From positions 1,871,501 to 1,935,500 of the forward strand of contig NZ_CP045372.1 of the NCBI RefSeq assembly GCF_009363555.1: DNA of 64,000 bases. The letters are read 5' to 3'. This document shows positions 1 through 64,000 of the stretch, piece after piece. The first letter of the stretch is position 1. Each line of letters opens with the position of its first letter. The notes below the pieces were generated by a model. That model searched no databases, was not told the DNA's origin, and saw only the letters and a program-made list of their open reading frames with translations. The stretch comes from Sulfitobacter sp. THAF37. Its GTDB lineage: Bacteria; Pseudomonadota; Alphaproteobacteria; Rhodobacterales; Rhodobacteraceae. The position numbers were made by a program, and so were the translations under genes.

Positions 1-571
1 TGCGGTTGATGTCTGAGTTGAAGTCCAGGTAATCCTCATCGAAGGTCACGCCGCTTGCCATGTTGAGCACCTGGCGCAGGCTGGCCCCGTCGTAGGCGCC
101 GCCGCGCAGCAGGGGGGCATATTTCGTCACCGGATCGTCGATGGATTCGATGGTGCCATTGTCCAGCAGCACCCCGACCAGCGCCGAAAGGTAGCTTTTG
201 GCCACCGACCAGCTGATGCGCCGATCGTCCGCCGAGGTGCCCTGATGGTAGCTTTCGTGCACGATCTCGCCGTCATTCAGCACCAGCAGCGACGTCAGGC
301 TGCGCTCTGCCACCCAGGCGTCGGTGCCGGGGGGCAGGGCGGCGTCGGGGCCATAGCTCAGCGGGCTGGTCGGCCCGTTCCCGCGCGAGACTTCGGTGGT
401 CAGAAACGCCTGATCCATGTGGCTGAAATTGTCGACGATCTTTTCTTCGGAAAAGAGCGAGTTCACGGCCATTAGCCGGGTGATCTCCTCGCGTTTCCAC
501 AGGCCGACAGCCACTGCGACCACCACAAGCAGCAGCAGGGCGCCGAAGGTCCATTTCAGAAATCTGCGCAT
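1..571 (-). CDS. Serine hydrolase, beta-lactamase/PBP-like fold (N-terminal 190 residues, runs off left edge)
   Basis: The ATG at 571 opens a frame running past the window edge. Residues 8-25 are one hydrophobic segment following basic residues, so the protein is probably anchored in the inner membrane with a periplasmic domain. SWSVAKSY (Ser122, Lys125) fits the SxxK nucleophile motif of class C beta-lactamase-like hydrolases, and the following stretch (SIDDPVTKYAPLL) is typical of that family. The Tyr-x-Asn and Lys-Thr-Gly motifs would lie outside the window. The substrate cannot be inferred; members include esterases, peptidases and 6-aminohexanoate hydrolases. Confidence 0.82.
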   Translation of the reverse strand, partial: MRRFLKWTFGALLLLVVVAVAVGLWKREEITRLMAVNSLFSEEKIVDNFSHMDQAFLTTEVSRGNGPTSPLSYGPDAALPPGTDAWVAERSLTSLLVLNDGEIVHESYHQGTSADDRRISWSVAKSYLSALVGVLLDNGTIESIDDPVTKYAPLLRGGAYDGASLRQVLNMASGVTFDEDYLDFNSDINR

Positions 572-628
572 GTCTCGGGTCTCTTTGCTTTGGGGCATCC
601 AATCACAACGGGTCGCGCGGCGCCAGTG

Positions 629-1666
629 TCAGCCGTGGGTCCATTCGATCCAGCGGCCATGAAAATCGGCGCGTCCGAGGTTCAGCGTGATGTCACCAGG
701 CCAGAGCCGCAGGATCAGCGCGGCCCCGATCTTGCCGCTGGTGTCGCCGTCGCTTTCCATCGACAGCCAGGCCAGCGGGCGGTTTGCCGTGGCGCGGGCA
801 CCTGCGGCCTCGATCATGGCGCGCCCCCGGTCGCGGACGGGTTTGGGAAAATACTGCCAGGCGACGGTATGCTGGATCATGTGCAGGCGGCCCTGCGGGG
901 CGCTTGGCAGGCGTCGTGCCAGCCAGTCGATCGCGTCGCCCTTGACCACCGGGGTTGTCGCAACGGACGCCGCGGCGCGTGTCAGGACCAGACGTTGTGG
1001 CTGATCGGCCCAGAGATAGGCGGTGAGGCGCAGGAGGTCTTTGCTGCGGCCGGGGTCCAGCGGGTTCAGATCGACGCCCGCGCGGGACGCGACACGGGGC
1101 CGGGCAGCGGGGGGCAGCGGCCCCGTCCAGTCCGGGCTGAGGGTCAGCACCGGCGTCTGCGCGCCAAAGCGTGTGCCGTGGATTTCCAGCGCGAAGTGAT
1201 CCCACATCAGGTTCAGACCGCCGCTGGCGCCCAGTTCGCTGAGATGAATGGGCAGGTCGAAATGCTGCAGCGCCACATGGGCGCCCGCGATCAGGGCGGC
1301 GGAGCGGCGGACCTCGTTGGTCTGCGGCGCGCTGTCGGTCCAGCGCAGCAGGAAGGTTTCATGCCGGGACAATGCAGCCAACACCGCGTCGCGCAGCGCC
1401 GCGTCGCTGGCGGCATGGGGCGGATAGACTGCGGCCAGATCCGGGGCGGCGCGGTTCAGGACCAGCGCATGCAGACCGCCCGCGAGGCGCAGGGGCAGCG
1501 AATGGCCTGCCGGTCCGATGTCGCCCTCGAAACCCGCGAACTTGCGGGCCAATGCGCTGTCCGCGGGCCAGTTTTCCGCCAGGACGGTCAGCAGTTTCCC
1601 CATGAAGGGGGAGCCCATGCGGACGCAGGTATCCGCCTGATGTTCAAACGCGTCCCGCAGGTTCAC
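629..1666 (-). CDS. DUF2332 family protein
   Basis: 345 aa, GTG start in a 4-bp GTGA overlap with the stop of pth, so the two are translationally coupled. The start MNLRDAFEHQADTC and the motifs HSLPLRLAGGLHALVL and GASGGLNLMWDHF resemble the DUF2332 family, which often sits near pth in Rhodobacteraceae. GASGGLNL looks like a glycine-rich nucleotide or SAM loop, but no catalytic role is established for the family. The protein appears soluble: no signal peptide or transmembrane segment is visible. Function unknown. Confidence 0.8.
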   Translation of the reverse strand: MNLRDAFEHQADTCVRMGSPFMGKLLTVLAENWPADSALARKFAGFEGDIGPAGHSLPLRLAGGLHALVLNRAAPDLAAVYPPHAASDAALRDAVLAALSRHETFLLRWTDSAPQTNEVRRSAALIAGAHVALQHFDLPIHLSELGASGGLNLMWDHFALEIHGTRFGAQTPVLTLSPDWTGPLPPAARPRVASRAGVDLNPLDPGRSKDLLRLTAYLWADQPQRLVLTRAAASVATTPVVKGDAIDWLARRLPSAPQGRLHMIQHTVAWQYFPKPVRDRGRAMIEAAGARATANRPLAWLSMESDGDTSGKIGAALILRLWPGDITLNLGRADFHGRWIEWTHG

Positions 1667-2361
1667 CTGAAGCGTTCCATCAGTTTTTGCAGCGGCGTTT
1701 TCTGCGCTGTCTGCGGCTCATCCGCCGGGGCGGGCGCGGGCGCAGGCGCGGGTTTGGCGGCCTTCGGACCCTTGCTGCCGGTGCCGGAGCGCGCGGGGCT
1801 GACCCGCATCGCCACGGTGTTCAGGAACTTTGCCGTGTCCCAGGCGGCCAGCTCCGCTGCGCCATCGCTGATCCCGCGCAGGACATCGTCGAGCCAATCC
1901 TCATCCGCCTTGGGGAAATCGCGCAGCACATAGCCCGGCACCGCGTCCTTGTGGCCCGGATGACCGACTCCGAGCCGGACGCGGTGGTACTCCGGTCCGA
2001 TGTGCTGATGCAGTGACCGCAGCCCGTTGTGGCCCGCGTGACCGCCGCCGGACTTGCATTTGACCTTGCCGGGGGCGAGGTCGATTTCATCATGCAGAAC
2101 AATGACATCCTGCGGTTCGATCTTGTAGAACTTGGCCGCCGCCTGCACCGACTGGCCCGAGTTGTTCATGAAGGTCTCGGGCTTGAGCAGCACCGCGCGC
2201 AGGCTGCCGAAGCGGCCTTCGCTGATGGCGCCCTGATGCTTGCCCTTCCAGGCGGGAAAGCCGTGGTCGGCGGCGATCCGGTCCAGCGCCATGAAGCCGA
2301 TGTTGTGACGGTTCCGGGCGTATTTGGCACCGGGATTGCCGAGGCCGACGATGAGTTTCAT
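1663..2361 (-). CDS. pth: Peptidyl-tRNA hydrolase
   Basis: 232 aa. Cleaves peptidyl-tRNA released from stalled ribosomes, recycling tRNA in the cytoplasm. The start MKLIVGLGNPG is diagnostic; Asn9, His19 (RNRHNIGF) and Asp91 (HDEID) match the catalytic residues of the family, and GGGHAGHNGLRS forms the tRNA-binding region. An ATG two codons upstream and a longer in-frame extension exist, but AGGAGA lies 7 nt before the ATG at 2361, which decides the start. The C-terminus carries an alanine/proline-rich extension (PAPAPAPAP), longer than the roughly 194-aa E. coli enzyme and common in this group. First gene of a pair with the DUF2332 gene. Confidence 0.97.
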   Translation of the reverse strand: MKLIVGLGNPGAKYARNRHNIGFMALDRIAADHGFPAWKGKHQGAISEGRFGSLRAVLLKPETFMNNSGQSVQAAAKFYKIEPQDVIVLHDEIDLAPGKVKCKSGGGHAGHNGLRSLHQHIGPEYHRVRLGVGHPGHKDAVPGYVLRDFPKADEDWLDDVLRGISDGAAELAAWDTAKFLNTVAMRVSPARSGTGSKGPKAAKPAPAPAPAPADEPQTAQKTPLQKLMERFR

Positions 2362-2663
2362 GCGCATCTCCTGAAGGATTTCTGCGCATCCTAGCAAAGG
2401 CTGTGGGGGAACGGAACAAGGGCGGGGCCGGTCAGCGGCTGAGGAGGACCCGATCCGCCGTTATGCGGCCTGAACCGGAACCTGAGTTCTCGGCCCTGCG
2501 ATAATCTGTTTTAATATCAGGTTTGTAGAAAAGTCGTGCCTTCGCCTGTCGGAGCAATCCGCGCAAGTTTTCCTTTTTCCCCGCCCATTGTTGCCAGATT
2601 CATGGGCTATTCCGATCTGCGGATCGCCGCACCCCGCAGACAGCCGATGGAACAGGAAGCACG
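2362..2663. other. Intergenic region with divergent promoters
   Basis: About 300 bp between divergently read pth and the acetyltransferase gene. It must carry promoters for both. No ORF, repeat or strong hairpin is evident; a local AT-rich patch near 2507-2525 is the likeliest promoter zone. Confidence 0.4.
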
Positions 2664-3884
2664 ATGAAACACGATGTCGTCACGACCGGAAACGCCGCCG
2701 GCGCGGACCTTGCGGTCGAGGTGGTCGATACCCAGCCTGGGTTTGCCGCGCTGAAAGACGCCTGGCAGGCGTTGGAGGCGCGCGACCCGGAAGGCACGGT
2801 CTTTCTGTCCTGGGCGTGGCTGAACCAGGCCTTCGCCGACCAGCTCTACCGCTGGAGCGTGTTGGTGGTCCGCGACGGCGGCGGCGACGTCATCTGCCTG
2901 GTCCCCTTGAAATACCGCGTCCATTGGGGCGGTAGCAGACAGGAGTTCCAGACCCAGTTGCAGGCGGGGGGGCGTCTGCTGTGGAGCGAATACACCGGGT
3001 TTCTCTGCGCGCCGGGACGAGAGCGTGCCGGGTTGGAGGCCGCGGCCCACCACCTTGCGACGATGCCCTGGATCACACTCTCGATGCGCTATGTCGCGCA
3101 ACAGGGGCGCTGCCGCATCTTTACCGATGCGCTGGAACAGGCGGGCATCGCGGTGCGCTACCAGCCCTACATGATCAACCGGGGCGAGACCGACAACCTG
3201 AAATGCCCGCAGGTGACGTTGCCAGATGACTTTGACGCCTATCTCGCGGCCTCCGTCAGCCGCAACAAGCGTCAGCAATACAACCGGTTCCGCCGAAAGC
3301 ATCTGGATACCGGCGATTACCGCATCACCCATGCCACTGAAGAGACGCTAGAGGCGGACCTGGACACGCTGATGCGCTTCTGGGCCGACACATGGGGCGA
3401 TAAGAAGGGCCGCCAGACCGAAGGGATCGTGGCGCAATACCGCAGGATGCTGACAGCCGCGGCGCACATCGACAGCCTGTTCCTGCCGGTGCTGTGGCAG
3501 GGGGACAGACCGCTGGGCGCACTGGGCCATGTGGTCGACCGCCGACGTGGTGCGGTGCATTTCATCATGGTGGGCCGCGACCAGACGGCAGAAGAGCCGT
3601 TTGTCGGGGCTGCGCTGCATTATCACGCCATCGCATGGGCCATCGACCAGGGGTTCGGCTGCTATGATTTCAGCCACGGCAACGAGGCTTACAAATACAG
3701 CTACGGAGCAAAAGACATCGACGTGCTGTTCTTCAAGGCGCGCCGCCGGGAGCTGACAGAGGACAACGTCTTCGATTCCCTCTGCCTCGGGGCCGCTTTG
3801 ACGCGGTTGCAGGGGTTCATCGAAGAAGGCCGGACAGAGCGCGCCGCGCGGGCCTGCGCCCAGCTGGCCCGGACCATGTCCTGA
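2664..3884 (+). CDS. GNAT-type acetyltransferase, CelD/BioF2-like (Acetyltransf_6)
   Basis: 406 aa; ATG preceded by AGGAAG. The layout matches the FemAB/BioF2-like double-GNAT proteins: an N-terminal domain (EVVDTQPGFAALKDAWQAL, then TVFLSWAWLNQAF) and a C-terminal domain ending in DFSHGNEAYKYSYGA, where the Asp-Phe-Ser-x-Gly-x-Glu-x-Tyr-Lys signature is typical. Such proteins acylate polysaccharide precursors or aminoacyl substrates; the substrate here is unknown. No membrane segments. It lies between rplY and pth, which are often adjacent in relatives, and on the opposite strand, so it may be a later insertion. Confidence 0.8.
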   Translation: MKHDVVTTGNAAGADLAVEVVDTQPGFAALKDAWQALEARDPEGTVFLSWAWLNQAFADQLYRWSVLVVRDGGGDVICLVPLKYRVHWGGSRQEFQTQLQAGGRLLWSEYTGFLCAPGRERAGLEAAAHHLATMPWITLSMRYVAQQGRCRIFTDALEQAGIAVRYQPYMINRGETDNLKCPQVTLPDDFDAYLAASVSRNKRQQYNRFRRKHLDTGDYRITHATEETLEADLDTLMRFWADTWGDKKGRQTEGIVAQYRRMLTAAAHIDSLFLPVLWQGDRPLGALGHVVDRRRGAVHFIMVGRDQTAEEPFVGAALHYHAIAWAIDQGFGCYDFSHGNEAYKYSYGAKDIDVLFFKARRRELTEDNVFDSLCLGAALTRLQGFIEEGRTERAARACAQLARTMS

Positions 3885-3911
3885 CCGGCGGCAGGCCGGA
3901 CTTTGACCCCC

Positions 3912-3944
3912 CAAACGCAAACGGGGCCGCCCAAGACGACCCCG
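3912..3944 (-). terminator. Probable rho-independent terminator of rplY
   Basis: On the minus strand CGGGGTCG pairs with CGGCCCCG (one G-U pair, 7-nt loop, 3922-3944), followed by a T-rich tract TTTGCGTTT. It lies just downstream of the rplY stop. Confidence 0.5.
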
Positions 3945-3967
3945 CTGCATAATCGAAAGGAAAGCGA

Positions 3968-4642
3968 TTATTCTTCGCTGTCCTGCTCGCCGTCCGGCGG
4001 GCCCATTTCGGATGTCGGCACTTCGTCTGCTGCCACATCCTCGTCTTCGTCCTCGTCGTCCTGCGATGCCAGGCCGGAGGGCGCGGAGACCTGCGCGATC
4101 ACGAAGTCGCGGTCGATCACGGGCTTGGCGCCTGCGGGCAGCTTGACGTTCGAGATTGTCGCGCTGTCGCCGATTTCGAGGCCGGATACATCCACGGTGA
4201 TGCTTTCGGGGATGTCGGCGGCTGTCACGACCAGTTCAACCTCGGGCCGGACCAGGGTCAGCACGCCACCGTTCTTGATGCCGGGGGATTCATCCTCGCC
4301 CGAGACTTCGACACCGATGAACAGGTTGATCTTCGTGGTCCGCTTGAGCCGCAGGAAGTCGACGTGTGTCGGCAGGTCCTTGACCACGTGGCGCTGAACG
4401 TCGCGGCAGATGACGCGCACGTCGTCGTGGCCCTCGACCTTCATGTTGAACAGGGTCGCCTTGAAGCGGCCCTTGCGCAGCATGGTCAGCAGTTTGTTGA
4501 ACGGGATGTTGATGGGAAGCGGGTCTGCGTCGCCTCCGAAAACGATCCCCGGTACCATGCCGTCACGGCGTGCCTGACGAGCGGCGCCCTTGCCTGTCCC
4601 CGTCCGTACCTGGGCTTCAAGATCTGGAATCTCTCCGGCCAT
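3968..4642 (-). CDS. rplY: 50S ribosomal protein L25 / general stress protein Ctc
   Basis: 224 aa. Binds 5S rRNA in the large subunit. The N-terminal L25 domain ([24 protein letters not shown], with conserved Arg/Gly residues) is followed by the Ctc-type beta domain ([32 protein letters not shown]) and a very acidic tail rich in Asp and Glu, making it the long alphaproteobacterial type. The start at 4642 is chosen because GGAG lies 7 nt upstream; an upstream in-frame ATG has no ribosome binding site. Apparently monocistronic. Confidence 0.96.
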
Positions 4643-4816
4643 TTTAATCTCCAATATGTTACGGGACGCCTCCAAGGCTGTCGTCCCCTAGGTACGGGCC
4701 GCCGCAAATGGCGGACCCGCATGAAGCCGCGCGTATAGACGCGAAATGCCGCCATGAAAAGGGCAAAACTGCATCGCGGCCCTTGGCACCGGCGCGACCC
4801 CGTGGCAGGGGGTGGC

Positions 4817-5992
4817 ATGGGCCTTGCACACGATCTTTACCTGTCGCGCCGACCATTGGCCGGCTTCGTTGCCATCGGCATTGCCTGGTCCACCTATTTC
4901 GCGCAGATGCCGGTGATCAAGGCACAAGTGGGGGCCAGTGACGGCGCCTATGGCATGGCGATTCTGCTGGCATCTCTGGGGGCCATCGCCGCCATGTGGC
5001 TGGCGCCATTGTTCCAGCGCCTGTTCAACCGGATCGCGGTATCCGTGGGCATCGCCATCGTCGCGCTGGGGATGCTGACGTCGGGCACGTCGGCGACGCT
5101 GATGCTGCTGGTGGGCGGCATGGCGCTGGCGTCCATCGGATCGGGGATCGTGGACGTGCTGGTCAACGCCCGCGTGTCGGACCTGGAGGCGCGGCACGGG
5201 CGCAGTCTGATGAACCTCAACCACGCGCTTTACAGCTTTGCCTATGCCGGGGCGGCGCTGGCGACCGGGGCGCTGCGCGAGGCGCGGATCGGCACTGTGA
5301 CGGTGTTCGTGCTGCTGTCCGCCGCGCTGCTGATCCTGGCGCTTGCCGCCCGCGACCGGGTTGCCGAGATGGAAGACCCCGCGCTGCCAGACATCCCCGG
5401 CGAGATGCCCCATGCCGTCGTCCTGCTGGTGGGGCTTGTTGTGCTGACCGCCTTTCTGGCCGAGGCCGCGGCGGAGGGCTGGTCGGCCCTGCATCTGGAG
5501 CGCACGCTGGGCGGCACCGCGGGCGAGGGGGCGCTGGGCCCCGCCGCGCTGGGGTTGATGATGGGGATCGGCAGGCTGTTCGGCCACAGCCTGTCGCGGC
5601 TCATGCGGGACACCCGGCTGATGCTGCTGGCGACGCTGCTGTCCGCGGCCGGGATCGGGCTGGCGGGGCTGGCGCCGAATGTGCCGGTGGCGCTGCTGGG
5701 ATTTGCCATCGGGGGCCTGGGGATTTCCGTGGTGGCGCCGCTGGCGCTGGGGTTGCTGGGCCGTCTGGTGCCGCCGGACGTGCGGCTGGCGGCGATCAGC
5801 CGCGCCTCTGTCCTGGGCTACGGCGCGTTCTTCTTCGGTCCGCCGCTGATGGGGCTGGTCGCCGAAGGCTTCGGGCTGCGCGCGGCCTTTGTGGTGGTGG
5901 CGGGAATCCTGTGCCTGACGGCAGTGTCGGTGCTGCCCGCGCTGGCGCGGCGCAGCACGATGGGGCAGGGTGGTCTTAGCCCCCTGGTGTGA
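4817..5992 (+). CDS. MFS transporter
   Basis: 391 aa from the chosen ATG, or 412 from an in-frame ATG at 4754. About 12 hydrophobic segments, with internal halves separated by DRVAEMEDPALPDIPG. The chosen start gives a conventional cytoplasmic N-terminus (MGLAHDLYLSRRPLAG) entering helix 1 and has a G-rich stretch upstream. The pattern resembles drug/metabolite or sugar MFS members such as YbjJ-like proteins (FxxxGxxxSxW-like IAWSTYFAQMP). Substrate unknown. Its 3' end overlaps the converging sulfotransferase-like gene by 17 bp. Confidence 0.88.
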   Translation: MGLAHDLYLSRRPLAGFVAIGIAWSTYFAQMPVIKAQVGASDGAYGMAILLASLGAIAAMWLAPLFQRLFNRIAVSVGIAIVALGMLTSGTSATLMLLVGGMALASIGSGIVDVLVNARVSDLEARHGRSLMNLNHALYSFAYAGAALATGALREARIGTVTVFVLLSAALLILALAARDRVAEMEDPALPDIPGEMPHAVVLLVGLVVLTAFLAEAAAEGWSALHLERTLGGTAGEGALGPAALGLMMGIGRLFGHSLSRLMRDTRLMLLATLLSAAGIGLAGLAPNVPVALLGFAIGGLGISVVAPLALGLLGRLVPPDVRLAAISRASVLGYGAFFFGPPLMGLVAEGFGLRAAFVVVAGILCLTAVSVLPALARRSTMGQGGLSPLV

Positions 5993-6596
5993 TCAGGTGC
6001 CCGCCTGCCGCGCGGACCCGGTCGTAAAGCGCGAATTCCGCCGCACGCGCGTCGCGCAGCAGGGTCATCGTCTCCGCGCTCAGCCCGGTGTCGGCGTCGG
6101 GCGACACATTCTTCGGCTTTAGTTTCACGTCGGTTTTCAGCCTGTCGGACATGAATTGCCTGAACCCGGTCTGGTTTTCGTAGGCAAAGACATGTTCTGC
6201 CATCACGGTTTCCCTGCCATCGGTCAGGAAATTGAACTGGCTGCCGATCTGGGCGCGCGGCGGTGGGGCATCGCTGATCACTTCGCGCACATAGGCGTCA
6301 AAGGTGATGCCGCGCGTGCTGAGATCGGTGCCTGTCAGCCGGTCGGCCCCGCGATAGCGATACCAGCTGGCGATCTGATCGGTCGGGTCGCGCATGATCG
6401 CCACGGCGTCGGGGCGCACGCCAAAGGTGTCTTGCAGAAACGGGGCGATCTTGCGGGAAAAGCGCACGGCGGTGACGTGCTTGCGGTTCTTGCTGAATAT
6501 GATCTCGGCGCGGGGCCGCAGCGCCATTTCCACGGCGGTGGTCCCGGTCTTGGGCGTGGCCAGAAAGGCAAGGCGGTGGCGCAGAAAGATCAGCAT
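5976..6596 (-). CDS. Sulfotransferase-like protein
   Basis: 206 aa. The N-terminal LATPKTGTTAVEMAL matches the 5'-phosphosulfate-binding loop of PAPS-dependent sulfotransferases, and AIMRDPTDQIASWYRY fits the 3'-phosphate-binding motif (Arg-Asp-Pro ... Ser). Homologues in Rhodobacteraceae are often labelled gamma-glutamyl kinase, which these motifs do not support. No signal peptide or transmembrane helix. The acceptor substrate is unknown. A MITE-like element begins 10 bp upstream of its start, so its promoter lies within or has been displaced by that element. Confidence 0.72.
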   Translation of the reverse strand: MLIFLRHRLAFLATPKTGTTAVEMALRPRAEIIFSKNRKHVTAVRFSRKIAPFLQDTFGVRPDAVAIMRDPTDQIASWYRYRGADRLTGTDLSTRGITFDAYVREVISDAPPPRAQIGSQFNFLTDGRETVMAEHVFAYENQTGFRQFMSDRLKTDVKLKPKNVSPDADTGLSAETMTLLRDARAAEFALYDRVRAAGGHLITPGG

Positions 6597-6605
6597 GGCC
6601 AGACC

Positions 6606-6978
6606 CTAGGTCGTGTTGACATTCATTTTCGCCCACCCGTTTCAGTCCAAAATTGCTCAGCTCCAGGCAAGAGAGCGCAGGAATAGCCAGCTATTTCAAG
6701 CTCTCTTTGCGCGCCCCGCCTTGAAATTGAAGCGCCAATACCCTGCCGCGCTACGCGCTCTCGGGACATTGGCGACGTGATTTACTTTAAAGTAAAGGCG
6801 GGACGCTGTAACGCAGAAATGGGCAATTTTGGCGAAACTCCTTCGGGGCGCGGCGGATTTTGCCTCTGCCATCCCGGATGTTCGCTTCCAATGATCACAT
6901 TGCTGCGCTCACATCAGGGCGCCAGCGGCAAAATCCGTCTCGCGCGGGTGGTCGACAATGAATGTCAACACGACCTAG
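6606..6978. mobile_element. MITE-like non-autonomous element with CTAG target duplication
   Basis: A 21-bp perfect inverted repeat lies at 6606-6626 and 6958-6978. The outer 4 bases on each side are CTAG, fitting the YTAR target duplications of IS5-type elements; the inner 17 bp (GTCGTGTTGACATTCAT) are then the terminal repeats, with weaker pairing continuing about 13 bases inward. The ~365-bp interior has no transposase ORF but contains a perfect 16-bp palindrome TTTACTTTAAAGTAAA at 6781-6796. It sits between the start of the sulfotransferase-like gene and the end of lldD. Confidence 0.75.
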
Positions 6979-6988
6979 CCGCCCCGCG

Positions 6989-8155
6989 TCAGGACCGCCA
7001 GACCCCGCCGAAGTCCTCAGGGATCAGAAGGTTGTGGCGGCCCAGGTCGGAGATCTTGGTAACGCCGCAGAGCGCCATGGTCACGTCCATCTCCTTGTGA
7101 ATGACCTCCAGCGCGGTGGTCACGCCCTGCTGGCCCATGGCCCCCAGCCCGTAGACAAAGGCACGCCCGATGAAGGTGCCCTTCGCCCCCATCGCAATGG
7201 CTTTGAGCACGTCCTGTCCCGAGCGGATGCCGCTGTCGAGATGTACCTCGACCTGGTCGCCGACCGCATCCAGGATCGACGGCAACATGGCGATTGAGCT
7301 GAGCGCCCCGTCAAGCTGCCGCCCGCCGTGGTTGGACACCACGATGGCATCGGCCCCGACCTTGACCGCCATCCTGGCGTCCTCGGCGTCGAGAATTCCC
7401 TTCAGGATGACCTTGCCGCCCCACTGCTCCTTGAGCTTGGCGATCTTGTTCCAGTCCAGCGTCGGATCGAACTGTTCCGCGCTCCAGGACCCGAGCTTGG
7501 AATTGTCCTTTACCCCCTGGACGTGGCCGACGATGTTGCCGAAGTTCCGGCGCTTGGCGCTGAGCATCTCGATGCCCCAGCGCCATTTCGTGGCAAGGTC
7601 CGCGATGGTGCGCGCGGTCAGCTGGGGCGGGGCGGACAGGCCGTTCTTGAGGTCCTTGTGCCGCTGGCCCATGATCTGCAGGTCCAGCGTGATGACCAGC
7701 GCCGAGCAGTTCGCGTCCTTGGCCCGCTGGATCAGGCGGCGGACGAAATCCTGGTCCCGCATCGTGTAAAGCTGGAACCAGAAGGGCGCGCCCGTGGCTT
7801 CGGCCACATCTTCGATCGAGTTGATCGACATGGTGGACAGGGTGAAAGGCACGCCGAAGTCCCGCGCGGCGCGGGCGGCCTTGATCTCGCCATCCGCGCG
7901 CTGCATGCCCGTCAGCCCCACGGGGGCCAGTGCCACGGGCATCGCGACGTCCTGTCCGATCATCTGGCTGGCGGTGCTGCGGCCCGACATGTCCACCGCG
8001 ACCCGCTGGCGCAGGCGCAGCTTTTCAAAATCCGACGTGTTCTCGCGAAAGGTCTGTTCGGTCCAGCTGCCCGATTCGCAGTAATCGAAGAACATGCGCG
8101 GCACGCGGCGCTCGTAGATGCGCTTGAGATCGTCGATATTCGTGATGACAGGCAT
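6989..8155 (-). CDS. lldD: FMN-dependent L-lactate dehydrogenase / alpha-hydroxy-acid oxidase
   Basis: 388 aa. Oxidises L-lactate (or a related 2-hydroxy acid) to the keto acid, passing electrons to quinones at the inner membrane. Family marks: PVALAPVGLTGMQRADGE (FMN site), FTLSTMSINSIEDVA, QLYTMRDQDF, and the active-site loop VVSNHGGRQLDG with catalytic His276 and Arg279. The C-terminal HLDSGIRSGQDVLKAIAMGA binds FMN phosphate. Start at 8155 (MPVITNIDDLKRIYERR), with GGAGC upstream. Substrate specificity beyond lactate cannot be excluded. Its 3' end abuts the MITE. Confidence 0.92.
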   Translation of the reverse strand: MPVITNIDDLKRIYERRVPRMFFDYCESGSWTEQTFRENTSDFEKLRLRQRVAVDMSGRSTASQMIGQDVAMPVALAPVGLTGMQRADGEIKAARAARDFGVPFTLSTMSINSIEDVAEATGAPFWFQLYTMRDQDFVRRLIQRAKDANCSALVITLDLQIMGQRHKDLKNGLSAPPQLTARTIADLATKWRWGIEMLSAKRRNFGNIVGHVQGVKDNSKLGSWSAEQFDPTLDWNKIAKLKEQWGGKVILKGILDAEDARMAVKVGADAIVVSNHGGRQLDGALSSIAMLPSILDAVGDQVEVHLDSGIRSGQDVLKAIAMGAKGTFIGRAFVYGLGAMGQQGVTTALEVIHKEMDVTMALCGVTKISDLGRHNLLIPEDFGGVWRS

Positions 8156-8407
8156 GGGGAAGCTCCGGTATTGGTTCGCTTTCCTTACCAATTTGCCAAT
8201 TTGATGGCAATCGAAAGGTTCTGCCCGTGTCGTGCAATATCACGGCACATCGGGTCTGATGTCTGTTGGACACGGCAAGGCCGGGCCGCGGCGCGCGGCT
8301 GACATGGATCGCACCGTCGCGCGATGCCGTCCGGCGTCACGTGCCCGGCAGGCGGGGCGTGGGAATATTGATGTTCCGAAACCGCGAACGCTGCGCGGAC
8401 CGGGTGG

Positions 8408-9199
8408 TCAGGCGCTGTGCGCGCCGTCCGCAAGGCTTTTCACAAAGGCCAGCACATCAGCGGTGCTGTCGCCCTTCGCGATGCGCGACACGATGGCGGA
8501 CCCGACGACGACGCCATCCGCGACGTCGGCGATGGCGCGGGATTTCTCCGGCGTGTTGACACCGAAGCCGACGATCACGGGCAGGCCGCTCGCCTTCTGG
8601 ATGCGCGTGACCTCGGGGGCGACATCCGCCGCCTCGGCCTCGGCCGAGCCTGTGATGCCGGTGATCGAGACATAGTAGACAAAGCCCGACGTGTTGCTGG
8701 CAACCCGTGGCAGGCGTTTGTCGTCTGTGGTGGGCGTGGCAAGCCGGATGAAGTTCAGCCCCGCCGCCTGCGCGGGCAGGCACAGTTCGTCGTCTTCCTC
8801 CGGTGGCAGGTCGACGACGATCAGGCCGTCGATGCCAGCCTCTGCTGCCGCCTTCAGGAATGCATCGACCCCCATCGAATAGATCGGATTGTAATAGCCC
8901 ATCAGAACGATCGGCGTCTCATCGTCGCCTTCGCGAAAGGCGGTTGCCATTTCCAGCGTGCGGCGCAGGGTCATCCCGCCTTCCAGCGCGCGCTGACCGG
9001 CAAGCTGGATGGTGGGACCGTCGGCCATCGGATCGGTGAAGGGCAGGCCCAGTTCGATGATGTCCACCCCGGCGGCGGGCAGGCCGCGCATCACCTCAAG
9101 GGATTTGTCGTAATCCGGATCGCCCGCCATGATGTACGAGACAAAAGCCTTGCGGCCTTGCGATTTCAGCGCGGCGAATTTCGCGTCGATACGGGTCAT
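8408..9199 (-). CDS. trpA: Tryptophan synthase alpha subunit
   Basis: 263 aa. Converts indole-3-glycerol phosphate to indole and glyceraldehyde 3-phosphate, working with TrpB. Catalytic Glu49 and Asp60 lie in [17 protein letters not shown]; the phosphate-binding [15 protein letters not shown] and [10 protein letters not shown] are present near the C-terminus. AAAGG precedes the ATG at 9199; the much longer open frame upstream is non-coding read-through. trpB is not adjacent in this window, so trpA is transcribed alone here. Confidence 0.97.
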
Positions 9200-9597
9200 G
9201 GGCTGGCCTTTCGGAATACTGGTACCGCTGCATGCCCAAACTCGCGGCAAAACGCAATCGGCAGCATCGACGCCGGCGCGGATTTTGCGGCGCACCCGCA
9301 TGGCGGGAAGAAGCCCCTTTTCACTTGTTTCCGGGCAAAGTCCTGGATGTTTGTTCAGCTCATGCCCCGGCGTTCTGCGGTAAAGAGGTGCCTGCGGTGC
9401 GGCTACCCCCCTTATCGGCACGTCGGTCGGACCTGCGGGAAAAACGACCCCGCAAGGCGCGAACCGGCGCCTGCGGATCGCCAAACATGGCAATCTGCCC
9501 AGGGACATCTGCGCAGGCACGTTCCGGGATCAGGAATTCGACCTTTTCGACTGAGCGCACCTCTTCCCTCCGGTAGAACCGCACCTATATACCGGAT
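9200..9597. other. Intergenic region, no gene seen
   Basis: About 400 bp between divergent trpA and the small membrane protein gene. It should contain the trpA promoter and that of the 9598 gene. I see no trp leader peptide, repeat or strong terminator. Confidence 0.35.
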
Positions 9598-9810
9598 ATG
9601 AATTACCTGCTCGCCATACTGCTGCCGCCGCTCTCGATCTTTCTGACGGGGCACCCGATTCTGGGAATCGTGATCTTTCTGATCTGGATTCCGGCCCTGC
9701 TGTTCAGCGGTGGGCTGACCCACCCGATGTTCATTCTGCTGGCCTGGTTCCTGATCTTCTCGTCGCGCGAACGGGCCGCCCGCGCCGAGGACTTGCGCGC
9801 GCGCCGCTGA
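9598..9810 (+). CDS. Small membrane protein, YqaE/Pmp3-like
   Basis: 70 aa with two hydrophobic helices: residues 3-33 (LLAILLPPLSIFLTGHPILG region) and 43-53 (MFILLAWFLIF). LPPLSIFL followed by LIWIPALL resembles the Pmp3/UPF0057 pattern, but the second helix is shorter than usual, so assignment is tentative. A basic tail (RERAARAEDLRARR) follows. It ends 41 bp before ychF and may be co-transcribed with it. Confidence 0.6.
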   Translation: MNYLLAILLPPLSIFLTGHPILGIVIFLIWIPALLFSGGLTHPMFILLAWFLIFSSRERAARAEDLRARR

Positions 9811-9851
9811 CCCCCTAGGAGGGCGCAGACGCAAGAACAAGGGGCCGCATC

Positions 9852-10949
9852 ATGGGTTTCAAAATGGGTATCGTCGGGCTGCCGAATGTCGGCAAGTCCA
9901 CGCTGTTTAACGCGCTGACGCGCACGGCGGCGGCGCAGGCGGCGAACTTTCCCTTTTGCACCATCGAACCCAACGTCGGCGAGGTCGCCGTACCCGACGC
10001 GCGGCTGGACAAGCTGGCCGAGATTGCCAAGTCGAAGTCGATCATTCCGACCCGGATGACCTTTGTCGACATCGCGGGGCTGGTCAAAGGGGCCTCCAAG
10101 GGCGAGGGGCTGGGCAACCAGTTCCTGGCCAACATCCGCGAAGTGGATGCCATTGCCCATGTCCTGCGCTGTTTCGAAGACGGCGACGTGACGCATGTGG
10201 AGGGCCGCGTGGACCCGGTGGCGGACGCCGAGACTATTGAGACCGAGCTGATGCTGGCGGACATCGAAAGCATCGAGAAGCGCCTGCAGAACATCGTCCG
10301 CAAGGTCCGTGGCGGCGACAAGGAAGCGGTTCAGCAGGAACGCCTGATGCGCGCGGCGCTGGAGGTCCTGGAAGCGGGCAAGCCCGCCCGCGTCGTCGAG
10401 GTGGACGAAGAAGACCGCAAGGCCTGGCGCATGCTGCAGCTGCTGACGACCAAGCCCGTGCTCTATGTCTGCAACGTGGGCGAGGCGGAGGCCGCCGAGG
10501 GCAATGCGCTTTCCGCGAAGGTGGCCGAAATGGCCGCGGCCCAGGGCAATGCTCATGTGATCATCTCTGCCCAGATCGAGGAAGAGATCAGCCAGCTTGA
10601 CCGCGAAGAGGCCGAGATGTTCCTTGACGAAATGGGGCTGACCGAGGCCGGTCTCGACCGGCTGATCCGGGCGGGCTACGAGCTGCTGCACCTGGAGACC
10701 TATTTCACCGTCGGCCCGAAAGAGGCGCGCGCCTGGACCATCAAGTCCGGCACCTCTGCCCCCAAGGCGGCCGGGGTGATCCACGGCGATTTCGAAAAGG
10801 GTTTCATCCGCGCCGAAACCATCGCCTACGACGACTTCGTGTCGCTGGGCGGCGAGGGACCGGCCAAGGACGCAGGCAAGATGCGCGCCGAGGGCAAGGC
10901 CTACGTGGTCAAGGACGGCGATGTGCTGCACTTTCTGTTCAATACCTAA
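9852..10949 (+). CDS. ychF: Ribosome-associated GTPase/ATPase YchF (OBG family)
   Basis: 365 aa. P-loop GLPNVGKS (residues 9-16), switch region [19 protein letters not shown]3 [17 protein letters not shown], and a C-terminal TGS domain with [19 protein letters not shown] and [12 protein letters not shown]. YchF binds ribosomes and is unusual in preferring ATP. Start at 9852; a second ATG lies four codons in. The gene is commonly found near pth and rplY in alphaproteobacteria, as here. Confidence 0.97.
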
Positions 10950-11346
10950 GCCGTTCGGACCGGCGCGGGCCCTCTGCGTGTGAAATCGAAAATGGCGCTG
11001 AAGTCGTCTGAACGCACCCGCGACGTCCAGATCGCTTTGAAGAGACGCGTGTCCGAATTCGGCCCGATCGACAGGCAGAAACGGCTGTGGCGGGCGCCGA
11101 CGCGCCGAGGCCGGAAAGCACAGCTTTCACGCGAAAGTCCGTATGCCATGAGGCCAGACCCTTGTTCTGCGTTGGCCGAACACACGGAAAAGCCCCGCGG
11201 ATGCCGCTGGCAAATCCGTGTCAAATCCCCGCGGCCCCGTCGGCGATACCGGAGAGCAGACCGATTATCATGCATGTCGCATGAGAGATCAGAAAAGCGC
11301 CTTTTTCACCTTGTTTCCCGGCTCATGCCCCTCTAAACGGGTCAGC
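10950..11346. other. Intergenic region, no gene seen
   Basis: About 400 bp between ychF and tRNA-Ser. Open frames here on either strand are compositionally unconvincing and lack ribosome binding sites. It must contain the tRNA promoter. No repeat or terminator recognised. Confidence 0.35.
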
Positions 11347-11436
11347 GGAGACGTGGCCGAGTGGTCGAAGGCGCTCCCCTGCTAAGGGAGTAGGCCCGGA
11401 AGGGTCTCGAGGGTTCGAATCCCTTCGTCTCCGCCA
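11347..11436 (+). tRNA. tRNA-Ser(GCT)
   Basis: 90 nt folding as a class II tRNA: acceptor GGAGACG (11347-11353) pairs with CGTCTCC (11426-11432), followed by G and an encoded CCA. The anticodon stem CTCCC/GGGAG encloses loop CTGCTAA with anticodon GCT, reading AGC/AGU serine codons. A long variable arm (TAGGCCCGGAAGGGTCTC) and T-arm GGGTTCGAATCCC follow. This intact copy is the left junction of the island; its 3' 68 nt are duplicated at 35900. Confidence 0.97.
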
Positions 11437-11439
11437 CAA
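11369..11439 (+). repeat. attL: 71-bp direct repeat (3' part of tRNA-Ser)
   Basis: Identical over 71 bp to 35900-35970. It covers the tRNA from the end of the D-arm through CCA plus 3 nt (CAA). Typical of tyrosine-integrase insertion into a tRNA 3' end with the tRNA restored. Confidence 0.95.
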
Positions 11440-11621
11440 CCCTCTGAAATCGCTTGTATTTCATGTAGCCGCAGTATGGCGGCAGGGGTATTTGGGGAGC
11501 GGCCTCGTTTCCAAACGGTAATCCTGTCAGTCAGGCGCTCATTGACGAATTGCCCCGAAAACCTTGAGATTCAATGGGAATCCGTTTCTTCTGCGGGAAA
11601 ACCGATTGAGGGGCAGTTTTC

Positions 11622-12644
11622 ATGGCAGAGAGATTCCACATAGCCGAGTGGTACGGTCATCCGTACATGGACATCGCCCCCATTGATCGGGTCCGCCTTG
11701 CCCAGCACCGGGTCGGCGCTCACACGATGAAAAAGGCCGACATCAAGAGGCTTGCAGCGCTCCAGGAAAAGGTCATCGGCGCCCAGCTGACGCCGCGCGA
11801 GCAAGATCGGCTTGATGTCCTTACCGCCCTATTCGAGCAGCAACAGGAGGGTGAACAGCCGTGCCCCTTCCGAACTGACATGGATCACGCGACCTGCACC
11901 AAACCTGGCGGGGTATGCTCGCTGCGCCTCTACACTGATGATGACGGCCCCTTTCGACCGGTGGAGGGCGATCGCGGCATGATACGGGCCCTCTGCCCTT
12001 ACCGCTTTCACCAGGATAACGCCGCATTCCGGCACATCGGCAATCGACTACTCGGAGACCCTACCCCTAGCCAGGCCGGAGAGGTTGGGTTTCTGGAATC
12101 GACAGGCAACCTGGACAGCGCGCCCGGCGAAGATGTCGGGCGTATCGACATGATCCTCGTCGCCGAAAACACCCCGGAGGGGGCTGAAATGAAGTGGTGC
12201 GCCGTAGAGGTGCAGGCGGTCTACTTCTCGGGCCGCGAGATGGCGATCGAGTTCGGGGACATACAAGAGCGCCAAGGCGTGGCGGCGATGCCGGTCGAGG
12301 GTCGCCGTCCGGACTATCGGAGCAGCGGACCGAAGCGCCTGATGCCACAGCTCCAGATCAAAGTGCCAACGCTCAGACGATGGGGAAAGAAGATGGCCCT
12401 TCTGGTTGACCGGGCTTTCTTCCTCTCAATGGGCGAAATGCAGCGCGTCGAGCACCTCTCGAACTGCGATGTCGTCTGGTTCCTCGCCGACTTCGTCCGA
12501 GAGCCAGGGGAGGACCGATATCGGCTGGAAATCGTTGACGAGTTCGGGACCACGCTTGAGAGTGCGATTGAGGGCTTGACGGGCGGCATCCCGGTATCGC
12601 TTGAGGAATTCGAGGGCCGAATCGCCGGAAAAATCTTGCCCTAA
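11622..12644 (+). CDS. NotI-family type II restriction endonuclease
   Basis: 340 aa; GAGGGG upstream of the ATG. The N-terminal FHIAEWYGHPY resembles NotI's opening (AEFFGHRVY). Four cysteines, Cys81 (PCPFR), Cys92 (TCTK), Cys99 (GGVCS) and Cys125 (LCPYR), have the order of NotI's iron-binding Cys4 site. Asp176 (GRIDMILV) with Glu196-x-Gln198 (CAVEVQAVYFSG) matches NotI's PD-(D/E)xQ active site. From family knowledge it should make double-strand breaks at a GC-rich site; the exact site is not deducible. The cognate methyltransferase starts 73 bp downstream. Residues 35-75 look like an insertion relative to NotI. Confidence 0.82.
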   Translation: MAERFHIAEWYGHPYMDIAPIDRVRLAQHRVGAHTMKKADIKRLAALQEKVIGAQLTPREQDRLDVLTALFEQQQEGEQPCPFRTDMDHATCTKPGGVCSLRLYTDDDGPFRPVEGDRGMIRALCPYRFHQDNAAFRHIGNRLLGDPTPSQAGEVGFLESTGNLDSAPGEDVGRIDMILVAENTPEGAEMKWCAVEVQAVYFSGREMAIEFGDIQERQGVAAMPVEGRRPDYRSSGPKRLMPQLQIKVPTLRRWGKKMALLVDRAFFLSMGEMQRVEHLSNCDVVWFLADFVREPGEDRYRLEIVDEFGTTLESAIEGLTGGIPVSLEEFEGRIAGKILP

Positions 12645-12717
12645 GGACTTGCCTGATTCATTGTTCATTGATAATCGCGCGGCAAAAACAAAACTAGAAC
12701 ATTCTCAGGCGGACACC

Positions 12718-13848
12718 ATGACCCTCACAGCAATCGACCTCTTCTGCGGTGCCGGAGGCCTCTCCGCTGGCCTGGAGATGGCCGGATTCCGGGTTCTTGC
12801 GGGTGTCGATCTGTTTGAAGCTGCCGGCAAGACCTTCGAGGATACGCACCCGGAGGCGAGGTTTATCGGCAAACCGATCGAGGATGTGACGATCGAGGAG
12901 CTGGTTGAGACCACCGGGGTTCAACCCGGAAAGTTGACCGTGCTCGCCGGAGGCCCGCCCTGTCAAGCTTACTCGGTCTACAATCACCAGCGCGGCATGC
13001 ATGATGAACGGGCCGTCTTGTTCAAGCAATATCTCCGGATCGTCGAGGGCATGCAGCCGGAATGGATCGTCATGGAGAACGTGATGGGGATCTACTCCAT
13101 CGGCGGCGGCGAAGCGGTCCGGGCGATCAAGGCCGAGCTCCGGAAGCTCGGATACGAAGTCGAAGAGCAGGTCCTCAAGGCCGAGGAATTCGGCGTTCCC
13201 CAGGAGCGCCGCCGGGTCGTCTTTATCGGCAACCGCATCGGCGCGCCCATTCGGCACCCTGAGCCCACTCATGGTGAGGGCTTGGAGCCGTTCACGACCA
13301 TCAAAGACGCGATTGGCGATCTGGTCGCTATCGAGAACGGCGAGGATCGCGGCCCGGTCGGCTACGCCAAGCCGGCCTGGGGCGACTTCCAGAAGTATGC
13401 TCGCTCGAAGGCTTCTCGGACCGTCCACAATCACAGCGCCCCGAAGCTCGGCAAGATCAACGTCGAGCGGATGGCTCACATCCCGCCCGGCGGCAGCTGG
13501 CGCGACATCCCGTTCGACCTCCTGCCTGCCGGCATGAAGCGGGCGAAGCGGTCGGACCACACCAAGCGGTACGGCCGGATGACCTGGAACGGTCTGTCCT
13601 GCACGGTCCTCACAAAATGCGATGTTCATTGGGGGGCCTATATCCACCCGGAACAGGACCGGGCCATCTCGGTGCGGGAGGCTGCCAGGCTGCAGGCGTT
13701 CCCGGACTGGTTCGAGTTCTCCGGATCCAGGACAGATCAGTACGTCCAGGTCGGGAATGCGGTCCCTCCTCTGCTCGGTCGTGCGATCGGCCAAACGATC
13801 CGCCAGCTGATCGAGGAGAGCTCCAGGAGCAAGATCGCAGCCGAATGA
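12718..13848 (+). CDS. DNA (cytosine-5)-methyltransferase
   Basis: 376 aa. SAM-dependent C5 methylation, presumably protecting the site cut by the NotI-like enzyme upstream. Motif I DLFCGAGGLSAGLEMAG (7-23), motif IV GGPPCQAYS with catalytic Cys82, motif VI MENV, motif VIII QERRRVVFIGNR, motif IX REAARLQAFPDWF and motif X QVGNAVPP are all intact. The start at MTLTAID is chosen because it opens directly into motif I; the frame is open further upstream into the endonuclease gene. A strong terminator follows the stop at once. A role as the DruM-like partner of the helicase operon is conceivable but less likely given the adjacent endonuclease. Confidence 0.95.
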   Translation: MTLTAIDLFCGAGGLSAGLEMAGFRVLAGVDLFEAAGKTFEDTHPEARFIGKPIEDVTIEELVETTGVQPGKLTVLAGGPPCQAYSVYNHQRGMHDERAVLFKQYLRIVEGMQPEWIVMENVMGIYSIGGGEAVRAIKAELRKLGYEVEEQVLKAEEFGVPQERRRVVFIGNRIGAPIRHPEPTHGEGLEPFTTIKDAIGDLVAIENGEDRGPVGYAKPAWGDFQKYARSKASRTVHNHSAPKLGKINVERMAHIPPGGSWRDIPFDLLPAGMKRAKRSDHTKRYGRMTWNGLSCTVLTKCDVHWGAYIHPEQDRAISVREAARLQAFPDWFEFSGSRTDQYVQVGNAVPPLLGRAIGQTIRQLIEESSRSKIAAE

Positions 13849-13850
13849 GA

Positions 13851-13879
13851 AAAAGCCCCGCCAATTCAGCGGGGCTTTT
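13851..13879 (+). terminator. Rho-independent terminator after the methyltransferase
   Basis: AAAAGCCCCGC (13851-13861) pairs with GCGGGGCTTTT (13869-13879) around a 7-nt loop, 2 bp after the methyltransferase stop. It can also terminate transcripts arriving on the minus strand from the 14-16 kb genes. Confidence 0.88.
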
Positions 13880-14011
13880 CGCTGCTCGATCACGCCGCAA
13901 GAAGGGCGGCGCCCGAGGCTGCGGGGTTTTCACATCGCGGCACTCGCTAACTGCCCAGCGTCCACCCCATCCCGTGGAGCGCTCCAGCGGCAGGGGTACG
14001 CGGTGAATCTA

Positions 14012-14644
14012 TCAGTTCTGCCGCATCCTCTCTGCCGCGTCGAAGAGATCTCCGCGGGCCTCGACGAGACTCTTGGAGAACCGCCCGATGAACACGCCCT
14101 CCTGCCTCGGTGGCCGGATGATCCCAGACCAGAAGCCGTCGACCTCGAGCTTCAGGATATACGTCCAATGCCAGTCCTGGAGCCTCCATCCGGTTTCGAC
14201 GGTCCGCCAATTCCGATGAGCGATGAACGAGGACCGCCGATCTGCTCCGGATGCGAAGGCATCCAATTCTCGAAGCTCTGCCCCCAGGTCCCGTATATGC
14301 TCACGAGCGTGGAGCATCGCGATGTGCGCACTCATCGTGATATCGATCTTGCGCCGAAGCTCTGACACCTTCAACGAACTCGGTCGACGGATCTTCGAAG
14401 CATCCCGGAGTTCGAGCCGCAATGATTTCATCGGCATCGACGTGCAGGCCCCCATGGGGAGGAGGTTGGCGAGGTCCGACATCCAGCTTTCGATCTCCTG
14501 CGAGATGTCGATTGCCCGTACGATCTCGGCCTGGCTCCGGGCAAACTCCGGGGTCATCAGATACTCTTCATCCTGAAGTTTCTTGATGTGGGCGAGTATG
14601 GAGAGCGCGCGCTTCCGGGTCCTCTCGACGAATTTGACAGTCAT
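14012..14644 (-). CDS. Hypothetical protein
   Basis: 210 aa, not recognised. Its start overlaps the stop of the HEAGH-motif gene (ATGA), so they form an operon. The protein is helix-rich with charged N-terminal residues (ERTRKRALSILAHIKKLQDEEYL), a central Arg/Lys-rich region (KVSELRRKIDI) and aromatic strands (WRLQDWHWTYILKLEVDGFW). No signal peptide or transmembrane segment. Probably island-specific. Confidence 0.65.
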   Translation of the reverse strand: MTVKFVERTRKRALSILAHIKKLQDEEYLMTPEFARSQAEIVRAIDISQEIESWMSDLANLLPMGACTSMPMKSLRLELRDASKIRRPSSLKVSELRRKIDITMSAHIAMLHAREHIRDLGAELRELDAFASGADRRSSFIAHRNWRTVETGWRLQDWHWTYILKLEVDGFWSGIIRPPRQEGVFIGRFSKSLVEARGDLFDAAERMRQN

Positions 14645-15165
14645 GCGGCAACCTCGCTGCCGTCATCGAAGCACTTGAGCTTTCGGGCGCGTTCCATGCG
14701 GGCCTCGACGATCAGTCGGCGCGCTGCCTTGATCAGCTTTTCACGAAGCTCTCCTAGGAGGAGGTCGGCAACCACGGCTGCTGCCGCTGCGAGCCCGTCA
14801 GCGTCAATCTCGGGCTCGGCGCGGCAGAGCTTCCAGTCGCTTGGCGACATCGCGGCAGGCTCGTCGAAGACGAACTCCCAATAGTTTTCCTCGACGGCTC
14901 TATCATCGCGCTCGAACCAGATCGCCTCCGCGACAGCCCCGGCGACGCCGATTGCCCGCCAGACGTCCGGTCTGCTCTCAGAGCCAGCGAAGATCTGGAC
15001 ACGTCCAAGCCATGTTTTCTCGTCTAGCGCATTCGCGCGCGGTGTCGGCCAGATCGCTGCGCGGGCGACATCGACACAGAAATGTTCGGCGATCACGATG
15101 TGTCCGGCTTCATGCATGGCGGCTCCCCGTCGATCGCGTGAATTGATGCGTTGGATCTTCATCAT
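14641..15165 (-). CDS. Small M41-like metalloprotease-motif protein
   Basis: 174 aa. His18-Glu-Ala-Gly-His22 is a zincin HExxH motif in the AMHEAGHIVIAEHF context seen in FtsH (M41) protease domains, and GVAGAVAEAIWF resembles the M41 helix after the active site. There is no AAA domain or membrane segment, so it would be a stand-alone protease domain as found in some phages and integrative elements. A third metal ligand is not evident from sequence alone. Two adjacent start Met codons at 15165 and 15162. Coupled by ATGA to the 210-aa gene downstream. Confidence 0.6.
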   Translation of the reverse strand: MMKIQRINSRDRRGAAMHEAGHIVIAEHFCVDVARAAIWPTPRANALDEKTWLGRVQIFAGSESRPDVWRAIGVAGAVAEAIWFERDDRAVEENYWEFVFDEPAAMSPSDWKLCRAEPEIDADGLAAAAAVVADLLLGELREKLIKAARRLIVEARMERARKLKCFDDGSEVAA

Positions 15166-15273
15166 TGTCGGCCTGCCTGTCTGTTGAGATCGTTATACTT
15201 GGACCACGACCACCAATCTAAGGCGCCCGAACTAGAGGGCCTGGTGGGTCGTGGTGGTGGGCGCGACTGGTGA

Positions 15274-15636
15274 TCAGCCGTCGTAGTCGAAGCCGTCGAG
15301 CAAGATGTAGGCAAGCTCGAGCGGGTCATGGTGCAGGCTCGTGTGATATGCGTCCGCCCCCCCGAGATGGACGCCGGAATCCGGGATAGGCCCGAACGTC
15401 GTCACAGTCCACGACGAGACCCCTTTTGAGAAGTGCCGGGTGACGGTGTATTCCGGGATGTCGCCGGCGGGCAGATCGAAGGGGTCGGGGCACTCTGCGG
15501 CCCGAAGCGCCGTAGCGAGCTTCTCGGCCTTTCGGCTAGTGCGCGTGTTCCGGGATGTAGTCGGCGTTCGGGTCGGTCTCGAGGCCATCAAGCCAATTTC
15601 CGGCGGTGCGCTGTGTAATGCGTTCTTCCTCTTCAT
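15274..15636 (-). CDS. Hypothetical protein
   Basis: 120 aa (or 104 from an internal Met at codon 17); no clear ribosome binding site at either. The N-terminus is Thr/Arg-rich and probably disordered (RPTRTPTTSRNTRTSRKAEK); the C-terminal half is acidic with DPLELAYILLDGFDYDG. Not recognised. In the same orientation as its neighbours, 47 bp downstream of the next gene. Confidence 0.5.
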   Translation of the reverse strand: MKRKNALHSAPPEIGLMASRPTRTPTTSRNTRTSRKAEKLATALRAAECPDPFDLPAGDIPEYTVTRHFSKGVSSWTVTTFGPIPDSGVHLGGADAYHTSLHHDPLELAYILLDGFDYDG

Positions 15637-15683
15637 CTAATGTGGCGGCGGGAAGGAAGACTTCCCCCCAGCCAAGACTGGTG

Positions 15684-16091
15684 TCATGCGGCGATGGAGT
15701 AGTGGCTCATCGCGTGAGCGGTGATGATTCCCGCCTGCTCGGCGGTGATCTCCATGTCCCAGCCCTCTTTCTGATAAGAGGGCTTCTCGATCCGCTCGAC
15801 GCTCTTCAGGAGCCAGCCGTTGGCGCCACGCTCAATGATGACCCTGGTGGTCGTGATGTTGCGCGACTTCTTGGCGTATGCCGAGCCGGGTCCGGCGGGA
15901 GAAAAAGTCAGGCGGGCGCTGCGGCGGTCCTTCACCAGCAGTCCCGAGGCATCGAGCTTCTGCTCCGCGCGCTGCACCAGTTCCTCGAGCTCGTAGTAGA
16001 CGCTGATCGTGTGCGCGTAGGCGTTACCGGCGGTCTCGGACAGCACGACGTTGATCTTGTGGCGGTTCTTCTCGTTGATCTGGATCTTCAT
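15684..16091 (-). CDS. Hypothetical protein
   Basis: 135 aa from MKIQINEKNRHKIN, chosen because GAGGAAACAG lies just upstream; longer in-frame starts would overlap the neighbouring gene. Mixed alpha/beta pattern with two conserved-looking strands (ARLTFSPAGP, TTRVIIERGANGWLL) suggesting a small phage- or plasmid-type fold. No known motif, signal peptide or membrane segment. Function unknown. Confidence 0.6.
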   Translation of the reverse strand: MKIQINEKNRHKINVVLSETAGNAYAHTISVYYELEELVQRAEQKLDASGLLVKDRRSARLTFSPAGPGSAYAKKSRNITTTRVIIERGANGWLLKSVERIEKPSYQKEGWDMEITAEQAGIITAHAMSHYSIAA

Positions 16092-16116
16092 CTTCTGTTT
16101 CCTCATTAATTTCCGT

Positions 16117-16389
16117 TCAACGGCGGATAGGCTGGTATTCGGCGAAGAAGGCATCAAACGAAGAGGTGTGGGCAGTGCTCATGGTGCCCTTGAAACCCTC
16201 GTAGACCCATCCGATCTTCTCATCGAAGAAGACCCTCAAGTTGCGATCTCCGGCAAAAGTGCGGTTCGCACCGACCAGGTTCAGGTAAATCCGGCGATCC
16301 TTCCAGATCGAGGTGCTGTAGACATATGCCTTGCCGTCGAGCTCCGTCCTGACCTCATCCAGGTTTTCCCTGAGCGCCTGCTCATTCAT
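16117..16389 (-). CDS. Hypothetical protein
   Basis: 90 aa. The Met at 16389 is preferred over the one at 16404 because AAGGA is placed 7-8 nt upstream of it; the first Met lacks a site. Contains IYLNLVGANRTFAGDRNLRVFF and ends SSFDAFFAEYQPIRR. Not recognised. 25 bp upstream of the 135-aa gene, same strand, probably co-transcribed. Confidence 0.55.
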   Translation of the reverse strand: MNEQALRENLDEVRTELDGKAYVYSTSIWKDRRIYLNLVGANRTFAGDRNLRVFFDEKIGWVYEGFKGTMSTAHTSSFDAFFAEYQPIRR

Positions 16390-16804
16390 GTCTTCGTCCT
16401 TCATAATAGGGCGCTCAATCCCGCCCGATGATGAAGACAGAATAATCGGCAGAAAGGTGGCAAGGAACTGAAATTATTGCGCTCTTTTCTGAAATGAAAA
16501 GCATTACGGCGAATCTAGATCACCCTTTCGTGAGGAGTTTGAATAATGAAAAACGGATTGAGACGGAGTCATTTAGCGGGCTCTTGAGGGCGACCCGATG
16601 CTTGGAACTGGCCTGGACGGAAAAGCAGGTCAGACAGATGACTTCCGGAAAAAATTTTGCCATCGCATGAATGATAGCTGCGACGGCGCCGAAATTCCAT
16701 TCACTCAGCACTGCCATTCCAACACCGATCGCGTACTTAATACCGGCCCCACGCCGCCGCCGATGAACAACGCGGGGCTGGATTCGAACGCCATCCACTC
16801 TCCC
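16390..16804. other. Intergenic region, no convincing gene
   Basis: About 415 bp and visibly more AT-rich than its surroundings (for example 16430-16560). It likely holds the promoter for the minus-strand gene run that ends near 14012. A 92-codon minus frame is present but has no ribosome binding site or coding signature. Confidence 0.35.
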
Positions 16805-19333
16805 TTACGGCAGCTGATCAGGTTCCAGGACATAGACCTTCTTGCCTTGCGGGAAGTCCGGAAGACGCTTGTTCTTCTGCCAGCGCCGGCCATCCTTGTC
16901 GTGGTGGAGAGCTCCGTGTTTCCTTGCAATCCGCAGCACCAGATCAGTGTTGTGATCGCCGCAGACTTCGTTCCGGAATGCTTCCGGCAGAATGTAGTAG
17001 AGGGGACCCTTGCCCTGGTCTTCCCGCTCTTCAAAGTATCCACAGCGATCTCGGACGGCAAAGCCATCAGCCCGGCTCGGCACGTCTTCCGCCTGGCCAT
17101 CGTCACTGCCGCAAATTCTCTCGAAGCGGGTCCGGCCATGAAGTTCGAAGAACGCCTTCAGGTTTTTGAGAGCCTTCATTTCCTCATGAGATCCACCACC
17201 GCCACGCAATTTCTTCCAGGCCCGGAAGCACGTGGCAGCGGCCTTGATGCCAGCTGTGCTCTGCCAGGGCAAAATACCCATGTCACTGGCAATTGAGGCC
17301 GCAGCAGCCACCATGCCAAACTGCGCAGCGACACGCCGGACCTGCGGATCGTCCCCCTCTTCGACGAGGCTGTCGATCATCATTTGAATGATCCCCTCCG
17401 CTTCTAGCGAGACCTCGGCCTGCCGGTTAATGATCGCTTCGACGAATGCAGGCCCTGCATGACCGTAGTGCGTCTTCGCAAGCCCGGAGAGAGCTTCAGC
17501 AAACGCGCCGGAGCTATCAAAACCGGCCAGATTCTCGAAGCTTTGATCTTCCTCGTATTCGATCGGGATATCGATCATTCTCACAGCCTGGCCACCAGTC
17601 ATGCGGGTCCGCCCCTGACCGCTTTCCACCTGATCCGCTGCAGCATTCTTTCCGCTCGACAGGACGATGAGACGCGTCTGCAGTGTCGCCCGCGCCGATC
17701 CGTCTCGGTTCGCGCGCCCCTTCCCATGACCGTTGGCGAAGAGATAGTTGAGCTGGCTGACCAGTTCCGGCGTGGCGGACGTCATCTCATCCAGCGCCAG
17801 CAGCAAGTCATTGTGCTCGCCCAGGAGGGCCTCGGCAAAATTGTCAGTCAAGTGCCAGCTACGCACGAAGCCGTCTTTGCCGCCACCACCCCAGACGGAA
17901 CCCCCAAGCATCAGGGCGGTCGTCTTTCCGCGCGAGCTCTCGCCGAAGAAATTGAACCCGTTGCCCTGGCGATCCATGATCCTAAGCAAAGGAGGCGCGA
18001 AGGCAGCACTGATCGCGAAGCACGCGCGGCTGTTGTTTTCGGCATAACGCGCCAGCTCGCGCCAACCTTCCAACGTGCCCGAGCGTCTCAGAAAATGCTG
18101 CCGCACGCCCATGTCGAGCATGAGATCCTGTGCGGCATCTTCCGCCAAGACATTCCCTTGCGGAAGGGCAAAGCTGCCGCCGTGCCAGCCGGGGCGTGTC
18201 GCCACATGCACGATGGGCCCGTGCATCGCGTAGCCGATAAATTCAGCTTGAGCCTGCCGCCCAGCCCGGTCCTGCGGCACGATTGCTCCGGAAGCCGCGA
18301 GAACCTCGCGGAGTTCACGACCGTCGCCCGCGAGCAGGCGCGCGGGAAGCGAAACCGTCTCCCACTGCTGCAGCGGTGTGCGCAGGGCAATCAGGAAACC
18401 CCAACCGGGTCCGGTATCGTCCGTTCTTGTGCGGCCCAGGACGACACACGGCGAGCCAGCAAAAATATCAATCGGATTGCCGCGGCGGTCCACATCCTGC
18501 TTGATCACCCCATGGCTCGAAAGCGCGAAGGGCCCCCCGATCTTGTCAGCGTCGATGCCGAACAGATCCATCACCTCCTGTTGAATCTGATCCCGCTTAC
18601 CCTCGGTCGATGTGCTCTTGCCGATCGCGAGAGCGACCTCCTCCGCCGATGCCAGCACTGCTGAATCTTCCAGCAGCTGGGAAAAGCGCGTTTCCTCAAG
18701 CCCGAGGGCAATCGCATCAGCGATGTCGAACCCCGACTCGGCCTCGTAGCCGCAGCGTTCGGCAAGGCCCCTCATGTCCAGCCTTCGGACAGAACCTGCC
18801 CCAACTTCCTTCAGCACCGAAACCAGGGTGTCGACCGCTGTCGCGCCGGCGTCGTCAAGATCGGGAAGGATGAGGACGGAACGGTCGGCAAGCGGGCTGA
18901 AATCCGTCTTGGTGATGGCCTTGCACCCGCCGGACCATGTGACGCTCGCCCATGACGTGAATGCCGCTGCTGCATCCGCACATTTCTCGCCTTCAGAAAT
19001 CAGGACGGTCTTGCCGGGATTGTCCAGAACGTCTGCCAGACGATAGAGAGGGCGGGAAACGGGCAACGCCTTCGCGTACCAGTCGCGCATGCCTTCAGGC
19101 GTCTGCCAGACCGAGAGGGGCAGGATCTGCTTGCCCTTGCTCGTCTCGGTCCGCTTGACGACAAAGGCACGCCGGCCATCCGCGTTATGGTAAACGTAGG
19201 CCGCCGTCGGGGAGACACCACCCGACGTCAGGTCGGGCTCCGGGAAATCGTCGGGGATCGCGGGCACCGGCTTGGAGCCCTCCGGGACCGTGCGCAGGAC
19301 GCGGGCAAGGTGCTTGAGATAAGGACGGGTCAT
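16805..19333 (-). CDS. TOPRIM-DUF927 primase-helicase
   Basis: 842 aa. N-terminal TOPRIM-like fold: VLISEGEKCADAAAAF (about 110-125) and VLILPDLDDAG (about 153-163) supply the catalytic Glu and Asp-x-Asp. A DUF927 helicase domain follows, with Walker A GESSRGKTT (about 465-473) and Walker B DLLLALDEMTSA. This is the replication protein architecture of integrative elements and satellites. ATGA-coupled to the upstream CHC2-like ORF, so the primase is split into two polypeptides. It probably supports replication of the excised island. Confidence 0.85.
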   Translation of the reverse strand: MTRPYLKHLARVLRTVPEGSKPVPAIPDDFPEPDLTSGGVSPTAAYVYHNADGRRAFVVKRTETSKGKQILPLSVWQTPEGMRDWYAKALPVSRPLYRLADVLDNPGKTVLISEGEKCADAAAAFTSWASVTWSGGCKAITKTDFSPLADRSVLILPDLDDAGATAVDTLVSVLKEVGAGSVRRLDMRGLAERCGYEAESGFDIADAIALGLEETRFSQLLEDSAVLASAEEVALAIGKSTSTEGKRDQIQQEVMDLFGIDADKIGGPFALSSHGVIKQDVDRRGNPIDIFAGSPCVVLGRTRTDDTGPGWGFLIALRTPLQQWETVSLPARLLAGDGRELREVLAASGAIVPQDRAGRQAQAEFIGYAMHGPIVHVATRPGWHGGSFALPQGNVLAEDAAQDLMLDMGVRQHFLRRSGTLEGWRELARYAENNSRACFAISAAFAPPLLRIMDRQGNGFNFFGESSRGKTTALMLGGSVWGGGGKDGFVRSWHLTDNFAEALLGEHNDLLLALDEMTSATPELVSQLNYLFANGHGKGRANRDGSARATLQTRLIVLSSGKNAAADQVESGQGRTRMTGGQAVRMIDIPIEYEEDQSFENLAGFDSSGAFAEALSGLAKTHYGHAGPAFVEAIINRQAEVSLEAEGIIQMMIDSLVEEGDDPQVRRVAAQFGMVAAAASIASDMGILPWQSTAGIKAAATCFRAWKKLRGGGGSHEEMKALKNLKAFFELHGRTRFERICGSDDGQAEDVPSRADGFAVRDRCGYFEEREDQGKGPLYYILPEAFRNEVCGDHNTDLVLRIARKHGALHHDKDGRRWQKNKRLPDFPQGKKVYVLEPDQLP

Positions 19334-19701
19334 CCGCGCACCCCCAGCTTCTCGGCCAGCGTACGGGCTGCCTCGATCTGGCTGACGCCATGGATGTAAG
19401 CGTAAAACGAGATGATGTCGCCCCCAGCGTCGCCTGTCGCAAAATCCGACCAGACCCCCTTGCGGATGTTGATTGCGAAAGAGCCGATATTCTTGTCGGC
19501 GCGGACGGGATTGAGCGCGAAAAGATTCTCGCCGCTCAGCCGCGTCTTGCCGAGCCAGCTTTCCGCGAGCTGGCGGAGCTGGCCGGCCGCGGCCTCGTTC
19601 ACGCGCTGGAAGATGTTATTCGTGTCGCGGGTCGTGACGCTGGCCTTGCGCGGCGCGGACGAACGCTTGGGGCGGCGGATGCCGATTTCGGACGGGTGCA
19701 T
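19330..19701 (-). CDS. CHC2-like primase N-terminal protein lacking zinc cysteines
   Basis: 123 aa. GENLFALNPVRADKNIGSFAI followed by GVWSDFATGDAGGDIISFYAYIHG matches the fold and order of DnaG-type zinc-binding domains (Arg/Asp-Lys-x-Pro-Ser-Phe, then Asp-Phe-x-x-Gly-x-Gly-Gly-Asp), but none of the CHC2 cysteines is present. It starts the operon and overlaps the TOPRIM-DUF927 gene by 4 bp. Inferred role: template recognition for the primase. Confidence 0.65.
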   Translation of the reverse strand: MHPSEIGIRRPKRSSAPRKASVTTRDTNNIFQRVNEAAAGQLRQLAESWLGKTRLSGENLFALNPVRADKNIGSFAINIRKGVWSDFATGDAGGDIISFYAYIHGVSQIEAARTLAEKLGVRG

Positions 19702-20489
19702 TGGGCACTCCCTATCTGTTCCGGAAAAGCGATGCCTTGCCGGGTGGGTTCGATTGTGAGACTGTGCCGATGGAGACTAGGCGGAACGGGCGCTATGTTT
19801 GGAAGCTTGCTGCCCGTTCCGTTTCCTCGGATGTTGATCTCGGTTCGTGCCAGTAAATATCGGGCAATTGAGTGTGATCGCATAGAGGGCCGGAGCCCGA
19901 GAATGTGGATAACCTCCAAGCCGCCCACGTAAGGTGCTGATATATAATAGAACTATTCCTTACCTTGCCCCATGGGAGACATGACATATGCCTGCATGTT
20001 CCCACTGTTACCACTCAACAATTATAGGAATGGTTTCGCATGATGCTCCGATCTGGCCCGGAAAAAACTGAGCTCTGCTTCAGATATAGCCGGGAACAAT
20101 GGGAACAGGCGGTAAGTCGCAGTATCCTGGCTACACCATATTTTCTCGGTCTACACCCGAAGAGAGAGGCGCGGTAGATCTGGAGCGGCTACTATAGCAA
20201 GTGGGGAAGTCGAAAGTTGCGGCGCCATTCCTAGCGGGTAGTATTCCCGAGGAAAGGACTTCGGCGGTCCAGGAAGCCAGAGCTCGGAGATATCAGCCAA
20301 TCTCTCTCGTAGAGTTCTCTGCTGGTGTTTCGCGAGAGAGCATAGGGCCACGAGGCGGATCCCCTCTGCCTTCAAATGCACCCGGAAAACCGAGCAGACC
20401 CATTTCTGGGCTCGATAATACGGGATCGGCGCCTCCATTGCTTATTACCGAGCCTTACAGAAGACTGTCCGCGTAAGAGCGTGGCGCGG
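19702..20489. other. Non-coding region upstream of the primase operon
   Basis: About 790 bp with no convincing ORF on either strand. It holds the promoter of the primase operon, the repeats at 19997-20107 and, at its far end, the boundary of the IS630 remnant. A replication origin here is plausible. Confidence 0.4.
19997..20107. repeat. Heptamer repeats, iteron-like
   Basis: TGTTCCCACTGTTACC (19997-20012) and, inverted, GGGAACAATGGGAACA (20092-20107). Each is a tandem pair of a TGTTCCC-type heptamer with a 2-nt spacer; the two 16-mers match at 14 of 16 positions when one is reversed. They lie about 300 bp upstream of the primase operon. Could be an origin or an operator. Confidence 0.45.
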
Positions 20490-20831
20490 TTAATCAGCCT
20501 CATACCCTGCGGCGGTGAATTAGTTGTAGCACTCCTCTTCGGAGAAGAGGTCGCAGACTTGGCCGACGGCTGCGCAGAGTTGGTCAAAGGTTAGCGCGGT
20601 CGCTTTCCTTATCAGCGCCTTCAGTATCGAGAAAGCCAATTCGATCGGATTGAGGTCGGGTGAGTATGGCGGCAGGAAGAGGAATCTAGCGCCGATTCTG
20701 CTCATGGCTGCTGGGGCGCCGGGCGCCTTGGGGCTCGACGAATTGTCGAGAATGACCACGCCGCCTTCGCGTAGCGTCGGGAGCGTGATCTGTGGTCGGC
20801 GGTTGGCGCGCTTGTTACAGAACACGCTCAT
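20490..20831 (-). pseudogene. IS630-family transposase remnant (C-terminal part, nonsense-mutated)
   Basis: The frame encodes the C-terminal third of an IS630 transposase: VVILDN supplies the second catalytic Asp and PPYSPDLNPIELAFSILK the Glu. The N-terminal half, with the first catalytic Asp, is missing. A TAA at 20520-20522 interrupts the end: beyond it the frame continues FTAAGYEAD and a second stop, the usual IS630 C-terminus, so a Tyr codon has apparently mutated. Its first ATG overlaps the stop of the helicase gene, so the remnant is fused to the 3' end of that gene. Confidence 0.85.
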
Positions 20832-23800
20832 GCATTCGGCACGGATCGCGTGTGATCCACTGCTGTTAGAAGTCTGCGGGACGCCTCGAACGTATCGATT
20901 AGATAGAGCGAATGGCCTGGATCCAGATGCTCCGCTAGGCGGTTTGTCAGCATGGCTCGGTCCCAGAACGGATGAACAATCGCGAAAGCTTCTTTATGTC
21001 CCGCCTCGTCGCAGAGCACCATAGGCAGAGCATTCGGACCGATTTGATCGATACGCCGGGTCGAAGGTGACAGACGGCGCAGATCCTCGGCGGCGCGGTC
21101 GGCAAGCGTCCTCCAATCCGCAAGCTCCGGTACCGAGAAGTCTCCGTTAAGGCCGACGTCATGGGCAGAGTCGTTCAGACAGCGCAGGAAGCTCATCCCG
21201 AGACGCCAGTCCAGAAGGCCGTGATAGTGCCGGTTCCCGTATCTCTGGATGCAATGATAGCAAGCCAGGCCGCAGTCCCGACGGTGGGCTTTAGCTTGGA
21301 AACGGGAGGTCAGTGGGTCTTCCAGATCGTTCAGCATCGACTGAATTAGGGTAGCGACGAAGGGGCGGTCTCCGATGCTGGTTGCAAGCCGACGGCAGAA
21401 GCCTGCACCGTTCACCAGTACATCCGCGATCTGGAGAACTGGGCGATCATCGTTTGATCGTGGCTCCAGAGGCTCGAATTCGTCGGGATCGATGTCGAAG
21501 GCCAATGAGGCACGCTGGATCAGCATGTGGGTCGCGCTGATCGCCGCCGCCCGTAGGCTGGTTAAGGTGACATCTTTCCTGTTACCGCCAATCCGGTTGA
21601 GGGCTAGACCAGGGGCCATACGCTGCATCGTGATCGTCAGAGCATCTGTGCGCTTGCGCGAGAAGAGTCGGACGGAACGGGGGGCGAACCCGTCCTGCTC
21701 CTCAAACCATGAGCCGGACTGACGGGAGGTGGCCTCCAAGATTGCCTGATGCGGTACCCGCGAGACCTTCTGCGGCTTTCCACCTTCCATCTCAAACCAC
21801 GTCTGTCCCTGTGTCCGGGAAACAAGCGGATAAGGTTCCGGCGTGCCATCCTTCCCGAGCGGACCGCGATTCCGCCGGATGATCTGTGCTTCCGACCCCG
21901 ACGAAAGGATCATGTTGGCACCGGGTACATCCTTGGCGGTCATCGGCGAAATGATGGAGGCAGTTTCCCGGCGGAGCAGCGGGGGAAACTGTTCCATTCC
22001 GTCCGATTTCTGCGGCTTGAAATCCGTCCGGAAGGCAGCAGGGGAATGATAGGTCTCCACGGCTTCGCCGGAGAGAGGATTGCCGCATTCGGCGCAGGTC
22101 AGCTCGGAAATGTTCTGACCGGCTTGAATCATCGTGATACCATTGCACTTCTCGCAATCCGCAATCGTCTGCGTCTCGCTCCACCACTCCTTCAGTGGGG
22201 CGGGTGTAATTTCCCAGTCTCCATGCTTGCCTCGTCGCAACAGGCCTAGTGGCGACGTGAAGCCGACGGGGGTATGCAACATTTTGTCTCGTGCAAGCGT
22301 CTGACCTGGGGCGAATTCGTAGATCGCGAGATCAATTTCTCGGTCCACGGTGTCCCAGCCGGCGGCATCTCGAGACGAGGCCTTCGGGCCGACGTAAAGA
22401 TTGCGCACGCGGGTTGGCATGCCGAACATCGGCAACAGCCCCGCTTCGGCGAGATGCTCTGCAAGGCCCTCGGGCGCTGCCCTGCCTGCTGGTGGACGCG
22501 TGGCCTCGATGGCGTCGATCAGCTCTTTCGGGGACAGGCTCGTCAGGAAGTCGGCTGCGCGGCCTGGGTAGCCGGCGCCGATGCTGGCGGCCAGCCGGTC
22601 TCGTGTGTCGATGGAGCGGCTGAGCGCCTGGAGCAGCTGGTCCTGCCAGCCGTTCTCTGTTGCGAAATAGGAGTCGACCGGGACATATTCGCCGTGGATG
22701 TCGTGCAGCATGTCGCCGGGATAGCCTTCGCCCAGCGCCGCACGCAGGCCCGCGAATGCCGCCGCAAGCCAGCCCTTTCGTATCAGGCGCCGCCCGATAT
22801 CAAGGTGATCCTGCGTCAGGAACGGTGGTGGCGGGGCATCTCCGGTGATGGCCTTCGGATTGCGGAAGTAGTGCAGGTCATGGCTGCGCCCGCGGCAGAG
22901 AGTTAGCGCGATCGAATATGCCTGACCACGCCGCCCCGCTCGCCCGACCCGTTGTTGGTAGTTGAAACGCTGGGGCGGCATGTTTGCTTGATAGACGGCC
23001 TGTAGGGCGCCGATGTCGATACCAACTTCCATGGTCGTGGTCACTGACAGCATGTCGATCTCTCTTGCCCGTCGGATAAGGCTATCGGCAGCCGCATCAA
23101 CGAAGATCCCCTTGAAGCGCCTCAACCGGTCGGCAGGCGAGCCAGTTTGTCCCGTCAATTCCTCGCACCGAAGCCGGAAGACACCCTGATCTTCGCTCAA
23201 TGCGGTCTCGAGCCTACGCGAGATGTAGTTGCGCTTCCGAATATCTCGGGCCTGGGCATTAGCCTCCTTCGGGAGCGGATCGTGACATCGGGTGCAAACT
23301 CCGAACCCTTTGTGCAGATGAACGCGATGGCAGGTCTGGCATTCGAAGACCGGTGCATCGGGAGGAACGACCTTTACAAAAAGCCGCTCGATCCGGATCA
23401 TGCCGCCGCTGTGCCCGAGGCCCTTCAACTCATCCAGTAGGCCGGTGATCTCGTCCTCCGGCAGGGCGAGGGCGTTGAGGAAGGCGCGAACGCGACCGCG
23501 GCTCGGGATATCCCGCGCCTCGTGCCACTCCTTGAAGTTATCCTGGACCCACTTGTTGGCCTGAACCCTGTAGCTGTCGGCCAGGACGCGCAGCAGGGCA
23601 TCGAGCCGGTCACTACGAGGACCCGCTTTAGCCGTCAGGCAGGGATAGCCGAGTCCGGTTTCCTCCAGCGCGAAGTAGTTGCGGGAGAAAATTACATCCT
23701 CAACCAGTGTGCGTTGTTCACCTGCAACCTGATTGCGCGCAGCGCTCTTATCCTGGACGTCCACGTTCCGCGCCCAAGTGGGTACGCCATCGGGTTCATC

Positions 23801-26668
23801 GAAAAGCTCGAACCAGTCGTAGAAGCGCCGCGAGCCGTTCTCTCCTCCCTTCAGGCGTTCGACGCCGGTGTCGTCCGTTGGGTGCATGCCGATGCGGACC
23901 ATGCCTGCAAGCAGCCGCCCTGCCGCTGGTTTGCCGGAGTCGGCGACCTCGATGACTTCGGACAGCGGGATACGATCGGAATCTCTTGTGTTTCGCGCCT
24001 GTCTGATATGCTCATTCAGGTCATCCACGAGTTCATCATCGCCGGCGTCCTCAGCCTCGTCCCGCATCCGACGCAAGCTCTTGACGTCCAACACCGGAGT
24101 GCTTGCGATGGCTCGCATTTCCTCCACGAGCAGGCGCCGGCGGATGTCATCATGATGCCCACGCTCAACGTTGATGGCCGCGCGCGCTGCATCCTGTCGA
24201 CTGTCCGAAAACACAACAGCCTTGGGCTGGGTGCCGGACCTCTTCAGGAGTTCGAGCAGTTCAGAAGCTAGAAGTTGCGAGGTTTTGGCGAAACCGGTGC
24301 GGAAGCTACGGATCGGTGACTTGCGAAATTTCTCACTGCGCCGGAAATAGTCGGCTCCACAACATGGGCAACCATTGGGGCCAGCGGAACGTGGACGCTG
24401 GGCGGCTTGCCCCCTCAGATTGAAGATGCGACCTGGAATGCATCCGTCTTGCGCGGTCGGCGCCTTATCGAGAAGCTGGGCATTGGACGGATCCAGCCAG
24501 GCTTCGGGCCACCGCTCATCTTCATTTTCACCTGCTTGCACTTCCGTGAGCCTGGGGAGGAACAGCACAAACTGCTGATGGCTCAGGGCTTCGTAATCTG
24601 TTTCGCCGCCAATGTCTGGCAGTCCTTCCAGATCGCTCGTCGTCGGTAGAATTTCCGTCCCAGCCGTAAAATCTGATGTCTTGCCACGTCTTCCGCCGAT
24701 GAATTCGGCGAAGCAAACCTCGCAGTAGTAGAGCTCGAACATCCTCTGTGTTCCGCGCGAGGTCTCCGCATGGCTCGCGCCGCGCTCCACAGTCAGGTTC
24801 TCGTACTCCACCTTGCCTGCATCATTCAGCGTCGGGCTTAGAAATAGACCTTCAAGGTTCCGAAGAAAGAGATGTAGCCGGAAGGCCGGGACATCGTTGG
24901 GTAGATCGTCTTGTCCGTCTCCCATCCCTCGCAGGATGGTTAGTCCGCGCAAAGCCAGAAGATCCGCCGTCGTTCCAAAGAGAGACTCGCTGATCTGTCT
25001 GGCCGGAGCGGCTTTCAATGCGCCGCTCTTGTCCACACAGGCGGCGGCCAGACGCCGTCCAGCCTGCGTGACGACATCCGTGAAGGCGCCGCTCGGCGTT
25101 CCCAATGCGCGTCCGCAGCGAGACACGATCTCGTCTAGGGCCGGTTCCTCGCCCGGCCTGTATATCAGCGCTCCGGTGAAGTGCCCTTCGGGGCATAGGA
25201 GACGCGCCAGATCCGAGAAGGGGACCGAATCGAGAAGCCCAGCCCCCCGCTCCGGAAGTTGCATCGTGCCGGGAACCACGCTGCCTGCCCAGTCTTCAGG
25301 ACTCGTCGCTCCGTTCTCGGCCCCGGCGGAATAGGTGCCGAAGGGACCGAAAAAATCAAACAGGTACTTTAGGCTTTGCTCCCGTTCGGCGCCCTCGAGT
25401 GGCAGCGAGGCAGAAGAGGAGAGGATACGTAGTTTGTGCCGGAGCTCTGGTCGGTCCAGTCCGAGACGGGTTATCAACAGGCGCATCAGCGCCGCGGCTT
25501 CGGTCCCTGCTGAGCCGCGGATCAGATGGAGCTCGTCGAGAACGAGATAGAAATAAGCATCCTCGTCCTGCGCCAGCCAGTCTCGGGTGGCGTCAAAAAT
25601 CGGCGCCTCGACCTCACGCGATAACATGGCGCTGAGCATCGAGACGTTCGTGACCAGGATGTCCGGCGGCGTCTGTTGCATGTCCCAACGGCAAACGAGT
25701 TCTGCCCCGTCGATAGACGGGAACAGGTAGCGCGTAGGATCCTGGTCCGGATTCTGCTGATCGTAAGTGCGGGCGAGTTCCTGATCCGCAGCGATTTCTC
25801 GCAGCATCCGAGCGGCCTTGCGTTTACGCGTCCGCGCCGCGTTTTTCTCACCTTGATCAGTCCGCCGTGGGTGGCTCAGATGGCCGGGAACTGGCGTTGC
25901 AGAGGTGTAGCGCCCGAAGAAGATCCGGTTGCCGCGCGCACGCCGGTCCAATGTCGCTTTCGCCTCGGGGCTATCGAGCGTTTTGCGCAGGCGGACCATC
26001 TGATCCTCAACCAGTGCGTTCATTGGATAGAGTAGCAAAGCACGCAACGCCGCAGGTCTTCCTGTCCCTTCCGCCCACCTATGCGCAGTGAATTCGGGGG
26101 GCTTCTGCTGCGTCTTGCCATCCGGCATAATTGTCTCGTTGCGGGAGGCCTTCCACCAATCGGTATGGCAATAACCGGCCGCCGGCGCTGGCCAGCGGGT
26201 CGCCTCTGCCGTGATGCTGGCGAGGATTGGTAATAGGAATGACTCTGTCTTACCCGAACCGGTGCCCGAAGTGACGATGCCGGGTTGTCCGGGGCGGACG
26301 CCGCGGGTGAGCATTTCTACCTGATGGCTATAGGGCGTAAAACGGGAGCGGCGTGCCAATCGGCCATCACTATCGTCACCCGGAAAGAGGCCAGAAAGGA
26401 ACATCTCCACGATCGCCACGCGCTCCTCCTCCGAGAAATCGCACAACGGGGATCCAGCTCCAGCCGTCACCATATCCTCGAAGCTCAAATCGGAGGCACG
26501 GTAGCGCGGCACTGGCTCGAGAAAGGGCTCCGGCATAAGCCCATCCGGTGCCGCAAGCAGCTCTCGGCGGGCTGCTGCGAGATCGGATCGGCCTATCCGG
26601 AAGGCTGTGTCGAGGTAGGACAGAAATAGGTTCAAGATCTCGCCATGGGCGCCGAGGGGATCAAGCAT
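20828..26668 (-). CDS. Giant DEAD/H-box helicase with zinc-ribbon and DUF1998-type C-terminus, DruE-like
   Basis: 1946 aa; AAAGGAG upstream. SF2 motifs: Walker A SGTGSGKT (134-141), Ia YPMNALVEDQ, II DELH (378-381), III SSSASL, V TTTMEVGIDIGALQAV, VI QQRVGRAGRRGQ. Two Cys4 clusters (CQTCHRVH...CTRCH and CEKCNGIT...CAECGNPL) and a C-terminal CGLACYHCIQRYGNRHYHG cluster typify DUF1998/MZB helicases such as DruE (Druantia), and also DpdJ and DISARM helicases. Inferred role: translocation on invading DNA in anti-phage defence. Last gene of the operon, overlapping the coiled-coil gene by 8 bp. An IS630 remnant abuts the stop, so the last residues may not be original. Confidence 0.85.
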   Translation of the reverse strand: MLDPLGAHGEILNLFLSYLDTAFRIGRSDLAAARRELLAAPDGLMPEPFLEPVPRYRASDLSFEDMVTAGAGSPLCDFSEEERVAIVEMFLSGLFPGDDSDGRLARRSRFTPYSHQVEMLTRGVRPGQPGIVTSGTGSGKTESFLLPILASITAEATRWPAPAAGYCHTDWWKASRNETIMPDGKTQQKPPEFTAHRWAEGTGRPAALRALLLYPMNALVEDQMVRLRKTLDSPEAKATLDRRARGNRIFFGRYTSATPVPGHLSHPRRTDQGEKNAARTRKRKAARMLREIAADQELARTYDQQNPDQDPTRYLFPSIDGAELVCRWDMQQTPPDILVTNVSMLSAMLSREVEAPIFDATRDWLAQDEDAYFYLVLDELHLIRGSAGTEAAALMRLLITRLGLDRPELRHKLRILSSSASLPLEGAEREQSLKYLFDFFGPFGTYSAGAENGATSPEDWAGSVVPGTMQLPERGAGLLDSVPFSDLARLLCPEGHFTGALIYRPGEEPALDEIVSRCGRALGTPSGAFTDVVTQAGRRLAAACVDKSGALKAAPARQISESLFGTTADLLALRGLTILRGMGDGQDDLPNDVPAFRLHLFLRNLEGLFLSPTLNDAGKVEYENLTVERGASHAETSRGTQRMFELYYCEVCFAEFIGGRRGKTSDFTAGTEILPTTSDLEGLPDIGGETDYEALSHQQFVLFLPRLTEVQAGENEDERWPEAWLDPSNAQLLDKAPTAQDGCIPGRIFNLRGQAAQRPRSAGPNGCPCCGADYFRRSEKFRKSPIRSFRTGFAKTSQLLASELLELLKRSGTQPKAVVFSDSRQDAARAAINVERGHHDDIRRRLLVEEMRAIASTPVLDVKSLRRMRDEAEDAGDDELVDDLNEHIRQARNTRDSDRIPLSEVIEVADSGKPAAGRLLAGMVRIGMHPTDDTGVERLKGGENGSRRFYDWFELFDEPDGVPTWARNVDVQDKSAARNQVAGEQRTLVEDVIFSRNYFALEETGLGYPCLTAKAGPRSDRLDALLRVLADSYRVQANKWVQDNFKEWHEARDIPSRGRVRAFLNALALPEDEITGLLDELKGLGHSGGMIRIERLFVKVVPPDAPVFECQTCHRVHLHKGFGVCTRCHDPLPKEANAQARDIRKRNYISRRLETALSEDQGVFRLRCEELTGQTGSPADRLRRFKGIFVDAAADSLIRRAREIDMLSVTTTMEVGIDIGALQAVYQANMPPQRFNYQQRVGRAGRRGQAYSIALTLCRGRSHDLHYFRNPKAITGDAPPPPFLTQDHLDIGRRLIRKGWLAAAFAGLRAALGEGYPGDMLHDIHGEYVPVDSYFATENGWQDQLLQALSRSIDTRDRLAASIGAGYPGRAADFLTSLSPKELIDAIEATRPPAGRAAPEGLAEHLAEAGLLPMFGMPTRVRNLYVGPKASSRDAAGWDTVDREIDLAIYEFAPGQTLARDKMLHTPVGFTSPLGLLRRGKHGDWEITPAPLKEWWSETQTIADCEKCNGITMIQAGQNISELTCAECGNPLSGEAVETYHSPAAFRTDFKPQKSDGMEQFPPLLRRETASIISPMTAKDVPGANMILSSGSEAQIIRRNRGPLGKDGTPEPYPLVSRTQGQTWFEMEGGKPQKVSRVPHQAILEATSRQSGSWFEEQDGFAPRSVRLFSRKRTDALTITMQRMAPGLALNRIGGNRKDVTLTSLRAAAISATHMLIQRASLAFDIDPDEFEPLEPRSNDDRPVLQIADVLVNGAGFCRRLATSIGDRPFVATLIQSMLNDLEDPLTSRFQAKAHRRDCGLACYHCIQRYGNRHYHGLLDWRLGMSFLRCLNDSAHDVGLNGDFSVPELADWRTLADRAAEDLRRLSPSTRRIDQIGPNALPMVLCDEAGHKEAFAIVHPFWDRAMLTNRLAEHLDPGHSLYLIDTFEASRRLLTAVDHTRSVPNA

Positions 26669-28706
26669 TTTCTTGCTCCTTTAGAAGGCCGTTCAGCCAT
26701 GTCTCACCAGTGCGACGCAATCCGTTCAGTCGTGTCACGCGCGTTGAAATAGTCTCCTCCGACGCGCCAAATAGGCAGGCGGCACGGTGGAGACCGATCT
26801 CGAACGCCAATTCGACGGGCGTCCCAATTTCACTGTCCGCGATACGGTCTTCAAGTGCGTCCTTTTCCAGGAGATCGTGGGGCGCGTGGGGCAGGAAATG
26901 AAGTTGCCGCTCACGTCCCGAAGCCTCTCTCAGCAAGCTCCCCGCCGAGGCAACCCGCAGGGCCGGGGCGAGACAGAGAGCAGACTGGGTCAATTCGGGC
27001 CAAGTCATGCCGTGGTCTGCAGGCCGCGCGGAAAGGCTCATAGCGATCAGTAGGTTGCGGGGGCGCTCCGGGCCGCGCAGAATGTCGAGTAGACTCGGCA
27101 GCCAGAGTTTCATCGGCGCCATGTCGAGCCCATCAAGCCAGAGTAGGTGATACCGCTCAGGTGTGCGCCGCGCTGCCGTCCATGCCATCCGTAGCCCTCC
27201 AGGCTCACCGTTGCCAGGGCGTGTCCAGAGGTCGTCCAGAGCGATTGTGCCGGGGCCGATCACATCGCGGAAGATCTCACCCCCAGTGACTAGACGCGCA
27301 TAGCCCGGCATCATCCGCTCCGCCGCCGGCGTTGGCAAAACAGCACATGCCCCCGAGCGCAGGGCGAGGTCGAAGTATTCGAAATCATCCTCGCTTATGC
27401 CGACCTCGTTCGCGATCCGCTTGAGCTTCTTGGTAAAGTCCTCGATGGAAAGCGGCTCTGCCGCGCCGCGTCGTGGGGCGATCCAGGGGGGAAGGTTCGG
27501 GTCGGTCGGAGTTAGAAGTCTCGCATCAGCACCTACAGCTGACCGGAACCGGTCCAGCATGGCTTCGAAGGTTTCGTCACGCTCCATGCTTGCATCCTCC
27601 AGTACGCCCCCGAGCGCCAATATCTCTTGGGCGATTTGGCTACGGAGTGTGGCCTGTTGCTCGCGCAGCTCATCAGCCTCCCGACGGCAGAGTTCCAGTA
27701 GCGCCTCCTCTTCCTCTAGTATCGCTGCGATCTCGGCACGCCGCGCGACGAGTCCCGCCTCCGCTTCGACCAGTTCCTCCGCAAGCGAGGCCTTCCGGAT
27801 CTCGAGCTCTGACATCTCGGAGGAGAGGGACGCCCGGATCTCCTGCCGCATCCCTTCTTCAAGCTCCCTCGTCCGAGCAACCACGCTGCGTTCCACCTGC
27901 GCGCGCACTTCAGGCGTCTCCAGAAGATGTTCTGCGATCAGTGGAATGGTCGCGACGTGATCTTGGATTCGTCCAATGAAGCCGGTTGTCCAGTCGAGCC
28001 ACTCGGCATCAGCCCACGTCTCTTTCTGGAAGGCTTCCATGGCTACAAGTTGCCGGATGATGTTTTCTTCCTCACGTCGCGATGGACCGCTTGAGCTCTT
28101 CCGGAATTTCTTCAGCAATTCCTCCAGAAGGCTACGGTCATCCAGCCAAACGATGTGCTTGATTTCGATACCGACCGTCTCACCGGGGACCTCTCTCCAA
28201 CGTCCGTTCAGGCGCATGCCCTCGAACAGGCGGTCATCGAATACATGGATCTTGAATGTTCCCGGTTGCGCGACAAGCCTGTTCGTCAGCACATCGAGAG
28301 CAAGTCGGACGGGCACGCATTCGTGCGAGCTCAGAGCCAGGATGAGCTCTTCGGTTCCGTAGGGTAGATCATCAAATCCGGTATCGAGAACCTTGAAACG
28401 GATCTCTTCCAGAGGCACCCCCCGCATATCGATAACCTCGCGAGGGGACGAATGCTGGTCGACGATGAACTGATCTCGTTCAGCATCGACGTGACGTGGG
28501 TTGGGCTTGGAAGTCACGGCAAGATACTGCCCCTTGCGTGCAAGGGCCAAGGATGGCGCAAAGACCTTTCCAAGAGGCGGCAGGAGGCGCTCCATCTCAG
28601 CATTTTGCCAGCCCCCATTCTGTGCGACAGCTTCGCAGATGATCCGGGTGTGATTGCAGGGCTCGTATTCGCAGTAACCGATAAAAAGATTGTCAGACAC
28701 GTTCAT
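26661..28706 (-). CDS. Coiled-coil protein with ATPase-like C-terminus, helicase partner
   Basis: 681 aa from MNVSDNLFIGYCEYEPC; the longer open frame upstream reads the previous gene out of frame. The chosen ATG overlaps the previous stop (ATGA) and has AAGG upstream. Residues about 260-400 are a long charged coiled coil. The C-terminal part has YHLLWLDGLDMAPMKLWLPSLL and PRNLLIAMSLS, like Walker B and sensor-1 of an AAA module, but where a P-loop would be expected there is no GxxxxGK[ST]. Not recognised as a named family; position suggests a structural partner of the helicase. Confidence 0.75.
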   Translation of the reverse strand: MNVSDNLFIGYCEYEPCNHTRIICEAVAQNGGWQNAEMERLLPPLGKVFAPSLALARKGQYLAVTSKPNPRHVDAERDQFIVDQHSSPREVIDMRGVPLEEIRFKVLDTGFDDLPYGTEELILALSSHECVPVRLALDVLTNRLVAQPGTFKIHVFDDRLFEGMRLNGRWREVPGETVGIEIKHIVWLDDRSLLEELLKKFRKSSSGPSRREEENIIRQLVAMEAFQKETWADAEWLDWTTGFIGRIQDHVATIPLIAEHLLETPEVRAQVERSVVARTRELEEGMRQEIRASLSSEMSELEIRKASLAEELVEAEAGLVARRAEIAAILEEEEALLELCRREADELREQQATLRSQIAQEILALGGVLEDASMERDETFEAMLDRFRSAVGADARLLTPTDPNLPPWIAPRRGAAEPLSIEDFTKKLKRIANEVGISEDDFEYFDLALRSGACAVLPTPAAERMMPGYARLVTGGEIFRDVIGPGTIALDDLWTRPGNGEPGGLRMAWTAARRTPERYHLLWLDGLDMAPMKLWLPSLLDILRGPERPRNLLIAMSLSARPADHGMTWPELTQSALCLAPALRVASAGSLLREASGRERQLHFLPHAPHDLLEKDALEDRIADSEIGTPVELAFEIGLHRAACLFGASEETISTRVTRLNGLRRTGETWLNGLLKEQENA

Positions 28707-30238
28707 AGACCTTGATGAAGCAGGTTGGGGCGTAGGCCGCGGCGGCGGGCATCCCCAAAAGAGTGCAGTACGGAACGGGCGGGCCGGCCATGTGCCTGGC
28801 TGCCGGAAAGGGCAGAGCCATAGACATGGCGCAGGGCAGCGAGATCGGTGGCGCTGGCAGGATAGCGATAGCTCCATGTGCCGTCCGCTTGTAGGACGGG
28901 ACCGGTCTGAGCAGCATGCCCACGCCGCAGGAAGATGGCCAGTTCCAAAGGCAGGTGACCGTCCTTGCAGATCCGGCTCAGCCCTTCACCATCCGGCTGG
29001 AATAGAGCGATGTCACTCCGGCGGTGATGTTCAAGGATCGCCGCCACGCGGGACTCAAGCAGTAGGTCGGCGCCCACCCCAGTGAGGCGGTAGATATCCT
29101 GATCGTCATCGCGCCCGAGACGCTCCAGGCGCGCGCCACTGGCCGCAGGGGCGGCCTCTGCAGGCAGGAAATGGCTGTGTTTCTCAGACCATCGACCAAC
29201 CACCTGATGCCCGATCCCCTCCCGGCGATCTGGCAGCCAGCAATCCGGAGCCGCGGCAAGGGGCATCTGATCGGGAACTGTCTCGAAGGCCCATTTGCCA
29301 AAGGTCGCAAGACGGTTCAGCCCGCGCCCTTCGAGGCGGACGAGAGGTGCAGACCAGGGCGCAGACCGGAGCTGCATCATCTTAATGCCGCGTTCGGTCG
29401 ACAGGGCGTTCAGTTTTTCAAGTTCCGCCTCTCCCCAGGCCCCCTCGCAAATCGCGGTGTTCTCCGAGGTCGTGCTGATCTGTGGCGGTAGCAGGCGCCA
29501 TTTCCTGCCCCGCCACGTGCGATTTACATCACGCTCCAGCCAACGCGCCTCCTCCAACGAGCGCAGCACATCCCAGACCATGCGCGTCTCCGGCAGCACG
29601 CGGCAGAGGAGATCGACCACCTCTCCCTCGCTCCGAGCGGCCTTTCCGCGACAGTAGAGCGCTTCCAGTGCGTGGGTCAGGGGAGACTCTAACCCCTTGC
29701 TGTCAGGGGCAGACGCTCTTTCGAACCGCAATGTCGCCACCGGCTGCGTGACATCCGCCTGCATGTCTGTCATCCCCCGCGCCGTGTCTGCCCGGGCGGG
29801 CCACTCCGTCCTCATCGTGCAACGAGGCAGCAGGCGCAGCGGCAGCTCTTCCTGCAGCTCGTCCCGGCTCAGCGTCCAGATGCCATGTATTGGTTTCGGC
29901 GATACGATCCCGAAGACACCGTCCTCCGCAGTCGCCTCGAAGGTCAGGTTTCGCTGCTCCCGCTCTTCTCCCTGCATAGTGACGCGAGGTGGGAGGCTGC
30001 CTGACAGATGCACTGTGGGGAAGTATCCCGGACGACCGAGCAGGTATCCATTGGGCAAACGTATCCCGCCCTCCAGGCGCAGTGGCGGCGGCGTGCTCTC
30101 CGCGATCTGTCGGGCGGCCCCTTTCGGATCCTGCAGAGCGCGCGCCTCCTGCAGGCTCATGGGCCTGGTCGCATGCCAGCCACCGCCCACCGGCACCGTG
30201 GGGCAGGCCGAGAGGATGCGGGGGAGCCGCGTGAGCAA
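28703..30238 (-). CDS. Unknown protein of the helicase operon
   Basis: Up to 511 aa. The start is unclear: a TTG at 30238 without a Shine-Dalgarno, or an ATG at 30160 (MSLQEARALQDPKGAA). The frame is open back to the stop of the upstream gene at 30326 and is the same frame. Features: GGIRLPNGYLLGRPGYFPTVHL, a possible winged-helix region (EGEVVDLLCRVLPETRMVWDVL), TWRGRKWRLLPPQ, and LELAIFLRRGHAAQTGP near the end. No known family recognised. Coupled (ATGA) to the coiled-coil gene. Confidence 0.7.
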   Translation of the reverse strand: MLTRLPRILSACPTVPVGGGWHATRPMSLQEARALQDPKGAARQIAESTPPPLRLEGGIRLPNGYLLGRPGYFPTVHLSGSLPPRVTMQGEEREQRNLTFEATAEDGVFGIVSPKPIHGIWTLSRDELQEELPLRLLPRCTMRTEWPARADTARGMTDMQADVTQPVATLRFERASAPDSKGLESPLTHALEALYCRGKAARSEGEVVDLLCRVLPETRMVWDVLRSLEEARWLERDVNRTWRGRKWRLLPPQISTTSENTAICEGAWGEAELEKLNALSTERGIKMMQLRSAPWSAPLVRLEGRGLNRLATFGKWAFETVPDQMPLAAAPDCWLPDRREGIGHQVVGRWSEKHSHFLPAEAAPAASGARLERLGRDDDQDIYRLTGVGADLLLESRVAAILEHHRRSDIALFQPDGEGLSRICKDGHLPLELAIFLRRGHAAQTGPVLQADGTWSYRYPASATDLAALRHVYGSALSGSQAHGRPARSVLHSFGDARRRGLRPNLLHQGL

Positions 30239-30325
30239 GAGCGTACATAGATCATCGCGCGGAGGGCGGTGTCCGACTGTCCAGGAAGCGCCGCCGGCCT
30301 GCTGGAATAGGACAGCGCCGGAGTT

Positions 30326-31321
30326 TCAAATGGCCTGCACACGGCTGTCGGAAGTCATGTACCTGTGGAGGTCGGCTGTACCGATGTCCCGGGTCCAGAT
30401 CGGCTTGGCAAGATCGGCTTCGCGCATGCCGCGCGCGAGCTGGAGGTCCACCTGGTCGCCGTCCCATCCGGAGAAGACGGCCGTAAGCTGCCACAGCGGC
30501 GCGCGCCGCTTCTCTCCGCTCCGCAGCATGTCCGACGCAATGCTGGAAATCAGTTGCCACGTCGCATTGCCGAAAAGCGCGGCAGGTGCGGCCCGGTAGC
30601 TCTTGTGCAGCTCCCTCACCTCGCTCTTCAGCCATAAGGGAAGCTCCGCTCGGCGGGCATGTATCGCATCGAGCAGAGTGAACCGGTCTTCGAAAGTCCG
30701 TTCCGGAAGGCTCTTCATGACGGCGCGTAGCGCACGACGGTCCACCCAGCTCGGCTTGGCAAGGCGCAAGGCATATCCGATGCGGGTTTCCCGTCCGGGG
30801 TTGGGGAGAACGATCTGGCGCCATGGCTCACCTTGTTGACGCTTCCCATCTACAGCAGACGCAAGAGCGCGCCACATCAGGTTCACGCCGCGGACCCCCT
30901 GTTCACGGTCGCCCCCATCAAGAAGCTCGCCAAGCCGGATACGGAAGTCCTGCGTCGCTCCCGCCCCATGCGACGTGGCCGTGACATGGCAGGTCAGGAT
31001 GAAGAACCGAAGCGCCCTCAGCGCCCGGATACCGTCGCCAGAGGAGGCATCGGGGGGGAAGAAGTTCCGGACATTGTCACGGGTGAACAATCGGCAGAAG
31101 GCTTGGGCGACCTGCTCGGGAGAGAGATCCTCACGACCGATCGCCTGACGCAGCTCTTCTGGAGTCGCATCAACAGATTGCATCGGCGTGTCCCCGTAGG
31201 GCCCCAAGGTCAAGAAATAGTGCCTCTTGAGCTTTTTCTCCCAGAAATGCACGTCTCCGAGAGCGCCGTCCTCGTGTATCGTCGAGGCTTTCTTCGAAAT
31301 CCGGCCTGTTACGACTGCCAC
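30326..31321 (-). CDS. Unknown protein, first ORF of the helicase operon
   Basis: 331 aa, GTG start with a weak ribosome binding site. Helix-rich and basic, with no transmembrane segment or catalytic motif I can name. Recognisable stretches: DVHFWEKKLKRHYFLTLGPYGD, IRALRALRFFILTCHVTATSHG, and KSPPERTFEDRF-like SLPERTFEDRFTLLDAIH. It ends at a TGA beyond which the same frame stays open into the next gene. It may therefore be the N-terminal part of one larger protein. Most of the 400 bp upstream is non-coding and should carry the operon promoter. Confidence 0.65.
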   Translation of the reverse strand: MAVVTGRISKKASTIHEDGALGDVHFWEKKLKRHYFLTLGPYGDTPMQSVDATPEELRQAIGREDLSPEQVAQAFCRLFTRDNVRNFFPPDASSGDGIRALRALRFFILTCHVTATSHGAGATQDFRIRLGELLDGGDREQGVRGVNLMWRALASAVDGKRQQGEPWRQIVLPNPGRETRIGYALRLAKPSWVDRRALRAVMKSLPERTFEDRFTLLDAIHARRAELPLWLKSEVRELHKSYRAAPAALFGNATWQLISSIASDMLRSGEKRRAPLWQLTAVFSGWDGDQVDLQLARGMREADLAKPIWTRDIGTADLHRYMTSDSRVQAI

Positions 31322-31667
31322 TTCAGGCTCGCGGCATTATCTGGTTGCGTCATGACTGCACATAGCTTTTTCAATTGAAGCATACAGTCAAGGATGGCTT
31401 CATTTAGGTCAAGTATGGCTCTAGTCAGACATATAGCGGCAAAACAATACTCCACTGGGGAAAAGGTCTTTCGAAGGCCTGAGTGCCCCCTTCCCTGCTT
31501 TTTATGCTCGAGCCGATGGCGATTGAAGTTCCGGTGACCTGCGCGGACCGGGAAGAGTGGCAGTGCTCCGGTGAGAGGTGAACATTTCGAATCTGGCTCG
31601 GAAACGCGCTGAGGCGATTTTGGCATGACATACAATCATGATATCGGACCCAGTAGTCAAGAATAAC
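31322..31667. other. Intergenic region upstream of the helicase operon
   Basis: About 350 bp between the operon's first gene and a terminator. More AT-rich than the neighbours (31365-31450). Presumed promoter region of the minus-strand defence operon. A 108-codon minus frame crossing it is not convincing. Confidence 0.4.
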
Positions 31668-31694
31668 AAAGGCCCCGCACTTGCGGGGCCTTTT
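31668..31694 (-). terminator. Bidirectional rho-independent terminator
   Basis: AAAGGCCCCGCA (31668-31679) pairs with TGCGGGGCCTTT (31682-31693); T-tracts on both sides. It follows the membrane-protein gene on the minus strand and insulates it from the helicase operon. Confidence 0.85.
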
Positions 31695-31739
31695 GCATCA
31701 CAGAGCACACAGTATCCCTGATAGTGTTAACTGTGTGGA

Positions 31740-32153
31740 TCATTTGAGCAAGACGAAACCGCCCGTCCAGCCGCCGACGATTACGAGAAGCGTCAACAAG
31801 CCGCAGACCAGCTCGAAGCTGATCATCTCAAGCGACGCGCCACCGAGCAAAGTGCCTGCGATGAACATGATCACCACCGGAACGAAGTACACGGCAAGGC
31901 CGGCAAACGTCACAGCGATCGGGAAGATACCCGGAATGACGACCCAGCTCTGCCCCACCGACCTGACCCGGAATAGGATGGCGGTGCTGCACGAGCAGAA
32001 GATCAGCATCAGTACAGACCAGCCTGCGTGCCCGAGCAGCCCTCCATGCAGCGCGGACCAGTTGGTGTAGGCGCCGAGCGCACAAATGGGCGCGGCCCAG
32101 CTGACCACGAGGAATAAGATTTTATTGATAAAATTCACAGTTTTGCCTTTCAT
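31740..32153 (-). CDS. Four-helix membrane protein
   Basis: 137 aa with four hydrophobic segments (about 9-27, 39-57, 65-95 and 108-134) and short loops. GYLPGIFPIAV-like VVIPGIFPIAVTFAGLAVYFVPVV lies centrally. No family recognised. Its ATG shares one base with the stop of the AAA+ gene (TAATG), so the two are translationally coupled and probably act together; a membrane effector gated by the ATPase is one possibility. Confidence 0.7.
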   Translation of the reverse strand: MKGKTVNFINKILFLVVSWAAPICALGAYTNWSALHGGLLGHAGWSVLMLIFCSCSTAILFRVRSVGQSWVVIPGIFPIAVTFAGLAVYFVPVVIMFIAGTLLGGASLEMISFELVCGLLTLLVIVGGWTGGFVLLK

Positions 32154-33478
32154 TAGTGCAAGACAGGACGGCGCGAGATCGCCTCAAATTCGTCTTTCAG
32201 GCGACCCAATGCCCGCAGGCTCATGTGCCCAGCCTCGATCCGGAGGCAGACCTCCTCGATTACGTGCGCATCAGCCCCGACAGGGCCGAGCTGGGCGGCT
32301 ACGACCAGCCGAAGCCCTTCTCCCTGGGGGGCGCTTACTTGGAAGATTTTCATCCGGTCCTTGATCGGATCCGGAACCCTGCGGAGATCGTTGGCGGTCG
32401 CAATCCAAGAAATCCAGGAGAGGTCGATGCCCCCCTGCAAATACGGGCACACAAAGTCCCGCGACATATCGCGTTGCAGAAGCGGCAAAAGCGCTTCGAC
32501 AGGGTCTCCGCCGCCATGCGACGTCCCCGCCTTGTCGATCTCATCCAGCACGATCAACGGATTGGCGTGATCGCTGGCACCGAGAGTCCGGACCGGAATT
32601 CCGGGAGAGGAGGACCTCCATACGTACTCAGTTCCGGAAATGTCGAACGCGGAGTTCCGGGCAGACATGTCGATCCGCGCAGTTTTGAGGCCGACAATGT
32701 CGCCGAGCAACCGAGCGATGTGGGTCTTCCCGCAACTAGGAGGGCCTACAAGCAACATCGGCGGAAAGCCGACTCTCCTCCACTCATCGTCAAGATTTAG
32801 TAGCTGATGCTCCCAGAGCCACTGGATGGGCTCCGCCAACCAGGGGGCGGCGACGTACAACTCGGAGAAAGCCGAGTCGACTTCGCGCCGGTCTTCCCAG
32901 GCCTTGATCAAGTATTTGACCGACAGACGCTTCCGGATTTCGCTGCGACCGCGCTCATCTTTGTCCTGGACAGAGTTGCTGGGCGGGGCGGTGTAGATCG
33001 TGATTTTATCGGGATCGAGCGCTTTAACCGGATTGAGATCCGGATTGCCAAGCCAGTCCAGCGCCCCTCCGTCAATTTCGCGGTGCTGCTGTTCCGCAAA
33101 CGCATCAAGTCGTCGATCCCGAAGATCGCCGATAATCCAGTCAAGAGGCTTCCTGGACGCCCATTTCCGGAGATGCACGAATTTATACAAGCTGCGGCCG
33201 CCGTTCGGAAGCTTGCTATTCAGCCACGCCCAGCTGTCGATCACATTGAGCAACGCCCGGTTTTCGATGTCTCCGAGCTCGGCGGCAACGGCTCGGGACA
33301 GCCTCGGGGACTGCCAAACTTGGTGCTTTTCCCGGACCTGTTGTTCGCGGCTCAGGGTGCGCGACGGAACGACATCCTTCAGTTCGTCATCCGGGATGCC
33401 ATACTTTGCCCGGAAAAGAGCAAACGCGATGCTCCGGGCGTGCTGACAGAATGGCGAGATCGGGTACTTCTTGGACAT
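32153..33478 (-). CDS. AAA+ ATPase, Lon-like core
   Basis: 441 aa; AAGGGGGAT upstream. Walker A GPPSCGKT (245-252), Walker B LIVLDEID (308-315), sensor-1 TAND (361-364) and a likely arginine finger in DPIKDRM. The AAA core resembles that of Lon, but there is no protease domain, and the 240-residue N-terminal region is unlike the Lon substrate domain (SWAWLNSKLPNGGRSLYKFVH). Coupled to the membrane-protein gene. A match to the NotI site GCGGCCGC lies inside it at 33194-33201. Confidence 0.85.
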   Translation of the reverse strand: MSKKYPISPFCQHARSIAFALFRAKYGIPDDELKDVVPSRTLSREQQVREKHQVWQSPRLSRAVAAELGDIENRALLNVIDSWAWLNSKLPNGGRSLYKFVHLRKWASRKPLDWIIGDLRDRRLDAFAEQQHREIDGGALDWLGNPDLNPVKALDPDKITIYTAPPSNSVQDKDERGRSEIRKRLSVKYLIKAWEDRREVDSAFSELYVAAPWLAEPIQWLWEHQLLNLDDEWRRVGFPPMLLVGPPSCGKTHIARLLGDIVGLKTARIDMSARNSAFDISGTEYVWRSSSPGIPVRTLGASDHANPLIVLDEIDKAGTSHGGGDPVEALLPLLQRDMSRDFVCPYLQGGIDLSWISWIATANDLRRVPDPIKDRMKIFQVSAPQGEGLRLVVAAQLGPVGADAHVIEEVCLRIEAGHMSLRALGRLKDEFEAISRRPVLH

Positions 33479-33606
33479 CTTGGGATCCCCCTTTCCCGGA
33501 GGTTGGATGGTAGGAGTCCACGGTATCGAGCCGGGCCGGACGCGCTTATCTGGCGCCGCGGGGGTATAAGACCCGCCTGCACACCTGTGCTGACTCCCGA
33601 AACCTG

Positions 33607-33894
33607 TTAGATGATGATGACGGATTTTTGTCTGATATCAGACATACGCCAATCTGCTTCAGGGATGTCCGGGAAAACGCTGACCATCAGCCCTGCCTCG
33701 AACAAGCCGACATCGATGATCACCGCGCCGCATTCCGGTTTTCCCCGGACATATTCATCAAGCCAGACGCACGCTTCATTCAGCGACGGCACTTGAACAT
33801 CTGCGATCACGATGCCCGGTTCAAAGTACTGCAAAGGCTGAAAGATATGCTCGTACTTAAGCGCGAGAGCGAGCGCGAGGGGCGACCAAGGCAT
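33607..33894 (-). CDS. Hypothetical protein
   Basis: 95 aa, ATG at 33894, upstream of the AAA+ gene on the same strand but 128 bp away. Contains FEPGIVIADVQVPSLNEACVWLDEYVRG and AVIIDVGLFEAGLMVSVFPDIP, a compact alpha/beta pattern. No motif recognised; no membrane segment except a weakly hydrophobic N-terminus (PLALALALKYEHIF). Confidence 0.5.
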   Translation of the reverse strand: MPWSPLALALALKYEHIFQPLQYFEPGIVIADVQVPSLNEACVWLDEYVRGKPECGAVIIDVGLFEAGLMVSVFPDIPEADWRMSDIRQKSVIII

Positions 33895-34068
33895 TGGATT
33901 TGACCTTCTTTTATCCGCACGAAATCAAGGTGGGGGCGTGCGGCGTCTCAATATGCATGACGATGATCCGGAGCCCGGATCAGTCGGTCATATGCATATG
34001 ATGAGTGCATTGGTCATGGGCTTACGCTACCCGGACACTGCCGATCAGGTCAACCCAAAAAATGCGAG

Positions 34069-34106
34069 TTGACTCCGGATGTTGGATTTTCCTACTTTAA
34101 TCCAAC
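34069..34106 (+). promoter_or_regulatory. Promoter with overlapping palindromic operator
   Basis: TTGACT (34069-34074) and TACTTT (34093-34098) are spaced 18 bp. A perfect 8-bp inverted repeat GTTGGATT (34081-34088) / AATCCAAC (34099-34106) straddles the -10 box, a natural autorepression site for the XRE protein encoded immediately downstream. Confidence 0.65.
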
Positions 34107-34122
34107 CTTGCGGAGATGCAGA

Positions 34123-34572
34123 ATGAGCCGAGATCAAGATAACCACTACGACCCGGAACTTTTTGATGGCCCCGATCAGCATGATCAGGCGCTGTCCGAC
34201 CTCTTTGTGCCGCAGCTTTTCCGAGAGGCGCTGGAGAGGGCGGAACTCACTCAGTCCGATCTTGCTCGCAGAACCGGTCTGAAAAAGGACGCGATCAGCC
34301 GCTATGCGAACGGCCGGACGCCTATCCCTGATCACAAGCTTATCGCGATCGCGCAGGCGCTTGGGACCCAGCCTTCGAAGATCGTGCCCAAGCGGCGGAA
34401 CCTGGACGGCATCCCGCCGCGTAGGCCGGACGATCCTGCGTTTACGATACGGCCATCCCCGGAACCAGGATTGGTCCGGCTGGAGATCTCAGCTGACATT
34501 GAACTTGAAGTAGCGACGAAGATCGTCGCGATGATGAGCCGGAAGAAACCGCATGACGAAGACGACGACTGA
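34123..34572 (+). CDS. XRE-family transcriptional regulator
   Basis: 149 aa. Helix-turn-helix LTQSDLARRTGLKKDAISRYANGRTPIPDHKLIAIAQALG (about 40-80) is of the Cro/C1 type. The C-terminal half, rich in Pro and ending in an acidic tail (KKPHDEDDD), is not recognised. Start MSRDQDNHYD at 34123, with GGAG upstream; the longer open frame starts inside the promoter. It overlaps the integrase gene by 20 bp, so it likely controls integration and excision through the operator in its promoter. Confidence 0.9.
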   Translation: MSRDQDNHYDPELFDGPDQHDQALSDLFVPQLFREALERAELTQSDLARRTGLKKDAISRYANGRTPIPDHKLIAIAQALGTQPSKIVPKRRNLDGIPPRRPDDPAFTIRPSPEPGLVRLEISADIELEVATKIVAMMSRKKPHDEDDD

Positions 34573-35647
34573 AGATAGGGCCCCGTACCTGGTCTGGCCG
34601 AAAGGCAAGGCCAGCTGGCAGATCCGGGACAAACGTCGCTACATCTCGACCGGGGCAACCCGGAAGTCGGACGCCGACGCCGCGCTGATCGACTACATCA
34701 AGCGGAAAGACGAGGGCGCGAACAAAGATAACGCCAGCGCGATGGCGTCGACGACTCTTCGACATGTTCTGGATGTCTGGGCAGACAAAAGGAAGAGTGA
34801 GAACCCCGCGACTTGGGCGCGGAAGTGGCGATATACGTACAAGATCATCTACGGGAAGTCCGGGAAACTCCTTCTGACCGCCGTCGACCAGAAATGGGCG
34901 GACTGGTACGAGCGTGAGCGTTATTGCGACGGCGTCGAGGAATCGACGGTCAGGCAAGAGCTTGCGACCGTCATGTCAGCCTGGAGGCTCGCCAGGAAGT
35001 CCAGCCCGCCGCTGACTGGCTTGCCCGTTCCCGAGTTCGACCTACCCCCTGCCTCCGAGCCGAGGGAGCACTTCCTGACCCGCAGCGAAGCGGACCGGCT
35101 TATCAAAGCTGCTGACGCCGACTATCTGGGCCTGTTCATTCGCGTCTGCCTTGCCACTGGAGGACGGCATTCCGCCGTGCTTGGGTTGACTTGGAGCCGT
35201 GTGGACCTCGATGCGGGCACTATCGACCTTCGAGACAGGCCTGATCGGTCGGCCCCGGTTGAGCGCGATGAGCGCGGACGGAGGAAGCGATCCGTGCGAC
35301 AGAAGCCGCGGGCCCAGGTCCGCGTCGAGGGCGTCATCCTCGACGAGCTGAGGGCGGCGCAGGAGCGGGCCGCATCCCCTTTTGTCATCGAGCACTCCGG
35401 AAAGGGCCTGGGATCGGTCCACCGAGGATTCAAGGCCGCGGTTGAGCGTGCTGGCTTGGATCCGGACACGATCACGCCGCACGTGCTGCGCCACAGTGCC
35501 ATCACCTGGTTGATGCAAGCGGGCGAGGACATCTTCAAAGTGGCGGGCTTCGCGGGCCACACATCGACCAGGATGATCGAGCGGGTCTACGGACACCACC
35601 ACCCCGAGTATCAGACATCCATCGCAAAGCGCCTGGCGCAGCGCTGA
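34553..35647 (+). CDS. int: Tyrosine recombinase / island integrase
   Basis: 364 aa. Catalytic residues in order: Arg205 (ATGGRHSAVLGL), Lys in RSVRQKPRAQV (about 251), His310 and Arg313 (HVLRHSAITWL), His336 (FAGHTS), nucleophile Tyr346 (MIERVYGHHHPEY). The N-terminal SAM-like core-binding domain spans about 65-155. It reads toward attR and ends 253 bp from it, the standard position for a tRNA-targeting integrase. Translationally coupled to the XRE gene by 20-bp overlap. It should catalyse recombination between the 71-bp repeats; no excisionase was identified. Confidence 0.95.
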   Translation: MTKTTTEDRAPYLVWPKGKASWQIRDKRRYISTGATRKSDADAALIDYIKRKDEGANKDNASAMASTTLRHVLDVWADKRKSENPATWARKWRYTYKIIYGKSGKLLLTAVDQKWADWYERERYCDGVEESTVRQELATVMSAWRLARKSSPPLTGLPVPEFDLPPASEPREHFLTRSEADRLIKAADADYLGLFIRVCLATGGRHSAVLGLTWSRVDLDAGTIDLRDRPDRSAPVERDERGRRKRSVRQKPRAQVRVEGVILDELRAAQERAASPFVIEHSGKGLGSVHRGFKAAVERAGLDPDTITPHVLRHSAITWLMQAGEDIFKVAGFAGHTSTRMIERVYGHHHPEYQTSIAKRLAQR

Positions 35648-35653
35648 TGTCTG

Positions 35654-35682
35654 AGCCCTCCCGACCGGGAGGGCTTTCTTTT
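35654..35682 (+). terminator. Rho-independent terminator of the integrase operon
   Basis: AGCCCTCCC (35654-35662) pairs with GGGAGGGCT (35667-35675), loop GACC, followed by TTTCTTTT. It begins 6 bp after the integrase stop. Confidence 0.92.
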
Positions 35683-35899
35683 GCTGTCAGGTTGCAAGGG
35701 AGCAGCCCTGCGACCGCGTGGTAACATTCCGCCGGATTTCACCTCTACAGAAGCGAAATATCCGCCCCAAAAGGCTTCGCTCGCGTAGAGCTTTACGAGC
35801 CGGAATCGCCATCTGAAGCCAAGAACGTATTGGAAAAACAATTGCCTAGAGGGAGTATTCCGCCATTGCGGGCGATGAGGCCATGGGCTGAGATACCGC

Positions 35900-35970
35900 A
35901 GGCGCTCCCCTGCTAAGGGAGTAGGCCCGGAAGGGTCTCGAGGGTTCGAATCCCTTCGTCTCCGCCACAA
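35900..35970 (+). repeat. attR: 71-bp direct repeat (tRNA-Ser 3' fragment)
   Basis: Exact copy of 11369-11439. The 5' third of the tRNA is absent here (upstream bases diverge at 35899), so it is not a functional tRNA gene. Confidence 0.95.
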
Positions 35971-36341
35971 AAGCCAACCATTTAATTTCATTGGCGATTT
36001 GGTGGTGTGCTGCACAGTATCCCGTGGTTCAGGACGGACTGCGCAGACACACAACGATCAGCGCCCCAAACGGAACAACCTGACGTGCGGCACTTGGTTT
36101 AGCCGCGTGGCAAGGGGTATTCGCTTCGGATGACCACGCCCGAGGCCCTCGTTGGAAAAGATAACCCTCGGACCGGGAAGCTGTTTGTCAGAGAGATCAA
36201 GCTGGGTCTCAACACTCGCAGACATGCAGAAGCGGTTCGCATAAGAGACGTCAGGGCGTTCCGCGAATGTAGTCCTGACGCGCTTCGCCTTGCAATCATT
36301 GAGGCGACGCCGGTCCGGCGCCGCGTGTGTGCGGAGACGTG
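35971..36341. other. Chromosomal intergenic region right of the island
   Basis: About 370 bp between attR and the TRAP permease stop. Open frames cross it, but they lack start signals and overlap the permease. I see no gene or clear repeat. Confidence 0.35.
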
Positions 36342-38126
36342 TCAGATGTAGATCCCGGAAAAGATCACCATCAACCCCGCGCTGACCAGGAGCGCGGTCC
36401 TGAGAGCCTTGCGCGTGCCGATCAGCCCGTAGGACACGAGCGTCAGCCCGACGGCGATCCGCAGCATCGCGATCAGCGCGGGGGCCGGGCTTTCGGCCAG
36501 CCGGATGATGTCGGGGTTCGCGATCATGCCCAGCGGGATAAGGTACAGCCCGACCCCCAGCGCCATCGCAGTCAGCGCGACCTTCAGCCAGTTTTCCCCG
36601 ATCATCCCGGCGGCGATGAAGACGGCGCCGCAGACCGGCGGCGTGATGGTGGAAAGCAGCGCGAACCAGAACACGAAGAGATGCGCCTGCAACGGTGCCA
36701 GCCCGAGCTGGGTCAGCGCCGGTCCGGCAACGGACACGCAGATGACATAGGCCGCCGTCGTCGGCACCTCCATCCCCAGAAGCAGGCAGGCCAGCGCGGT
36801 CAAGAGCAGCGAGGGCCAAAGCAGACCGCCCGATCCCTCCAGGATGAGAGAGGTGATCTTTACCCCCAGGCCGGTGATCGCCAGGACCCCGATGATGATC
36901 GAGGCGCACAGGATGATGGCGGCGATCATCGACACCTGCCGCGCGGCGTTCATCAGGGCGACCTTGAACCGTTCGGCAATACGGGCGGGACGAAATGTGA
37001 GCTCGGCATTGAAGAAAAGCAGCAGCGCACCGGCAAGGATTGCCAGCGCGGCGGCATATTCAGGCGTGAACGCGGCGACGAACATCGCCCATAGCAGGAC
37101 CGAGAAGGGCACGAGGAAGAACAGCGACGTTACGATGACGTCGCGCCGTTGCGGGCGGTCCTCCGCATCGACGCTTTTGAGGTCGAAGCGTGTGGCATAG
37201 GCGTTGATGCCGACCCAGACGGCAAGAAAGTAAAGGATCGCGGGCAGGATCGCCGCCGCCATGATCGACGTGTAGGGCACGCCCGTCAACTCGACCATGA
37301 CGAAAGCGCCCGCACCCATCAGCGGCGGCATGATCTGTCCGCCCGAAGACGCGACGGCTTCGACCGCGGCAGACAGCCGTTTGGGATAGCCCAGCTTTGT
37401 CATCGCGGGCAGGGTGATCGCCCCGGTCGATGCGACGTTGGCGGATGCGGAGCCCGAGATTGATCCGAAGAGCGCGGAAGAGATCACCGACACCTTTGCG
37501 CCGCCGCCCCTGAGACGTCCGGCCGCGGCGGCGGCCACGTTCATGAACCCCTGACCCGCTTCACCTGCGTTCAGCACCGCGCCGAAGATGACGAAGATTG
37601 ACACCACCCCCACGGACACGCCGGTAAGCGACCCCCAGATGCCGCCTTCGGCAATGGTCAACGTGCCGAGAAAGCTGGCGATAGGTGTGCCGGAATGGCC
37701 GAATTGACCGGGAATGTACTGCCCGAACAGCCCGTAGAGCAGGGCGGCAGCGGCGACCACTGGCAGGGGCCAGCCGATGGCCCGGCGGGCGGCTTCGAGT
37801 GTGATCACCAGCAGTGTGACCGCAATGGCGATTTGCAGGTTGCTTTCGAGGAACCCGTATTGATCGCCCAAGCTGTCGTGACTGACCGCGACCCAGACCG
37901 CTGCGGCAATGCCCAATGCGGCCAGGATGGTGCCGCTGATCCGCCCCGACCGGCTGCTGCTGCCCAGCACCAGGACGAAGGGCAGGATGAACGCCATGTG
38001 GAGCGGGCGGCTGACCAGATTCGGCACAAGGCCGGAAAAGACCAGCGCGAGGTGATAGGCCACGAGCGCGGCGGCAAGGACCAGCCAGAACGCCGTGGCG
38101 ACGCGGCCTTGGGGGAAGTCAGCCAT
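36342..38126 (-). CDS. TAXI-type TRAP transporter, fused 4TM/12TM permease
   Basis: 594 aa with roughly 16-17 hydrophobic segments: the first four correspond to the small DctQ-like part and the rest to the large DctM-like ion-coupled permease. Typical DctM stretches include GSASANVASTGAITLPAMTKLGYP and MEVPTTAAYVICVSVAGPAL. It imports organic acids with the TAXI-family binding protein encoded just upstream. An alternative ATG nine codons earlier cannot be excluded; neither has a good ribosome binding site. Confidence 0.92.
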   Translation of the reverse strand: MADFPQGRVATAFWLVLAAALVAYHLALVFSGLVPNLVSRPLHMAFILPFVLVLGSSSRSGRISGTILAALGIAAAVWVAVSHDSLGDQYGFLESNLQIAIAVTLLVITLEAARRAIGWPLPVVAAAALLYGLFGQYIPGQFGHSGTPIASFLGTLTIAEGGIWGSLTGVSVGVVSIFVIFGAVLNAGEAGQGFMNVAAAAAGRLRGGGAKVSVISSALFGSISGSASANVASTGAITLPAMTKLGYPKRLSAAVEAVASSGGQIMPPLMGAGAFVMVELTGVPYTSIMAAAILPAILYFLAVWVGINAYATRFDLKSVDAEDRPQRRDVIVTSLFFLVPFSVLLWAMFVAAFTPEYAAALAILAGALLLFFNAELTFRPARIAERFKVALMNAARQVSMIAAIILCASIIIGVLAITGLGVKITSLILEGSGGLLWPSLLLTALACLLLGMEVPTTAAYVICVSVAGPALTQLGLAPLQAHLFVFWFALLSTITPPVCGAVFIAAGMIGENWLKVALTAMALGVGLYLIPLGMIANPDIIRLAESPAPALIAMLRIAVGLTLVSYGLIGTRKALRTALLVSAGLMVIFSGIYI

Positions 38127-38155
38127 GAGGGGGGTCTTTCGGGAAAGCAGCATTA

Positions 38156-38180
38156 CAGGCCGGAGACGCTCTCCGGCCTG
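38156..38180 (-). promoter_or_regulatory. Intercistronic hairpin between TRAP binding-protein and permease genes
   Basis: CAGGCCGGAGA / TCTCCGGCCTG (11-bp perfect stem, 3-nt loop) lies just after the binding-protein stop. Without a T-tract on the minus strand it more likely stabilises or attenuates mRNA, favouring higher binding-protein expression. Confidence 0.6.
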
Positions 38181-38196
38181 CCAGGGGTGCCGCGCG

Positions 38197-39156
38197 TTAT
38201 TTTTGCGCGTCGCTCAGTGCGATGCCGGCCTCTTCGTAGTAGCGCACCGCACCGGGATGGATCTTGCCTTCGATGTTGCTCAGCATGGCGGGGTCGACAC
38301 CGTTCCACCATGGCGACGTATCGCCAAGCTTGGCCTTGTTGTCCCAGAACGTCTTGGTCAGCGCGTAAGCGGTGTCATCGTCCATCTTGGTGGTGGTAAA
38401 GGCCACGACGGGCAGCGACGTCGTCGCAATGTCACTGTCCTGCCCGGCATAGGTCCCGGCGGGGATCGTCAGCTTGGTGCGCTTGGTCTCGGCGACCTGC
38501 GCGTCGGACATGGACAGAACGGTGACGGGGGTCGACGCCGCCGCTTCGATCACATTCGGCGCGGGGTAGGAGCCTGCCGTGACAAAGCCGTCGATCTGGC
38601 CGTTCTTGAGCGCGGCGACCGCGTTGGAAAGCTCGGCGTCGGCGATCTCGACCTGGTCGGTCAGACCGAAAAGGTCGAGATATTTCTCGCCCTCCGTCGC
38701 CCCGAAAGACCCCTTGCCAAGCAGGATCGTCTTGCCTGCAAGACCCGAGATGTCCGTCACACCGCTGTCGGCGGACATGACGAAATGCATGGTCAGCGAC
38801 GGGATCGGGAACAGCGCGCGGATTTCGTCGAAGGCCGGGTCGCCCTTGCCTTCGAACATGGCTTTGCCGCCCTGCGCAAGTCCGACCAGCGCCGGGGGCG
38901 TGGTAAAGACGTAATCACCGCCACGCGCCCGCACTTCCATCACGTTCTGGACGGACCCCTGGCTTTCCTCGACCGTGACCGAGATGTCGCCATCGGTGCC
39001 GGCCTTCATCGCCTCGGCCAGTTCGACCCCCATCTGGTAGTAGGACGACCCGGTCTTGGCCGATTTGTAGGTGACACGCGTTTCCGCGGATGCGGCCGTC
39101 AGGGCCATGGTGGTCAGGGCAAATGCCGCCACCGCTGTTTTCAGTCCAAGGTTCAT
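38197..39156 (-). CDS. TAXI-family TRAP transporter solute-binding protein
   Basis: 319 aa. A Sec signal peptide (MNLGLKTAVAAFALTTMALTAASA, cleavage after Ala24) sends it to the periplasm. The mature N-terminus (TRVTYKSAKTGSSYYQMGVELAEAM) and later GKTILLGKGSFGATEGEKYLDLFG and AALKNGQIDGFVTAGSYP match TAXI receptors. GGGAGGAG before the ATG at 39156 decides the start. It pairs with the fused permease downstream; the ligand, probably an organic acid, cannot be deduced. Confidence 0.92.
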   Translation of the reverse strand: MNLGLKTAVAAFALTTMALTAASAETRVTYKSAKTGSSYYQMGVELAEAMKAGTDGDISVTVEESQGSVQNVMEVRARGGDYVFTTPPALVGLAQGGKAMFEGKGDPAFDEIRALFPIPSLTMHFVMSADSGVTDISGLAGKTILLGKGSFGATEGEKYLDLFGLTDQVEIADAELSNAVAALKNGQIDGFVTAGSYPAPNVIEAAASTPVTVLSMSDAQVAETKRTKLTIPAGTYAGQDSDIATTSLPVVAFTTTKMDDDTAYALTKTFWDNKAKLGDTSPWWNGVDPAMLSNIEGKIHPGAVRYYEEAGIALSDAQK

Positions 39157-39258
39157 CTGTTCTCCTCCCGAAGTTGGTAAATCTATCTGTACACTCTGCC
39201 GTGTTCGATCGTTCCGCAAAAGCGTCGGATCGGCAGCGGGCCGGTCAGCCCCCCGCCA

Positions 39259-42200
39259 TCAGACGTAGCTGGCGACCACCTGCAGGATCTTGTAGGCGGT
39301 CGATGCGTCGTTTTCCACCACGGCTAGGAATTCTTCCGCACCGATGCGCAGGCAGGTCAGGTCCGACGCCGCGCGCATGTCGAGCGCGCGGGGCACGTTG
39401 CGGATGAGGCCCAGTTCACCCACCAGCGCGCCAGGCCCCGAGGTGGTGATCAGCCGGTCCTCGCCGTCTTCCTGCGGCAGCAACAGGTCGGCCTCACCCG
39501 ACAGGATCAGGTAGGCCCCGTCGTCCGGGACATCGCCCTTGCGAAACACGTATTCCCCCGCGCTGGTCTCGTGCCAGCGCGCGCCAAAGGCCAGCAGGCG
39601 CAGCTGTTTGCGGGCAAGTCCGGCGAAAAGATCGGTCCGTTCCAGCGCGCGCAGCTTGCGCGAAAGGTCCGCGCTGACGGTCTGGTCGGCGCTGTCTTCC
39701 ATCGCGTCCGCAACAGAGGACAACCGCCCCTGTCGCACCACGAACTGCCGGTCGAATTCCTCGGCGTCGTCAAATTCGGGGGCAAGGCAGATGATCGTGG
39801 TTTCCGGCAGTAGCGCGCGCAGCCGGTCGTGCAGCCCGCGGCGCTGATCGGGGCCGTAGCTGGCCAGCACGTTGTCCAGCACCAGAATGTCTGGCCGCTT
39901 GATCGCGGCGCGGCTCAGCGCCGATGGTTCGCCCAGCTGTGCCGACAGGTTCGCCCCGCCCAGGCTGAGCGGCAGATCGAAAAGCAGCCGCAGCACGGCG
40001 CTGTCCAGCTCTGCCTCGCGCAGCTGCGCCATCACCAGGTTCTGCACCGCTTCGCTGTCGGTGGTCTCGTGCAGTTTGCCGAACAGCGCGTTCTCCAGCA
40101 CCGTCATGCCCTGGATCGGGGCGGCGCCGTCGAGCGGCTGGAACACGCCCGCCATGCTGTCACGCAGCGCGGCACCGTGCTGCGCGCGCATGTCCAGCAC
40201 CCGGTCGATGACGTCCTGCGGAAAGGCGGTGCCGATCTTCTCGGCCGGGATCACGAAGGGAACCGCCAGCAGCTGTGCCTTCTGGTCCTGGTTCAGCGGG
40301 TCGCCCCGTCTGTGCCGCGGCAGCAGGTCCAGCGCCGCCCCATAGGTCTGCGCATCAAGCCCCAGCTTGCGGAACAGCGGATGGTCGGTGCCATCGTGGC
40401 CAAAGGTCTGGCGCAGAAGGTCGACCAGGTCCACCGCCAGGTTCAGCAGGTCGGTTTCAAGGTCAAGCTGGTCCAGAAGGGTCATGAAATCGGACTGCCG
40501 CGCCAGCAGATCGGCAGTGACCGGCTCGCGCGGGGTGGCGAACAAGAGGTTCTCCGCCACCGCCAGCGTCGGTGTGTAGGATGCGGGGTCAAAGACGCTG
40601 ACCTGCGCAGAGAGGTCTTCTGCCGCAAGCCGCCGCGCCAGTGGCGCGCGCAGATCGACCAGTGCCGCGGCGAGCGCCTTGTGACGCCCGCTGTCGAGCC
40701 GCAGATCCATCGCCCGACGCAAGAGCGCGTCCTCTATCCCCATGCCGCGCACCAGCCGCATCCACCACGCGCCAAGCTCGTCGGGCGTCGCGGCCCCCGC
40801 CGGGGCGATGTCCAGCCAGTCGGCGGCGACAGGGTCCGGGCTGTTGCCTGTGCGCAGGCTTTCCAGGGCCTGGCTTCCCTCTTCGGCTGCGCGTGGAGCA
40901 CGGCGCAGCGCCATGTTGATGTTGTCGCCCAGGTTGCCCTGAAACAGCACCGGGGCAGAGGAGGCATGCCCGATCCGGGCGGCGATGGTGGCCTGGTGCA
41001 ACTGGTCCAGAGCGTGCCCCGCGACGACGACGCTGCCGCTGACGGGCATCACTTCGCGCGTCAACAGGGCCGCCAGGGCCTGTCGGTCCTCGTCACTGGC
41101 GGCGCTGATCGCCACGGTGCTGCCCTTTGGAAAGGTTGCGGTGATCCCGTCCAGCACGGCGTTGCCGTCCCCGTCCTCGACCGAGACGCCCTTCAGTTCC
41201 ACGTCGCCCGCCAGCGACGGCAGATCGTCGGGATGGCCTTCGAAAAGCCGCGCGTCGATCATGCCTGCCGGGGCAAAGCGTTCGGTGACGGTTTCCCAGC
41301 GCACGGCCATGTCCTGCGACTGGTTGTAGTAGGCCAACAGTTCCTTCCAGGGGCTGGCCAGGTCCTTGTAGGCCGCCAGCGCCGCGACCAGCGCACCGAC
41401 CGTGATGTCCCCGGTGATCGCGAGGTAGCCGCCGATGCTGTAGAAGAAGAACGGTGTGAGTTGCCCGATGAAGTTGTTGAGGAACTTCATGAAAAACTTT
41501 TTCTGAAAGATCTCGAAGCGAATGGCATAGAGCCGCCCCAGCCGGTCCGAGATCAGCGCCAGCCGGTAGCGCCAGCCGCCGTGGGTGCGCAGGGTCGACG
41601 CGCCCGCCGCGCTTTCTCCGATTTCGGCGGCCAGTGCACGTACTTCGATCACGCGGCTCTTGTTCAGCAGGTTGATGCGCCGCTGCAGGCGCGGGATCAG
41701 CCAAGCTTGCAGCGGGATCAGCGCGCAGGCCGCCAGCCCGAAGGCCACGCTCTGCAGGAAAAGGAACACCAGGATGGTCAGCATCTGACCCGCCTGCAGC
41801 ACCGGCTGGGCCACGGCATCGCCCATCAGCCCGCCCATCGGTTCGGCTTCGGACGTGACCATGGATACCAGTTCGCCCTGGCTGGTGCGTTCGAAATAGG
41901 GGGCGGGAAACCGCAGGATGCGCGCGATCAGCGTATAGCGCAGCCGCCGCAGCAGCCGCTCTGACAGCACCCCTTTCATCGTGTTGATGCGCATCTTCAT
42001 CACGCCGTGCAGCAGAACCGACAGCAGGAACAACCCGCACAGGATCATCAGAAAGGTGATCTGGCCGACCTCGTAGCCCCAGACATCAACCTGGCCGCTT
42101 TCGGCGCCGATGGCATCATTGATGATCCGCTTGGGCAGCTCCAGCGTGAGGTAGAGCAGCGGAAACAGCGTGAGTGTGACAAGCAGCAGGATCAGCTGGT

Positions 42201-42294
42201 CGCGCTTGGAGTATTTCCAGATGAAGGAAAATAATGAGCGTTCGATTGGAAAATTCCACTTTGAATAGGATAGACACGACCATGCAGCGGGCAA
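39259..42294 (-). CDS. ABC-exporter-like protein with degenerate ATPase and C-terminal cNMP-binding domain
   Basis: 1011 aa. Residues about 30-335 form a six-helix ABC exporter domain (QLILLLVTLTLFPLLYL, LRYTLIARILRFPAPYFERT). The nucleotide-binding domain is altered: at the Walker A position is STVAISAASDEDRQAL (no GxxGxGK[ST]), the signature is NLSAQLGEP, Walker B reads ILVLDN rather than DE, and the H-loop His is missing. About 300 residues are inserted inside the domain. The C-terminal 130 residues are an intact cyclic-nucleotide-binding domain (GEYVFRKGD, GELGLIRNVPRALD). The annotated TTG start is uncertain. Function unknown; ATP-driven transport is doubtful. Confidence 0.8.
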   Translation of the reverse strand: MPAAWSCLSYSKWNFPIERSLFSFIWKYSKRDQLILLLVTLTLFPLLYLTLELPKRIINDAIGAESGQVDVWGYEVGQITFLMILCGLFLLSVLLHGVMKMRINTMKGVLSERLLRRLRYTLIARILRFPAPYFERTSQGELVSMVTSEAEPMGGLMGDAVAQPVLQAGQMLTILVFLFLQSVAFGLAACALIPLQAWLIPRLQRRINLLNKSRVIEVRALAAEIGESAAGASTLRTHGGWRYRLALISDRLGRLYAIRFEIFQKKFFMKFLNNFIGQLTPFFFYSIGGYLAITGDITVGALVAALAAYKDLASPWKELLAYYNQSQDMAVRWETVTERFAPAGMIDARLFEGHPDDLPSLAGDVELKGVSVEDGDGNAVLDGITATFPKGSTVAISAASDEDRQALAALLTREVMPVSGSVVVAGHALDQLHQATIAARIGHASSAPVLFQGNLGDNINMALRRAPRAAEEGSQALESLRTGNSPDPVAADWLDIAPAGAATPDELGAWWMRLVRGMGIEDALLRRAMDLRLDSGRHKALAAALVDLRAPLARRLAAEDLSAQVSVFDPASYTPTLAVAENLLFATPREPVTADLLARQSDFMTLLDQLDLETDLLNLAVDLVDLLRQTFGHDGTDHPLFRKLGLDAQTYGAALDLLPRHRRGDPLNQDQKAQLLAVPFVIPAEKIGTAFPQDVIDRVLDMRAQHGAALRDSMAGVFQPLDGAAPIQGMTVLENALFGKLHETTDSEAVQNLVMAQLREAELDSAVLRLLFDLPLSLGGANLSAQLGEPSALSRAAIKRPDILVLDNVLASYGPDQRRGLHDRLRALLPETTIICLAPEFDDAEEFDRQFVVRQGRLSSVADAMEDSADQTVSADLSRKLRALERTDLFAGLARKQLRLLAFGARWHETSAGEYVFRKGDVPDDGAYLILSGEADLLLPQEDGEDRLITTSGPGALVGELGLIRNVPRALDMRAASDLTCLRIGAEEFLAVVENDASTAYKILQVVASYV

Positions 42295-42392
42295 CGTGCT
42301 GCATGCAAACTAGCAATTCGGCCGCCGGGTGATCAAATGATTTGCGGTCACGGCACCGCGCGATAAGCTGGGGCAGCTTTGGAGGAACCCGC

Positions 42393-42779
42393 GTGAACAC
42401 CGAATTGCAGTTGGTGCTGCTGCTGATGACCCTTCTGCAGGCGAAACACCTCTTTGCGGATTTCTTTCTGCAGACGCCGCGCATGCTGACCGACAAGGCC
42501 CGGTATCTGCACATGGGCCGGGTCCAGCACGCGGGGTTGCACGCAGGTCTGTCGCTGTTGGCGCTTTTGCTGGTCGGGACCGCGCCCGCGCTGGCCGTGG
42601 CAATCTGCGTGGCTGAGTGGATCGCGCATTTTCACATCGACTGGATCAAGGGATGGCACGGCGAAAGGTCCGGCAAGGGGCCGGATCAGGCCGGGTACTG
42701 GCGGGCCTTCGGTGTGGATCAGTTCCTGCATCAACTGACCTATGTGGCCATGCTGTGGGCTGTTGCGGTCTGGGCCTGA
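42393..42779 (+). CDS. DUF3307 family membrane protein
   Basis: 128 aa; GTG start with GGAGG 8 nt upstream. Contains LQLVLLLMTLLQAKHLFADFFLQTPRM, the DUF3307 signature (Lys-His ... Asp-Phe ... Gln), then two more hydrophobic segments and HFHIDWIKG. Members are small inner-membrane proteins of unknown function. Divergent from the ABC-like gene, with 98 bp between. Confidence 0.82.
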   Translation: MNTELQLVLLLMTLLQAKHLFADFFLQTPRMLTDKARYLHMGRVQHAGLHAGLSLLALLLVGTAPALAVAICVAEWIAHFHIDWIKGWHGERSGKGPDQAGYWRAFGVDQFLHQLTYVAMLWAVAVWA

Positions 42780-42800
42780 CCGTCGCACAGGCCGATGCCG

Positions 42801-45368
42801 TCAGGCCAGTGCCGCCAGGTCGGTCCTGATCCGCCGGTCCATGTGCGACCACCGGATATCGGCCACGACGGCCTGTGCCTGTTGCAACGCCGCGCGGGCG
42901 GCACCGCGCCTGCGCCGTGCCAGCAGGACCATCGCCCTGCCGTGCAGCGCCTGTGCCGTGACGCCGTGCATCCCTACCGCGCGGCCCAAGGATGCGGCGC
43001 TATCGAAATGCGCCAGCGCCCGGGACCTGGCAAACGGTGCCTCGCGCAGCAGGAAACCCATGTTCCCAGCCAGCTTTGAAAACGCGGGCTTTCCGTCCCC
43101 CCGCGCCAGCCCGAGATAGAGCGCCCCCAGGGCGATATATGCCATCCCGGCACCATGCGCGTTTCCGGTCGCCGAAGCCTGCCGCGCCGCGCCGGTGAGC
43201 GCGGTCACACCGCCGCTCAGGTCGCCCCGCAGCGCCCGGGCCACCCCGAGAGAACCGCAGGTGAAATCGGTCAATGTCCGGTATCCCAGCCGCACTCCCT
43301 CTGCCCGGACGCTGGTCAGCAGCTTTTCACCACCCTCCGGGTTGCCGCGCAAAGTCATGGCATGGCCCTTCAACGCCAGCGCCGCCATATGAGCCGCCGT
43401 GCCCCCTGCGGCCTCCGCGCCTTCATCGGCGAGGCGGACCGCGCGGTCAAAGTCGTCCGACAGGAGGGCAGTGGCGGCCAGGCAGGCCGCGCCCCGGGCC
43501 ATTGCATCCGGGGATTTGCCCGCCTTTGCGGCGTCGTACAGCGCGCGTGCCCTTTCAGCCGCCAGGTCGATGTCGCCCCTGATCGTGTGGCTCCAGGCCC
43601 GGTAGAGGTCGAGACGGGTGCGGACGCCTGCCGGGGCCGCGCCATCCCACAGCCCTTCGCACTGCGCCGAAAGACGCCGCAGCGCGTCGCGATAGCCGGG
43701 CGCGGGGGCCGCGCACTGCCTGCCCATCAGCCCCAGACAGCCAAGCGCGACCGCGTCCGTGTCACCGTGACCTTCGCCCCGGGCGCGGACCTGTGCAAAC
43801 AGTGCCCCGGCGGCGTCCGGCTGCCGGGTCCGATCATAGGCCGTTGCGGCACGGACGAGAATGCGCGGATAGCTCGGCTGTCCCTTCGCCCGGTCGATGC
43901 GGGCGCGCATGGTCTCGAACAATGTGACGACCCGCCCGAACTCCGCCCGCCAAAGCAGGGCCTCGAACCACGTAGAATAGAATGTCCCCGTCAGCGCCGG
44001 ATCAGGCTCCGCCCCGGTGTCTTCGATCAACCGGGCAGCCCGGTCGAACAGGTCGACCGCCATCCGGGGCAGAAACAGCCCAAGGGCATGGCGGCCCGCC
44101 GCGATCAGATGCGGCACCGCTTCGGCGGGCTTTCCGGCCCGTTCGAAATGATCGGCCAGCGACGTCTGGGCTGTGGGGCTGGCAGTCTTGCGCGCCATCG
44201 CCTCTGCGGCCCTGGCATGCAACACACGGCGGCTGTCGTCCGGCAAGGCGGCGTAGACGGCTTCCCGAACCGCCGCGTGCTGGAACCGGTATCCCGACCG
44301 GTAGGGAAGGATCACGCCTGCGCTTTCGGCCTGCGCCACAGGATCGGGGCCAGAGGAGCATATCGCGCTGGCGATGTCCCGCGCCATCGCGGCATCGAAA
44401 TCCTCGCCGATGACCGACGCGGCCTGCACCAGCGCGCGGCATCGGGGACCAAGCGCGCCCACCCGCGCCATGATCGTATCGGGCAGGGTCGGGGGCAGGG
44501 GCATGTCCTGCTGCGGGGGGATGCGCGCCTGTTGGCCCAGAAAGCGCCCGATCTCCACCGCATAGAGCGGATTGCCGTCCGCCTGCGCCGCGGCGCGTGC
44601 GGTCAGGCGGGAGGGCAGGTTGCCGCAGCCAGAGGCCCGCACGACCAGATCCTTGACCGCCGCCTCGCCAAGGGGCCCGAGCTGGACCCGCGTGGTGCGC
44701 GCCTGCATCAGCCAGCCGGGGTGAAAGCCGGAACCCGAACTGGCCAGCAGCATCAGCGGCACTTCGACCTTCTGCATCAGCAGCCGCTCCAGCATCTGCA
44801 AGGTGCCGGTATCGGCCTTGTCCATATCCTCCAGGATCAGGACGAGGGGCCGGTCCCGGCAGCTGCGCAGGATCAGGTCGGTGATCGTCTGGCGAAGGGT
44901 TTCGCCAGCGGTATCCGCAGCTTCGCCCATGACCCCGGCGCGATCACCGGGCCGTCCCAGCAGGGTCAGCAGGCTGTGACCGCGGGTGGCCCCCTCCGGG
45001 TCCAGCCGTGCCACGGCCTCTTGCACCTGTGGTTCCGGTGCATCGCGCGGCAGGTCAAGCACGCGGCGCAGTATCTCTGCAAAAGGCCGGAACGGCATGG
45101 CAGTGCCATCGGCGCGACAGGCGGTGGCGATCACCCGAACCTGGTCGCGGGGCAGGGTCTGCCGGAACTCTGCGATCAGCCGCGATTTTCCGATACCCGG
45201 CGTCCCCTGGACGATCGCCATCGCCATCCGACCATTGAGCAGGCGCTGAAAGGCATCCTCGACCTGCGCCAGCGCAAGGTCGCGTTCCGCAAGGGGAAAC
45301 GACCCGGCACAGGCTGTATCGGGCGCGCCGCCGCGGTGTTTTCTTTCGATGACGGTATCGGCTGACAT
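42801..45368 (-). CDS. STAND/AAA-type ATPase with helical (TPR-like) repeats
   Basis: 855 aa from MSADTVIERKHRG. Walker A GTPGIGKS (55-62), Walker B PLVLILEDMDKAD, and an NB-ARC/MalT-like order with SVIGEDFDAAMARD. The C-terminal 450 residues are a helical array of TPR-like repeats. Related proteins usually carry an N-terminal adenylate cyclase or a C-terminal LuxR domain; neither is present here, so the output is unknown. Upstream Met codons exist but none has a clear ribosome binding site. Confidence 0.82.
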   Translation of the reverse strand: MSADTVIERKHRGGAPDTACAGSFPLAERDLALAQVEDAFQRLLNGRMAMAIVQGTPGIGKSRLIAEFRQTLPRDQVRVIATACRADGTAMPFRPFAEILRRVLDLPRDAPEPQVQEAVARLDPEGATRGHSLLTLLGRPGDRAGVMGEAADTAGETLRQTITDLILRSCRDRPLVLILEDMDKADTGTLQMLERLLMQKVEVPLMLLASSGSGFHPGWLMQARTTRVQLGPLGEAAVKDLVVRASGCGNLPSRLTARAAAQADGNPLYAVEIGRFLGQQARIPPQQDMPLPPTLPDTIMARVGALGPRCRALVQAASVIGEDFDAAMARDIASAICSSGPDPVAQAESAGVILPYRSGYRFQHAAVREAVYAALPDDSRRVLHARAAEAMARKTASPTAQTSLADHFERAGKPAEAVPHLIAAGRHALGLFLPRMAVDLFDRAARLIEDTGAEPDPALTGTFYSTWFEALLWRAEFGRVVTLFETMRARIDRAKGQPSYPRILVRAATAYDRTRQPDAAGALFAQVRARGEGHGDTDAVALGCLGLMGRQCAAPAPGYRDALRRLSAQCEGLWDGAAPAGVRTRLDLYRAWSHTIRGDIDLAAERARALYDAAKAGKSPDAMARGAACLAATALLSDDFDRAVRLADEGAEAAGGTAAHMAALALKGHAMTLRGNPEGGEKLLTSVRAEGVRLGYRTLTDFTCGSLGVARALRGDLSGGVTALTGAARQASATGNAHGAGMAYIALGALYLGLARGDGKPAFSKLAGNMGFLLREAPFARSRALAHFDSAASLGRAVGMHGVTAQALHGRAMVLLARRRRGAARAALQQAQAVVADIRWSHMDRRIRTDLAALA

Positions 45369-45745
45369 GTGATCAGACCCCCCCATCATATTTGCGTGGC
45401 GCGCCGGGGGGTGCAAGGTGCCGGCGGGATGTACCGGACCATTTCCGCCGGGGCGGCATGTGTCTGCCCTTTATTGTGCAATATCGCTTTTCGCTGGGCA
45501 GAGCCTACGGCCGGTAGCATTTTCATGCCTGAGCGAAGGCGCAATTTTGGATGGTGTCAGGCAGGAATTCAGCCACTTTAGGTTGTGGTGCGAAAACAAC
45601 ACACTTCGTCTGGCGCCAAGGCTATAAAGTTTGACAGAGTCCAGCAATCTACTAATACTAGAATGGACTGAAAGGCTTCAAAACAAAGGCTTTGACAAGA
45701 GTCTGGTCCTTTATCGGGTGGTGTTTAGGTTGGGATGTTAGGCCG
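45369..45745. other. Divergent intergenic region with candidate promoter for the hybrid kinase
   Basis: About 375 bp between the divergent STAND ATPase and hybrid kinase genes. TTGACA (45631-45636), 16 bp and TAATAC (45653-45658) form a plausible sigma70 promoter for the kinase; a second TTGACA (45692) coincides with an alternative TTG start. No other gene seen. Confidence 0.5.
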
Positions 45746-48700
45746 ATGAGGAAACTGGAACTGCTGCTGGGAGCCGCGTGCCTTGTGGTTTCGGTGGCGC
45801 TGTTCAGCCTCAGCCTCAATCAGATCCGGCAGAAGGCCGAAACAGAGTTTTCCCATATCACCGAAGAGGGTGTGGAAAGCCTGCAGCACCGGATGCAGAC
45901 CTACCTGCAAAGCCTGTACGGACTGGCCGCATATCTCAACGCGTCCGAGATCGCCACCGAAGCGGAGTTCGAGACCTTCGCCGAAACCCTCAACCTGGAC
46001 GAGGTGCTGGTCGGTATCAACGGCGTCGGTTTTATCGAGCCTGTCCAATCCGAAGACATGCAGGCATTTCTCGGACGCAGCCGTGTTCATACGCGGTCGG
46101 ATTTTGACGTCCATCCAAAGACGGAAGGTCCGGAGCATTTCGTGATCACCCGGATCTCGCCGCTGGCGCGCAACATCGAGGCGTTGGGCCTGGACATCAC
46201 ATTCGAGGAAGGCCGGTACGAAGCGGCGCGCCGCGCCCGCCAGACCGGCGAGCCGCAACTGACGCCCCGTATCCTTCTGGTTCAGGACGAAACCCGGCAG
46301 CCAGGATTCCTGTTGCTTCTGCCGCTGTGGGAGCGAGTGTTCGTTCCGGAGCGGGGCGGCAGCGTTCGCGGCGATTTCCGGGGCTGGGTCTATGCCCCCT
46401 TCGTGGGGCAACGGCTGCTGACCGACCTTTCGCCCAATCAGGGCCGGGTCTATCAGATTGCGGTCTTCGACGGCCCCGAAGCCGACCCCGAAAAGATCAT
46501 CTTTGACAGCACCGCGGGTGTTGATCGTGGCGATGGGGCGGCGGCCCCCGCCGTCGGGAAACATGCCAAGACCTATACCATCATGAATCACGGGCGTCCC
46601 TGGACACTCGTGTTCCGCAGCACCCCGATGTTCGATTCCTATTTCCCCAACAATCCCGCCTTCGGGATTCTGGCGGCGGGCATTCTGCTGACGGCGATGC
46701 TGCTTTTCGTGATCCGTTCGCTTCGGGTGCGCGGCGAGGCTATGGCACAGATCGCCGACCTGCGCGCCCGCCAGGTCAGCGCACAGGAGGAAGCCAACCG
46801 CGCCGTGATCCACAATGCGGTGATCCCGGTGTTCATCCTGAATGCCGAAGGCCATATCCTGTTTGCGAACCAGGCGGCGCACGACTGCTTTGGTTATCCG
46901 GCGCACGGGTTGATCGACCTGCAATTCGACGACCTGGTGACTGATCTCAAGAACCTGTCGGAAGACCAGATGTTCAACGCGTCGGGCACCCGGCTGGACG
47001 GGCAGGGGCTGATCCTCGACCTGCAACGCAACTCTTGGGTGACTTACGAAGGGGCCGACCGGACCACCGCACTGGTCCGCGACCTGACCGCGGAATACGA
47101 AGCGATCGAAGAGACAACCGAGATGAAGGCCCGCTACGACAAGGCGCTGCAGGGCGCGCGCATCGGCGTCTTCGACATCGACCTGGCGACGGGCCGGTCC
47201 GAAGTCAGCGACACCTGGCGGCAGATCATGGGCTTCGATGACGATAACAGCCCGGCTGACCCGCAACGCGCGTTTCTCGAACGTATCCATCCGGATGACC
47301 TGCCGATCCTCGAAAAGTCGGACCGGGACTGTATCGAACAGCGGGCACCGAGATCCATTGCCGAATACCGTGTGAAGGTGGGCGAAGACGACTGGCGCTG
47401 GATGCGCTCGGACGCCGTGGTGGTGGAGCGGGACGAAACCGGCCGCGCCCTGCGCATGATCGGGGCGCAGACCGACGTGACCAAGTTGCGCCACGAGCGT
47501 AATGCGCTGGAGGCCAGCGAGAACCAGCTTCTGCAGGTATTTGCCTCGGCACCGATCGGCATGGTGCTGCTGGACGAGAACGGCAAGTTTCACAGTGTCA
47601 ATCCGGCCTTCTGCGCGCTGTGTGGCTACGATGAGGATGCCCTGGTTTCGGCCATGAGGATGTCAAACGTCCTGCCCCGCGCAGAGGTCAAGACCATCGC
47701 GTCGAACCTGACCGAGATGCTCGAATCCGGCTGTGCGCAGGTATACAGCGGCCAACACCGCTTTATTCACCGCAACGGTGAGGAAAGATGGTGCCTGCTG
47801 CACATCTCGTGGTTCTTCGACAAGAACGCGGGCCGCAATTCCTTTATCGCGCAGGTCAACGACATTACCGAGCTCAAGAAGGTCGAGCAGATGAAGAACG
47901 AATTCGTGGCAACCGTCAGCCACGAATTGCGCACGCCGCTGACCTCGATCAAGGGCGCGCTTGGGCTGATCGGCGCGATGGATGACTTCGAAGTCCCCGC
48001 CAAGGTGGGGCGCCTGCTTGAGATCGCCCGCAGCAACGCCGACAACCTTGCCGATATCGTCAACGACATCCTCGACCTGGAAAAAATATCTTCGGGCGAG
48101 ATCGCGTTTGAATTCCACCCGAACTCGATGAATTCGATCATAAGGGACACGGCGGACGAATTGGCACCCTTTGCCGTCGCGCATAAAAATACGCTGATGC
48201 TCGACCTGCCCCCGGACGACCTGATGGTCCTGGCAGATCGGGGAAGGACGCGCCAGGTCCTGGCAAACCTGATTTCCAATGCCTGCAAATATTCCGATCC
48301 CGGCACCCAGGTCATGGTCAAGGCCGAGGCGGTCTCGGATCAGATTCTCGTCTGCGTCCAGAACATCGGTCCGGCCATCCCCGAGACATTCCGCCACCGC
48401 ATCTTCGATGCCTTCACCCAGGCGGACAGTTCCGACACCCGCACCAAGGGCGGTACCGGGCTGGGCCTGAACATCGCCAAGCGGATTGTGCGGCGGCACG
48501 ACGGCGATATCGGCTTCGAAAGCACCGGACAGGGGGTGACAGTGTTCTGGTTCACCTTCCCGCGACACGGTCAGACCAGTGTCGGCCTGACCGGGAAGCG
48601 CAAGGAAAAACGGCAGAACCGACCCGGCAAACTGAACGTGCTGCACGTAGAGGATGACAGCGACTTTGCCGAAGTGCTGCAGTCGGGCCTGTCGGATGTC

Positions 48701-48979
48701 GCTGATCTGCATCACGTGCGCAGCCTGGCCGAAGCGCGGGCCGCCTTGGCCAAGGGGCCGCTGGATGTCATTATTCTGGACTGGTTGCTGCCCGACGGGG
48801 ACGCCGTCACCCTGTTGGACGAGATCGCCGAGCTTGACTATCCGGTGCGCGTGCTTGGTCTGTCATCGGATGCAGAGCGCGGGCCGGATGGCCGGATCAG
48901 CGCCAACCTCGTGAAATCACGCGCGGAAATGGCAACAATTGCAGAGCATGTTTTAGGGCAACAAATAAGGGCATCCTGA
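45746..48979 (+). CDS. CHASE-PAS hybrid histidine kinase with C-terminal receiver
   Basis: 1077 aa. Two transmembrane helices (about 5-25 and 305-327) flank a periplasmic CHASE domain ([27 protein letters not shown]). PAS domains follow at about 360-460, 470-590 and 600-700, then HisKA with His726 ([10 protein letters not shown]), HATPase ([15 protein letters not shown]) and a receiver with Asp1012 ([11 protein letters not shown]). A hybrid kinase of this type needs an HPt protein to pass phosphate on; one is encoded nearby. The ATG at 45746 is preferred to a TTG at 45692 which lies in a promoter-like TTGACA. Confidence 0.93.
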
Positions 48980-49113
48980 AAACAATTAAACGGCGTTTCA
49001 ATTCTAGTTCGATTTCGCCTTATTTCTGCCAGTTTGATACGGCATCTCTTCGATACGACCGATGCCGACGTTCGGGGAGTTGGCGGAGTTGTGCATTAAT
49101 CCGAGGCAATTTC

Positions 49114-50772
49114 ATGCGTTCATCCGAGACCAAATTCAATCTTCTCAAGAATGTAGCACTTGGTGGCGGCGGCGCACTCGGTTGGTACGCCGCAAGCCGC
49201 GCCCTGATCCCCGGCCCCCTGGGCGAGGTCATACCGGCCGCCAGCGCAATCGCCATCGCCGCCCTTTTGCCGACTTATTTGGGTATGCGGCGGGCGACCC
49301 TTGTCAATGACAAGCAGTCGCTGATGCTGGGGCAGCGTATCGATGTCCTGAACGATCATGCCATCGTGAACGTGGTCGACGCCGAAACCAGACTGGTGGA
49401 GGTCAACGATCATTTCGTCAAAGCGACAGGCTACAGCAGGGACGAACTGATCGGGGTCTCGATGCACGACTTCTACCAGGACGAAGACGGAGAACTGGCG
49501 CCATCCATCCATCGCTGCCTGAGCGCAGGCAAGATCTGGATCGGCGAGACGCCCATTCGCTGCAAGGACGGATCGACACTCTATACCCACACCACCGTGC
49601 GTCCGATCTACGATCTGGACGGCAACTGGATCGGGTCGATCTCGGCCCGGACCGATGTCACGGAGACCCACGAGCTGCTGGCCGCGCGGGACACGGCGCA
49701 GGTGATGGACGAGATGAAGGATGACATCTGGATCGTCGATTGCGATACGATGGCGGCCTCCTACATGAACCGGGTGGCGCTGGGGCGTCTGGGCCTGCTG
49801 GGCAAGGCCGGAGAGGTCATCCCGCTGGCTGATCTGCAAAACTTGGGCGGGGTGTCCAGCATCATCGCAACCTGCCGCGATATGCGCAGCACAGGTGCCG
49901 ACAACGCTCAGTTTGAAACCGAATTCTGCGGCAAGCCGTTTCACATCAGCGTGAACCGCCTCAAGGTGGGAACGCTGAAAGGGCGTTTCATGATCCTGAT
50001 GGCCGACATGTCCAAACGTGTGCTCGAAGAGCAGCGCAAGTCGGACTTCATCTCGACCGTCAGTCACGAATTGCGGTCGCCGCTGACCTCGATCAAAGGC
50101 GCGATGGGCCTGTTGCTGTCTCGCGCGGCGGGCGAGCTGCCGGACAAGGCGGTCAGCATGCTTGAGATCGCGCATCGCAACTCGGACCGTCTGGTCCTGA
50201 TCATCAACGACATCCTCGACCTCGAAAAGATCGCCGCCGGACGTATGGAATACGATCGTCAGAACGTGGACCTGACCGAGATGATAGAAGAGACCGAGAG
50301 GGCGAATGCCACCATGCAGCAGCGGTTCTCGGTGCAGGTGGAAATCACCGGAGGGAACGGTCCGATCTGGATCAACACCGATCCGAACCGGATCATCCAG
50401 GTCCTCAACAACTTTCTCTCGAACGCCTGCAAGTTTTCGCGCCCCGGCAGTACCGTGCGCATTCTGGTAGAAGACCAGGGCGATTCGGTGCGCGTCGCCG
50501 TAAAGGATCAGGGCGAAGGCATCCCGATAAAGGACCAGCACAAGATCTTCGAACGCTTTGCCGACATGGAAAATTCGAACAGATCTTCAAAAGGTGGTAC
50601 CGGATTGGGCCTGAGCATCTGCAAGGCTATTGTCGAAGGGCTGGGAGGCACTATAGGTTTCGAAACGACCGAAGGTGTCGGAACGACATTCTATTTCGTT
50701 CTGCCGAAACAAGTAGCCAAAACGGAACACATTGCGCCGGACAATATCGTTAAGATGCGCAGCGTGTCCTGA
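49114..50772 (+). CDS. PAS-domain histidine kinase
   Basis: 552 aa; GAGG before the ATG. A short hydrophobic region (about 28-52, GEVIPAASAIAIAALLPTYLG) suggests membrane attachment. A PAS domain (about 70-185) is followed by a second, divergent PAS-like region (190-300), HisKA with His318 (TVSHELRSPL), and HATPase ([17 protein letters not shown]). HisKA is nearly identical in its core to that of the hybrid kinase upstream (SHELR[TS]PLTSIKGA), suggesting gene duplication. Followed 20 bp later by a single-domain receiver. Confidence 0.93.
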   Translation: MRSSETKFNLLKNVALGGGGALGWYAASRALIPGPLGEVIPAASAIAIAALLPTYLGMRRATLVNDKQSLMLGQRIDVLNDHAIVNVVDAETRLVEVNDHFVKATGYSRDELIGVSMHDFYQDEDGELAPSIHRCLSAGKIWIGETPIRCKDGSTLYTHTTVRPIYDLDGNWIGSISARTDVTETHELLAARDTAQVMDEMKDDIWIVDCDTMAASYMNRVALGRLGLLGKAGEVIPLADLQNLGGVSSIIATCRDMRSTGADNAQFETEFCGKPFHISVNRLKVGTLKGRFMILMADMSKRVLEEQRKSDFISTVSHELRSPLTSIKGAMGLLLSRAAGELPDKAVSMLEIAHRNSDRLVLIINDILDLEKIAAGRMEYDRQNVDLTEMIEETERANATMQQRFSVQVEITGGNGPIWINTDPNRIIQVLNNFLSNACKFSRPGSTVRILVEDQGDSVRVAVKDQGEGIPIKDQHKIFERFADMENSNRSSKGGTGLGLSICKAIVEGLGGTIGFETTEGVGTTFYFVLPKQVAKTEHIAPDNIVKMRSVS

Positions 50773-50791
50773 TTAACAATACGAGTGCGCG

Positions 50792-51160
50792 ATGCTAAAA
50801 TTGATCCATGTAGAAGACGATGCCGACATTCGAGAAATCGCAAAGATGTCGCTCGACCTCGCGGGTGATTTTGAAGTGATCCAATGCGACTGCGGCGAGG
50901 ACGCCCTGGCCCGCGTCAAGGATTACACACCCGATGTGATTCTGCTGGACATGATGATGCCGGGCATGACCGGTCGGCAGACGCTGGAGGAAATGCGCAA
51001 GCTGCCGCATCTCGCGGATGTGCCGGCCATTTTCATGACGGCACGCGCGCAACACGCGGAAATCGACGAGCTGCGCAATGCCGGTGCGGCAGATGTGATC
51101 AGCAAACCGTTTGATCCGATGTCGCTGGCGGACCAGATCAAGAACGCGATCCGGAAATAA
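50792..51160 (+). CDS. Single-domain response regulator (CheY-like)
   Basis: 122 aa receiver: acidic pocket HVEDDAD (7-13), phosphoacceptor Asp53 (VILLDMMMPG), Thr in FMTARAQ, Lys in ISKPFDP. No output domain, so it must act by shuttling phosphate or binding a partner. Co-transcribed with the PAS kinase 20 bp upstream. Confidence 0.93.
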   Translation: MLKLIHVEDDADIREIAKMSLDLAGDFEVIQCDCGEDALARVKDYTPDVILLDMMMPGMTGRQTLEEMRKLPHLADVPAIFMTARAQHAEIDELRNAGAADVISKPFDPMSLADQIKNAIRK

Positions 51161-51255
51161 CACCGCGGCGCGCGGTCGCGATGCGCCTCCACCAAATAAA
51201 CAACTCCGGTGCAGAGGCAGCCGGGGCAGATCGGGAACAGCGGGGCGCGGCGGGA

Positions 51256-51615
51256 TCAGCCGAACTCGCGCAGCGTGTCCTCGCAATGCTTCACGAAAAG
51301 GTCCATGTGATGGACGATCTCGCCCGGACAGATCGCCAGGTCAGCGTCCGGTCCTTCGAGATGGGCGATGACCTCGGCTTCGCTGGCGCGGGCGGCCTCG
51401 CCCAGATCGGTAAAGCCGAGTGATCCGGCCGTCCCCGAAATCTGGTGCAGGATCGCCTTGGCCGCTTCGAGGTTGCCGTTGATCTCTTCCAGTGTCTCGC
51501 CGTCCCAGGCTTTCAGCGCGTGTTCGGCGATCCGGGCCTGACGATCGGCCAGCATCTCGAGGAATCTGGCGCGTACTTTTGCCAGTCCGGGCAGTTCTTC
51601 AACCATGTCCTTCAT
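51256..51615 (-). CDS. HPt-domain phosphotransfer protein
   Basis: 119 aa. His57 in ILHQISGTAGSLGF fits the HPt consensus (His-x-x-x-Gly-x-Ala/Ser ... Gly). It should relay phosphate between the hybrid kinase receiver and a response regulator. Its start overlaps the neighbouring response regulator's stop by 4 bp (ATGA), pairing the two. Confidence 0.9.
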   Translation of the reverse strand: MKDMVEELPGLAKVRARFLEMLADRQARIAEHALKAWDGETLEEINGNLEAAKAILHQISGTAGSLGFTDLGEAARASEAEVIAHLEGPDADLAICPGEIVHHMDLFVKHCEDTLREFG

Positions 51616-52589
51616 GCAATCTGTCCCATGTTCCAGTAGTCCGTCTGAGATTTGCCATGCGCCGCGCTGGCGGCTTCCGCGGTGGCATGGGCGGTGGCCA
51701 GCGCATCCATGACGGCGGAACCGGTTTTCCAGATCAGCCGCACGACGTCGCCGCCACAGACCCGGGGATGCAGGCGCTCCCCCTTGTTGTTGTATAGCTC
51801 GGTCCGCGCCAAGGATAGGTTAACCGCATCCATCAGCTGGCCCATGTCGGGCCGCCAGCCGCTTTCGGTGATGCACACAAAGGTACCGTTGCCCGCGTAG
51901 GACATCAGGAACTGGTGACCGTGCAGCGTGTCCGAGATGACCTCGGCCACGTCGGACATCAGGCTGTAAAACTCGAACGATGTCATCGACGCGTGGTACA
52001 GTTCGATCTCGCGCACGGTAAAGGCAAAGGTCGATGACCCGAACAGCGAGCTGCGGGTCAGTTGCTGAACGTAGTTCTCCATCGCCACGTATTCGATCAC
52101 GTTGTCCACGTCATGGATGGAAATCGGCTCGTGCAGCTCCACCGCGCCCGAACCGGCGCGCGCGCCGACGGCGGAAGCGGCAAAGATCTTGCGCGTCCGC
52201 GACCGGCGGCCTTCGATCATGCCCGCGACCAGGCTCAGCCGGGCCTTCAGCTCGGCCACTTCGAAAGGTTTGGTGACATAGTCGGTCGCGCCTGCGGCAA
52301 AGGCGCCGTCGATATAGCGTTTGTCCGCCATCGCGGTCAGCATCAGGACCGGCGTGTCGGCATAGCGGGCCATCATCCGGATACGGCGGGTCAGTTCGAT
52401 CCCGTCCATACCCGGCATCTGGATATCCAGCATGAAACAGTCGAAGGTGGCGTTCGCATCGCCGCGCAGCAGGTCCAGCGCTTCGGCCCCGGAGCCGGCA
52501 GTGGTCAGCTCGTGCCCGCCGACAGCCTCGATGAACTGGGCCAGCAGTTCCACGATGATCGGATCGTCGTCCACCGCTAGAATTCTCAT
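51612..52589 (-). CDS. Response regulator with degenerate GGDEF-like output domain
   Basis: 325 aa; GGAGAG before the ATG at 52589. The receiver (1-125) has Asp7/Asp8 and phosphoacceptor Asp55 (CFMLDIQMPG). The C-terminal half has the size and strand pattern of a diguanylate cyclase (SDTLHGHQFLMSYAGNGTFVCI; SLARTELYNNKGERL), but the GG[D/E]EF site reads GNGTF, so cyclase activity is unlikely. Other readings of the output domain are possible. Operon with the HPt gene. Confidence 0.82.
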   Translation of the reverse strand: MRILAVDDDPIIVELLAQFIEAVGGHELTTAGSGAEALDLLRGDANATFDCFMLDIQMPGMDGIELTRRIRMMARYADTPVLMLTAMADKRYIDGAFAAGATDYVTKPFEVAELKARLSLVAGMIEGRRSRTRKIFAASAVGARAGSGAVELHEPISIHDVDNVIEYVAMENYVQQLTRSSLFGSSTFAFTVREIELYHASMTSFEFYSLMSDVAEVISDTLHGHQFLMSYAGNGTFVCITESGWRPDMGQLMDAVNLSLARTELYNNKGERLHPRVCGGDVVRLIWKTGSAVMDALATAHATAEAASAAHGKSQTDYWNMGQIA

Positions 52590-52771
52590 TGGTCTCTCCA
52601 CCAGATAGTCTATGCCCGGATTGGACGCGGGCTTGGTGTCAACCTTACGGGGAACTGTGGCGTAATTTTGGCGTTTCAGGAAAAGATGCCGAATTTATTA
52701 AGAAACTGTTTCCCCCGGCCCGGCAATCGGGCAGGGCGGACGCACCTCGGCGTGGCGCATCCGCCCTTGGT

Positions 52772-53614
52772 TCAGGTTTTCTTGCGGTCGTCCACGATGG
52801 TCATCTGGGCCAGCCCGCTCTGACCCAGATCGACCTTGGCAAAAGGTCCGCCCTGGCACATCTCGGCCGGATCGTTCAGGTCCGGGGCAGGGGTGTCGGC
52901 CAGCACCGCTTCGGCAAACTGCTCTGCGTTGTCCTTGGGCCGATACCCCAGAAAGGCCGCCCTGGTGTTGTCTACCGGCGCGCGGTCATTGTTGGACACG
53001 CCGTAGATCACGGTAAAGCCGACCGATGGCGTGTCGATGGCACGCGTGACCAGATGGATCAGGTCGTCATAGGACAGCCACGACCCCAGTGCGCGGGCGT
53101 TGTTGACCTGTGCGGCGGACAGGATACGCAGATGCACGCTTTCCAGCTGCCGCTTGTCCCAGTACATCGACCCCAGATCCTCGGTAAAGCACTTGGCCAG
53201 CCCATAGAACGTGTCGGGCCGGTGAGGCGCGTCGGTGCCGATGAAATCGCGTTTCTTGTGCATGCCGACAGCGTGGATGGACGACGCATAGACGATCCGG
53301 CGCACCCCATGCTGATACCCGGCCTCCCAGATGTTGTAGGAGCCGACGAAGTTGGGTCCCAGCAGCTCTTCAAAGGGTTTTTCGTCGACGATGGCGCCAA
53401 AGTGGATGACCATGTCAGCCCCTTCCAGCAGCGGAAAGACCTCGTCGTATTTGGCAAGGTCCGCACGGGCGTAGCTTTCGCCGGGGTAAAGCTTGCCGAT
53501 GTCTTCCGCGATGTCGGTGCTCAGCAGTTCGTCGCACATCTCCGACAGAGGTTCGCGCAGGTACGACCCCAGCCGCCCGGCGGCTCCTGTCAGCACAAGT
53601 TTCTTGAATTTCAT
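52772..53614 (-). CDS. NAD-dependent epimerase/dehydratase, uronate-dehydrogenase-like
   Basis: 280 aa, extended SDR family. NAD motif TGAAGRLG (9-16), Ser112 with Tyr137-x3-Lys141 (YGLAK) as catalytic triad. RIVYASSIHAVG, WLSYDDLIHLV and YGVSNNDRAPVDN closely follow the pattern I know from Agrobacterium uronate dehydrogenase (Udh), which oxidises glucuronate and galacturonate to aldaric lactones. The exact sugar is not proved. The FAD oxidoreductase starts upstream and ends 1.2 kb on the same strand, but its 3' end is 34 bp away, so the two may share a transcript. Confidence 0.75.
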   Translation of the reverse strand: MKFKKLVLTGAAGRLGSYLREPLSEMCDELLSTDIAEDIGKLYPGESYARADLAKYDEVFPLLEGADMVIHFGAIVDEKPFEELLGPNFVGSYNIWEAGYQHGVRRIVYASSIHAVGMHKKRDFIGTDAPHRPDTFYGLAKCFTEDLGSMYWDKRQLESVHLRILSAAQVNNARALGSWLSYDDLIHLVTRAIDTPSVGFTVIYGVSNNDRAPVDNTRAAFLGYRPKDNAEQFAEAVLADTPAPDLNDPAEMCQGGPFAKVDLGQSGLAQMTIVDDRKKT

Positions 53615-53648
53615 AGGTTTGGCCTTTCGTTATTTGCCTGTCCGGGGT

Positions 53649-54851
53649 TCAGATGATCGCCTTTTCGAGAAAGGATCTCTCCTCCGCGATGCGTGAGAAG
53701 GCGAAGGGCGCGAGGTCGATGGTGCGATATTCGCCGTGGGTGATCCATTCCGCCACACCGCGTCCGATGGCCGGTGCCTGCTGCAGGCCGTGGCCCGAGA
53801 ACCCGTTGACGAAGACAAAGTTCGACACCACCGGATGCGGGCCCACAATCGCGTTCTGGTCAAAGGTGTTGTAGGCATAATGCCCCACCCATTCGTTGAT
53901 GACCTTGACCCTTTCAAAGGCGGGCACGCGGGTCGCGATGGCGGGCCAGACCTTGTTCTCCCACAGGCTGTGGTCAAAACCGAAATCGTCGTAAGCGACA
54001 TCCGGGTCATCATCCGGCGCGCAACCCGCAAGATAATATTTCCCTTCCGAGTGCATATGGACCCCCGAGGGGTCGATGGTCAGCGGCAGATCCTGCGTCA
54101 GCGGCTCCGCCGCTTCGAAGAGAAAGGAAAACCGCTTGCGCGGCGCCACGGGCAGGTCCAGCCCCGCCATCTGCGCCGTGGCCCGCGCGCGGGGACCCGA
54201 GGCGTTGACAACCATGCCGCAGGGCACGGCATCGCCCGACCGAAGCGTCACGCTTTCGATCGCCGTACCGGCGCCGTTCAGGGTGATCGCGGTCACTTCG
54301 TCGTGAATATAATGCACCCCCGCGCGGCGGGCCATGCGCTTGAACCAGTCGAACATGGTGCCGCCGTCGAAATACCCCTCGTCCACGGTGTTGTGGTTGC
54401 CCGCGATGATGTCATCGAGGTTGTAGAAGGGATAAAGTGCTGCGATCTCGTCCCGCGTCATGTGTCTGGTCTGCGCACCCGTGGCGACCTGGATCTGCTG
54501 GGCCTGCTGCAAGGCGAGGGCAAAGGCGTCGTTGTCCGCCAGATAAAGATACCCGAAGCTTTGAAGGGCCAGCGCAGGCACCTCCGGGTCGCCGCCCATG
54601 AAGTCACGGAAATTCTTGATGAACTCCGCGCCGAATTGCGACACGCGGATGTTCGTCTCGTTCGAGAACTGCTGACGGATGCAGGAATGTGTGTGGCTGG
54701 TGGAGGCAAATTCATAGGTGGGGTCACGTTCCACCACCAGGACACGACCGTCAAAGCCGGACAGTCGGGTCAGCCACCAGGCCAGCGCCGACCCATGCAT
54801 CGCACCGCCGATGATGACGACGTCGTAAGTGCCTTCTGCCGTGGCGGTCAT
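53649..54851 (-). CDS. FAD-dependent oxidoreductase (DAO / DadA-like)
   Basis: 400 aa. N-terminal FAD-binding VVIIGGAMHGSALAWWL and VLVVERDPTYEFAST (Glu binds ribose). C-terminal FVFVNGFSGHGLQQAPAIGRGVAEW is typical of the D-amino-acid-oxidase/glycine-oxidase group (sarcosine oxidase, DadA). The start at 54851 follows AGGGAG; the frame is open much further upstream but reads antisense to the sigma factor. Substrate unknown: an amine, amino acid or hydroxy acid. Confidence 0.85.
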   Translation of the reverse strand: MTATAEGTYDVVIIGGAMHGSALAWWLTRLSGFDGRVLVVERDPTYEFASTSHTHSCIRQQFSNETNIRVSQFGAEFIKNFRDFMGGDPEVPALALQSFGYLYLADNDAFALALQQAQQIQVATGAQTRHMTRDEIAALYPFYNLDDIIAGNHNTVDEGYFDGGTMFDWFKRMARRAGVHYIHDEVTAITLNGAGTAIESVTLRSGDAVPCGMVVNASGPRARATAQMAGLDLPVAPRKRFSFLFEAAEPLTQDLPLTIDPSGVHMHSEGKYYLAGCAPDDDPDVAYDDFGFDHSLWENKVWPAIATRVPAFERVKVINEWVGHYAYNTFDQNAIVGPHPVVSNFVFVNGFSGHGLQQAPAIGRGVAEWITHGEYRTIDLAPFAFSRIAEERSFLEKAII

Positions 54852-55100
54852 GGCGCGCTCCCTGATTCCCGAAGACCCCTGCAAACACCGCCTACCGCAA
54901 AATGCGAGCCCGAGACAACTTTTGTGAAAGCCGCGGCGTCTTGCCGCCCGTGCGCTCTGTGTGGGGCCCGGGGCCTGTGCGGAATGGGCATTTGACATAC
55001 GCGCCAAATACGCCAGATTGACCAGAGTGCGTGGCAGGTTATCGCACGTTGCGAGTTGCAAGTTGCAGAATGTACTGTTTGGCGGAGACCGATCACGACT

Positions 55101-55643
55101 ATGGACCGCGAAGAGATTGAACGCCTGATTGCGCGGGTGGCCCTGAAGGACCGCGCGGCGTTCGAAGAACTTTACGACAGGGTCAGTGCGAAACTTTTCG
55201 GCGTCTGCCTGCGTGTGTTGAACAAGCGCGCTGCAGCAGAGGACGCCATGCAGGATACGTTTGTCAAAATCTGGAACAACGCCGATCGCTACCAGGCGAA
55301 CGGCCTGTCGCCGATGACATGGCTGATCACGATTGCCCGCAACACCTCCATCGACCGTCTGCGCGCCCGCAAAAAGGGCCATCAGAACATCGACACGCCG
55401 GGCATGGAACTGGTCGCGCCCGGTCCGTCCCCCGAACAATCGGCCATCGCCGCCTCCGAAGCCAGCAAGCTGACCGGCTGTCTCGACACGCTGGACCCGG
55501 ACCGCAGTGCCGCGATCCGGGGCGCCTATCTCGATGGTGAAAGCTACGCCGACCTTGCGGCTCGGTTCGATGTCCCTCTCAACACCATGCGGACCTGGCT
55601 CAGACGCGGGCTGATCTCCCTTAGGGAGTGTATGAGCCAGTGA
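55101..55643 (+). CDS. ECF RNA polymerase sigma factor
   Basis: 180 aa. Region 2 (FEELYDRVSAKLFGVCLRVL, AEDAMQDTFVKIWNNADRY) and region 4 (GESYADLAARFDVPLNTMRTWLRRGL) are present with a short linker. The start at MDREEIERLI is chosen as it begins just before region 1.2/2.1; an upstream extension is out of character. Its stop overlaps the GTG of the anti-sigma gene, an arrangement shared with sigK/rskA-type pairs. Target promoters unknown. Confidence 0.93.
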   Translation: MDREEIERLIARVALKDRAAFEELYDRVSAKLFGVCLRVLNKRAAAEDAMQDTFVKIWNNADRYQANGLSPMTWLITIARNTSIDRLRARKKGHQNIDTPGMELVAPGPSPEQSAIAASEASKLTGCLDTLDPDRSAAIRGAYLDGESYADLAARFDVPLNTMRTWLRRGLISLRECMSQ

Positions 55644-56332
55644 CAGACCAACGCCCCCCCACACCCGAAGAGGAAAACGAATTCCTGGCAGCCGAATATG
55701 CGCTGGGCCTGTCCGAAGGAGAGAACCTGACGACGGCGCGCGAACGTGCGCGGCGCGATCCGACGTTTGCCGGGATAGTTGCAGCCTGGCACGAACGCCT
55801 GGTCGGGATGACCGATTCCATCGCGCCGGTAGAGCCGCCGTCACGCATTCGCAAATCGCTGATCAAGTCGCTTTTCCCCACCCCCGCCGTACCGTTCTGG
55901 CAGCGGGTCTGGGTGTGGCAGGGCATCAGCTTTGCCGCGCTGGCCCTGCTGGCTTTCCTTGCCATGCCCATGCTGCGGCCCGATGCGCCCACCCTGGCCG
56001 GCCCGATCTACGGCACCCAGATGACCGGCGACATCGACGATCTGCAGGTTTACGCGGTGCTCGACCCCTCGCGCGGGGGGATCGCCGTCACCCGGACGGC
56101 AGGGTCCATTCCCGAAGGCCGCGTGCTGGAGCTCTGGGCGTTGTTGCCCGATGCCGCGCCGGTTTCGCTCGGCCTTGTGCCGGAGGATTCCAGCCACCTG
56201 AAGCTGCCGCCGGAGATCGCGGACCAGATCGGCCAGTTGACGCTGGCGATCTCTGACGAACCCCCCGGCGGCGCCCCGGACGGTGCCCCCACGGGCCAGA
56301 TCCGCGCCACGGGTGCGGTCGAAGAAATCTGA
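55640..56332 (+). CDS. RskA-type anti-sigma factor
   Basis: 230 aa. N-terminal cytoplasmic helix bundle with EFLAAEYALGLSEGENLTTA, the RskA-like signature, then one transmembrane segment (VWVWQGISFAALALLAFLAMPML, about 92-115) and a C-terminal domain (VYAVLDPSRGGIAVTRTAGSIPEGRVLELWALL) like the RskA extracytoplasmic domain. It should hold the sigma factor inactive at the membrane until proteolysis. GTG start at 55640 in a GTGA overlap; a GTG four codons upstream is also possible. Confidence 0.88.
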   Translation: MTDQRPPTPEEENEFLAAEYALGLSEGENLTTARERARRDPTFAGIVAAWHERLVGMTDSIAPVEPPSRIRKSLIKSLFPTPAVPFWQRVWVWQGISFAALALLAFLAMPMLRPDAPTLAGPIYGTQMTGDIDDLQVYAVLDPSRGGIAVTRTAGSIPEGRVLELWALLPDAAPVSLGLVPEDSSHLKLPPEIADQIGQLTLAISDEPPGGAPDGAPTGQIRATGAVEEI

Positions 56333-56643
56333 AAAACCAATTCCGCTCGACACGATCTGTCGCGTCCCGGTACAGCCATCGCGGCGGTACCCTGACCTCT
56401 TGGCGGGCATGAATTTTTTCGACCTCGCCTGAAACTTCCCCGACTTGCCTTCGTGACTTTGCTGAAACCGGATCAGGGGCGGACGGCCACCCCAATCCTG
56501 ATGCGGTTAAGTCCGGGCGGTTCGTGTGGCGGCCCGGACTTCAGATTGACCAGTACGCGGGTTTACCCGCATTGTAACGAGTAGCGTCGGGCAGGTGGCC
56601 AATGCGCCACCGACCCGGCGTCATTTTTTTAACGGAGGACGCT
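56333..56643 (+). promoter_or_regulatory. Structured leader region upstream of doxX-like gene
   Basis: A 310-bp gap with no ORF. It holds a 10-bp perfect stem AAGTCCGGGC (56509-56518) / GCCCGGACTT (56532-56541), a small hairpin GCGGGT/ACCCGC (56557-56570), and the terminator-like structure at 56584-56630. The promoter of the doxX-like gene must be within or upstream of these structures. Confidence 0.5.
56584..56630 (+). terminator. Terminator-like hairpin 13 nt before the doxX-like start codon
   Basis: GGTGGC/GCCACC inner stem extended (with GC and GU pairs) by GCGTCGGG / CCCGGCGT flanks, then a run of seven T (56624-56630). GGAGG at 56634-56638 and the ATG at 56644 follow, leaving no room for a promoter between. 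Confidence 0.75.
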
Positions 56644-57042
56644 ATGATGGCCAATCCGTCATCTCTTTCCCATCGCCGCATCCTGTGCGCCGATGCGCTG
56701 TTGCTGATGGGCCGCTTCTGCATCGCCGCCTTGTTCGTGACGGGCGCCGCCCAGAAGATCTATGCCCCCGAGGTCGTGCAGCAGTTGCTGGCAACGCGGG
56801 CCTGGCCGGAAATCCTGATCTGGCCTGCCGTGGCGCTCAACCTCGCAGGCGGGGTGCTGCTTGTGACCGGATTCTTTCTGATGCCGACGGCCTTGATCCT
56901 GGCGGGCTACTGCATGGTCACCAGCCTGTTCCACTTTCTGCCCGATGACCCGTGGCAGATGTCCATCTTCGTCAAGAACTGGGCCATCGCGGGCGGCCTG
57001 CTGGCGCTGGCCGCCGCCGAGCTGCGCACCACCGACAGGTGA
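56644..57042 (+). CDS. DoxX family membrane protein
   Basis: 132 aa with four hydrophobic segments and the DoxX pattern: FCIAALFVTGAAQKIYAPE, LNLAGGVLLVTGFFL, TALILAGYCMVTSLFHFL. GGAGG lies 6 nt before the ATG. Members are thought to act in respiratory or redox stress functions; the exact role is unclear. Follows an ECF sigma/anti-sigma pair, and may be one of its targets. Confidence 0.85.
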   Translation: MMANPSSLSHRRILCADALLLMGRFCIAALFVTGAAQKIYAPEVVQQLLATRAWPEILIWPAVALNLAGGVLLVTGFFLMPTALILAGYCMVTSLFHFLPDDPWQMSIFVKNWAIAGGLLALAAAELRTTDR

Positions 57043-57095
57043 GCGCCCGGCAAATTTTCGTTGAGTAAGCAAAGCCGCCGTTCCATGCTGATGCC

Positions 57096-58076
57096 ATGAC
57101 AACGCCGCTGATCGACAATCTGCAATACGCCAATTTTTCGCCCGCGATTTTCGAACAGATGCGCGCTGGCGGCGTGGATGCGGTGCATGTTACCGTCGCC
57201 TATCACGAGAGCTTTCGCGAGATGGTGCTGAATCTCGAACGCTGGAACCGCTGGTTCGAGGACTATCCCGGCCTGATCTTCAAAGGCACAACCGCCGCGG
57301 ATGTGTCACGCGCGCAGGAAACCGGCCGCACCGCCATATTCTTTGGCTTCCAGAATGCCAGCCCCATCGAGGATGACATCGGTCTGGTGGAAATCTGCCA
57401 CCAGCTTGGCATCCGCTTCATGCAACTCACCTACAACAACCAGTCCCTGCTCGCCACCGGCTGTTACGAGGCACATGATACCGGCCTTACCCGGATGGGC
57501 CGCGCCGTGGTGGCCGAGATGAACCGCGTCGGCATGGTCGTGGACATGTCCCATTCCGCCGAACGCTCGACGCTTGAGGCGATCGACCATTCGACCCGGC
57601 CCATTGCCATCACGCATGCGAACCCGCACTGGTGGCACCCCGCGCTGCGCAACAAATCCGACGCGGTGCTCAAGGCGCTGACGCGGGCAGGGGGGATGTT
57701 GGGATTTTCGGTCTACCCGCACCACCTGAAGGATGGATCGGAATGTACCCTGGACAGTTTCTGCCAGATGATTGCCGAGGCGGCGTCGCGCTACGGGGCG
57801 GCATATCTCGGTATCGGCACGGACCTCTGCCAGGACCAGCCCGACAGCGTGGTCGAATGGATGCGCGTCGGCCGCTGGACCAAGGCGATGGATTATGGCG
57901 AAGGCAGCGCAGCCCAGGCGGGCTTTCCACCGATGCCCAACTGGTTCGCGGACAACCGCGATTTCGGCAACATCCGCCGCGGTCTTCTGGCCACGGGCCT
58001 GACCCCGACAGAGGTCGATGGCATCATGGGCGGCAATTGGCACCGCTTCTACGCCAGGGGCTTTGGCCCGGCATGA
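57096..58076 (+). CDS. Membrane dipeptidase (peptidase M19)
   Basis: 326 aa. Metal-binding features of renal-dipeptidase-like enzymes: the first metal His-x-Asp motif is replaced by VDAVHVTVAYHE, but GMVVDMSHSAERSTLEAIDHST, ITHANPHWW (second His) and GIGTDLCQDQP (Asp) fit well, as does the C-terminal IMGGNWHRFYARGF (Gly-Gly-Asn-x-x-Arg). The altered first motif suggests a changed metal site or substrate. It overlaps the next gene by 4 bp. Confidence 0.88.
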   Translation: MTTPLIDNLQYANFSPAIFEQMRAGGVDAVHVTVAYHESFREMVLNLERWNRWFEDYPGLIFKGTTAADVSRAQETGRTAIFFGFQNASPIEDDIGLVEICHQLGIRFMQLTYNNQSLLATGCYEAHDTGLTRMGRAVVAEMNRVGMVVDMSHSAERSTLEAIDHSTRPIAITHANPHWWHPALRNKSDAVLKALTRAGGMLGFSVYPHHLKDGSECTLDSFCQMIAEAASRYGAAYLGIGTDLCQDQPDSVVEWMRVGRWTKAMDYGEGSAAQAGFPPMPNWFADNRDFGNIRRGLLATGLTPTEVDGIMGGNWHRFYARGFGPA

Positions 58077-59716
58077 AAGACGCGGCCCCGATCCCGCAAA
58101 CCGATCTGCGTCCGCCCGACCAGGTGATGCGGCTGGCGCGGATGGGGGCGATGTTTCCCACCCGCCTCAGCTTTCTGCGCAGCCTGATCCGTCGTCTGGC
58201 CGATGACCGGGTCACCCTTTCCCGACCGGTCTGGCAGATGGACAAGGCCGGCTTTGGCCACGCGGTCTATACCCTGCGCCTGGGCGGGCATGATTATGCG
58301 CTTGTGGCCGTCTCCTCCGACCTGCCGGCCGATCAACGCACCGATCGCGTGATCGCCACCGCCTGGGACAGCGCCTTTGTCCTTTACGACGGGATCCCCG
58401 ACAGGGCCGAGATCGACCGCATCGTCGCCACCGCGCCTCGGCAGGAAGCCGCCCGCTTCACCGCCCGAGACCTTGTCCTCAGCCGCGCGAACAAATCCCT
58501 GCGTCTCTTTGCCCACGTAACGCAAGCACTGCGCGAAGGCCGCCGACCGGACGTGGAGATGGTGCGTGACATCGGCTATCTCATGCGCACCACCGCCGTC
58601 TATGGAAACGGCAAGTTCGGCATCGCAGACCGGCACCTGATAGCGACGCGCCCGGGCCTCGAAGGGCCTTTCGGCGCCGAAATGCTGACAGTCTGGCTGA
58701 TCCGGCACTTCACCCACGACCTGGCCGAACACGTGGGCGGCGGCAGGCTCGACCGCGCCGTCAAGCGGCACCTGGGCATCGGCAATGCCACGGGGCTGGG
58801 CATGGCGCCGTTCCTCGTGACCCATCCCGTTCTTCTGAACAACTGGATGATGGCGCGAGAGACGGCGCTCGCGCGGGTGCGCGCCATTGCCCGGCTGACG
58901 CCCGACCAGCAGGCCCGGCTGCAAGCACTGGCCGCCCGCGCGGCAGGTCACCTGCGCGACTGGCAGGTGCCTGACCCGGCCCATCAGGCCCGCATCGTCG
59001 CCCTGCGCGGCGACTGGGCGGCGGCACAGCAGGCACTGGATTTCACCAGACCGCACCCGCTCGACAGGGCGATGCATGGTGTCGCGCATGCCAGCCTCGA
59101 CCTGCAGGAACTGATGGCGGCGCTGATCATCGAGCCCTTCGGTGACCTGGTCGATGACCTGGTCGGCACCATGTCCGCCCCCGCAGGCCCGGTCCCCGCG
59201 CCAATGCCGGATACAGCCGACATGCGCGACAGGATCGAACGGCAGTGGGACTGGGCGCTTCAGCCCGATTACGAAGCCCCCGCCGCCTGCGCAAGGTTCT
59301 GGTACATCTCCGCGGCCAAGCGGGAACCCCGCCTGGGGTGCCGCCTTTCCGACCCGGGGGCAGAACTGGAAACCCCGCTCGACATCGGGCGGCGGATCAA
59401 GGCGCTCCATGCCGCGCTGAAAGCGCCGGACGCCGCATTGCACGACGTGTTGACCCGCCATCCCGAACATGCTCTCGCGGCAGAGCGGGTGGCACTCACC
59501 GCGCGCTACCCCTACGGAGAAATCCGCGACAACCTGATCGCCGCCGACTGCCAGCCCATCGACATGCTGCGCTGCAAGCTGTCCTTTTTCGGCGCGACCA
59601 GGTTCGATCCGAAATCGGACCGGTGGACCCGCATCACCCTGTGTCAGGGCGCGCCGCTGGCCGATGAACTGGGGCCCGGCGCGGACGACTGGTGGCTGCC
59701 GGTGTTCGCCCCGTGA
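58073..59716 (+). CDS. Conserved unknown protein coupled to the dipeptidase
   Basis: 547 aa from the ATG in an ATGA overlap with the dipeptidase stop; a longer open frame begins antiphase inside the dipeptidase gene. No known domain recognised. Notable stretches: GFGHAVYTLRLGGHDYALVAVSSDLPAD, DIGYLMRTTAVYGNGKFGIADR, PFGAEMLTVWLIRHFTHDLAEHV, ARFWYISAAKREPRLG. It appears soluble and helical. The final GTGA overlap links it to the DUF3726 gene, suggesting a shared pathway. Confidence 0.8.
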   Translation: MKDAAPIPQTDLRPPDQVMRLARMGAMFPTRLSFLRSLIRRLADDRVTLSRPVWQMDKAGFGHAVYTLRLGGHDYALVAVSSDLPADQRTDRVIATAWDSAFVLYDGIPDRAEIDRIVATAPRQEAARFTARDLVLSRANKSLRLFAHVTQALREGRRPDVEMVRDIGYLMRTTAVYGNGKFGIADRHLIATRPGLEGPFGAEMLTVWLIRHFTHDLAEHVGGGRLDRAVKRHLGIGNATGLGMAPFLVTHPVLLNNWMMARETALARVRAIARLTPDQQARLQALAARAAGHLRDWQVPDPAHQARIVALRGDWAAAQQALDFTRPHPLDRAMHGVAHASLDLQELMAALIIEPFGDLVDDLVGTMSAPAGPVPAPMPDTADMRDRIERQWDWALQPDYEAPAACARFWYISAAKREPRLGCRLSDPGAELETPLDIGRRIKALHAALKAPDAALHDVLTRHPEHALAAERVALTARYPYGEIRDNLIAADCQPIDMLRCKLSFFGATRFDPKSDRWTRITLCQGAPLADELGPGADDWWLPVFAP

Positions 59717-60204
59717 AGGCGTCGCTGAACGAGACGATGACGCTCGCGGCCACCGCGGCGCGGGGCGCGGGCGCCCCCCCGGCGCAAGCCATATCATTCG
59801 GCCACGCCGCGCTGCGCCATCTCGCGGCCCACAGACCCGCACAGGACCTCACCCGGGCACTCCACGCCCTGCCCGACGGGCCGATCCTGACCCTGCCGCT
59901 GATCTTCCTGCACCTGCAGGCGAATCCCCGGACCGGCGTGCCGCTTCCGCCGGACGTGCCCGACACCCTGCTTCAAAGCTATGCCGAGGCCCAGCCTTTC
60001 GCGATTGCCCTGCGCCGTACCAGGTTTGGCCCGAGGATGACCAGTGATCCCGCAACCCCCGCTGCCGTACCCGAGGTATCGCGCATCGACCTCCCCGACG
60101 ACCTCTACAGACTGCTTCGGGAGCACGCCGACCGCGTGCTGGTCCCCGAAAACGACAGGTCGCGCCGCCAGGGGGCGGGGGCCGGCCTCTCCGACAACGA
60201 CTGA
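59713..60204 (+). CDS. DUF3726-like protein
   Basis: 163 aa. GTG start in a 4-bp overlap with the previous stop. The N-terminus MKASLNETMTLAATAARGAGAPPAQAISFGHAAL follows the DUF3726 pattern (Ser-Leu-Asn-Glu ... Ala-Ala-Arg-Gly-Ala-Gly). The C-terminus VSRIDLPDDLYRLLREHADRVLVPEND resembles DUF3726 ends. Last gene of the dipeptidase operon. Function unknown. Confidence 0.7.
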   Translation: MKASLNETMTLAATAARGAGAPPAQAISFGHAALRHLAAHRPAQDLTRALHALPDGPILTLPLIFLHLQANPRTGVPLPPDVPDTLLQSYAEAQPFAIALRRTRFGPRMTSDPATPAAVPEVSRIDLPDDLYRLLREHADRVLVPENDRSRRQGAGAGLSDND

Positions 60205-60215
60205 CCCCCACGTTC

Positions 60216-60277
60216 TTTTTGCCAAAAATACTCGGGGGTTTGGGGGCAAAGCCCCCAATCGGCCCGCCGCAGGCGGG
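60216..60277. repeat. REP-like intergenic hairpins
   Basis: TTGGGGGC/GCCCCCAA (60240-60258, loop AAA) and CCCGCC/GGCGGG (60263-60277, loop GCA), preceded by TTTTTGCCAAAAATACTCG, a sequence style I know from many Rhodobacteraceae intergenic regions. Lies between converging genes, so it may serve as a bidirectional terminator. Confidence 0.6.
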
Positions 60278-60282
60278 GCGTT

Positions 60283-62691
60283 CTATGTCCTGCGCGGTTT
60301 CGCCCGCAAGGTGGGGTCCGCCTGCGTCGGGTCCTCCGGCCAGGGGTGCTTGGGATATTGCCCCCGCATGTCCTTGCGCACATCCGCATAGGACGATGCC
60401 CAGAACCCCGGCAGGTCCGTCGTCACCTGAACCGGGCGCTGCGCCGGAGACAGCAGCGTCATCTGCACCGGCTGTCCGGCGACGGTGGGGTGCCGTGTCA
60501 CGCCAAAGACCTCCTGCAAGCGCAGCGATACCGCGGGCTGTGCGCCGCTGTAGTCGATGGGAATGCGCCGTCCCAGCGGAGTCTCGAAATGCGCAGGCGC
60601 GGCCCGGTCCAGCGCCTGCTGCTGATCCCAGTCCAGCCGCGCCCGCAGCGCGGGCAGCAGGTCGAATGCCTTCCAGTCCTCCGCACTGCGCACACCGGCC
60701 AGATGCGGCAGCAGCCAGTCGTCCAGCGTCTCCATCAGGTGGGTGTCCGAGAAATCGGGAAAGGGCGCAGGCATCAGCCGCGCCCGGGCCAGGAACCGCC
60801 GCGCGGCGGGCCCGGGCGCGAGACCAAGCTGCCGCACCCCCTCCAGCATCGCCAGCGCCACGTCAGCGTCCGGCGCATCGGACCAGTTGCGGTCCTGAAG
60901 CACCAGCGCGCCAAACCGTTCCTGCCGGCGGGTCAGAACCCGGTTCTCCCGGCGCGACCATGTGCAGACGTCCTCCCAGGCGATCTGCGGCCCGAACACC
61001 CTGCGCAGCTCCGCTTCGTCCAGCGGTGCGGCCTGCCGGATACGGGCCTCGCGCGGGTCGCCGTCCAGATCGGTGGCGACGATCAGCCGGGTCGCCGCCA
61101 GCGCATCGCCCTGCGGCATCACCGCCCCCTTGCCACCCGACAGCACGTAACGCGGCGCTTCTCCCTTGCGGCGCAGCCCGATCCGGTCGGGATAGGCCAG
61201 CGCGGCCAGCACCGCGATATCGTCCGGGCCCGTCGGGGTCCGGTTCCGGCCAAGGCGCTTCGCCTCCTGCCGGATACGGGCGAGGGTCGGCGCATGGGCC
61301 TCCGCCGCGCCGTTCTCGACCGCACGGATGCGCAGCGACAGATCGACCCCGGCACCGCGCATGGGGTCGCGCTCTGCCAGCAGGGCGGCCAGCAGCGGCG
61401 CGCGCCTGCCGCCCCGCGCAACCATATGCGCCAGACGCGGATGCAGCGGCAGCCGGGCCAGCGCGCGGCCGTGGTCGGTGATCCGGCCCGCGCCGTCCAG
61501 CGCCTCCAGCATCTGCAACACCCGCCGCGCCTCCGCCAGCCGTCCCGCGTGCGGCGGGGTGACAAAGCGCATGTCTTTGGCCTGCCCACCCCAGAGCGCC
61601 AGCTCCAGGGCAAAGCCGGTCAGATCGCCCGTCTCGATCTCGGCGGGGGGGTGGGCGGCCAGCGCGCCGTCCTCCCCCCGGGTCCAGAGCTTGTAGGCGA
61701 CGCCCGGCGCCATGCGTCCCGCCCGCCCCGCGCGTTGCGCGGCTTCGGCGCGGGTGACTTTTTCTGTCACCAGCCGGGACATGCCGGATGCCGGGTCGAA
61801 CCGCGCCCGGCGCGCGCGGCCCCCGTCCACCACGACCGTCACCCCCTCGATCGTCAGCGAGGTTTCGGCGATGGCGGTGGCCAGGACCACCTTGCGGCCA
61901 GACGCGGCGGGCAGGATGGCCGCGCGCTGCGCCTTGAAGTCCATCGCACCGAACAGCGGTGCCACAGTGCAGTCGCCCGGCACCGTCCCGCGCAGCAGCG
62001 ATTCCACTTTGCGGATTTCCCGCTCGCCCGGCAGGAACACCAGGGCGGAGCCGTCCTGCGCCGCCAGCGCCTGCATCACCAGTTCGGCCACCGCCTGTTC
62101 GAACCGGGCCGCGCCCACGGGCCGGTCGAGCCATTGCGGCGTGACCGGGTGGCTGCGCCCTTCGGAGGTGACAACGGGCGCGGCCATCAGATCGGCCACC
62201 GGCCCCGCGTCCAGGGTGGCGGACATCGCCACCAGCAGCAGGTCGTCGCGCAGCGCCTCCGCCACCTCCAGGCAGAACGCCAGCCCCAGGTCCGCGTTGA
62301 GCGAGCGTTCGTGGAATTCGTCAAAGATCACGGCCCCCACGCCGGGCAGTTCCGGATCGTCCTGCAACATCCGGGTCAGGATGCCCTCTGTCACCACTTC
62401 GATCCGGGTGGCGGGGCCGATGGCCGAGGCGCCGCGCACGCGGTATCCCACGGTGCCGCCCACATCCTCGTTCAGCGTGGCCGCCATGCGTTCCGCCGCC
62501 GCGCGCGCCGCCAGGCGGCGCGGCTCCAGCATCAGGATGCGCCCCGGCGTCACCCCCGCGTCGAGCATCGCCAGCGGCACGCGGGTCGTCTTGCCCGCGC
62601 CGGGCGGCGCCTGCAACACCACGCGGCCCGCATCGCGCAGCGCGGCGATCACCTGCGGCAGGACCGCGTCGATGGGCAGCATCAAGGACAT
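60283..62691 (-). CDS. hrpB: ATP-dependent helicase HrpB
   Basis: 802 aa. DEAH/RHA helicase: Walker [10 protein letters not shown] (28-36), motif II DEFH, motif III SAT, motif [10 protein letters not shown], then a HrpB C-terminal domain ([16 protein letters not shown] [14 protein letters not shown] tail). HrpB-type enzymes are non-essential RNA helicases of unclear role in bacteria. Start at the first Met, with AAGG upstream. Divergent from the meaB-like gene with 79 bp between. Confidence 0.95.
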
Positions 62692-62770
62692 GCCGCCTTA
62701 TCCGGCATACCGCCCCGCGCGCCAAGAGCCGGGGCTGGACATTTTTGCACCGGCCCGCAAAAGATGCGCC

Positions 62771-63742
62771 ATGGATATCCAGGACCTCGCCACCCGCATT
62801 CCCGCCCAGGACCGCCGTGCCCTGGCACGGGCGATCACCCTTGTGGAGTCGGGCCGCGCCGACCACCGGGCAAAAGCGGCCGAACTGCTCGCGGCGCTGC
62901 CACCGGAAGGTGAGGCGCTGCGCATCGGGCTTTCGGGAACGCCGGGGGTCGGCAAATCCACCTTCATCGAAAGCTTCGGCATGATGCTGACCGGCATGGG
63001 CAAGCGCGTGGCGGTGCTGGCGGTCGATCCGTCGTCGTCCCGCTCCGGCGGGTCGATCCTGGGGGACAAGACCCGGATGGACCAGCTCAGCCGCGATCCC
63101 AACGCTTTCATCCGCCCCTCGCCCAGCCAGACCCAACTGGGCGGCGTGGCCCGCCGCACCCGCGAGGCGGTGCGCCTGTGCGAGGCTGCGGGCTTTGACG
63201 TGGTGCTGATCGAAACCGTGGGTGTGGGTCAGTCCGAAACCGTGGTGGCGGAGATGTCGGATCTGTTCGTGCTGCTGCTGGCCCCGGCGGGGGGCGATGA
63301 GCTGCAGGGGGTCAAGCGTGGCATCATGGAAATGGCGGATGTGATCCTGATCAACAAGGCCGACGGCGAACTGAAGGCGGCGGCCACCCGCACCTGCGCC
63401 GACTACGCCGGGGCGCTGCGCCTCCTGCGCAAGCGGCCGCAGGATCCACCGGGCTATCCCTGTGCGATGACGGTGTCGGCACTGGAGGAAAACGGCCTCG
63501 GCAAGGCCTGGCAGACGCTGACCGAGCTTGCCGACTGGCGGCGCGAAAACGGCTTCTGGGACCGGACCCGGGCCGCGCAGGCGCGCTACTGGTTCATGGA
63601 GGACGTGAAGCAGCGCCTTCTGGCACAGCTGTCGGAGGCGCAGACCAAGGCGCGGCTCGACGCGCTGAGCGACGCGGTGGCAACGGGCGCGCAGGACCCC
63701 TCTGCCGCAGCGCAGGATTTCATCGACAGCCTGCGCGCCTGA
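62771..63742 (+). CDS. meaB: MeaB/ArgK-family P-loop GTPase
   Basis: 323 aa. P-loop GTPGVGKS (56-63), [34 protein letters not shown] and LINKAD are diagnostic. MeaB guards methylmalonyl-CoA mutase, loading or protecting its cobalamin cofactor, which Rhodobacteraceae use in the ethylmalonyl-CoA/propionate routes. The mutase gene is not in the window. Start [10 protein letters not shown] at 62771; the longer open frame is antisense to hrpB. Confidence 0.95.
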
Positions 63743-63800
63743 GGGCGGGCAGACCGGGGGCCGTGAAGAGGCCTCGATGCCCTGCGCGACGCTCTGCCGC

Positions 63801-64000
63801 CTATCCGGCTTTGGGATGCGCGCGGTTGTAGACCTCCATCAGACGCGCGGTATCCACTGCGGTATAGGCCTGGGTGGTCGACAGCGACGCATGGCCCAGC
63901 AGTTCCTGTATCGCGCGCAGATCCCCGCCCGCGTCCAGCAGATGGGTGGCAAAGCTGTGGCGCATCGCATGCGGGGTCGCCGTGGCCGGCAGACCCAGTA
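63801..64000 (-). CDS. xerC: Tyrosine recombinase XerC (C-terminal 66 residues, runs off right edge)
   Basis: The visible part reads [29 protein letters not shown] and [12 protein letters not shown], with catalytic His/Arg (HAMRHSF), His (LLGHAS) and nucleophile Tyr. Site-specific recombination of chromosome dimers at dif with XerD; it could equally be XerD, since only the end is visible. Ends [17 protein letters not shown]. Confidence 0.85.

Follow-up and report, generated by a model that had tools for sequence, protein, structure and literature searches.

The window, a 64,000-nt stretch of the Sulfitobacter sp. THAF37 genome, carries a Druantia type II operon, a kind of defense system that has already been described, and it is a useful additional example of that kind, not a new system. 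Three genes lie on the minus strand in the order druF-druG-druE and match the PADLOC profiles DruF2, DruG2 and DruE2; the gene identities and their order, a stop codon within druF and the island on which the genes reside were observed directly. We consider it very likely that the locus is a type II system whose C5 methyltransferase, of the DruM kind, is displaced and paired with a NotI-family endonuclease, that it resides on an island at tRNA-Ser(GCT), and that, because druF ends early in this strain, it probably functions poorly or not at all. Confidence in the gene identities is high; confidence in the mechanism is moderate at best. What appeared to be a novel system is resolved as a known one, and the locus is an example of a stop codon disguising a known defense operon. 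The operon consists of the following features.

20828..26668, minus strand: druE, a 1946-aa SF2 (YprA-family) helicase with an intact reading frame (PADLOC DruE2)
26661..28706, minus strand: druG, 681 aa, its central part a long helical (coiled-coil-like) stretch (PADLOC DruG2)
28703..31321, minus strand: druF, an 872-codon gene with one in-frame TGA at 30326-30328 (DruF2, PDLC00019)
30326..31321, minus strand: N-terminal piece of druF, 331 aa (DruF2, PDLC00019, positions 10-251)
28703..30238, minus strand: C-terminal piece of druF, 511 aa when counted from the first TTG past the stop (DruF2, PDLC00019, positions 393-818)

The 1946-aa protein belongs to the type II class of DruE: it matches PADLOC profile DruE2 (PDLC00014) with 2074.5 bits over positions 1-1923 of 1928, which is full length. 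The initial annotation had described a giant SF2 helicase with cysteine clusters, and this description holds, with the Pfam domains DEAD and Helicase_C above their cut-offs, MZB just under its own (23.6 vs 24.2 bits), and Cys-x2-Cys pairs readable in the translation. Among known structures, PDB entry 9wae_A is a full-length relative (1455.6 bits) and six further entries also match, all titled merely "Helicase"; the codes 9WAE, 9WDS and 9WDU are not named in the open-licence literature searched. A section of PMC12458937 describes the DruE of Druantia type II as a YprA-family helicase and predicts an inactivated Vsr domain in the DruE of types I and II. The ratio of non-synonymous to synonymous substitution rates (dN/dS) for druE, calculated between the window and its close relatives in Paracoccus sp. 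R12_2 and Falsigemmobacter intermedius, is 0.125-0.135.

The type II gene druG is also present, on the evidence of a profile match that is low and partial (DruG2, PDLC00025, 42.3 bits, E 9.3e-12) and of relatives in the same place. The match was obtained with the mechanically called reading frame of 738 aa (26661-28877), the 681 aa being counted from 28706. Counterparts at the same position in Paracoccus and Falsigemmobacter are 86-88% identical, with dN/dS of 0.16-0.19, and diverged counterparts occupy this position in plasmid loci. The low score may be set beside those of the DruG proteins of Rhizobium and Roseomonas, which gave no match at 1e-20. No Walker A motif was seen on reading the DruG sequence, a low-confidence predicted model places a helix at residues 265-372, and the best hit of a PDB profile search, to a coiled-coil protein, was uninformative (E 0.015). 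According to an excerpt of PMC12458937, the type II operon codes for a CnuB homologue that is inactivated and has an extended coiled coil, and type I systems likewise encode inactivated CnuB homologues.

Four coupled minus-strand reading frames had been proposed, and frames of 331, 511, 681 and 1946 aa are indeed found, but they amount to only three genes, the first two together being druF. Tight coupling was confirmed for druF-druG-druE, where the genes overlap by 4 nt and 8 nt; the break between the 331- and 511-aa frames is instead one frame with one stop. A DruF2 profile search of the window's genome returned a single match, spanning positions 10-818 of 850 with 262.2 bits and one TGA inside, so that the type II gene is present and its product interrupted. 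Across this stretch the other two frames of the minus strand are broken by 24 and 17 stops, and codon-position GC is similar on the 5' and 3' sides of the stop. A frameshift in druF was ruled out, both pieces occupying the same frame.

These matches also bear on the suggestion that the locus represents a new defense family built around a DruE-like helicase. In Pfam and NCBIfam the three upstream reading frames find nothing with E below 0.1, which would favor such a family. The earlier impression that the upstream proteins resemble nothing known proved wrong, since the 331- and 511-aa pieces match DruF2 and the third protein DruG2. The initial annotation had named a search of PADLOC profiles as the test that could refute novelty; its outcome was matches of the upstream frames to DruF2 and DruG2, which make this a known system, and the type II gene order is common to ten other loci. 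We reject the idea of a new subtype or family and assign it next to no probability.

In the neighborhood survey that had been suggested along with the profile search, the order druF-druG-druE recurs in 11 loci, comprising the window, Paracoccus, Falsigemmobacter and eight plasmids, with the proviso that these loci are type II by construction, having been chosen that way, and that five loci with distant DruE stand outside the count. In Paracoccus and Falsigemmobacter druF is uninterrupted (872 codons) and is followed by druG and then druE, which has 1944 codons; the window's druF pieces, DruG and DruE are 80-88% identical to their counterparts in the former and 78-86% in the latter. The eight plasmid loci compared are all seven DruF-matching plasmid records plus Agrobacterium tumefaciens F2, whose DruF is assigned by position and a 21% alignment. 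The DruF of A. pusense and S. medicae is assigned by a weak tblastn match in addition to position, and the DruG of all three by position and alignments of 20-22%. When the C-terminal piece of druF served as a protein query, with the 7998 candidates sharing the most words being scored, five relatives were found: three (872, 872 and 826 aa) are 78-81% identical, that of Ponticoccus litoralis (727 aa) is 95% identical, and the fifth (861 aa) is 44% identical. The window's pieces align to both ends of uninterrupted relatives.

Druantia type II of this kind is rare and scattered within the genomes sampled. DruF2 matched one of 291 genomes (the window's own) and, within the order, two of 390 (its own and Paracoccus); a DruF protein search of 394 family genomes gave one strong match, again its own, plus two that are weak and short (34-35%). 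Plasmid records matching DruF numbered 7 of 72,556, and 32 matched DruE at 1e-10. With DruE2, matches appeared in 57 of 385 class genomes and in 10 of 14 controls, mostly as weak helicase matches, and among these genomes only two besides the window's own, G508 and G538, exceeded 1000 bits. DruF and DruG tblastn queries found no match in these two genomes or in three weaker loci (L039-L041), and a set of shorter loci (L005-L017) matched DruE alone. By PADLOC, a DruL gene in G508 precedes a DruE that favors the DruE4 model, and the 787-aa gene before it is unmatched; in G538 a 1063-aa DruF2 lies immediately before DruE2. Neither has druG between, and the order druF-druG-druE is therefore not universal among loci that score with DruE2.

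There is no decay around the druF stop. Between the window and Paracoccus, dN/dS is 0.17 before the stop and 0.23 after it, and between the window and Falsigemmobacter 0.20 and 0.22; the control pair, Paracoccus against Falsigemmobacter, gives 0.28 and 0.27 for the same two parts. The test is a weak one because almost all of the divergence must predate the stop, which may be recent, tolerated or an error. The last of these would mean that the strain has an intact Druantia type II system and that the TGA arose in sequencing or assembly. That it is the one lesion in 872 codons, with the frame conserved on both sides, is compatible with such an error, but the assembly is of good quality, 99.35% complete in 8 contigs, and a lone stop without a change of frame would be an atypical error if long reads were used. 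We regard an error as distinctly unlikely.

Still less probable, in our estimation, is an active system in which DruF works as two chains, of 331 and about 511 aa, or in which the TGA is recoded. Both pieces are open and show no relaxed constraint, and a split DruF occurs naturally, as seen in the separate DruL gene before druE in G508 and in the DruF2 of G538, whose C-terminal part is matched by the type IV DruL models. However, this natural DruF/DruL split falls near the C-terminal quarter and not at codon 332 of 872, DruF is one chain in close relatives, and the first start past the stop is a TTG with no ribosome-binding site seen before it. The predicted DruF model is of low confidence, with no usable fold match (the best PDB profile hit, E 0.35, was uninformative); in it codon 332 lies within a continuous stretch, residues 291-400, where block means exceed 70 and of which 331-400 is the best-predicted part of the protein, which also argues against a natural break at this point. 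A truncated DruF in a probably inactive or impaired system is our preferred reading, and the three closely related loci, with druF intact in two and broken in one, are a handy set for studying the role of DruF.

The restriction-modification pair that had been noted beside the operon is a NotI-family endonuclease with a C5 methyltransferase.

11622..12644, plus strand: NotI-family restriction endonuclease (PF12183, 331.9 bits)
12601..13848, plus strand: C5 DNA methyltransferase, candidate DruM (Pfam DNA_methylase), convergent with druE

Judged against its relatives, the methyltransferase probably starts at 12718 (376 aa). According to a portion of PMC8565338, Druantia type II needs DruM and DruG in addition to DruE and DruF. 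The window's methyltransferase lies 7.0 kb beyond druE, behind the endonuclease gene, and scores higher with PADLOC MTase_II (411.3 bits) than with DruM2 (PDLC00033, 367.7 bits). MTase_II also outscores DruM2 for three of four canonical DruM proteins (Rhizobium, S. medicae and A. tumefaciens F2), with DruM2 preferred for that of A. pusense; since canonical DruM is itself split between the models, the score cannot decide whether the window's enzyme is DruM. A C5 methyltransferase is present in all 11 druF-druG-druE stretches examined, though in S. meliloti and Burkholderia as short partial matches only. It is upstream of druF in Rhizobium (with one gene between), Methylobacterium, A. pusense, S. 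medicae and A. tumefaciens F2, and past druE and convergent with it in Roseomonas, Falsigemmobacter, Paracoccus and the window; the distance past druE is 435 nt in Falsigemmobacter, about 1.8 kb in Roseomonas and about 18.8 kb in Paracoccus.

The methyltransferases of the window, Falsigemmobacter and Paracoccus are 81-89% identical among themselves, and the window's copy is 81 and 83% identical to those in Falsigemmobacter and locus L035. In all three a NotI-family gene precedes the methyltransferase on the same side of druE, with identity to the window's of 73% in Falsigemmobacter (only part of the gene being on the contig) and 60% in Paracoccus. NotI relatives were found in 7 of 198 family genomes, the window's own included, and the two closest (G138 and G068) are among the 291 genomes of which the window's alone matched DruF. 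The NotI gene therefore exists without Druantia, and the pair was rejected as an obligatory Druantia partner. Common ancestry of the island would account for the linkage to druE, and a functional link is possible. That a group of Rhodobacterales has dropped the adjacent druM and uses the NotI-pair methyltransferase on the same island is a tentative idea that we consider rather doubtful; if true, a single methylation mark would serve two layers of restriction, NotI-type cleavage and DruE-type processing. The same three loci are suited to asking whether a linked restriction-modification methyltransferase replaces DruM.

The integrative island, as the initial annotation had recognized, is marked by a tyrosine integrase and flanking tRNA-Ser(GCT) copies.

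11347..11436, plus strand: tRNA-Ser(GCT), left island end (ARAGORN), with an 85-nt direct repeat
20520..20831, minus strand: C-terminal remnant of an IS630-type transposase (PF13358 / NF033545, partial), abutting druE
34553..35647, plus strand: tyrosine integrase of the island (PF00589, 66.4 bits)
35876..35967, plus strand: tRNA-Ser(GCT), second copy, right island end (ARAGORN), with the 85-nt repeat at 35886-35970

The 85-nt repeats are 93% identical and spaced 24,531 nt apart, giving an island of 24.5 kb. The left tRNA follows the YchF gene (9852-10949) by 0.4 kb. A tRNA match within 3 kb of ychF on the same contig was found in 4 of 10 same-genus relatives (G001, G003, G009 and G010), and G007 has a partial match of 61 nt. 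A search for the right flank covered 26 genomes; the loci examined in eight relatives contained no tRNA, so no empty site of the island was seen. An HTH gene, like the integrase, lies at the right end, and the island also codes for DUF927 and DnaG-type zinc finger proteins. Before druF are an AAA+ ATPase gene (32153-33478) and a gene for a small protein; Paracoccus has a related AAA gene (33% identity) upstream of druF, and the Falsigemmobacter contig has just 830 nt there. The ATPase is an unlikely component of the system, its search being non-discriminating: 194 of 198 family genomes match, the window's own included, and many of the matches listed are confined to the AAA core of Lon-length frames (about 800 aa).

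The prediction of an anti-phage system related to Druantia, made from the helicase and the island, finds support at the level of sequence. A mechanism for Druantia type II was not found in the open-licence literature, and the mechanism proposed here is consequently by analogy, its biochemistry drawn throughout from Druantia III papers and knowledge of the protein families. The DruE of Druantia III unwinds 3'-overhang and forked DNA, according to part of PMC13192584. By analogy, DruE would load onto phage DNA bearing single strands and process it, DruG and DruF may be its partners in sensing or assembly, and the methyltransferase would mark host DNA as self by methylating it. Because DruF ends early, the system is probably disabled or weakened in this strain.

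Comparison with known systems places the locus nearest to type II, which an extract of PMC12458937 groups with type I under the name type IV CoCoNuT. The helicases of Dpd and DISARM are distant matches (DpdJ 54.1 bits, DrmA 27.9 bits, DpdF weaker) and the methyltransferase resembles DrmMII of DISARM, but there is no additional Dpd or DISARM gene among the matches listed for the 20 reading frames scanned, 18 in the island and 2 to its right. The matches listed for these frames, the best 25 of 31 for the helicase and the best 25 of 64 for the methyltransferase, include none of DruA to DruD of type I and no DruH of type III. Type III (DruH-DruE) resembles the window in having a giant SF2 helicase of the YprA family with a region like MZB/DUF1998, but none of its DruE3 models scores above 262.5 bits, whereas DruE2 reaches 2074.5. 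For type IV (DruE, DruF, DruL), the DruE4 model matches the helicase with 1183 bits, far below DruE2; moreover, DruG is present and the matches listed for the upstream reading frames include no DruL. With type II (DruM-DruF-DruG-DruE) the window shares a full-length DruE2, DruF2 and DruG2, the order druF-druG-druE with overlapping genes, and a C5 methyltransferase in the locus; it differs in that druF is interrupted and that the methyltransferase, instead of being adjacent to druF, is convergent, NotI-paired and 7 kb past druE.

The druF-druG-druE locus has other genes around it, on the island bounded by the two tRNA-Ser(GCT) copies and beyond it.

Neighbouring features (window coordinates)
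16805-19701: DnaG-type zinc finger protein, followed by a DUF927 protein with weak Cch1 similarity
20520-20831: remnant of an IS630 transposase, sharing 4 nt with the end of druE
32153-33478: AAA+ ATPase upstream of druF, a relative of the ATPase core of Lon
39259-42294 (outside the island): protein of 1011 aa that combines the membrane region of an ABC transporter with a cyclic-nucleotide-binding domain

The similarity of the DUF927 protein to the cassette replicative helicase Cch1 scores 62 bits, far below the cut-off. This protein and the zinc finger protein are perhaps the replication module of the island itself. The Paracoccus sp. R12_2 locus has a DUF927 relative (34%) likewise placed between the NotI pair and druE, and a diverged AAA gene likewise upstream of its druF. 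In the window, a small hydrophobic-looking protein adjoins the AAA+ ATPase.

Among the relatives recovered by protein search, the closest to DruF is a Ponticoccus litoralis protein (P0001), which is 95% identical and 727 aa long as listed. When aligned with the 872-aa, uninterrupted relatives, it starts approximately 145 residues later; the gene may have been annotated with the wrong start, or it may be damaged here too. No further copy of this DruF was found in the 394 family genomes searched.

In seven plasmid Druantia II loci (L042-L048), genes for Vsr-type endonucleases, or matches to them, lie close to druFGE; no such endonuclease was found among the 20 ORFs scanned in the window. In the Roseomonas plasmid locus, druE and the convergent methyltransferase are separated by two genes (L044:14938-16682), one of the DUF262 kind and one for a HEPN-like nuclease.

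Two further loci may connect type II with Druantia type IV.

Comparison loci
L038:15454-18645: 1063-aa DruF2, directly before DruE
L037:5244-6158: separate DruL gene before DruE, matched by the type IV DruL models

Because the DruL models also match the C-terminal part of the 1063-aa DruF2, the type IV pair of DruF and DruL looks like a split form of type II DruF.
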